Shown here piece by piece: positions 1 to 33,410 of a stretch of 33,410 bases of DNA. Every line of letters begins with the position of its first letter. Position 1 is the first letter of the stretch. Source of the DNA: Candidatus Latescibacterota bacterium (GTDB taxonomy: Bacteria; Latescibacterota; UBA2968; GCA-2709665); NCBI GenBank assembly GCA_012270675.1, contig JAAXHW010000122.1, positions 1 through 33,410 on the forward strand. The letters run 5' to 3'. Under the pieces are notes generated by a model. That model saw only the letters and a list, made by a program, of their open reading frames with translations, was not told the origin of the DNA and ran no database searches. Position numbers and translations under genes: made by a program.

Positions 1-10
1 TCAGGGCCTG

Positions 11-175
11 AGAAGCTGTCTTAAAATCCCCAGCGGTCTTCGCGCGGCTGCAAAAGCGCCGGTCGGCGTTGGTCAAACCCGCCCGTATCTTGAGGATACG
101 GGCGGGTTCTCCCACCTGGACCGCCACGTTTTCGCTCGCGCTCGGGAACGCACCGGGAATTTTAAAATAGCTTCT
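11..175. repeat. 165-bp palindromic MITE-like element, copy 1
   Basis: This element matches the one at 33171-33335 at 151 of 165 positions with no gaps and in the same orientation. Its ends form an imperfect inverted repeat: AGAAGCTGTCTTAAAA at the left and, read from the other strand, AGAAGCTATTTTAAAA at the right (14 of 16 match; similarity continues to about 23 bp). A strong hairpin sits near the middle. There is no transposase gene and no clear target-site duplication (flanks cctg and gaag). It ends 13 bases before the ATG of the enolase-superfamily gene, directly against its Shine-Dalgarno. It is most simply a non-autonomous mobile palindromic repeat; the family is not one I can name. 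Confidence 0.85.
76..108. other. Perfect 14-bp hairpin inside repeat copy 1
   Basis: The left arm AACCCGCCCGTATC (76-89) and right arm GATACGGGCGGGTT (95-108) are perfect complements around a TTGAG loop. No T-run follows on either strand, so it is not a classical intrinsic terminator. In copy 2 (33236-33268) the same hairpin has one G-T pair and one mismatch. Confidence 0.8.
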
Positions 176-188
176 GAAGGAGTAGCCT

Positions 189-1283
189 ATGAAAATCACC
201 GGCATCACCGCCACCCCCATCCGTGTCCCACGTGCCGGGACCTTCACCAGCAGCCTGGGCCGCAGCGCCTACACCGAGAACGCCGTCGTCGAAATCGAAA
301 CCGATGGCGACATCACCGGAATCGGCGAAATATGCAGCATCTGGGACCGAAAGGGCCGGGGGCAGGCCGAAGACATCAACGACCTGCTCGCCGAAGTCCT
401 GGTCGGCCGAGACCCCTTCCGCATCGCCGAGACCCATGCGGTCATGGATGCGCTTCTACACCGCTCCTATCCGGCCAAGGCAGGCGTTGACATGGCCCTT
501 TACGACATCGTCGGCAAGGCCCTGGACACCCCCGTGTACAACCTGCTCGGCGGGATGGTCCGCGACCGTGTGCTGCTCAGCCACTCCCTCTCCATGGGCG
601 AACCGGAGCAGGTGGCCCGGCAGGCCGCGGACCTGGTGAAAAAGGGCTACAAAACCGTCAAAGTCAAAATCGGCATGGACCAGCGGGCGGACCTGGCCAC
701 CGTTGAGGCAGTTCGCAAACGCATTGGCGATGACATCGTCCTGCGTGTGGACGCCAATATGGGCTGGCCCACCCCCAAAGAAGCCGTGCGAAACATCAAA
801 GCCCTTGAACCGTTCCATCTCGAACTGGTGGAACAGCCTCTGCACTTCAGCGACCTGGAAGGCCTGCGCCATGTGCGTGAGCACGTGGACACCCCCATTA
901 TGGCCGACGAGAGCGTCTGGGTGCCCGGCGACGCGATCGCATGCATCAGGGCCGGCGCCGTGGACATTTTCAACGTGTACCTGGCCGAAGCAGGCGGCAT
1001 CTACCCCGCCGCCCAGATCTTCGCCATCGCCGAAGCCGCCCGCCTGCCCTGCATCATCGGCAGCATGCCCGAACTCGGCATCGGCACCTCGGCCCAGGCC
1101 CACCTGGCCTTTGCCATGCGCAACCTGGGCTACGGCAGCGACGTAAACGGTGTTGTCTACCACGCAGACGACATCATCCATGAAACCCTGCGCATCGAAG
1201 ACGGCTACATCCTTCCGCCCCCGGGCCCCGGCCTGGGCGTGAGCCTCAACCCGGATAAAGTTGAAGCATACCGGATAAAGTGA
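189..1283 (+). CDS. Enolase-superfamily (mandelate racemase/muconate lactonizing type) enzyme
   Basis: This 364-residue protein has the usual family length. Enzymes of this family abstract the proton alpha to a carboxylate to dehydrate, epimerise or cycloisomerise acids. Visible features are the lid domain (about 1-120), a KVKIG strand with the K158-x-K160 pair, and three Mg ligands: D188 (RVDAN), E215 (VEQPL) and E241 (ADES). Opposite the KxK pair, MLE-type enzymes usually have a second lysine; here the strand reads NVYLAEAGG with Y264. The C-terminal GSMPEL segment is typical. The ATG has an AAGGAG site at 177-182. It leads a five-gene plus-strand operon with heparinase-like lyases, which suggests sugar-acid dehydration or epimerisation, but the substrate cannot be read from the sequence. 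No signal peptide is seen. Confidence 0.88.
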   Translation: MKITGITATPIRVPRAGTFTSSLGRSAYTENAVVEIETDGDITGIGEICSIWDRKGRGQAEDINDLLAEVLVGRDPFRIAETHAVMDALLHRSYPAKAGVDMALYDIVGKALDTPVYNLLGGMVRDRVLLSHSLSMGEPEQVARQAADLVKKGYKTVKVKIGMDQRADLATVEAVRKRIGDDIVLRVDANMGWPTPKEAVRNIKALEPFHLELVEQPLHFSDLEGLRHVREHVDTPIMADESVWVPGDAIACIRAGAVDIFNVYLAEAGGIYPAAQIFAIAEAARLPCIIGSMPELGIGTSAQAHLAFAMRNLGYGSDVNGVVYHADDIIHETLRIEDGYILPPPGPGLGVSLNPDKVEAYRIK

Positions 1284-1324
1284 CATCAACCTGAAAAACC
1301 AAATCATGATTGAGGAAGCACTGA

Positions 1325-3550
1325 ATGTCAGACAGACCTGTCCGCGTGTATCCTGAACACTACACGCCTTCGGACCTCGATTTCGACCTGGACATGCGCT
1401 TTGAAGCGCGTTCAGGGGTTGTACACAATCCGCCCGACATGCAGCTCACCTCCGGCGCATGCGGAACCTGGGTGCTTCGCATTGAAAACCGGGCCTGTGA
1501 CCTGAAACCGGGCGGGGTCATCGCCCTGGTGCGCTTCAACTACCAGATCGCCTTCAACCTGCAAACGGACAGTCCCCGGAGGCGCGACTACTGCACTGTG
1601 GAAACGAACAGCAGCGCGTCCCTGAAGCTGGTCACCTGGCGGGACTCGGTCAACCTCCTCAACCTCGTTGTCGAATCCGGCGTCTTCAAAAAGGGTGAAA
1701 CCTGCACAGTCCGGATCGGCGACCGCCGTCAGGGCAGCGTGGGCTCAGAGGTCTTCTGGTCCACCACCGACGCCGAATTTCTCCTCGCCGCAGATGTCGA
1801 CGGCACCGGTGCGTTCCACGGTGTCAGGAACAATCCCTACCGGTTCAGCGTTATCGCCCGTCCCGAACCTGACCTGCTGCGGCTCCTGGGCCCCACAGTC
1901 GCCAGAATCGGTGAACCCTTCGCCCTGCACCTGGGCGTCTTCGACCAGAACCGCAACCTCGTTGAGCGCTATCAAAGCCGCGTCCGATTCGAAATCCCCC
2001 AGGGAGTTGAGGGCCTGCCCCCTTCGTATCGATTTTCTCCCAAAGACCGGGGCCTGAAGATCTTCGAAAATATCCGCATCCACCGCCCTGGCGTGTACCG
2101 CATCGGCCTGAGCGGAGGTGGTGTTGAAGGCCGGTTTCTCAGCAACCCCGCCGTGGTCAGCGAACAGCCCGAATCCCGGGTCTACTGGGGCGATGTCCAC
2201 GCCCACGGCTGGGGCGATTCCACCATGCATCTCATGTATCTCCGGACCAGAAAACTGGACCCCCTTTCCCGCCACCAACAGGGCCGCCGGATCGGCCGCT
2301 TCGACTTTGCCTGTCCGGCCTCCATGTCCATGCACCCCAACAGGCGGGAGGAGGTCTTCGGCGCCTACCGGAAGGCCTGCGAGCAGATGGACGAGCCCGG
2401 CCGCTACGTCCCCTTCCTGGCCTACGAGGCCCACCCCAGGGCCGGTGACCGGCAGGTCATTTTCAAAAACTATAAAAACGAGCCTATCCCACCGCCTTCC
2501 CGTGGTTCGATGAATGAACTGGTCGCAACCTACGGTGACCGGGACGATGTCTTCCTGCAGGTCCACATCGGCGGCCAGCCGCCCAAATGGCAGCTCTACA
2601 GACCCGTCAGGGAGCGCTTCCTGGAAGTCTGCTCGGGCTTCGGCTGCGCCGAATGGCTCCTGCAGAAAGCCCTGAACCTGGGCTACCGGCCGGGCGTCTG
2701 TGCCGCCTCGGACCTGCACCTGGGCCTTATGGGAGGCCCCCGTGCCGTGGAGCCTTTCAGGGGGAGATTCAGTCAGAAATACCCTATGAGGCATCGGGAC
2801 TCCGCCTACGGCACCGGCCCGGTCACCGCTGTTGTCGCAGCCGGGCTGAATCGGGAGGCCCTCTGGTCCGCCATGGAAGGCAGGCAGACCTACGCCACCA
2901 GCGGTGCCCGCATCTACCTTCGCGTGACATGCAACGGTATCCCATCCGGCGCCGAGGTCGACCTGACCGACGAACTCCAGGTCGCCATCGTCTGCCACGC
3001 CTGCGCCCCGCTGGACCGGATTGACCTGATCGTCGGCGACTATTGTCTGAAATCCTGGCATCCTGAGGGCATGGACTTCGCGCAAGATATCACCTTCTCT
3101 GCCGCCGACCTCCCCGGCGACTGGGTCTATGTGAGGGTGCATCAGACTGACAACGAATACGCCTGGTCCTCCCCTGTCTATCTCGAACGCCAGGGACCGT
3201 TCAGCCCGCCCGGCGACCTTCCTCGCTGGAACGAGCAGGAGGAGATCGATTTGGACGCCATCGGTGAAAACGACGCCAGTCCTTACCTGTCCGACCTGCA
3301 GCACTACCTGAACCTGGAGGAAGACCCGGAGCGCTTCCAGAAGCTCTCACCCATAGGCGTTGTCGAGCAATTTGTTGGGCGTTGCGCCCTCTTCTACTGC
3401 TACTGGGGGGAAGAGAAACTCCGCATGAGTATCCGCTGGTTCTTTGAATTCGAAATTCCCAGGATCCGCTACGATTTCGGCTGGCGGGACTTTGGTGCTT
3501 TCGATGAAAACGACCTGGGTGCTGAACTCAGGGACACGTATGGGACCTGA
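1325..3550 (+). CDS. DUF3604 / PHP-like metallohydrolase family protein
   Basis: This protein has 741 residues. Residues about 1-280 look like all-beta material. A metal-site motif YWGDVHAH follows (D290, H292, H294), and a later AASDLH motif (D463, H465) fits the DUF3604 group related to PHP phosphoesterases. The segment after about 510 is again beta-rich and ends in an acidic tail. DUF3604 proteins are often found beside heparinase, sulfatase and enolase-superfamily genes in environmental bacteria, but no reaction has been firmly assigned. No signal peptide is seen. The ATG has a GAGGAA site 7 bases upstream and lies 41 bases after the previous gene. The family call is reasonably sure; the function is unknown. 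Confidence 0.72.
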   Translation: MSDRPVRVYPEHYTPSDLDFDLDMRFEARSGVVHNPPDMQLTSGACGTWVLRIENRACDLKPGGVIALVRFNYQIAFNLQTDSPRRRDYCTVETNSSASLKLVTWRDSVNLLNLVVESGVFKKGETCTVRIGDRRQGSVGSEVFWSTTDAEFLLAADVDGTGAFHGVRNNPYRFSVIARPEPDLLRLLGPTVARIGEPFALHLGVFDQNRNLVERYQSRVRFEIPQGVEGLPPSYRFSPKDRGLKIFENIRIHRPGVYRIGLSGGGVEGRFLSNPAVVSEQPESRVYWGDVHAHGWGDSTMHLMYLRTRKLDPLSRHQQGRRIGRFDFACPASMSMHPNRREEVFGAYRKACEQMDEPGRYVPFLAYEAHPRAGDRQVIFKNYKNEPIPPPSRGSMNELVATYGDRDDVFLQVHIGGQPPKWQLYRPVRERFLEVCSGFGCAEWLLQKALNLGYRPGVCAASDLHLGLMGGPRAVEPFRGRFSQKYPMRHRDSAYGTGPVTAVVAAGLNREALWSAMEGRQTYATSGARIYLRVTCNGIPSGAEVDLTDELQVAIVCHACAPLDRIDLIVGDYCLKSWHPEGMDFAQDITFSAADLPGDWVYVRVHQTDNEYAWSSPVYLERQGPFSPPGDLPRWNEQEEIDLDAIGENDASPYLSDLQHYLNLEEDPERFQKLSPIGVVEQFVGRCALFYCYWGEEKLRMSIRWFFEFEIPRIRYDFGWRDFGAFDENDLGAELRDTYGT

Positions 3551-3584
3551 TCCCCCGGCCCTTTTTACCCCAGGAGGAAATCCG

Positions 3585-4817
3585 ATGCTTGCAATCGACG
3601 GCGGAGAGAAAATCCGGAAGATCCCGTTTCCCAGGCGGCACCTGTTGGGCGAGGAGGAAAAACAGGCTGCCGTGTCGCTCTTCGATCAGGCCATTGAAAG
3701 CGGCAACGCCTTCGGCTACGGCGGCCCCGAAGAACAGGCCTACGAGCAGGAATTTGCGGAGTATATGGGCGGGGGTTATGCAGACCTGGTCAACTCGGGC
3801 ACCTCTGCGCTCTACACGGCCCTGGGTGCCCTGGAACTGGACGTGGCTGGTGAAGTGATCGTCCCGGTCATCTCCGACCACGGCGGCGTCATGCCCGTTG
3901 CCCTGCTCAACCAGGTACCCGTGCCGGCCGACACCCAACCGGGCTCATACAACATCGGTCCGAAACAGATCGAAGCCGTCTTAACCCCGCACACCCGGGC
4001 CATCGTCGTCGCGCACATCTCCGGAGAGCCTGTAGATATGGACCCGGTCCTGGAACTGGCCCGGCAGCGCGGCATCCCCGTTGTCGAGGACTGCGCCCAG
4101 GCCCACGGCGCAACCCATACAGGCAGACTGGTGGGCACCATGGGCACCGCCGGCATCTTCTCAACCATGAGCGGCAAGCACCACGCCACGGCCGCTCAGG
4201 GCGGCGTCGTCTTCACGCAAGACGAGGACCTCTACTGGCGTATCAAGCGGTTTTCGGACCGGTGCAAGCCGTTCAACACCGACGCCACCAGCAACCTCAG
4301 GGCCGGGCTCAACCTCAACGGCAACGACCTGTCCGCCGCCGTCGGCCGCGTGCAGCTGCGCAAGCTCCCGGCAATCACCCAAAAGCGCCAGCAGGTCGCC
4401 CACGGAATCCGGGAAGGCATCGCCCACCTCCAGGCCATCTCCGTCGGCTGGCAGGTCCCAAACACCGAATCCGTCTACTGGTTCATGCGCATCCACGTGG
4501 ACGCCTCCAGGCTGACCGCGGACAAAAACAAAGTCGCCGCCGCCATATCCGCTGAGGGCATCCCCCTGTCCGTGTACTACGGCCGCATCATCTCCGACAC
4601 CACCTGGTTCCGCGAACGAAACGTTTTCGGCGCCAGCGACTACCCCTGGGGCCTGGAGGAATACAAAGGGGACCGCAACGCCCAATTCCCCTGTCCCAAC
4701 GCCGTGGAAGCCAGAGAGACCCACTTCGCCCTGAGAATCCACGAAGGCTGGGGCGAACAGGAAGTGGAAGACACGGCAAAGGCATTTGAGAAAATCGAGC
4801 ATGCCTATCTGAAATGA
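3585..4817 (+). CDS. DegT/DnrJ/EryC1/StrS-family PLP-dependent aminotransferase
   Basis: This 410-residue protein resembles fold-type I sugar aminotransferases, which transfer an amino group from glutamate or glutamine to a keto-sugar nucleotide; some members are dehydratases. Visible features are NSGTSALYTAL (phosphate contact), VVEDCAQAHGA (the Asp that holds the pyridine nitrogen) and SGKHHATAAQGG with K198 as the expected PLP lysine. The frame is open further upstream into the DUF3604 gene, but the ATG at 3585 has AGGAGG 8 bases before it and begins with the typical LAIDGGEK sequence. Being between a DUF3604 gene and lyases, with no nucleotide-sugar genes, it may act on a free ketose or a degradation intermediate. 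Confidence 0.85.
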   Translation: MLAIDGGEKIRKIPFPRRHLLGEEEKQAAVSLFDQAIESGNAFGYGGPEEQAYEQEFAEYMGGGYADLVNSGTSALYTALGALELDVAGEVIVPVISDHGGVMPVALLNQVPVPADTQPGSYNIGPKQIEAVLTPHTRAIVVAHISGEPVDMDPVLELARQRGIPVVEDCAQAHGATHTGRLVGTMGTAGIFSTMSGKHHATAAQGGVVFTQDEDLYWRIKRFSDRCKPFNTDATSNLRAGLNLNGNDLSAAVGRVQLRKLPAITQKRQQVAHGIREGIAHLQAISVGWQVPNTESVYWFMRIHVDASRLTADKNKVAAAISAEGIPLSVYYGRIISDTTWFRERNVFGASDYPWGLEEYKGDRNAQFPCPNAVEARETHFALRIHEGWGEQEVEDTAKAFEKIEHAYLK

Positions 4818-4841
4818 GAATCGTTAAAGGAGGCCCCTTCA

Positions 4842-7838
4842 GTGTCAACCGATAGCACGCAGAGAAAACAGGAATACATCGAGCGGGTCACCCGGGGCGA
4901 GGGCTTCATGCCCTGGCAGAAGCAGGAGCGTGTCTCCTATGCCGAGGTGGAATTCCGGGAGGTCATGGAGAAACGCAAAGAGGACATGCTCGCCCGCAGA
5001 ACAGCGGTCAAGCACCCCATATTTCTGACCGAAAAACAGATCGACCAGGCCCGCCGGAACATCCAGAACGCGGAATGGGCCGGGAGATGGTTCGAGAATA
5101 TCCGCACGGTTGCCGACCATGTCGCCGGACAATCCGGTGGATATATCGAACATATGGTACCGGAGCTGACCCCCACCAACCCCTACGGCCTCACCTGTCC
5201 CAATTGCGTGGGAAAAAAATCGCAGGAAGGCCTCGCCTACAGATCCATCGAATGGGACTACCACACCCCGGACCTCATCCGCTGCTCCGCCTGCGGCCAG
5301 ACCTACCCGGACCCCGATTACCCCGAAACGGCCCGGCTCATCTGCCCCCGAACGGAGCAGACCTTCACCTACTATCTCAACGGTGAGGAACGGAAGCACC
5401 CCGAAGACCGCAGTGGCAAATACGCGTGGAAGTGGGTCGGCAAACCCATCCACGCCAGCTTCACCGGGTTTATAAGAGGCCGAAAAATCGGCTTCATGAC
5501 CTCGGCGCTGCGAAGCCTGGCGCTGTCCTACCGCTTTATGGACGACCCGAAATACGCCGAAACGGCGCTGCGCATCCTGGAACGCCTCGCCGCCTGTTAC
5601 CGCAACTGGCTCTACCACGACTTCTACGACACAGTCGCAGACTGCGACCCCCTCTATGCCGCCTGGAACGCCATGACCCTGAAACTGGAGTGGAAACGGC
5701 ACCTCAGCGCCATGGCCTACGGCAACAGCCGGTATGAAACAGGCCCCGTGAACGACACCTTTGATCAGGCAAAGATGCTGGCCACCTACTTCGGCTGCGG
5801 CCGGATACATCCCAGCGTCGACGGAATCTCATCGCACCTGATTGACATCTGTCTGGCCTACGACCTGGTCCACGACGCGACGGATGGAGATGGAAAACCC
5901 GTCTGGACGGAGGAAAAGCGCACCCGCATCGAAAAAGGGCTGATCCTCGAATACATCAACACCGCCGACCCCTTCGTGGGTGGGACCGGCAATCCCCCGG
6001 ACCTCGGCAACAAATCTCCTTCTGTCTACCGCGCCCAGGCAGCGGTCGGCAGGTGCCTGGGCCTCTCCCATTACGCCGACGCTGCTCTGCGGGGCTATGA
6101 AAGCTTGCGTGACAATTCCTTTATCTACGACGGATTCAGCAAAGAAAGCCCGTCCTACACCAACATGTACCTGACCAGTCTGATATGGATTCCCGAAACC
6201 CTTCACGGTTTTCACTGGCCGAAAAACATTCCGGGCCGCACCGGCACCGTGAACCTCTACAAAACCGACCCCAAACTCCGTCTCATCCTTCAGGCCGCCG
6301 TTGATCAGCTCCGTCCCGACGGTCGCTACCTCCCCCTGTCGGACACCGTGGAAGACGGAGCGCCCAGCATGCACATCTTCGAGATCGGACTGAAGCGGTA
6401 TCCCGGAATTTTCTCCGGCAAGCTTCACACCCTCTACCGCGGGCGCACGCCCACCGAGTATGCCATTCTGAATCTGGATGTTGCCAAACTGGAAAAGACG
6501 GCAGACCTGGGCCTTCCGGAAATTCTCTTCCCCGCCTGGATGACTGCGGTCCTCCGCCACGGGTCCGAACCGGACGCCACCGTTCTTGCCCTGCCTTTCA
6601 ACCCCCCCGGCGGCCACCGTCAGGCGGACAATCTGTCACTCTACTACGTGGACTGCGGCCAGACTGTACTCGGCGAACTGGGCTATGTGGGGGATTCGCC
6701 GATGAACGCCTGGGTCAGGGGCACTACGCTCAGCCACAACCTGGTTATCGTAGACGACCAGGAACAGTGGTTCCGGGCCGAAGGACAAGAGCGAAAACCA
6801 GGCTTATGTTTCATGGCCACCTCCCCGCGTGTATCGGTCGTAGAAGCGTCCTCTAAAGTATACCCGCAATGCACCGGCTACCGCCGGCTCGTCGCCCTCA
6901 TCAAAGGCCCTGGCGCTCAGACGGTCGCCCTGGACCTCTTTCGGGTGCGTGGCGGAAACAAACACGCCTACCGCCTGTTCAGCGAACTGGCCGCCAGCGA
7001 TTCTGACAATGGCGCCCTGGCGTTCACCAATCTGGCCATGCCGCCCGAACCGCCCCTTCCCAACTTCGGCTCCAGCATTGACCGCGAACACATCTTCGGC
7101 CTGCGGGACACGCGCCGGGTCGAGCATCCCCCACCCTCCTGGCAGGCCGTGTGGAAGCAGACGGACCGCCAGTACCGGCTCCACATGCTCTCGCAGGTCA
7201 ACGCAGTAGAGGCCTCCAACGGTCCGGGCCAGGAAACCCTGGAGCAGATCGGCCGCCGCGTGCGTTTTCTGGACGCGGTGAACACCGGCAAGGACCTGTC
7301 CAGCACCTTCGTCGCCCTCCACGAACCCGGTGGACCTCAGCAAGCTATGCCCGTCCAGAATGCCCTGCGTCTCGCCGTTCCTGAACAGGCCGGACCGGAT
7401 GCAGTAGCCGTCTGCATTGAATCGGACTGGGCAACCTGTTGGGTATTCAGCAACGTCGAGGGTGAAGTGGAAATCGACGGTATCCGCTTCCAGGGAACCT
7501 TCGGTGTGTACGGCAGAACGCCGCAGAACCGGTCCTGGTATTTCACGATTGGCGCATCCACCCTCCAACGCGGCGAATCTGGTTTTGCACACCAGCCTGC
7601 CGTCTGGTCAGGCCGCGTGGTCGGGCAAACCGAAATCGAATTACAATCGGATACCCCCGCACCGGACGGCTGGCCCCCACTCCCCAAAGGCGCGACAACC
7701 TGGGTCGCGGTAGACACAGAATCGTATCGAACCGGGTTTCCGGTCGCCACGGTTCAGGACAATCGAATTGGTGTGGAACGCTTCCCGCTACAGCCCGTTA
7801 CAGCCTTTGAACTGCTTGCTGTAAGGTATGCTGAGTGA
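4842..7838 (+). CDS. Heparinase II/III-like protein 1 (altered C-terminal metal site)
   Basis: This 998-residue protein starts at GTG behind an AAAGGAGG site, 24 bases after the previous stop. It carries an N-terminal zinc-knuckle-like pair, CPNC (119-122) and CSAC (148-151), then an alpha/alpha-toroid-like region containing the family segment DGFSKESPSY, then the C-terminal beta-sheet domain. In that domain the usual HxHxD-type motif reads GGHRQADNLS: H592 is kept but the second His is Gln. The later D of the LxDxGY segment is Glu (LGELGY). Heparinase II/III relatives cleave uronic-acid polysaccharides by beta-elimination. This one may have a shifted specificity or be inactive. No signal peptide is seen. 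It is related to the proteins at 7977-11039 and 14092-16797. Confidence 0.8.
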   Translation: MSTDSTQRKQEYIERVTRGEGFMPWQKQERVSYAEVEFREVMEKRKEDMLARRTAVKHPIFLTEKQIDQARRNIQNAEWAGRWFENIRTVADHVAGQSGGYIEHMVPELTPTNPYGLTCPNCVGKKSQEGLAYRSIEWDYHTPDLIRCSACGQTYPDPDYPETARLICPRTEQTFTYYLNGEERKHPEDRSGKYAWKWVGKPIHASFTGFIRGRKIGFMTSALRSLALSYRFMDDPKYAETALRILERLAACYRNWLYHDFYDTVADCDPLYAAWNAMTLKLEWKRHLSAMAYGNSRYETGPVNDTFDQAKMLATYFGCGRIHPSVDGISSHLIDICLAYDLVHDATDGDGKPVWTEEKRTRIEKGLILEYINTADPFVGGTGNPPDLGNKSPSVYRAQAAVGRCLGLSHYADAALRGYESLRDNSFIYDGFSKESPSYTNMYLTSLIWIPETLHGFHWPKNIPGRTGTVNLYKTDPKLRLILQAAVDQLRPDGRYLPLSDTVEDGAPSMHIFEIGLKRYPGIFSGKLHTLYRGRTPTEYAILNLDVAKLEKTADLGLPEILFPAWMTAVLRHGSEPDATVLALPFNPPGGHRQADNLSLYYVDCGQTVLGELGYVGDSPMNAWVRGTTLSHNLVIVDDQEQWFRAEGQERKPGLCFMATSPRVSVVEASSKVYPQCTGYRRLVALIKGPGAQTVALDLFRVRGGNKHAYRLFSELAASDSDNGALAFTNLAMPPEPPLPNFGSSIDREHIFGLRDTRRVEHPPPSWQAVWKQTDRQYRLHMLSQVNAVEASNGPGQETLEQIGRRVRFLDAVNTGKDLSSTFVALHEPGGPQQAMPVQNALRLAVPEQAGPDAVAVCIESDWATCWVFSNVEGEVEIDGIRFQGTFGVYGRTPQNRSWYFTIGASTLQRGESGFAHQPAVWSGRVVGQTEIELQSDTPAPDGWPPLPKGATTWVAVDTESYRTGFPVATVQDNRIGVERFPLQPVTAFELLAVRYAE

Positions 7839-7875
7839 GAACGCGTTGCCGGCGTGACAAATCAGGGAGGTGGAA

Positions 7876-7950
7876 ATGGCGTGGATTGACGCAAGCTGCA
7901 AGGGGGGAAGCGCCTGGAATTCGGGTACGCCCACGGTTTGGGCTGGATGA
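7876..7950 (+). CDS. Possible 24-residue leader peptide, Trp-rich
   Basis: The 138-base gap between the two heparinase-like genes contains a short ORF with a strong site (GGGAGG at 7865-7870, 5 bases before ATG). The product has three Trp and one Cys in 24 residues and stops 26 bases before the GTG of the next gene. It matches no family I know. It could be a translated leader tuning the downstream gene, or chance in GC-rich sequence. Confidence 0.2.
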   Translation: MAWIDASCKGGSAWNSGTPTVWAG

Positions 7951-7976
7951 GAAAAATTCGGATGGGAGGACGCCTC

Positions 7977-10900
7977 GTGACAACGCGACCGGTGCAGGCC
8001 GAAAGCGAACGCACCTACTACACAGACGCCAGGCTGGCCATTCTGAAAAGCAATCTGAAACAGTACGGATGGGCACGGAAAAAGCGAGACGAAATCTTTG
8101 CCGCCGCGGACCGGTGGGCCAGGTACGACGATGAAAAGCTGCGCTCCATCGTCATCCCGCCCCGGGTGCCTCGAGGGTATCAGGTCAACAACTTCGGGTG
8201 TCCCGTGCACGGCGTAGAGGTCCACGCGCAGGGCCTGTACAAATGGGTCATCGATTTTGACAACCCCTTTAAGGTCAAATGTCCCGCAGGCGGCGAGACG
8301 TATCCCTCCAACGACTTCGCCAGGTACCTGGGATCGGACATGGTCGACCGGTCGCTTCTGACCGGTCCGTACCCCGACGACGGGTGGGGCTGGCCCAGGC
8401 CGGGAGAGGAAGAACCCTACTGGTTTGTGGCGTACTACACCCACTGGAGCATGCGTCAATTTTTACCGGCTTCAATCACCAGTTTAAGCAAAGCCGCCCT
8501 CCTCTGCGAAGACCCCGAACAGGCCGGGAGATACGCGCACAAATGCGCCCTCATCCTGTGGCAACTGTCCGTGTACTACCCTGAGTACGCTTACGAAAAA
8601 CAGTCCCGGGAAGGCCGGGCGCGTTCTGATTACAAAGGCAAACTCTTCAATGCGATCTGGGAGGTCGACGTACCGGTCTACTGCGCCCCTGCGTATGACG
8701 CGGTGCGCCCCTTTCTCAAGCAGGATACTGCGCTTCAAAAACTGGCCGGAAAAACAGCGGAGGAGATCGATGCGATGATCCGCGAACGCCTGCTCCTGGA
8801 GGCCGCGACCTGCATCACCGATCAATCTCGCCGCATCAGAGGCAACTACGGCAGCCACCAGTGGGCGCTCGTCATTCTTTCGCAGGTCCTGAATGAGCAG
8901 GCAATACATCCCACATCCGAAGAGATGATTCAGTACGTGCTTGCCAACCCGAACATCGACCTTTACACGGACCTGGGCATTCGAGACGCCCTGGAAAATC
9001 TCATCTACCGGGACGGCATGCCCTTTGAATCCCCCGGGTACAACAGGGGCTGGGTGTCGCACCTTACGGACGTGGCGGAAGCGCTCATCCATGTCGGCGT
9101 GAACCTTTTCGAGACGCCCCGCTTCAAAAAACTCCTGACATGGCCGTTTGAAATCCAGGTGGCAGGCCAATTTACGCCGTCCCACGGGGATACCGGCGAC
9201 ATGTTTGCCCAGGGTGCCATGTGGAGCCCCGAGGTCTGCCGAACCGCACTCCCGCACATCCGGGACCCGCGCATGGCCCGGGTGCTCAGGTCGGACGACG
9301 GTCTGGAAAACGACCTCTTCGACGAACCTTCGGACGAGCTCCTCGCCCGGTTCTCCGAAGCCGAAACACCGCCAACAGGATGCAATACCTTCCATTTTCC
9401 GGCCTATGGTCTGGCCAATCTGCAGTGTGGCAGCGAGGAAAACCGCACGGCGGTCTCCTTCTTCTACGGCTCTCACGGGGCGCATATGCACCACGACCAG
9501 CTCAACATCTCTCTCTTTTCTTACGGCAACGCCCTGCTCACCGACATCGGTTATCCCGAACAGACCGATCCGTTCAACCACAAACGCTACGGATTTTTCA
9601 ACAACACCATTGCCCACAACACCGTCGTGGTAGACGCCGTCAAACAGGGCCGTGGCCCGGGCAAACTCCACGCCTTCCAACCCAACGGCTTCGCGCAGGT
9701 CGTGGATGCCTCCTGTGAGGGCGCTTATCCGGACAACGTCGACCTCTACCGCAGGGCGAACATGCTCGTGCAGGTAACGCCCACTCAAAGCTACCTGTTC
9801 GATGTCTTCTACGTACGGGGCGGCCATCAGCACGATTATTCCGCCCACGGCACCCAGGCTGAATTCTTCTGTGATCCTCCCCTCGGACCCGTTCAGGAAA
9901 GTGGAACCCTGGCGGGGCCGGATGTGCCATACGAACACTTTTACGACGATCCTGAACTTAAAGACAGGCCGCTGGGCAGTGTCCCTTATGGAGGTTATCG
10001 GGGCAGCGGATACCAGTTCCTCACCGGCGTGCGGAGCGCCCCGTTCAGAGGGGAAGCCGTCTGTGAGTGGCGTCTCACCGAACCAAAAGAGGGCCAGCCC
10101 GAGCGCGCCTGGCAAGGCATTGGCCTTCGGGCCCATCTCGTGGGAGAAAGTGAAGAGCTCATTGCCTGCGACGGTCCGGTCCAGAAATACAACTACCTGC
10201 CCAAAACCGTGAAATTTTTGATCCGGCGTCGAACCGGAAGCAACCTGGCGAGCACCTTCGCCACCCTCTACGAACCCTACAAAGATCAACCCTGGATCGA
10301 GCGTGTGTCTCAGACGGAGCTTGAACCGGATGACGGCCGGGCCGTCGGTGTGCTTGTCGAGCTAACAGACGGCGGCAGGCACTACCTCTTCCATTCGCTG
10401 GCTCCCAACCAGGCTTATACGCTTGACAACAGGGTGTATGTTGAAGGACAGGCGGCCTGTCTTGTGCTGGATGGGGGAGGGGACCCCGTCAGGGCCATGC
10501 TCCTGAACGGAGCAAAACTGGCGATGGGCGACTTCTCGCTGAGGGGAAAGGGCCTGCGCAGGAGCAAAATCGTCTCGGTAGACTACGATGGTGGGACCGT
10601 TGAAATCGCGCATCCCCTGCTGCATGGGGACCTGCTCCCCGGCCAGGCCATCCTCGTTGCGCCGGACGGCTTTGCGGACTGTGTCACTCTGCAGAAGGTC
10701 ATCAGCAAAACCCGTTTCTGGATAGGCAATGAAGACCTGCAGGTCGCCGGAGGGCCCATTGTAGACATTCGCCCCGGAGAAAATCAGATCCTCTCCGGCG
10801 CAGCCAACCCCCATGCGCAAATTGGCATGACAGTGTTCAACTGCCGCAAAGCGCCTCAGGGACGGCTTGCCGAAAAGATCGAATCGGGCTGGACGCTGGA

Positions 10901-11039
10901 CCGGACCGGTCTCGGTCCCCTCAAGCCGGAGGACTTCCCAAAGGCCAAAGGCGACCGGACGCCGAGATATTCGGTGGTCATGGCCGCCCCGGGCGATGAG
11001 GTGTGTATCCCTCACCTGGCTCAGTTTCAGCGCCGGTGA
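7977..11039 (+). CDS. Heparinase II/III-like protein 2
   Basis: This protein has 1020 residues from a GTG preceded by GGGAGGA (7964-7970). The frame is open to a TTG at 7938, but that start lacks a site. The N-terminal zinc segment reads CPVHG (C75, H78) and CPAGGETYP (C102, with G105 where the paralogues have Cys). The toroid region contains GNYGSHQ, whose Asn resembles the charge-neutralising Asn of the family, and ESPGY. The C-terminal domain has an intact HMHHD motif (H503, H505, D507) followed by LLTDIGY, as expected for the metal-binding beta-sheet domain. It is probably a cytoplasmic polysaccharide or oligosaccharide lyase of unknown substrate, as no signal peptide is present. It is the last gene of the plus-strand operon and faces a convergent operon 75 bases away. 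Confidence 0.82.
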   Translation: MTTRPVQAESERTYYTDARLAILKSNLKQYGWARKKRDEIFAAADRWARYDDEKLRSIVIPPRVPRGYQVNNFGCPVHGVEVHAQGLYKWVIDFDNPFKVKCPAGGETYPSNDFARYLGSDMVDRSLLTGPYPDDGWGWPRPGEEEPYWFVAYYTHWSMRQFLPASITSLSKAALLCEDPEQAGRYAHKCALILWQLSVYYPEYAYEKQSREGRARSDYKGKLFNAIWEVDVPVYCAPAYDAVRPFLKQDTALQKLAGKTAEEIDAMIRERLLLEAATCITDQSRRIRGNYGSHQWALVILSQVLNEQAIHPTSEEMIQYVLANPNIDLYTDLGIRDALENLIYRDGMPFESPGYNRGWVSHLTDVAEALIHVGVNLFETPRFKKLLTWPFEIQVAGQFTPSHGDTGDMFAQGAMWSPEVCRTALPHIRDPRMARVLRSDDGLENDLFDEPSDELLARFSEAETPPTGCNTFHFPAYGLANLQCGSEENRTAVSFFYGSHGAHMHHDQLNISLFSYGNALLTDIGYPEQTDPFNHKRYGFFNNTIAHNTVVVDAVKQGRGPGKLHAFQPNGFAQVVDASCEGAYPDNVDLYRRANMLVQVTPTQSYLFDVFYVRGGHQHDYSAHGTQAEFFCDPPLGPVQESGTLAGPDVPYEHFYDDPELKDRPLGSVPYGGYRGSGYQFLTGVRSAPFRGEAVCEWRLTEPKEGQPERAWQGIGLRAHLVGESEELIACDGPVQKYNYLPKTVKFLIRRRTGSNLASTFATLYEPYKDQPWIERVSQTELEPDDGRAVGVLVELTDGGRHYLFHSLAPNQAYTLDNRVYVEGQAACLVLDGGGDPVRAMLLNGAKLAMGDFSLRGKGLRRSKIVSVDYDGGTVEIAHPLLHGDLLPGQAILVAPDGFADCVTLQKVISKTRFWIGNEDLQVAGGPIVDIRPGENQILSGAANPHAQIGMTVFNCRKAPQGRLAEKIESGWTLDRTGLGPLKPEDFPKAKGDRTPRYSVVMAAPGDEVCIPHLAQFQRR

Positions 11040-11114
11040 TACGACAGTCCTGCGCGCTTTGTCGCGATCCTCCTGAGTGAAACGCCGTACATCCATGCGG
11101 GCTTCTTTTCGACC

Positions 11115-12407
11115 TCAGACCAGCAGTTCCCGCAGCGCCTGCGTTAAGATTGCTTCGCACCGGGGCGACACGAACGCATCCGTCGGCTCGTACCCACCTT
11201 CCTCGTACGATTTCTCCATCGGAATATAGCCCGTCCCGCAGTCCCCGTAAGACGCCACGGCCACAAACCGGTCCGGCTGCAGTGCCTGCGAGAGGAGCTG
11301 GTATTCGATAAAAGCCTCTCCGGGAAGATTTACGATACAGATCCGGTCGCCCAGGAACAGAGCAGTCAGCGGAATCGTTGCCCCCGATTCCACGTAGTGC
11401 ATATACTCGATTCGCAGCGCCATCTTGTACCGCCGGTTATTCGTCTGCCTGGTATTGTTCAGCACCTCCCGCAGTTCCTCTTCGCTATATCGCGTATCCG
11501 CTGGCAGGGACAGGGGGACAGTCCGCCATTCCAGGCGCTCAACGCTGACGCGTTCGGTCTCCTGTTCGGCCTGGACCATTGCCCTGTACACGCGCGCTTC
11601 GAAAATCGGCCGGTTCTCCGGCGATCCGTCGTTGTACTTTCCCGGCCCAATGTTGCCCGCGCAGCCCGTGAAGTAAATGTGTTCCGCCCCGCTATCTTCG
11701 GCGATGCGCCGTTCCCGGGCGTGTCCAATAAATTCCTTGTTCACCCAACCGTCCGCGTAGTAACTGCAGGGATGGACGGCGTAGTAGTGCAGCACTGCCA
11801 GCTTGGTACCGCCGTTCCAGAAACTGATCGTCTTGAGCATCGGATCGATCAGCCCCTCGGGTTCGTCACGAATGGCCGGATCTTCGCACCGGGTATAACG
11901 TACCGCTTTCACCTTCCCGTCGGGTCCCATAATGCGTCGGTTGGACGCCACCTTTTCCACTTCTGCTTCTCCCAACAGGGCGTGCGTGACCGGCTGCGTC
12001 CTGTCCGCCGCATCCCGCACCGCATCGGCCACGCGGTCGATTGTGCCGTGGCACCATTCCACATCCATTAAATCGGGCAGGTCCTCCGTCTGAGCGACCA
12101 GTTCCTGCGCGCCGATGTCGGGCCAGACCGCATCGTGCTGGTGCCCGCATTGGACCGCCACCCGTTGCTGCGTGGTCCCGGCCGCCCCGGCCAGCCTTTC
12201 CCGCCACAGCGTATGTTCCCGGTTGGACAGTTCGCACCAGTCCAGGGCGCAGAGCACCACAGGCGCCTCTTCCCCCACAAGCACAACCCCAAGCGCATAC
12301 AACTCGTCCGTTATGCCCACGGCAGGCTTGATCCAGCCGGCGCAAAGCGGATGCCCGACAGGCGGTGTGATATCAACGCGGAACGTTGCGAGTCGAAGCT
12401 GTGACAT
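11115..12407 (-). CDS. Neutral/alkaline ceramidase N-terminal-domain protein B
   Basis: This 430-residue protein belongs to the neutral ceramidase catalytic-domain superfamily (PF04734-like), but lacks the immunoglobulin-like tail and the signal peptide of true secreted ceramidases. The zinc-ligand positions look intact: GHQH (H89, H91), AVHP (H212), LPGEAF (E364) and TGYIP (Y394), followed by the typical EEGGYEP. Such short versions are common in polysaccharide-degrading environmental bacteria, where amide hydrolysis of a sugar derivative is as plausible as ceramide cleavage. An AAGGAGGAG site precedes the ATG. It is the last gene of the minus-strand operon, 30 bases after the amidohydrolase gene. 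Confidence 0.8.
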   Translation of the reverse strand: MSQLRLATFRVDITPPVGHPLCAGWIKPAVGITDELYALGVVLVGEEAPVVLCALDWCELSNREHTLWRERLAGAAGTTQQRVAVQCGHQHDAVWPDIGAQELVAQTEDLPDLMDVEWCHGTIDRVADAVRDAADRTQPVTHALLGEAEVEKVASNRRIMGPDGKVKAVRYTRCEDPAIRDEPEGLIDPMLKTISFWNGGTKLAVLHYYAVHPCSYYADGWVNKEFIGHARERRIAEDSGAEHIYFTGCAGNIGPGKYNDGSPENRPIFEARVYRAMVQAEQETERVSVERLEWRTVPLSLPADTRYSEEELREVLNNTRQTNNRRYKMALRIEYMHYVESGATIPLTALFLGDRICIVNLPGEAFIEYQLLSQALQPDRFVAVASYGDCGTGYIPMEKSYEEGGYEPTDAFVSPRCEAILTQALRELLV

Positions 12408-12437
12408 GGGAATCTCCTCCTTGAGTCAAAATTGCCG

Positions 12438-14054
12438 TTACACCTCCACCTCCACCCCCGCCCTCCGCAAAATCCCTGCAAAATTCCCTCCAAAAATCTT
12501 CCGTTTGTCCTCTTCCGAAAGCCGCGTAAACACGAGCCATCCTGCCTGGGGACGCGGATCCCGCATCGGGGCGTCCGTCCCGAAAAGCAGGCGCTCCGCC
12601 CCTACCTGCTCCACCATGTATTCGATCACGCCGTTGGTTACCAGCGTGTAGTTCAACTGTCCCCAGACGTTGTCGTAGTCCGCCATCACCGAAACGGCCC
12701 ACCTGGCGTACGCCCACCCCCGGCCGCAGTGGTCGAGGTGAAGCCCGAGATGTGGATACCGTTCTGCCAGATTTCGGACACATCTATCCGCTCGCGCGTC
12801 TCCTCTGGAATCGAGCACCAGGTACAGATGGTGGTCGTTCCCGAATTGAAACCATCGGTCGAAAAGCGGGTCGTCATAATCGATCGTCTGGCACGCCGCA
12901 AACGTCTTCAGCCCGGGGAACCCCAGCTCGACGTGGTATTTCTGAATGGTTGCTTCAATCTTCTCTTCGTCGTCGTATTCCGGGTTGATCGTCACCAGCC
13001 CGATAAATTCGTCCGGATACCGCGCCACGGCCTTTGCAACCACCTCGTTTCCCAGGTCGGAATCCATACTGAGCGGGCCGGCCCAGGACATAATCGCCGT
13101 CTTGTCAATGCCTGTCCGGCGGGTCAGCTCGATCATCCTATCCGCGTCTCCTCCAAGCGCAACCCGCTCTCTGCCCGTAACCGTCCCGCCGTCGTGCAGG
13201 ATGTGGCAGTGGGCGTCAAGCACGGGGCAGGGAATGGGCTGTCCGGAACGGGCGGCCTCGGTAATCGCATCGTGCCAGGGCCCCGGGTCTGGAATCCGGG
13301 TCGGCCCCTGCCCCCCCAGCAGCCGCCTGAGGTTCTCCCCGGCAACCAGCTGCGCCTCCGAAGTAAGCGTAAAGTCCAGGAAGCCCCGCGCGGCACCCGG
13401 CGCCTTTTCGGGCAGGCCGGTGCCGATCAAACACCGCTCCGCTCCGTATTGTTGCGTAAAATACTCAATCGCCCGGTTGGCCTGAAACTGGCTGAACTCG
13501 ATGTGCAGGTTCGGATACGCGTCCATAAGCAGCACGACCTGCTTCCACTGCCCCCAGACGTGATTCACCAGAAGCGTCTTGTTTTCCCTGAAAATTGAAA
13601 GCAACCGGTCTACCGAAGTCAACGCCCCTCCATAGGCAGGCGCCGGTAGCACACACAGAATGTCCCGCCCCAACAGCGCATCCCTGAGTTCTCCCCAGAC
13701 CTGCTCCTGGATGGGTACGCCGTAATGCTCCGGGTGGAGTCTCACCGCCCGCACATCGTGCGTTTCCATCAGACCCGTAAATTCGCCGACAGACGGAAAT
13801 TCCCCGCTTACAGAAGGCATGGCCACCCAGCAGGGAAAAAGCCGATTCCGGTCGGAGTCGATCTCTTCCATCAGCTTCAGGTTCGCCAGCATTGGATCGT
13901 AGGCTTCCGCCAGCCGGTGGTACACAAGCGCCCCGGCGATGCCCGCCAGGTCCAGATCCTCAATCAGATGCGTTTTCGACCATCGGGCTTCCCTGGGTTT
14001 TCTCAGGTACGGCCCAAACGAAGCATTGCAATCGAAATAGAGATATTCTCTCAC
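12438..14054 (-). CDS. Tandem amidohydrolase-2 family protein with a degenerate first domain
   Basis: This 538-residue protein is about twice the normal length of a single amidohydrolase-2 TIM barrel and reads as two such domains in series. The second (about 278-538) has the full metal signature: DAHCH (H282, H284), a GLK segment, LDHCG and FGTDAP (D494). The first (about 1-265) keeps the fold pattern and a VNH segment, but its HxH position reads DCNAS and its GTD reads GTGLP, so it probably binds no metal. The start chosen is GTG, behind GGGGAGG; the frame is open to a TTG at 14081, which lies before that site. Family members hydrolyse lactones or decarboxylate cyclic acids, which fits a sugar-acid pathway. 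No signal peptide is seen. Confidence 0.8.
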   Translation of the reverse strand: MREYLYFDCNASFGPYLRKPREARWSKTHLIEDLDLAGIAGALVYHRLAEAYDPMLANLKLMEEIDSDRNRLFPCWVAMPSVSGEFPSVGEFTGLMETHDVRAVRLHPEHYGVPIQEQVWGELRDALLGRDILCVLPAPAYGGALTSVDRLLSIFRENKTLLVNHVWGQWKQVVLLMDAYPNLHIEFSQFQANRAIEYFTQQYGAERCLIGTGLPEKAPGAARGFLDFTLTSEAQLVAGENLRRLLGGQGPTRIPDPGPWHDAITEAARSGQPIPCPVLDAHCHILHDGGTVTGRERVALGGDADRMIELTRRTGIDKTAIMSWAGPLSMDSDLGNEVVAKAVARYPDEFIGLVTINPEYDDEEKIEATIQKYHVELGFPGLKTFAACQTIDYDDPLFDRWFQFGNDHHLYLVLDSRGDARADRCVRNLAERYPHLGLHLDHCGRGWAYARWAVSVMADYDNVWGQLNYTLVTNGVIEYMVEQVGAERLLFGTDAPMRDPRPQAGWLVFTRLSEEDKRKIFGGNFAGILRRAGVEVEV

Positions 14055-14091
14055 AACTTGAGGCCCCTCCCCAATGGGCAATTGTCAACCC

Positions 14092-16797
14092 TTATTCCCG
14101 CACCGATTCTGTCGAATGAAGCAGGGTTATCCCCTTGCATTCGACCGCCGGATAATCCCGCACCGTGATTGACTTCGCATCGGTGGATTCGATCTCGTAG
14201 CCGGTTTCGTCCGTCAGCAGATAAGTCCCCACAAGTCCACCCTCCCCCGGCACGTCCTCCTCCAGATGGTAGGTCCTCCCCTCAACCGACGCAACCTTCA
14301 GCGGCGTCCGGCCTCTGGAAAGCGTCAGTCCGTCCTTTCCGCACCTCAGTTCCGTGCCGTCCAGCAAATACGCCCGCAGCAGGTTTCCTGCCGAATCCAC
14401 AGACACAAACCCGAAGCGTCCGGTCATCGCAACAGGCCCACAGCCGCACCCCGACCCATCCGGTGACGAGAGAATATAATCCGTGCATCCCTCCCGTTCG
14501 ACCTCAACACCCATTGCGCCGCTGTCGGCATCGTCCAGAAGCAGCCGGGCAGACCTGACAGGCGGCATTTCGTCCGTATACGGCGCCATCACCGCCACGT
14601 ACCGGCTGTCCCCATCCGTTCGTTCCGCCAGGATCTGCTGCACGGGCGGTGCATTCAGCTGGTCGCCCCGGTCGCTGCGCCATCCCGGCGCATCCACCAC
14701 CAGGAGCCGGTGGATCGGGCTCAGCAGCCTCAGATCCATCCTCACCCCCTCGTGCGCCCACGTCGCGGTGAACGCATTTTTCGGGATTGCCGCCCGCAAG
14801 TTGCTCAGCCATTCGATCTCCTCGTCCACAGGCTCCGGGTCGGCACCCGTAATCCCCACCATCTTCCCGTTGCAGTGAAAACCGTACTGGTGCAGCTTTC
14901 CTCCCCGGACCCGGAAGAAATCCACCGCATAACTCTGTCCCCCTGGCATCTCCACCAGCGCACAGATTCTCTGGTACCGGTCACATTGTTCGTATGCATT
15001 GGCCGATGCCTGAACCACCTCAACGCCCGGTCCCCTGCCGAACAGCTCCAGCGTCGAATGACAGTTTTTCCCATTCTGGCTCATCCCGTCCACGGTCACA
15101 ATATTGTGCGCGCGCGTGCTTCCGGTCCAGGCATTGCGAGGGTCGTCCCAGATGTACCCTCTATCGGAGGCCATCTCCTGTTTGTGGGCAATGTAAATCA
15201 CCCCCAGCGTATCCCGGTGTCGATGGCCGCCGTGTGCATACCCATTCAGGTAGAATGCCGTATGATCGCTCACCCCTTCACCCCGCAGCACCGCCACGTG
15301 CCAGCCGGGAAACCATTCCGAAACCAGCGGCAGGTCCGTCTCCTGTTGCGCCTTCAGGTCCGGATCGCGATGCCACAGCGCATACTCGCTCCCCGCCTCT
15401 GAAAGAGGCGCATTCTGTACTTTTTCAAGCAGCCCGGCGTAGCGGCTGCCGTATCGGTCTGTCAGAATTTCAGCGTGTATGGTATGGAGTCCCTCGCCTG
15501 CGTGGGTATCGCCAATCACCGGGTATTGCATACGCGGGTCCAGGATGCGCACCATGCTCTCCAGGGCCAGCCGGTACCGGTCGAAATGCTGAAAAGGATT
15601 GAAGTCCTTTAACCGTTCCCCCCCGTGGGGTTCATATCCCTCCGGATCCGAATATCCCATAAGCACCTCCGGGATCTCGCGCATCACATTCAGGTGCATG
15701 TCCGAGTATGAAGGTGACTCGGTGCAGAGCCCGTCGAAGTGAAACCCGTTTTCCATCAGTTTTTCAATCCCCTCAATGGCGCGCCGGATGCCTTGCGGCC
15801 GTCCAAACAGGATGCCGACAGCGCCGCTCAACGCCCTCCCGCGTCCACATTTGTTATTAATATCCGGCCAGTTCTCCGTATCCTCACACCCGGCCAGGAT
15901 GAGATCCTCCCGAATCCGCCGGTGCATCTCGGCAGTCAGCACCGGTGTCCCATCCCCGTACTCCGCATCCCGGATCAGCTCATAGCTCAGAAGCGCATTG
16001 AGAATCATACCGCCGTCCGACCCGCTGCACCCAAAACGCCCGGCGCCCCAGAAGCCATTAAACAGACGCGCAGAATCCCCCTCGCGGTGCCGTCCTTCAA
16101 AAGCCGAGATAATGGCTTCGGCCGGAAACTTCCCGGCCGGCGGATGTTTTCCCATCCCGGCTGCGACCTCCCCCGGCGGCAGGTCCGCAACCGTCCCGTC
16201 GTAGGAGTGAAACAGCCAGCCGGGATAGCGCTGCGCCATAATATCCACAATCCACGCCGCGCGTTCGGCGTATGCCACTTCACCGGTTAGCGCATACAGC
16301 TTGGCCAGAACGCCCATCATTTCATAACACCAGCCGGCTTTCTTCGACCTCAAAACCCCACTCCAGCTCGTGTGCACCGGATGGCTGACCCATTTGAACG
16401 CGTACTTGCCCGAGGTATCCTCCGGGTGCGCCCGCTCCTCGTCCGTCAGATAAAAAGTAAAGGTCTGCCCCATCCTGGGGGCGGTAACACTGCCCGTTTC
16501 CGGGTACTCGGGGTGGGGATACACCGTCTTACAGTATTTACAGACCAGCCTATCCGGATCGCGCACGTCCCAGTCGTAAATCCCGGTCTCTCCCATTGTG
16601 GACAGCCGCCCCACGCAGGCCGGACAGTTCTGCCCGTACTGGGACCACATCGTCAGCTCGGAGATCATTTCCTCAAAAAACTCCCGCCCCTGTCCCATCG
16701 CATAGGCCACCTCCTGCTTCCACTCCGCTACAATCGCCTGGGCCCACGTATATCGTCTTGTATTCTCCCGAGCAAAGGACACATTCTGGATTTCCAT
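14092..16797 (-). CDS. Heparinase II/III-like protein 3
   Basis: This 901-residue protein starts at an ATG preceded by AAAGGAG; a longer frame runs up to 16884 but overlaps the preceding gene. It has the most complete motif set of the three paralogues. The knuckle-like pairs are C58/C61 and C86/C89 (CPAC, CKYC), followed by the same YPHPEYPETG stretch as in protein 1. The toroid segment reads DGLCTESPSY, and the C-terminal motif is GGHRHRDTLG (H525, H527, D529) followed by ASDRGY. It is probably a lyase acting in the cytoplasm on uronate-containing oligosaccharides. It lies 37 bases upstream of the amidohydrolase GTG, within a five-gene minus-strand operon. Confidence 0.82.
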   Translation of the reverse strand: MEIQNVSFARENTRRYTWAQAIVAEWKQEVAYAMGQGREFFEEMISELTMWSQYGQNCPACVGRLSTMGETGIYDWDVRDPDRLVCKYCKTVYPHPEYPETGSVTAPRMGQTFTFYLTDEERAHPEDTSGKYAFKWVSHPVHTSWSGVLRSKKAGWCYEMMGVLAKLYALTGEVAYAERAAWIVDIMAQRYPGWLFHSYDGTVADLPPGEVAAGMGKHPPAGKFPAEAIISAFEGRHREGDSARLFNGFWGAGRFGCSGSDGGMILNALLSYELIRDAEYGDGTPVLTAEMHRRIREDLILAGCEDTENWPDINNKCGRGRALSGAVGILFGRPQGIRRAIEGIEKLMENGFHFDGLCTESPSYSDMHLNVMREIPEVLMGYSDPEGYEPHGGERLKDFNPFQHFDRYRLALESMVRILDPRMQYPVIGDTHAGEGLHTIHAEILTDRYGSRYAGLLEKVQNAPLSEAGSEYALWHRDPDLKAQQETDLPLVSEWFPGWHVAVLRGEGVSDHTAFYLNGYAHGGHRHRDTLGVIYIAHKQEMASDRGYIWDDPRNAWTGSTRAHNIVTVDGMSQNGKNCHSTLELFGRGPGVEVVQASANAYEQCDRYQRICALVEMPGGQSYAVDFFRVRGGKLHQYGFHCNGKMVGITGADPEPVDEEIEWLSNLRAAIPKNAFTATWAHEGVRMDLRLLSPIHRLLVVDAPGWRSDRGDQLNAPPVQQILAERTDGDSRYVAVMAPYTDEMPPVRSARLLLDDADSGAMGVEVEREGCTDYILSSPDGSGCGCGPVAMTGRFGFVSVDSAGNLLRAYLLDGTELRCGKDGLTLSRGRTPLKVASVEGRTYHLEEDVPGEGGLVGTYLLTDETGYEIESTDAKSITVRDYPAVECKGITLLHSTESVRE

Positions 16798-16826
16798 CTC
16801 ATCTCCTTTCGCGTTTGGCGTTCTCA

Positions 16827-17723
16827 CTATGCATCCATTCCCCGCACCGGATACACCGCTCGAAACCTCTGAAACTCCATCCACGCATGGTCCGCCGCAT
16901 ACCCGTTGGGAACCGCTTCGGTGCTTCCGGGACGCTTGTAGACCACCCGGACGTGCAGCGTTGCAGGTTCATCTTCGCTGAGCTCATCCACCTCCCACGC
17001 AAAATCCCACGCCGGGCTACTCTGCCCTGGAAGCAGCGACTGCCCGGCGCCCGATGGGGAAAGGTAAAACCGGAAGCCGGGATAATCGTCAGCCATAATC
17101 TGGAACATCATCCCCCGGATCATCCCGAAATAGAAGGGATAGTCAAAGGTATGTCCCGAATCCGAGTGGCTGAAAGTCCGCCGTCCGTCCAGGAACTCCG
17201 TGGCCGCATCCTGTCCCCATGCTTCCCGCAGGGCCACATCCAGATCGGTTGGAAACACCATCGCTCCCTGCCCGTGCACCGGATTGTAATAATAGGTCCA
17301 CAGGCCCTTTTCAATAAAATGAATCCCCTTCTCCATCGGAGAATTCACATAACAGCACCAGCCAAAAGAGGTGCGGCCCTGCGGCCGGTGCCCGGGTCGG
17401 GCCATCGCTGTCATCTCGTAGTCGATGTGGTGCGGCGCCACAAGCCGGTAGGTTGCCCGCGTCTCCACGAAGTTATTCGTCTCACACGCCTCCTTGAAAA
17501 GCTCCACCGTCACCTGGTCCACCCGCCGCACCGAGGGCCGCGTCCCCCTGTGGTGCCCGAACAGCAGCAGGCCATTGCCCTGCGACACCGCCGTATGTCT
17601 ATCCTTTATCGACGTCAGAAACCAGACGCCGCTGTGCTGGTCCTGTCCTGCCCCGTGGTCCGTATCGTCTCCCACAATCGCCCGCAGCTCTCCGGCGGAG
17701 ATAAAATAGCAATGTTCGCTCAT
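16827..17723 (-). CDS. Protein of unknown function, 298 residues
   Basis: I do not recognise the family. The start at ATG 17723 has an AAGGAG site; a longer frame reaches 17942 inside the preceding gene and is unlikely. The protein has no signal peptide or membrane segment. It is rich in aromatic residues, Gly and His, with short alternating hydrophobic stretches that suggest a beta-sandwich, like sugar-binding or mutarotase-like folds. It has several His-bearing patches (HHIDYE, SHSDSGHTF) but no named motif. It is held between a ceramidase-like gene (20-base gap) and a heparinase-like gene (29-base gap), so it is almost certainly co-expressed with them and likely handles the same substrate. 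Confidence 0.7.
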   Translation of the reverse strand: MSEHCYFISAGELRAIVGDDTDHGAGQDQHSGVWFLTSIKDRHTAVSQGNGLLLFGHHRGTRPSVRRVDQVTVELFKEACETNNFVETRATYRLVAPHHIDYEMTAMARPGHRPQGRTSFGWCCYVNSPMEKGIHFIEKGLWTYYYNPVHGQGAMVFPTDLDVALREAWGQDAATEFLDGRRTFSHSDSGHTFDYPFYFGMIRGMMFQIMADDYPGFRFYLSPSGAGQSLLPGQSSPAWDFAWEVDELSEDEPATLHVRVVYKRPGSTEAVPNGYAADHAWMEFQRFRAVYPVRGMDA

Positions 17724-17743
17724 GCCACGCTCCTTGTCTGAAT

Positions 17744-18985
17744 TCAAGGCTGTGAAATAAACCCCAGGGCCGCATGGATCAGCTCCTGTCCAGCCTCCCA
17801 CGTCATCGGCGCCGGCAGGTCCGAATTGAACATAAAAGCAGAGTTCGCCTCGTACCCGCCCAGATCCCATCCCACCTTCGAGGGGAAATATCCCGCATGG
17901 TCGTTGGCCTGGTTGATAATCAGGAGCCGGTCGTCGGGCCACCGGCGACGCAGGTCCAGCCCCCAGGCACCAAAAAGCTGGCCGGAGAAACAGGTCAGGA
18001 AAACATCCCCGATATGAAATCCCTGGACTTCCAGCTCAATATCCGAAACCACGGGCACGCCTGCTTCCCGCATCCTGAGCTGGTCCCGCGCCCAGGCCGC
18101 AGCGTACCTGGGCCCTTCCCCGCCCTCTGACAGGCGGCGCAGCGTCTCTGCGTCCGGGGCCTTCTCCAGCGGTACCGCACACAGCACGGATTGGCCGCTC
18201 AACCTATCGATGGCCCCAAATACCATCCCTTCCCCCAGCTTCAACACCGATCCGGCAAGTCCCCCGCCCACCTTCTCCACCTCCGCGAAATTCTGTTGGG
18301 ACCGATAGGGTCCCACATCGCCCAGACAGCCGTTGAAAAACGTAGCCACACCGCCCCATGTCTCCTCCAGTATATTGCACATCACGCCGGCGAAATCGGT
18401 AGACCAGTACAGATTCTTCCCCGTCAGAATCGTCGGATGGCAGCCGTAATTGACCCAAATCGCCACCGACCGTCCTGCCCCATCCACAAATCGCACCACG
18501 CCCAGCGTGGAATCGATCGGCTCCCCCTCATTCCGGCGGTTGTGGTGAAATTCCGGTTCTTCCCCCTGAGCAAACCCTATCCGCACCGGCGTCAAACCTT
18601 CCGAAGCCTCCGCCACTGCTCCCACAATTCCCTTTGAAAGATCCCTCATATACGCCGGGTCTGGAACCACATCCCGAAACTTGGTCGTCACCGGTCCGGA
18701 ATGGGTATGCGTTGTTGCAATCAAGATCCGGTCTTCCAGAATCCCCGTCTCAGTGCAAATCGCTCGCCTGATCTCTCCCGTCTTTTCCCGGTTTATGCCC
18801 ACCACGTCCACCCCCACCAGCGCAATCCGCACATCCCCTTGAGCGCACACAGTGGCCCGTGCCCAAAGCGGCAGATGCGTACCCACGGCGGGATCTTCAC
18901 GCCCGCCGTACCCGGCCATCAACAGCCCCGCCGCCGGCGTCACATCCCGCTTCGCTGCGCCCAGCGTCAACCCATCCGTTTCCAT
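17744..18985 (-). CDS. Neutral/alkaline ceramidase N-terminal-domain protein A
   Basis: This 413-residue protein starts at an ATG behind AAAGGAG (the frame is open to 19030). It is clearly related to the neutral ceramidase catalytic domain: THTHSGP (H93, H95), YGCHPT (H183), HAGYFP (Y366) and LGGYE are all present. Where the family has a Glu zinc ligand in PGExF, this protein reads SGQLF (Q336), so its metal site may be altered. There is no signal peptide and no C-terminal domain, so secreted ceramide hydrolysis is unlikely. It is the first gene of the minus-strand operon, with a candidate promoter at 19026-19054, and lies divergent from the tRNA gene. Confidence 0.8.
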   Translation of the reverse strand: METDGLTLGAAKRDVTPAAGLLMAGYGGREDPAVGTHLPLWARATVCAQGDVRIALVGVDVVGINREKTGEIRRAICTETGILEDRILIATTHTHSGPVTTKFRDVVPDPAYMRDLSKGIVGAVAEASEGLTPVRIGFAQGEEPEFHHNRRNEGEPIDSTLGVVRFVDGAGRSVAIWVNYGCHPTILTGKNLYWSTDFAGVMCNILEETWGGVATFFNGCLGDVGPYRSQQNFAEVEKVGGGLAGSVLKLGEGMVFGAIDRLSGQSVLCAVPLEKAPDAETLRRLSEGGEGPRYAAAWARDQLRMREAGVPVVSDIELEVQGFHIGDVFLTCFSGQLFGAWGLDLRRRWPDDRLLIINQANDHAGYFPSKVGWDLGGYEANSAFMFNSDLPAPMTWEAGQELIHAALGFISQP

Positions 18986-19025
18986 ACCAGTCGCTCCTTT
19001 CAACGGAAAAAGTCCGCTGCAAATC

Positions 19026-19054
19026 AACATAGATTTTCAATCTGCATGCCACAA
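19026..19054 (-). promoter_or_regulatory. Candidate sigma70 promoter of the minus-strand catabolic operon
   Basis: Read on the minus strand, TTGTGG (19054-19049) and TATGTT (19031-19026) are separated by 17 bases, about 40 bases before the start of ceramidase-like gene A. Both boxes are only partial matches to consensus. Confidence 0.35.
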
Positions 19055-19060
19055 TTTCCC

Positions 19061-19089
19061 TTGACAGTTCGAGCCGGTTTATGTATTTT
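19061..19089 (+). promoter_or_regulatory. Sigma70-type promoter of tRNA-Thr
   Basis: A perfect -35 box TTGACA (19061-19066) is followed after 17 bases by TATTTT (19084-19089). Transcription would start near 19096, leaving a leader of roughly 40 bases before the tRNA. It lies back to back with the candidate promoter of the minus-strand operon. Confidence 0.6.
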
Positions 19090-19134
19090 ATATCCGCCCA
19101 TCTTGACAATAATGGCCTGTTTTTTCTTACTTTA

Positions 19135-19210
<76 letters not shown>

Positions 19211-19215
19211 CTTAA

Positions 19216-19250
19216 AAAAGGGCTTGTGTCTGTCCGACACAAGCCCTTTT
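19216..19250. terminator. Bidirectional intrinsic terminator (tRNA-Thr / transaldolase)
   Basis: A perfect 15-bp stem (19216-19230 with 19236-19250) around a 5-base loop, with a GGGCTTGTGTC core, is flanked by an A-run on one side and a T-run on the other. It lies 5 bases after the tRNA and 22 bases past the stop of the convergent transaldolase gene, so it can end transcription from both sides. Confidence 0.92.
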
Positions 19251-19272
19251 TCTTTGCCCCACCTACCCTCCC

Positions 19273-19941
19273 CTACACCATCACGCCCTCTTCCTGCTTC
19301 TCCTTCCAGGCATTCCAATCGTTCAGGAAACGCTCCAGTCCCGCATTGGTCAGCGGATGGGTCAGCAGTTTTTTCAACACATCCGGCGGCAGTGTGGCCA
19401 CATCGGCCCCTGCCAGCGCCGCCTCCACCACGTGCAACGGACTGCGCAGGCTGGCTGCCAGCACCTGGGTATGAAACCCGTAGTTGCCATAAATCTTCTG
19501 AATTGTCCGTACCAGATCCATCCCCACATGTCCGATATCGTCCAGCCTCCCCAGAAACGGGCTGATGTAGCTCGCCCCGGCCTTGGCCGCCAGCAGCGCC
19601 TGGTTTGGAGAGAAGCAGAGGGTCACATTCGTCCGGATGCCCTCTTCGCTGCACGCCTTGATCGCCTTGAGCCCGTCCGGTGTAATCGGGATTTTTACCA
19701 CCACATGCTCGTGGATACTTGAAATATGCCGCGCCTCCTCCACCATCACCTGCCATTCTGTGCCCACCACCTCTGCGCTCACCGGCCCGTCCACAATCTC
19801 ACAGATCCTCAGGATGATATCTTCAAACGTGCCTTCCTCCTTGGAAACGTGGGTCGGGTTTGTCGTTACCCCGTCCAGCACGCCCATGGCATTGGCCTCA
19901 CGGATCTCATCCAGATCGGCGGTATCGATAAAAAACTTCAT
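19273..19941 (-). CDS. tal: Transaldolase, TalC/small-subunit type
   Basis: This 222-residue protein is the length of the short transaldolase/fructose-6-phosphate aldolase family. It transfers the dihydroxyacetone unit in the non-oxidative pentose phosphate pathway. Visible features are [10 protein letters not shown] at the start, VTTNPT, VKIPIT with K83 as the Schiff-base lysine, NVTLCFS, and SPFLGRLDD with F129, where true aldolases of the family tend to have Tyr; this favours transaldolase activity. The ATG at 19941 has AGGAGG upstream; the frame is open further to 20004 without support. The stop lies just before the shared terminator. A 122-base gap separates it from the prenyl synthase gene upstream. 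Confidence 0.92.
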
Positions 19942-20063
19942 CTTCAACCTCCTCCTTGTGAACGTTTGTGGGGGAGCTGTTAGAATGAATGGAAGCCCGG
20001 TCACCTGTTTTCCTTTCCACTGCTCCTGGCAGATTTGGCAATCCAGGCCGGACCAGGGGTTTG

Positions 20064-21107
20064 TTAAAAAACGCGCTCAATCAGAAAGCTGCACATTTCT
20101 CTCAGGATCTCCCGGGCCTCCGAAGGCGGAATCTGGTCCAGATAGGCCTCGGCCCTATGTGCCCGCTTCAGGCATTCTTCCTCTGTCCTGACAATCGATC
20201 CGTAACGCTCCATCAGGGCAATGGTCCACTCGATCTGTTCGGAGGTGACTTCTGTTCGTTCCTGGTCTAAAATCTCCTGCACCCGCCGCTGTTCCTCCGG
20301 CGCGCATCGGTGAAAAAGGTCGATTACCATCAAAGTCCGCTTCCCCTCTGCAATATCCCCTCCCCGTTCTTTGCCGTATCCACCCGTTGTTGTCGTGGGC
20401 GCCGTAGACGCATCTTCGGCACAGACCGTCAGGTTCAACAGGTCGTCCCGGATCTGAAACGCCACGGCCATCGCCTCGCCGAAGTCCCCGATTGCCTGCT
20501 TCTGATCCTCCGAGGCCCCTGCAATAATCGCACCAGCCGTGCAGGGCCCCCGGCCGCTGTACCACCCCGTTTTCAGCCGCAACATCTCGATGAACGCTTC
20601 GACTTCAGGGATTTCCTCCGCCTCAATCCACCCGATGTCATAGGCCTGTCCCTCAAATGTCAGGCGCGCCCCTCGAATCATCTCCTGAAGCAGATCAAGC
20701 GTGGTTGCATCTCCCAGAATTTCCCGGTTATCCGCCAGAATTTCAAATACCTTGGAATAAAGCGCATCTCCCACGTTAATGCTGAGCGGAATCCCGTGCA
20801 GCCGGTGAAGGCAGGGCTTCCCCCGCCGCATCTCCGACCCATCTTCAATATCGTCGTGGATAATCGCGAACGAGTGAAACACCTCAAAGGCCGCCGCCGT
20901 ACGCAGGGCCGCCTCCTTCTTTCCCCCCAGGGCCTCACACGCCAGCAGCACCAGCGCCGACCGGAACCGTTTCCCTCCCCGGATCGGGTAGTCCCGCATT
21001 GGTTCGTAGAGGAAGGCGTGGGGCTCCACCTCGGGCAGAAAGGAAAACATCTCCGCGTTGATCAACGGTGCATTTTCTTCAAGAAATGTCTTTAACCTTG
21101 TTTTCAC
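20064..21107 (-). CDS. Trans-polyprenyl diphosphate synthase (GGPP/FPP synthase-like)
   Basis: This 347-residue protein starts at GTG. It condenses isopentenyl diphosphate units onto an allylic primer. The first aspartate-rich motif is DDIED (85-89) in [15 protein letters not shown]. The second, normally DDxxD, reads FQIRDDLLN (221-225) with Asn at the last place. The GGKRFR and KTGW segments and DIAEGKRTL are also typical. The chain length of the product cannot be safely read. It follows the helicase gene by 22 bases and has only a weak ribosome site, so its translation may be coupled. It may supply isoprenoid for quinone, carrier lipid or carotenoid synthesis; no such pathway gene is adjacent. 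Confidence 0.88.
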
Positions 21108-21129
21108 GGAGTTCTTTCACATGACGCCT

Positions 21130-23595
21130 TCAGTGCCTGAATCCTCTCACCTTTTTCCGAATCTTCGCCTCAACATTGGCCGGCATCGGATGGACCGGCA
21201 TCGGAGCGGAAGCATCCGACTGGACCGACGCGGAGACAGGATCGTCCCCTGGGGTCCCCTCAGGCACGAAACGCGGCCGTTTTGGAATATAAGCCTCTCG
21301 CTCCAGCAGGGCATGAAGCAGAACCAGCGCCGCCTCTTTGTCCGGGATCGTCCCCTGCGTCCCACCATCGTCTCCCATAGGCGGCAGCGGTGCCCCCACG
21401 CACGAGGGGCACCCCTCCTCGCACCCGCACTCGGAGACCACCATCAAGCAGGCGGCGATCACTTCCTCCATCATCTCGTAAACTTTTTCGGAAAACCCGA
21501 CCCCTCCCGGATGCCGGTCGTACACAAACAGGGTGGGACGCCCCGTATTCGAGCTGTCGATTGTCGTTCCAATATCCGTCACGTCACACATGGCAAATAA
21601 AGGGATGACCTCGGCCAGCACATTGGCAATCCCTTTCAACCCCTCCGACGGCACCCGTCCAAACTCCCGGCAGCGGCGCAGCGCATCCACAGGGGGAATC
21701 AACCAGCATCCTGCTGTATCCAGGGCGATCGAAGGGAGATCCAGATTTTCCCAACCAATGCTGTCCCGGTCCTCAAACTTCACCTTTTTGAACATCATCA
21801 CCAGGGTCGAGACAGACACCTCGCCGAAACAAATCCGGCTCACCCGCCAGTCCGACTCCATCTCGGTCTCATGTACACGAACCGTGGTCTTGTCAACTGC
21901 CTGGGTGTAGTAATCCAGCCCCTGCTGGCTGACCCTGGCAACCTTTCGTTCCACATCCAGTACATCCACAAAATAGGTCTGTGCATTGTGCATGTACACC
22001 GCATGGGTATGGAGCTGAAAAAAGGCGCTGATTTCATCCAGCGTCCCGATTACCTCCGGCCCGTCGTCCCGTTCTACAACAATCGTATATGTCGGATCGC
22101 TGATGTTGCGCAGGCTCACCTCGGCCGCCGGATAGCCCGACCGGCTGTAGTACCAGCGTCCATCAATCTGCTTCGCCTGCCCCTCCTCCTCCAGGATCTC
22201 CAGCATGGCCCCGGTAAACTCCCCCACCATCTCCCCTTCTTCCCCCCGGACCGGCAGTTCCCGCAGGGCACACCGGAGGTGTCCCACGGCCACGTGAGGG
22301 TTGTTCGGATCGATCGTCGCGTGTTCTGGAGACTGCCCGAAGAAGTAGCCCGGGTCGCGCATCAGGAACTGGTCGATAGGCGCATTGTGGGCAATAAAAA
22401 CCGCCAGAGACGCATCGGCCTTTCGTCCCGCACGCCCCGCCTGTTGCCACATACTGGCGATCGTCCCCGGATAGCCCACAACCAGAGCGGCATCCAGCCC
22501 CCCGATATCGATCCCCAGTTCCAGCGCATTGGTGCTGACCACCCCCAGCAGCTCCCCTTCAAACAGCATCCGCTCGATCTCCCGCCGCTCGGTGGGCAAG
22601 TACCCGCCCCGGTAAGCCCGGATCGCCCGGGCCAGTTTGGGCCCTGTCCGCGAAAGATCCTGCTGGCAGTAGTGGTAAATGACCTCCGCAGTGGTCCGGG
22701 CGCGTACAAATGCAATCGTCTGCACCCGCGCCTGAATCAGCGTTGTCAGCAGCCACCGGGCCTCCGTATTGGAACTGCGCCGGTCGCTGGTGCTCCCCTC
22801 CAGGAAAGGGGGATTCCAGAAAACGAAACGCCGCGCCCCACGGGGCGACCCGTCGTTGTCAACCAGCGCCATCCCCCGCCCGGTCAGGCCCTCGGCCAGT
22901 TCCCTGGGATTGGCAATGGTGGCCGAACTACAAACAAACTGAGGGTCGGCACCGTAATGCGCGCAGATCCGGCTCAACCGGCGGATCACATTGGCCACAT
23001 GGGACCCGAATACCCCCCGGTAGGTGTGCATCTCGTCCAGGACCACATAGCGGAGATTCTGAAAAAACCGCGCCCAGCGGGGATGGTTGGGCAAAATGCC
23101 CTGGTGCAGCATATCGGGATTTGTAAGAATCACCCGCCCCTCTTCCCGAAGCCGCCGGCGCAGATTGGGCGGGGTATCTCCATCGTATGTTCCCGACATA
23201 AATTGCAGCGCCGGGGCTATTTCTCCGAACCGGAGCAGCCCCCGGGCCTGATCCTGCGCCAGCGCCTTGGTGGGAAAGAGATAGAGAGCCGTGGCTTCCC
23301 CGTCTAAAATGAGCGCCTCCAGCGTGGGAATCTGATAACAGAGGGTTTTCCCGCTGGCCGTGGACGTAACCACCGTTACGTGCGCGCCGCCCCGCAGCGC
23401 GGTCAGCGCCTCTGCCTGGTGGGTGTAGAGCCGCTCAATACCGAGTTGGCGGAGGGCATCGGTCAGGGTCGGATGCAGACCTCCCTCAACACTGGCAAAC
23501 CGGGGCTCCCGGACGGGAATAGACTCAACGTGAGCGATCTGTCCACCGTAGTCGTACGCGTTTCGGATCTGTCTGAGAAACCGTGCAAAATCCAT
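21130..23595 (-). CDS. mrfA: DEAD/DEAH-box helicase with DUF1998 domain (MrfA/YprA type)
   Basis: This 821-residue protein is an SF2 helicase. Visible motifs are YTHQAEAL, the Walker A TSTASGKT (near 80), the Walker B DEMH (187-190), CSSAT (222-226) and QQAGRAGRKAD. The C-terminal part carries the DUF1998 cysteine cluster (CGCEEGCPSC), as in Bacillus MrfA, which repairs mitomycin C crosslinks with the exonuclease MrfB. No MrfB-like gene is nearby. After the cluster comes a Pro/Ala/Ser-rich tail ending in a basic stretch. The chosen start MDFARF is an ATG; the frame is open to 23748 but would overlap the next gene. No clear ribosome site is visible before the ATG. Confidence 0.86.
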   Translation of the reverse strand: MDFARFLRQIRNAYDYGGQIAHVESIPVREPRFASVEGGLHPTLTDALRQLGIERLYTHQAEALTALRGGAHVTVVTSTASGKTLCYQIPTLEALILDGEATALYLFPTKALAQDQARGLLRFGEIAPALQFMSGTYDGDTPPNLRRRLREEGRVILTNPDMLHQGILPNHPRWARFFQNLRYVVLDEMHTYRGVFGSHVANVIRRLSRICAHYGADPQFVCSSATIANPRELAEGLTGRGMALVDNDGSPRGARRFVFWNPPFLEGSTSDRRSSNTEARWLLTTLIQARVQTIAFVRARTTAEVIYHYCQQDLSRTGPKLARAIRAYRGGYLPTERREIERMLFEGELLGVVSTNALELGIDIGGLDAALVVGYPGTIASMWQQAGRAGRKADASLAVFIAHNAPIDQFLMRDPGYFFGQSPEHATIDPNNPHVAVGHLRCALRELPVRGEEGEMVGEFTGAMLEILEEEGQAKQIDGRWYYSRSGYPAAEVSLRNISDPTYTIVVERDDGPEVIGTLDEISAFFQLHTHAVYMHNAQTYFVDVLDVERKVARVSQQGLDYYTQAVDKTTVRVHETEMESDWRVSRICFGEVSVSTLVMMFKKVKFEDRDSIGWENLDLPSIALDTAGCWLIPPVDALRRCREFGRVPSEGLKGIANVLAEVIPLFAMCDVTDIGTTIDSSNTGRPTLFVYDRHPGGVGFSEKVYEMMEEVIAACLMVVSECGCEEGCPSCVGAPLPPMGDDGGTQGTIPDKEAALVLLHALLEREAYIPKRPRFVPEGTPGDDPVSASVQSDASAPMPVHPMPANVEAKIRKKVRGFRH

Positions 23596-23695
23596 GCAGG
23601 AGGCAAGAGAGAAAAGCGTGGAAAAGGCAGGAGGAGGCTGGGGAAAGCATCTATCACACAATATAGTCGGAAGGCCCGCTCCGGTCAACTTATTT

Positions 23696-24697
23696 TCACA
23701 AGCATAAATTGCAAATTGCCCATCCTCCCACCAGAAGGAGGCATCCAATGTTCAAGTTCTTATATGCTTCAAACACGATCTGCAAATCCCTTTTCGCCCT
23801 GGAGAAATCCGAATAGGGCCTCCTGGACCTATCCGCCAGGCAACGGAGAAAATCCCGGATCATCCCGCGATATCCCATCAGGTCTTTAAATCCCGGGAAA
23901 AACAGCCCGGATTTCCCCTTTGCGTTTAAAAAAACGTAGATCCCGTTGTTCTCAAACGTAATTCTGCCCTTCTTGCCCAGAATATGTGAATGCTGCAGGA
24001 TGCCTTTCGTCAGGCTTCTTGTCCTCCAGGAATATTCCAACGTTGCCCGCGAACCGTCCAGATATGACAGTGTGACCATCGAATGCCGCTCCGCTTCTCC
24101 TTTTTGACAATGGGGAAACCTGGCGCAGACGCTCTGGGGAGCACATGCAAAAAGATCGGAAAGCAGCGCCACGAAATGAATGCCCCCTTCCAGCAGTGCC
24201 CCATACCGGCTCTTCCAGCCCGAAGCGGCCTGGGTAAAAAGCTTCTTCACGGCAACAGATTCAATATCGCCGATCACATCATCCTGGAGAAGTGCCTTTA
24301 TTTTTGCCAGCGACGGCTTGTAATAGTAATTCTCTGCAACCATTAAAAATCCGTCTGGATTTCTCCTTAAAGCATCTTCAACTTCATCGACCTCATCCTG
24401 CGAAACGCACATCGGCTTTTCAACCAGAACGGCCTTTCCCGCTTCTAAGGATTGAACGATCTGTTCCTTGTGAAATTCAGGGGGAGAAGCAAGCACCACA
24501 GCGGTAATTTCGGAGGACGCCAGGACCTGGTCAAGACGGTCAAAAACACCACCTCCCCCAAATGCATGGTTAAACTTCTCGGCACTGCTCCTTGACCGGC
24601 TGTGGAAAAACAGATCGACCAGACCGGACAGACGCCTGGCATGCACGCCGCCGATGGCTCCACAGCCGACCAGACAGATCTTTTCCACACGATTCAC
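23696..24697 (-). CDS. Gfo/Idh/MocA-family NAD(P)-dependent oxidoreductase
   Basis: This 333-residue protein has the Rossmann motif GCGAIGG (11-17), the family EKP motif (93-95) and GGIH with H174 in the C-terminal alpha/beta domain. Family members oxidise or reduce hydroxyls of sugars, inositols or their nucleotide derivatives. Its GTG overlaps the stop of the GMC-type gene (GTGA), so the two are translationally coupled, and it is the last gene of a three-gene cassette. The sequence is visibly less GC-rich than the lyase genes. Coupling to a flavoenzyme suggests two consecutive oxidation steps, or oxidation and reduction, on one polyol or sugar. Confidence 0.87.
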   Translation of the reverse strand: MNRVEKICLVGCGAIGGVHARRLSGLVDLFFHSRSRSSAEKFNHAFGGGGVFDRLDQVLASSEITAVVLASPPEFHKEQIVQSLEAGKAVLVEKPMCVSQDEVDEVEDALRRNPDGFLMVAENYYYKPSLAKIKALLQDDVIGDIESVAVKKLFTQAASGWKSRYGALLEGGIHFVALLSDLFACAPQSVCARFPHCQKGEAERHSMVTLSYLDGSRATLEYSWRTRSLTKGILQHSHILGKKGRITFENNGIYVFLNAKGKSGLFFPGFKDLMGYRGMIRDFLRCLADRSRRPYSDFSRAKRDLQIVFEAYKNLNIGCLLLVGGWAICNLCL

Positions 24698-26196
24698 CCA
24701 AATGCGTCCTGTATGTAATCCGCAACCCGCAGTGCATTGGCTGCAATCGTCAGGCTCGGATTGACCCCGCCCGGGGAGGGCATAAAACTCCCGTCCAGCA
24801 CAAACAGATTGTCGATTCCCCAGAAGAGGCAGTTTTTGTCTAAAACGCTTTCCCCGGGGTCATTCCCAAAACGCAGCGTCCCCACCGCATGGGAAAACGA
24901 ATCCAGATTGTAAGCATAAGACAATATGCCTCCGGCCTGTTTCATAATCCTCCTGGCCTTATCCACCAGATAATCTCTGCGCTCACAGTCCCTGGACGAG
25001 TACTGGTGGACAACTTTGACGATCTCCAAACCGTACGCATCGGTTTCTGGTGACAGGCCGACCGCATTGTCAACGCTTGGATCATCTTCCGCAATACAGA
25101 GCATGTTCTGGATACGCCTTTCCAGCAATGCCACCAGATTCTTAGAGCCTCTTGGCGCATAATGTTTCAATACACTGGATGAAGGCGTGCGAAGATCCTG
25201 TATAATGCCCGTGGAACTGCCGTATTTTTTTCGGAAATCTTCATAGAAATCCGTCAGACAGATCTGTTTGTGAAACGTATTGTCCGGATTGGTATGAAAA
25301 GGAAAAACCGTGGCGACAGTGGCATTGCAGTGCCGCATCAGAAATTTGCCGATAAACGTGTGGTTCTCATATTTTTCCAGGTGTGAGCGCAGCAAAATGG
25401 CCGGACTGTGGATTGCGCCTGCGCTGAGAACCACAACTGTCGCAGAAAGTTCGAACGTCCGTTTTGAGCTCTGGTCAATACACACTACGGAGGTAATTTT
25501 ACCATTTTTCTCGACAAAGCGCTGAACAATAACATTCGGCATAATCTCAAAATCAAACGCCTGGGCCCTCCGTAAGATCGTCGTGGTCGAATCGTTCTTG
25601 GCTTCAATTTTACAGGGATGTCCGTCACAGGTAAGACACTTTATGCACACCGTTCTGGACGTATTGGTAAAATTGATTGCCAAAGGAATCTTAAAAGGTC
25701 TGTACCCCAGCTTGCGGGCTGCTCTATCGACCCGAACGGCGGGCAGCGTGAGGTCTATGCTCTTAAACGGATAATCTGTTGAACGCGCCGGTTCGTAAAT
25801 ATCCTGTCCCGCTTCCCCGTGAACCTCAAGCAGGTGTTCGGATTTACCGTAATACGGTTCCAGGTCCGTATAGCGGATCGGCCATGTCTCGAAATCATTT
25901 TCGCGCAACCTCAGCGATGCGCCGCCGTAAAAAACCGACATCCCCCCGACAACCTCATTCGGGTGAACCGCTTTAAAGTCCTTATCGTTATACTGCTTAA
26001 CAAAAATAGGAGACTTACTCCTGTATCTCTGCTTGAGGAGTATGCTTTCCTGGTCCCAGTCCAGGGCATCTCTTCTGGCCCAGTTTCCGCGCTCTACCAA
26101 AAGCGTTTTCAAACCCGCTTTTGCAAGAGAATAGGCGGCGGCCGAGCCCCCAAACCCTGAGCCGACGATAATGGCATCAAACCGAGTTGACTTCAT
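24694..26196 (-). CDS. GMC-type FAD-dependent oxidoreductase with four-Cys cluster
   Basis: This 500-residue protein has an N-terminal FAD motif GSGFGGSAAAYSLAKAG and the GMC-like segment VVGGMSVFYGGASLRLR. Near the C terminus are HAVGTLRFG (H436) and GGVNPSLTIAANALR (N479), the expected His/Asn active-site region. Residues 184-195 hold an unusual cluster C-x2-C-x2-C-x4-C (C184, C187, C190, C195), seen in membrane-linked or sterol/polyol GMC relatives and possibly a metal or iron-sulfur site. The chosen ATG lies 20 bases inside the end of the preceding membrane-protein gene; a TTG at 26211 is the alternative. Being coupled to a Gfo/Idh/MocA gene and a membrane protein, it may oxidise a lipid or polyol at the membrane. 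Confidence 0.85.
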   Translation of the reverse strand: MKSTRFDAIIVGSGFGGSAAAYSLAKAGLKTLLVERGNWARRDALDWDQESILLKQRYRSKSPIFVKQYNDKDFKAVHPNEVVGGMSVFYGGASLRLRENDFETWPIRYTDLEPYYGKSEHLLEVHGEAGQDIYEPARSTDYPFKSIDLTLPAVRVDRAARKLGYRPFKIPLAINFTNTSRTVCIKCLTCDGHPCKIEAKNDSTTTILRRAQAFDFEIMPNVIVQRFVEKNGKITSVVCIDQSSKRTFELSATVVVLSAGAIHSPAILLRSHLEKYENHTFIGKFLMRHCNATVATVFPFHTNPDNTFHKQICLTDFYEDFRKKYGSSTGIIQDLRTPSSSVLKHYAPRGSKNLVALLERRIQNMLCIAEDDPSVDNAVGLSPETDAYGLEIVKVVHQYSSRDCERRDYLVDKARRIMKQAGGILSYAYNLDSFSHAVGTLRFGNDPGESVLDKNCLFWGIDNLFVLDGSFMPSPGGVNPSLTIAANALRVADYIQDAFG

Positions 26197-26977
26197 AGAT
26201 ATAGAGCACAATCAAACCTGCGATGATCACCCAGGCCAGGTAGTGAAATCTCTCGCGTGTGTCGATACACGCCTGAATCCTGGGCAAATCGGGCTTGAAT
26301 TTTCCGGACATGGTTCGCTGAACATACGTCTTGTAATATTCAACCAGGAATCTTTCCAGCCCGCCGTTCATATAAATCAGATAGCCCAGAGGGACGGGTG
26401 TCAGTGGGGTGTTCACAAAGTAGAACAAAGGCGAACATACCGCCAGGACCAAGGCCGACCTCTGAAATTTCAACCACTTGAACCCTTCAAAGGGCGCGTC
26501 TTTATAAGCCCCGCCCAACCCCAGGAGCAGTCCGGATAAATAAGCCGTAATCAGGAAATCGGTAAAGCGCTGCACCTTGAGGTCAATACACAGCAAACAG
26601 AAAACACCGATAATCAGAACCGTGCCGGTGCTGTATCTTAACAGATCGCTCTTTACATAATTTCCCAGAAATGTGATCCTCGAAGGGACGAAGTATTTGG
26701 ACTGGTCTTCGGTTCTGAAAAACCCCTTGTAGAGTTCGGCGATGAACCGTTCAAGTCCCATAATCAGGAAAAAGATCTGGAACAGGCTCAACCTGGAAAA
26801 GCTGTCCCGAAAAAAGGGCAGGTAGTAAAGCAGAAAAAAGATGACAATGTGGAAATAGACGCTTCGGGGAAACGTCCTGAGTTTCAACCCTTCATAGGGC
26901 GAATCTTTGAAAGCGCCCCAAAGAGAGGTATACAGTCCGGAAACGATACTCAGGGTTAAAGGAATAAATAGATTCAT
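26177..26977 (-). CDS. Integral membrane protein with an internal duplication
   Basis: This 266-residue protein is predicted by eye to have 6-8 membrane segments. I do not recognise the family. It consists of two similar halves: GAFKDSPYEGLK (21-32) matches GAYKDAPFEGFK (156-167), and GLERFIAELYKGF (74-86) matches GLERFLVEYYKTY (206-218). The repeated KD-P-EG and GLERF motifs lie at membrane edges and look like paired functional sites. The start MNLFIP has no clear ribosome site; the frame is open to a TTG at 27028. It overlaps the GMC-type gene by 20 bases and heads the lower-GC cassette. It could be a transferase, transporter or partner of the flavoenzyme. Confidence 0.72.
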   Translation of the reverse strand: MNLFIPLTLSIVSGLYTSLWGAFKDSPYEGLKLRTFPRSVYFHIVIFFLLYYLPFFRDSFSRLSLFQIFFLIMGLERFIAELYKGFFRTEDQSKYFVPSRITFLGNYVKSDLLRYSTGTVLIIGVFCLLCIDLKVQRFTDFLITAYLSGLLLGLGGAYKDAPFEGFKWLKFQRSALVLAVCSPLFYFVNTPLTPVPLGYLIYMNGGLERFLVEYYKTYVQRTMSGKFKPDLPRIQACIDTRERFHYLAWVIIAGLIVLYIYEVNSV

Positions 26978-27173
26978 GGTTTCAAAAAAAACAGAACGTG
27001 CAAATAAACAGCACATTCTGCCATCCAAGCAGGATCGGTGAAGTATTTGATATGCCGTCTGAACCAGAGGGTGTCATGTGGAGATGTTGGCCATTTACAC
27101 GGTTTAGTGTATACGCTCGAACTTTTATCTTTTATCGGTCATTGAATATTGCCAGGACACCCAATCTGCAATC

Positions 27174-29612
27174 CTAATCCACAGCCTGGACAGCCTGCTC
27201 CTTTCGGATTCGGATATCCTCCAGAACCTGCAACAAAGCCGGAAGCACAACAACCGCCGCCACGAAACAGGTCAACAGGCCGATGAGTGCCAGCTTTCCG
27301 ATCGAATTCAACCCCGGATGTGTGGCCATCGTCAGCCCGAAAAACCCGACCATCGTCGTGAGCATGGAGACCAGCATGGCGCCGCCGGTACTCTTGAGGA
27401 CCAGCGGTATCGACCGGGTGCCCTCTTCCCGATACCGGTGGTAGAGGTGTACGCCGTTGTCGATTCCCATTCCTATAATGGTTGGCAGGGCCACCATATT
27501 GTAGAAATTCAGCTTCATGTCCGTCAAATACATCGTCCCGCACATCCAGACCGCTCCGCAGACCAGTGGCAGCACCACAAGCAGGGCCTCCCGGAGGCCC
27601 CGAAAATCAATGACGACAATCAGAAAGACCACCACCAGCGTGACGCCAATCGCCCACTTGCTGTCCCGCAGCATGAGCCGCAGCATATCCGCAAAAATAA
27701 TACTCGAACTGGAGGAATAGAACGTCTTACCCGACGCTGTCCGGATCTCCTCAGAATCGTCGGCAAAGGCCATTGCATTTTTTCCGTCCCTGAGCTGCAC
27801 CTTCGGATAGATGAAGGCAAAATGCGCCCGGCTGCCATCTACGGTAGAGAACCTGCGCAGGATATTCTTCGGCAGGTCGTCTACGGACAGCGTCTCTACA
27901 CCCAGCAGTTCGCGCAAATCGTCCAGCCGTCTTTTTTGCTCCCCCTTGATCAGCCTGGCACCCTCCCCATTGGCCAGTTCCCGGATTTCTCCAATAACCG
28001 TAAGTTTCTCATCCTGCTGCCTGGGGATCGCAGACCAGAGCGTTTTGATTTTATCGATCGTCGGTGTGGAATCGGCCGAAGCGATCTTGGCTTCCACTGC
28101 TGTTACAATCTCATCCAGTTCCTCTTCGCTATTGGCCAGCACCACACTGGGGGATTGGGATTCCTGATTGAACCGCGAAATCGTACTGATTTTATCTTTC
28201 ACCGCCCGTGAGGCCGGCAGATTCGACCTCAAATTGGTAAAATCGTATTCAAATGCGATCCGGTGTAGATTGGCCCCCAAATAGACCGTAACAGCCACCC
28301 CCGCAACCAAAACCAGCCGGGCCATCGGGAACCGCCCCCGATGGCTGCCCCAGGCATGCCCCCAGACCGGGCGCATCCGGATCAGCCCCAGTTTCTTGTC
28401 CGCAAGCACAAGAAAGGCCGGAAGGACAGTCGTCATGGACACCAGCGACATCAAAATTCCCGTCCCTACAATAAATCCGAACTCAGAAAACCCTTTAAAG
28501 TCGGTAATGGTAAGCGAAAAGAAAGCCATTGAAGTGGTCAATGCCGCGGTGGAAATGGCCTGGCCCGTCTGATTGAGCGTCGTTTCGATGGCCAGCAGAA
28601 CATCCATCCGGGCAATCCGGTCTTCCAGGTACCGGGCAAACATGTGGATGCCAAAGTCGATCCCCAGCCCGAAGAGGATGACAAATAGAAAGCCGGTCAT
28701 CGTATTCAGATTGCCGATCACCCAGTAGGTAATGGTAAAGGCCCAGGACAATCCCATTATCAGGGGCAGGGCCACAAAAAAAACCGCCAGGGGTTGACGG
28801 AAATAAAGGGTTAAAAGAAGCACCACACCCACCACGCCGTACATCAGCGTCGACTGGATATCGTTTAGAATTACGTTAAAGTCATCGACTTTATTCTTGA
28901 AAGTTCCCCCGTACTGGATCACCATGTCCGGGTCGTAGGATTGGGGATGCAATGTGGTCACGGCCTGGCGTACGGCGTTGTACATCTCCTTGCTAAACCC
29001 GATATTGCTCACTGTTCCCGCTGCCATGACTTCCAGAGCCAGAAGCGTACTGTCCGTGTTTATATAATAAGGCTCCTCCGTCGTTTCTCCGTTCTCCTTG
29101 TATTTCGTTTCGATATCCGAAAAGTCGAGGATCTCTTCACCGTCCTCATCCAGGTGGATGTAAAGGGGCGACAGCTTCGCCTTCTCCTGAACAATCCGCT
29201 CATCGATCCGAAAGTGTATCTCCTCCAGATCTTCCAGGTCCATGTAGAGCAGGGCGTGATCCTTAAAAAAGTCGATGTCCCGTTTATAGTCGACATAATT
29301 CACATATTGCCCGTAGGCATCTCCCTCCAGCTCTTGAGCCAGGTCTTCGGCAAATCGTTTGGAAGACTCGTAATCCTCACATTCCACCAGAACAATCAGG
29401 CTGCCTACTCCGCCAACGCGCGCTTTGATGTCATTCAAGGTTTTAATGCTATTGTAGTCTTTGGGCAGCAGCGCAGCAATATCGGTCTCCAGCCGATAGA
29501 CCAGCCGATAGACATAATAACTACAAAAAATGGTGAGTAGACTCGATAGAAAAATAATGCTCAGATAGCGCCTATAGACAATTCTTGAAAGAAAACTGAA
29601 CCAGGCCTGCAT
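27174..29612 (-). CDS. RND/MMPL-family exporter (HpnN-like)
   Basis: This 812-residue protein has the RND layout of two repeats, each with a first membrane segment, a large periplasmic domain and five further membrane segments. The first segment lies at about 15-37, followed by a YRLETDIAALLP stretch typical of lipid-exporting MMPL proteins. Conserved segments such as LFGLGIDFGIHMFARYLEDR in half one and IGMGIDNGVHLYHRY in half two carry the Gly-Asp motifs of the proton path. Relatives export hopanoids or other envelope lipids. It starts 10 bases after the MlaC gene; the site TAAGGA overlaps the MlaC stop codon, so the two are coupled. Lipid export towards the outer membrane is likely; the substrate is unknown. 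Confidence 0.88.
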   Translation of the reverse strand: MQAWFSFLSRIVYRRYLSIIFLSSLLTIFCSYYVYRLVYRLETDIAALLPKDYNSIKTLNDIKARVGGVGSLIVLVECEDYESSKRFAEDLAQELEGDAYGQYVNYVDYKRDIDFFKDHALLYMDLEDLEEIHFRIDERIVQEKAKLSPLYIHLDEDGEEILDFSDIETKYKENGETTEEPYYINTDSTLLALEVMAAGTVSNIGFSKEMYNAVRQAVTTLHPQSYDPDMVIQYGGTFKNKVDDFNVILNDIQSTLMYGVVGVVLLLTLYFRQPLAVFFVALPLIMGLSWAFTITYWVIGNLNTMTGFLFVILFGLGIDFGIHMFARYLEDRIARMDVLLAIETTLNQTGQAISTAALTTSMAFFSLTITDFKGFSEFGFIVGTGILMSLVSMTTVLPAFLVLADKKLGLIRMRPVWGHAWGSHRGRFPMARLVLVAGVAVTVYLGANLHRIAFEYDFTNLRSNLPASRAVKDKISTISRFNQESQSPSVVLANSEEELDEIVTAVEAKIASADSTPTIDKIKTLWSAIPRQQDEKLTVIGEIRELANGEGARLIKGEQKRRLDDLRELLGVETLSVDDLPKNILRRFSTVDGSRAHFAFIYPKVQLRDGKNAMAFADDSEEIRTASGKTFYSSSSSIIFADMLRLMLRDSKWAIGVTLVVVFLIVVIDFRGLREALLVVLPLVCGAVWMCGTMYLTDMKLNFYNMVALPTIIGMGIDNGVHLYHRYREEGTRSIPLVLKSTGGAMLVSMLTTMVGFFGLTMATHPGLNSIGKLALIGLLTCFVAAVVVLPALLQVLEDIRIRKEQAVQAVD

Positions 29613-29622
29613 CGATTAATCC

Positions 29623-30243
29623 TTACCCTTTCCCGTCGTTACTTTTGCTGCTCAACTTATCTTTCAGCTTCCGGACAAGCGATTCGTAGGAGTGCTTTCG
29701 AATCTCTTTATAAAACTGAGACCGGTTGTTCCGGGAAACCCGCAAATCATCGATTATCATATCGTAAATCAGCCATTTGCTATCCACCAGGTGAAGTTTG
29801 TAGTCAATCGTACTGTGCTCACTCTTGTAGTGCACCACCGTTTTCACGAGGGCATCCGTCCCGTTAACCTCAGCACCAATATAATCAATTTTATCGGATT
29901 TGGCATAAAGTTTCGGATCCGCGTAATTCTTCTGAATCAGGCGTCTGCACAGATCCGTGAACTCTGTCTGTTCCTCCTCGGTCCGTTCCTTCCAATAACG
30001 CCCCAACGACAGTTCGCTGAACCGTCTGAAATTGAAGAGATCGCCAACGATCTCTTTCAATCGCTTCCGTTCGGCCTCGGTCTGCCCTTCCGTCTTGGAA
30101 CGAACGATCTCCTGGATCGAGCGGTCTCGGGCCTTCATCATCTCAAGCAGCGCCTCTGCCTGGTTCTCGTTCGACGCTGCCCCAACAGCCGCAGTGCCCC
30201 CTGCAAAAATCGCACAAACCGCAAGTCTTCCAATCCACTTCAT
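29623..30243 (-). CDS. MlaC/Ttg2D-family periplasmic lipid-carrier protein
   Basis: This 206-residue protein has a Sec signal peptide of about 22 residues ending near VGAA. The mature part matches the MlaC family, which shuttles phospholipid or other lipid through the periplasm: FNFRRFSELSLGRYW and EFTDLCRRLIQKNYA are the family hallmark segments. A GAGGAAA site precedes the ATG. It has no MlaE/MlaF/MlaD partners nearby; instead its gene is coupled to an RND/MMPL exporter, the arrangement seen in hopanoid-type lipid export loci. It lies 117 bases after the preceding gene of the same strand. Confidence 0.88.
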   Translation of the reverse strand: MKWIGRLAVCAIFAGGTAAVGAASNENQAEALLEMMKARDRSIQEIVRSKTEGQTEAERKRLKEIVGDLFNFRRFSELSLGRYWKERTEEEQTEFTDLCRRLIQKNYADPKLYAKSDKIDYIGAEVNGTDALVKTVVHYKSEHSTIDYKLHLVDSKWLIYDMIIDDLRVSRNNRSQFYKEIRKHSYESLVRKLKDKLSSKSNDGKG

Positions 30244-30303
30244 GTCTGATTTCCTCGATCTATTTGCACGGACGTCAGAACCGCCACCCCACCCTGCTCC
30301 TAT

Positions 30304-30330
30304 GGAACTGTTGAAAACAACAAAAGTTCC
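30304..30330 (-). other. Small bulged hairpin before the MlaC gene
   Basis: GGAACT (30304-30309) pairs with AGTTCC (30325-30330) and GTTG with CAAC, with an AAA bulge and a 4-base loop. No T-run follows on the minus strand, so it is not a standard terminator. It lies about 60 bases upstream of the MlaC start and could affect processing or expression between the two genes. Confidence 0.3.
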
Positions 30331-30360
30331 AGCAACCCCCTGGTCTATCCAAAGCCTCGA

Positions 30361-31821
30361 TCAGTCTGCTTTTTCAGAGGCCAGCTTCTCCGTCTCCTCC
30401 TGGTTGGAAACGGTTGTGGGCCATACCCCTCGGGTGCGCAGCATATGCCCCGAATATCCGAAGATCGCGGTCACAATCAACCCAGACCCGATGGTGAAAA
30501 TCCAGTAAATTGTATCTAAACAGTTGGCCAGAGCCAGAACACAGAAAAGAGCGGCAAAGAAGTCCCGCCTGCAAGCGAATTTGAGCGAGCAGAACACCCG
30601 GTGAAACCCCCCCCGTTTTTCCTGCGGCACCTCCTCCGAAAAGGCCATGTTGAAACTCACGATGCTGCCCGAACCGGTGTTCTGCAGGTAGAGTAAGACC
30701 AGCGAGACGGCCAGGATATCTACCGCCAGGACCACCCATCCCAGCGTCAGGATGTACGTCTCGCCCGTCAGCCGATACATGCCATAGATCACACCGATAA
30801 AAAAGGCCAGATAGGAAATATTATCCCCCAGGGTATCCAACCACTCACCCCTGCGCGATCCCATAAACTTCAGCTTGGCAATCTCTCCATCGCAGCCGTC
30901 CACAATTGAGGCGAACTGGAAAAGCAGCCCCCCCATCGCCAGCCGCAGGTAGTCCCCCGAAGCCACCCACCAGGCCGCTAAGAAGCTGATACACAGTGTT
31001 GCCAGCGAAATGTGGTTCGGCGCAACGGGGGTGTTCACAAGCAGGCGGGTGATCCGCGTTGAGATCTTCCGGTTGAAAAACCGGGACACAAACCCGTCGG
31101 TCGGTTTTCCCAGCATCTGGAACAGGGCCTGTTCCGCATACCGGAGAGATTCGGGAGTATCCACATCCAGCCAGAACAGACCTCCCACGTCCACCGCACG
31201 CATTTTCCCCTCAGACGCCAGTTCCTGAATGCCGCTGGAAAGGGAATCGTCGCCGGCCGCCACCAGGCGCTCCAGCGCCTCAAACAGGTAGGGGCTGCAC
31301 AGAAAAAGCCCGGTATCCACCGCATTGTAGGAACTCAGGCCTTTGCCAATCTGAAGAATCCGGTCTCCTTCTAACATGACCTTTGTGGCGTCGTCTATAT
31401 CGAAAATGGCATCGAGCCGAGAATCCACGCAGAGAACGGCTTCGTCCCCACCAACCGGCATATTCCGAAGCGTGGCCAAGGCCTGCGGGTCGAACAGGTG
31501 ATCCGACATCAGCAGGAGGAAGGGCTCGTTGACGCAGTCCCGGGCCTTGAGGACCGAACGTCCGTTCCCCAATTCCCACTCCGGATTCTCCACCCAGTCG
31601 ATGTGGACATCTACCTGAGGGTCGGACGCAATCGCTTCCCGGACCTCCTGTCCCCGAAAGCCGGTGACGACCACAAACTCCCTGATGCCCGCCCGCTTTG
31701 CTAACAGGATGGTCCGCTTGAGCAGGCCGACCCCGGCGACCTTAACCAGGGGTTTGGGCAGGTCCGCCCCATTTCCGTTTAGACGGCTGCCCCTGCCAGC
31801 GGCAATAATCACAGCCTTCAT
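30361..31821 (-). CDS. Fused sugar-phosphate nucleotidyltransferase / CDP-alcohol phosphatidyltransferase (IPCT-DIPPS-like)
   Basis: This protein has 486 residues. The N-terminal domain (1 to about 240) is a nucleotidyltransferase with AAGRGSRL (7-14) and LPKPLVKV. The C-terminal domain (about 255-475) is a membrane CDP-alcohol phosphatidyltransferase with the complete active-site pattern DGCDGEIAK...GEWLDTLGD (D308, D311, D329, D333); Lys replaces the usual Arg at 316. This fusion is the layout of bifunctional IPCT-DIPPS enzymes that activate inositol-1-phosphate with CTP and join it to a second polyol phosphate. Here the product could be a polyol-phosphate solute or a lipid head group. A GGGGAGGG site precedes the ATG. 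The surrounding genes, MlaC and RND, favour a lipid. Confidence 0.85.
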   Translation of the reverse strand: MKAVIIAAGRGSRLNGNGADLPKPLVKVAGVGLLKRTILLAKRAGIREFVVVTGFRGQEVREAIASDPQVDVHIDWVENPEWELGNGRSVLKARDCVNEPFLLLMSDHLFDPQALATLRNMPVGGDEAVLCVDSRLDAIFDIDDATKVMLEGDRILQIGKGLSSYNAVDTGLFLCSPYLFEALERLVAAGDDSLSSGIQELASEGKMRAVDVGGLFWLDVDTPESLRYAEQALFQMLGKPTDGFVSRFFNRKISTRITRLLVNTPVAPNHISLATLCISFLAAWWVASGDYLRLAMGGLLFQFASIVDGCDGEIAKLKFMGSRRGEWLDTLGDNISYLAFFIGVIYGMYRLTGETYILTLGWVVLAVDILAVSLVLLYLQNTGSGSIVSFNMAFSEEVPQEKRGGFHRVFCSLKFACRRDFFAALFCVLALANCLDTIYWIFTIGSGLIVTAIFGYSGHMLRTRGVWPTTVSNQEETEKLASEKAD

Positions 31822-31872
31822 ATCCCTCCCCTTCTCAGTCTCTCATCGTCCTGAACAGTGTCTGTCTCAATA

Positions 31873-33159
31873 TCACGGCTCAAATGACTGCTCCTGTCTG
31901 GAGGGCTGCCCAGGATAGGCGTCCATTGTCTTTGTGGTGTCCGGATAGGCGGCGGTAAAGCGCTTGCTTCGGTTCGCCGACCATACCACAATATCGTCGT
32001 AGTCTGCTTCCGCCTCTGTTTGCGTGGCGTTGGCATCTGTCAGAATACCGATACCCACCGAGAGCTTTGGCGGCATCTTGCCCCAGAGCCGTTTGAAATC
32101 CTCGTACAGATTCACCTGTTGGGTGATCCATTGCCCCAGCTTCTCCGGCCCGCTTTGCAAGACCACCACCTTGGGCCGGGCGATCAGCTTCCGGTCTGCG
32201 ACCGTGCCTATGGGCAGCGATGTACTCCACACGTACTTGATCTGCGTTGGAATGCCCAGAAAATTTCGTGAATAGACGATATAGATACCGGCCGCACTGT
32301 CGTTGATCTCTCCGTAGCGCTCGTCCGCTCCCTCCGGAAGCTTCCAGACCCGCCAGCGCCAGGTCAGGATCGGGTACTTGTGCAGGTCCCACGAAAGCGG
32401 TCTGTAAACAGCGGGAGAGGTCCGATTGTCCCGGGCATGGAGGTAGTGGTTGCCATCCTCCTCAACAACCGTATAGACCGTGTCAACATTGTCCCGGTCC
32501 TTCTCCCGCCATTCGCTCCAGCCATTCGCCAGGGTGCTGTTGTGTCCGTGAGAGAAATCTTCCAGTACAATATATCCCTGGTTGGCTACCTCTGCGACGA
32601 GGACACTATACGCCTGCTTGCGGAGAAACCTGGCCAGGTCGCGATAGGCCTTCACCAGTCCCTTCTCGTCCATGGTCATATCGTGTATCAGCCACTGGCC
32701 TCTAAAACGCCGGAGCTGACAATAAACCTCCAGGGTTGCACCGGACTTGAAAGGCACCAGGAGCCGCACCCTGGCCTCATGCTGCTTCTCTTCAATCCCT
32801 TCAACGGTAATCCCGTCGAGTCGATATTCCGGCACGCGCTCAAGCAGATCCTCTGCCAGCCGATTGGCAAACACGTCGATAAACTGTTTGCGTTCCTCAA
32901 CCGTAATCTTGTACCAACGCTTCTTTAAAATCGCCTGTCCCGTCCCCATAAAATCAAACGATGCCAGCAAGAATTCGCGCACGGACTTCCGATTCTGGGC
33001 CACGGCCTCCCGGTCCAGGCGCTCCGCAAGGGCAGTCACATATCCCTCGACTGCTTTCGACGATGAAGACGGCTCTGCAAAGATGTGTCCGGGAAGACAG
33101 ACAAGGGTGAGAACAAGCCAGAGAAATGTCATATTGCGCAACCTATCGTTCCTGTTCAT
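31873..33159 (-). CDS. Secreted MlaC-DUF3047 fusion protein
   Basis: This 428-residue protein starts with a Sec signal peptide (about 1-28, ending IFA). Residues about 35-200 are an MlaC-like lipid-carrier domain with SFDFMGTGQAILKKRWY, FIDVFANRLAEDLLERV and WLIHDMTMD. The rest (about 210-415) matches DUF3047: YPILTWRWRVWKLP, DSAAGIYIVY, IKYVWS. The two families are usually separate proteins, and the fusion suggests DUF3047 works on the cargo of the carrier. An AAGGAA site precedes the ATG, immediately followed upstream by repeat copy 2. It leads the minus-strand run down to the RND exporter. Confidence 0.82.
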   Translation of the reverse strand: MNRNDRLRNMTFLWLVLTLVCLPGHIFAEPSSSSKAVEGYVTALAERLDREAVAQNRKSVREFLLASFDFMGTGQAILKKRWYKITVEERKQFIDVFANRLAEDLLERVPEYRLDGITVEGIEEKQHEARVRLLVPFKSGATLEVYCQLRRFRGQWLIHDMTMDEKGLVKAYRDLARFLRKQAYSVLVAEVANQGYIVLEDFSHGHNSTLANGWSEWREKDRDNVDTVYTVVEEDGNHYLHARDNRTSPAVYRPLSWDLHKYPILTWRWRVWKLPEGADERYGEINDSAAGIYIVYSRNFLGIPTQIKYVWSTSLPIGTVADRKLIARPKVVVLQSGPEKLGQWITQQVNLYEDFKRLWGKMPPKLSVGIGILTDANATQTEAEADYDDIVVWSANRSKRFTAAYPDTTKTMDAYPGQPSRQEQSFEP

Positions 33160-33170
33160 TTGTTTTCCTT

Positions 33171-33335
33171 AGAAGCTGTCTTAAAACCCCCAGCGGTCTT
33201 CGCGCGGCTGCAAAAGCGCCTGTCGGCGTTGGTCGAATCCACCCGTATCTCCAGGATACGGGCGGGTTCGCCCGCCTTGACCGCCACTTTTTCGCTCGCG
33301 CTCGGGAACTCACCGGGAATTTTAAAACAACTTCT
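33171..33335. repeat. 165-bp palindromic MITE-like element, copy 2
   Basis: This is the same length and orientation as copy 1 (151 of 165 identical). The terminal inverted repeat AGAAGCTGTCTTAAAA pairs with AGAAGTTGTTTTAAAA read from the other end. It sits 11 bases upstream of the ATG of the MlaC-DUF3047 gene (minus strand), so here it is the other end of the element that faces the gene. There is no clear target-site duplication. A minus-strand reading frame (33356-33156) crosses the whole element and its TGA overlaps the next ATG (ATGA). The 75 bases beyond it to the window end are T-rich with nothing recognised. Confidence 0.85.
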
Positions 33336-33410
33336 AAGAAGACGGTTGGGCTCCATTTTTGTTTTTCTTTTTCCGGTTTTATGGTTATTTTCCTATGGGC
33401 AGACCATCTT

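Follow-up and report, generated by a model that had tools for sequence, protein, structure and literature searches.

Two questions stand open about outer membranes: how lipids other than lipopolysaccharide (LPS) get there, and which molecules take the place of LPS in diderms without it. A locus in a metagenome-assembled genome (MAG) of a Candidatus Latescibacterota bacterium (GCA_012270675.1, contig JAAXHW010000122.1, positions 1 to 33,410, the whole stretch being referred to here as the window) raises both, as it places a putative lipid synthase among genes for lipid carriers and an exporter. What would such a synthase make, and where would its product go?

The block at 27174 to 33159 comprises four complete genes: a secreted protein that joins an MlaC domain to DUF3047 (MlaC-DUF3047; 31873 to 33159, 428 amino acids, PF05494 and PF11249), a fused cytidylyltransferase-like/CDP-alcohol phosphotransferase (SYN; 30361 to 31821, 486 amino acids), a stand-alone, HpnM-like periplasmic lipid carrier of the MlaC family (29623 to 30243, 206 amino acids, PF05494), and an HpnN-like HAE3-type RND/MMPL inner-membrane transporter (27174 to 29612, 812 amino acids, PF03176). 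All lie on the minus strand with intergenic gaps of 51, 117, and 10 bp, as an earlier note on this DNA had described. We put at roughly 55% the probability that the block is an operon for synthesis and export of a special envelope lipid. The analysis establishes family membership, gene linkage, class-wide conservation, and the absence of inositol-1-phosphate synthase (MIPS) from the order, of hopanoid cyclase from the order with one clear exception, and of LpxC from the class.

SYN matches two Pfam families (NTP_transf_3, 52 bits; CDP-OH_P_transf, 33 bits), and its best PDB match is IPCT-DIPPS (4mnd; E = 1.7e-53 by phmmer and 8e-73 by profile). With IPCT-DIPPS (4mnd, 2xme) it has in common the two-domain fusion, the nucleotidyl domain, and the catalytic CDP-AP motif, here D308xxDGxxA(K)...G325xxxD329xxxD333. 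Residues D308, D311, G312, A315, G325, D329, and D333 are invariant across 17 SYN orthologs, and position 316, within D..DG..A[RK]...G...D...D, is Lys rather than Arg in the window. The N-terminal domain would be expected to convert a phosphorylated alcohol or sugar to its CDP derivative, and the membrane domain to transfer the phospho-alcohol onto a membrane acceptor. The likeness to IPCT-DIPPS has limits, however. The alignment with 4mnd covers residues 1 to ∼365 (the nucleotidyl domain and the first transmembrane helices), the acceptor half beyond this point does not align with DIPPS, and the score against the DIPPS equivalog NF041135 is 262 bits, under the cut-off of 580, with model positions 1 to 338 of 419 covered. 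SYN also differs in its setting, an operon with carriers and an exporter, in an order without MIPS.

The SYN, MlaC, and RND genes are linked in all 20 order relatives read (in one of them across a contig break) and are collinear wherever contigs allow, with protein identities of about 52 to 72%, which is more than chance. In these relatives, wherever the contig extends far enough, the gene directly before SYN encodes TolC, and this in turn is preceded by a PF03706 flippase-like gene in most genomes of one family (f2) and by a glycosyltransferase gene in another (f1). Because the window's contig has just 251 bp left beyond the start of the MlaC-DUF3047 gene, TolC and PF03706 genes would be invisible there, and a search of that contig edge for a TolC fragment found none left. 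In the sister family the synthase is split, and 11 of the 14 genomes read preserve the order NTP transferase, CDP-alcohol phosphotransferase, PF03706, TolC, (MlaC-)DUF3047, MlaC, RND, with genes mostly overlapping or nearly so. The scattering in relatives that the earlier note took as counting against its proposal was for the most part not found; the exceptions are a sister genus in which synthase and exporter occupy two loci (G025, G028, and G041) and a family (f3) in which SYN is separate from the carriers. SYN is also present, in a different gene context, in an LpxC-positive genome (G049).

Linkage bears directly on the strongest alternative, in which SYN, like IPCT-DIPPS, makes a soluble phosphodiester of the compatible-solute type and the genes around it encode an independent transporter for lipids or hydrophobic compounds that happens to share the operon. 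The membrane domain of SYN appears to have about six transmembrane helices; since characterized six-helix CDP-alcohol phosphotransferases use soluble acceptors and lipid-acceptor enzymes have three to four extra helices (PMC4634129), a soluble product is possible, and the match to DIPPS over the nucleotidyl domain and first transmembrane helices points the same way. Yet in two families the synthase genes, fused or split, remain beside those for flippase, carrier, and exporter, the acceptor half is not DIPPS-like, and the order lacks the enzyme that would supply inositol-1-phosphate. We regard the soluble product as unlikely, while still worth taking seriously.

For an envelope lipid, the two carriers offer a plausible means of crossing the periplasm. 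The stand-alone MlaC (108.7 bits against PF05494, cut-off 26) has profile matches to solved lipid-binding MlaC/Ttg2D proteins, and each genome of the class has a single stand-alone copy, in nearly every case within this cluster. MlaC-DUF3047 exceeds the cut-offs for both of its domains (MlaC, 56 versus 26 bits; DUF3047, 130 versus 27 bits), and its AlphaFold model, of moderate confidence (mean pLDDT of 70), has an MlaC/Ttg2D fold at the N terminus and a predicted β-sandwich resembling CFAP20/CBM16/GH12 at the C terminus (Foldseek matches: 4fcz, 5uwb, 5uwa, 2qgu, and CFAP20/CBM16). The carbohydrate-binding-like fold of the latter may contact the wall or the lipid head group. Because sister-family DUF3047 proteins also have an MlaC-like N-terminal domain (hhalign probability, 97.8; E = 1e-12), the fusion is old. 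Outside the phylum, DUF3047 was found in none of four other genomes searched, a search that had no positive control, and no paper on the domain was found in the literature searched. The cluster supplies DUF3047 with a fold prediction and with a context, that of an MlaC partner. The carrier family and its predicted lipid-binding fold are shared with the Mla system. Here, in contrast, MlaC is coupled to an RND protein, and neither MlaA nor MlaFEDB is among the genes of the cluster.

The transporter (139 bits against PF03176) has HpnN as its nearest solved structure (5khn, E = 4.5e-35). A PF03706 flippase-like protein, for which relatives often have an upstream gene, would first move the lipid to the periplasmic leaflet; the transporter would use the proton gradient to lift it from the inner membrane, and a TolC-type protein, or the carriers themselves, would bring it to the outer membrane. 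We saw no periplasmic adaptor that could join TolC and RND into a channel. Among the matches listed in a comparison with plasmids, the transporter has only distant MMPL proteins, at 22 to 25% identity.

A second alternative takes MlaC, RND, and TolC as an exporter of hydrophobic compounds or of hopanoids or other terpenoids, similar to HpnMN or AmeABCD, with SYN incidental. Like the HpnN/HpnM hopanoid and BstA sterol systems, the locus has an HAE3 RND protein, and the HpnM model also matches the MlaC-type carrier; HpnN is the nearest solved relative, and a polyprenyl synthetase gene lies near the block, at 20064 to 21107. AmeABCD of Castellaniella, which likewise is made up of an HAE3 RND, two periplasmic proteins, and an outer-membrane component, shows that such transporters can cooperate with partners in the periplasm and the outer membrane (PMC6394551). 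The periplasmic proteins of AmeABCD, however, belong to other families, and that system is tied to monoterpene tolerance and lacks a lipid synthase (PMC6394551). The scores here are far under the equivalog cut-offs (transporter, 347 versus 752 bits for HpnN [TIGR03480] and 237 versus 1,100 for NF052374; carrier, 51.1 versus 160 bits for HpnM [TIGR03481]), and the Latescibacterota cluster has MlaC-DUF3047, TolC, and the synthase in addition, the synthase genes being constant neighbors. The window's genome has no squalene-hopene cyclase (PF13243), which across the 21 order genomes is strong only in G019 and marginal in G011. With a clear cyclase in that one genome alone, hopanoid transport was rejected, and the wider alternative is improbable.

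The weakest alternative, which was also the polyol-lipid idea of the earlier note, has SYN making an inositol phospholipid by a Kennedy-like route from CDP-inositol and diacylglycerol, as proposed for Bacteroides vulgatus; it draws on IPCT as the closest solved relative of the SYN N-terminal domain, on MIPS in the sister family, and on a putative alternative inositol-lipid cluster in Bacteroidetes, where genes for an NTP transferase and a CDP-alcohol phosphotransferase sit together close to a homologue of LPG synthase (PMC9246714), and we consider it highly improbable because MIPS (PF07994), sought as the earlier note had proposed, is absent from all 21 order genomes, the window's own included. 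Several of these genomes are 97 to 99% complete and two are in one contig; PF07994 was matched in 5 of 14 control genomes. An inositol-based product is therefore unlikely in this order, and with MIPS at loci unrelated to the cluster in the sister family, both an inositol lipid and di-myo-inositol phosphate were rejected. The Bacteroidetes clusters (BT_1521-1526 and the B. vulgatus-like alternative) resemble this locus in their NTP transferase, CDP-alcohol phosphotransferase, and LPG-synthase-type (PF03706-like) neighbor and differ in that MlaC, RND, and TolC are not described there (PMC9246714). A phosphonolipid (PntC) pathway was also rejected: PEP mutase (TIGR02320) never scored above the cut-off in 31 genomes and had no match in five SYN-carrying family members.

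A lipid synthesis and export operon is the best reading, favored by linkage, by the MlaC/Ttg2D-like fold and profile, by an RND protein closest to HpnN, and by class-wide absence of LpxC; against it stand the apparently six-helix SYN, the split loci, the SYN of the LpxC-positive genome, the failure to see an adaptor, and the end of the window's contig ahead of any upstream genes. LpxC, the committed lipid A gene, is missing from all 47 genomes of this Latescibacterota class and present in 12 of 13 phylum genomes outside it, which are mostly without MlaC. Since TolC and a TonB plug domain are encoded in the class, an outer membrane is present, and the cluster co-occurs with LpxC absence across the whole class. 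Tentatively, and with the odds against it, the operon might supply an LPS-free diderm class with the principal lipid of its outer leaflet, making and delivering it by a candidate route unlike Lpt, the parts being the CDP-alcohol phosphotransferase, PF03706 flippase, HpnN-like RND, tandem MlaC carriers, of which one is fused to a domain of carbohydrate-binding-like fold, and TolC-type protein. The candidate parts form a small, conserved set, and most of them belong to families in which a relative has been solved structurally. We found no paper on an LPS-less Latescibacterota class; LPS genes were reported in two Latescibacteria single-cell genomes (PMC4454575), which may or may not belong to this class.

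From the envelope-lipid system first proposed, the conserved candidate synthesis and export cluster with its two MlaC-type carriers and RND protein survives and the inositol substrate does not; a role for the adjacent oxidoreductases in modifying the head group is weakened. In the window the block runs on beyond 27174 into genes, also on the minus strand, for an orphan polytopic membrane protein (M283; 26177 to 26977), a GMC oxidoreductase (GMC_oxred_N/C; 24694 to 26211) that overlaps it, and a Gfo/Idh/MocA oxidoreductase (23696 to 24697) that overlaps the GMC gene. In the sister family these three form their own cassette, apart from the exporter. The closest solved relatives of the GMC protein are FAD glucose/fructose dehydrogenases, and the Gfo/Idh/MocA protein scores 79.5 bits against the IolG model (cut-off, 355). 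M283 belongs to no Pfam family, its family members having only weak Pfam matches, and its AlphaFold model (pLDDT of 81) has no PDB match at E ≤ 0.001; it is restricted to this class and carries a two-fold internal repeat, GA[FY]KDxPxEGFK...RS...GLERF.

Four intact, collinear genes on the minus strand, each identified by Pfam over curated cut-offs, form the one-strand block with short gaps described in the earlier note: an MlaC-DUF3047 fusion (33159-31873), SYN, a fused nucleotidyltransferase/CDP-alcohol phosphotransferase (31821-30361), a stand-alone MlaC (30243-29623), and an MMPL/RND protein (29612-27174). They are separated by 51, 117, and 10 bp, and beyond RND the run goes on with M283, an orphan polytopic membrane protein that has an internal two-fold repeat and lacks a Pfam family (26177-26977, minus strand), a GMC oxidoreductase, and a Gfo/Idh/MocA protein. 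The source MAG is 4.0 Mb, 94% complete, and 7% contaminated, and the window is an entire 33,410-base contig; named sources of SYN relatives are Candidatus Latescibacterota MAGs, some of which carry the label Gemmatimonadota.

SYN orthologs (∼60 to 68% identity) were found in all 20 order relatives searched, and SYN, MlaC, RND, M283, and GMC keep the same order and strand, with three exceptions. These are a contig end in G008, with MlaC at the start of another contig, a glycosyltransferase inserted into the SYN-to-GMC run in G010, and, in G007, two transposase-like genes within that run. This pair is present twice there (L073:11081-12243 and L073:42-1204), with one copy splitting SYN from MlaC. 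Upstream of SYN, order relatives encode a TPR-PpiC protein and, as an outer membrane efflux component, a TolC-type protein (PF02321, 136 to 142 bits). The gene before TolC encodes a glycosyltransferase in family f1 and, in most of family f2, a flippase-like PF03706 protein. Such upstream genes are not visible in the window's own genome because, on the upstream side of the MlaC-DUF3047 gene, just 251 bp of contig remain; no TolC fragment was found in these bases.

The sister family, f4, has the same set with SYN split: NTP transferase, CDP-OH protein, PF03706, TolC, DUF3047 protein, MlaC, and RND, in a single run in 11 of the 14 genomes read and, in three genomes of one genus (G025, G028, and G041), at two loci (synthase-flippase and TolC-carrier-RND). 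Most f4 DUF3047 proteins are ∼440 amino acids long and have an MlaC-like N-terminal domain (profile comparison: probability, 97.8; E, 1.3e-12), which indicates that the fusion and the two-MlaC arrangement are old. Stand-alone MlaC occurs once per class genome (none in G029), and within the class only the window's genome has a second MlaC over the cut-off. In f4, the gene that follows RND encodes a large TPR-plus-FG-GAP/UnbV_ASPIC protein (L055:12240-15452 and L148:13578-16793). The one f3 genome keeps the flippase, TolC, DUF3047, and MlaC genes together, with SYN elsewhere, adjoining a Wzx-like polysaccharide flippase; Wzx/MATE-like flippase genes lie near the SYN orthologs of f3 and f7 and the NTP transferase gene of the f4 genome G030 (L048:6559-8082, L195:10111-11802, and L055:1935-3518). 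Only two genomes from outside the class yielded an MlaC (G049 and G053); it lies beside a TolC gene, with no RND protein recognized within the stretches read.

From these family assignments and this gene linkage, we infer chemistry, direction, and partner contacts, and read the cluster as one for lipid synthesis and export (probability, about 0.55). SYN would synthesize a lipid that the PF03706 protein would flip and RND extract, MlaC and MlaC-DUF3047 would ferry it across the periplasm, and TolC would take part in passing it to the outer membrane. The closest solved structure to RND is the hopanoid transporter HpnN (5khn; E, 4.5e-35), and those closest to MlaC are MlaC/Ttg2D lipid-binding proteins; however, both window proteins fall under the HpnN/HpnM equivalog cut-offs. 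The window's genome lacks squalene-hopene cyclase, which among order relatives reaches full strength only in G019 (marginal in G011); unlike its relatives, G019 has a gene of this family (L196) beside several cytochrome P450-like genes. In a model of MlaC-DUF3047 (mean pLDDT, 70), the N-terminal domain matches MlaC/Ttg2D and the DUF3047 part matches CFAP20, CBM16, GH12, and lectin-like beta-sandwiches, a fold that hints at sugar binding. All parts but M283 come from known families; in the open-access papers searched, we found no report of the combination, its class-wide conservation, or its coincidence with LpxC absence, and this lack of a report is weak evidence of novelty.

The nearest solved relative of SYN is Archaeoglobus IPCT-DIPPS (4mnd; E, 1.7e-53 for the single sequence and 8e-73 for the profile). 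SYN scores 262 bits versus an equivalog cut-off of 580. Its CDP-AP signature is complete but for Lys replacing Arg at 316, and since the alignment ends after about residue 365, the acceptor-binding half differs from that of DIPPS. Inositol-1-phosphate synthase is missing from all 21 order genomes, the window's and 20 relatives (two being single contigs), which makes CDP-inositol an improbable donor in this order. The enzyme is present in 25/25 f4 genomes, away from the cluster in those read. The chief argument against a lipid product is that a hydropathy scan (a simple window method) suggests six helices in SYN; according to Clarke et al. (PMC4634129), characterized CDP-APs with six helices take soluble acceptors, and those acting on lipid acceptors possess three or four additional ones.

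A stronger claim than lipid synthesis and export is that the product takes the place of LPS, which we consider rather unlikely. LpxC, the committed lipid A gene, is absent from 47/47 genomes of the class and present in 12 of 13 other phylum genomes (positive controls E. coli, Caulobacter, Synechococcus, and Bacteroides all match), and LPS has possibly been lost here, perhaps without previous report. The nominal Fisher p of ∼1e-11 should not be taken as resting on 60 independent data points, since a single phylogenetic split, rather than repeated independent events, underlies the pattern. SYN is present as well in the LpxC-bearing genome G049. That the class possesses an outer membrane is suggested by the cluster's TolC and by a TonB plug domain encoded in G037, a single-contig genome.

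Within the order, M283 alignment columns average 80% identity. The protein occurs in 44/47 class genomes and in no others of the 64 genomes searched across the phylum, and no PDB entry matches its model (pLDDT, 81) at E ≤ 0.001. In most f4 genomes read, M283, GMC, and Gfo form a cassette (L185, L186, L188, L189, L190, L192, and L194) with no lipid-cluster gene beside it, and the joining of this cassette to the lipid cluster is a trait of the window's order. This makes a role for GMC and Gfo in modifying the exported lipid less likely. In several f4 genomes, a divergent 287-amino-acid protein (MRLGVVGMLP...) flanks the cassette.

Elsewhere in the window, three heparinase II/III-like genes (4842-7838 and 7938-11039, plus strand; 14092-16884, minus strand) lie near genes for an alkaline-ceramidase-like protein (17744-19030), a DegT-type aminotransferase, and an amidohydrolase. 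Together they probably make up an island for breaking down glycans or glycolipids.
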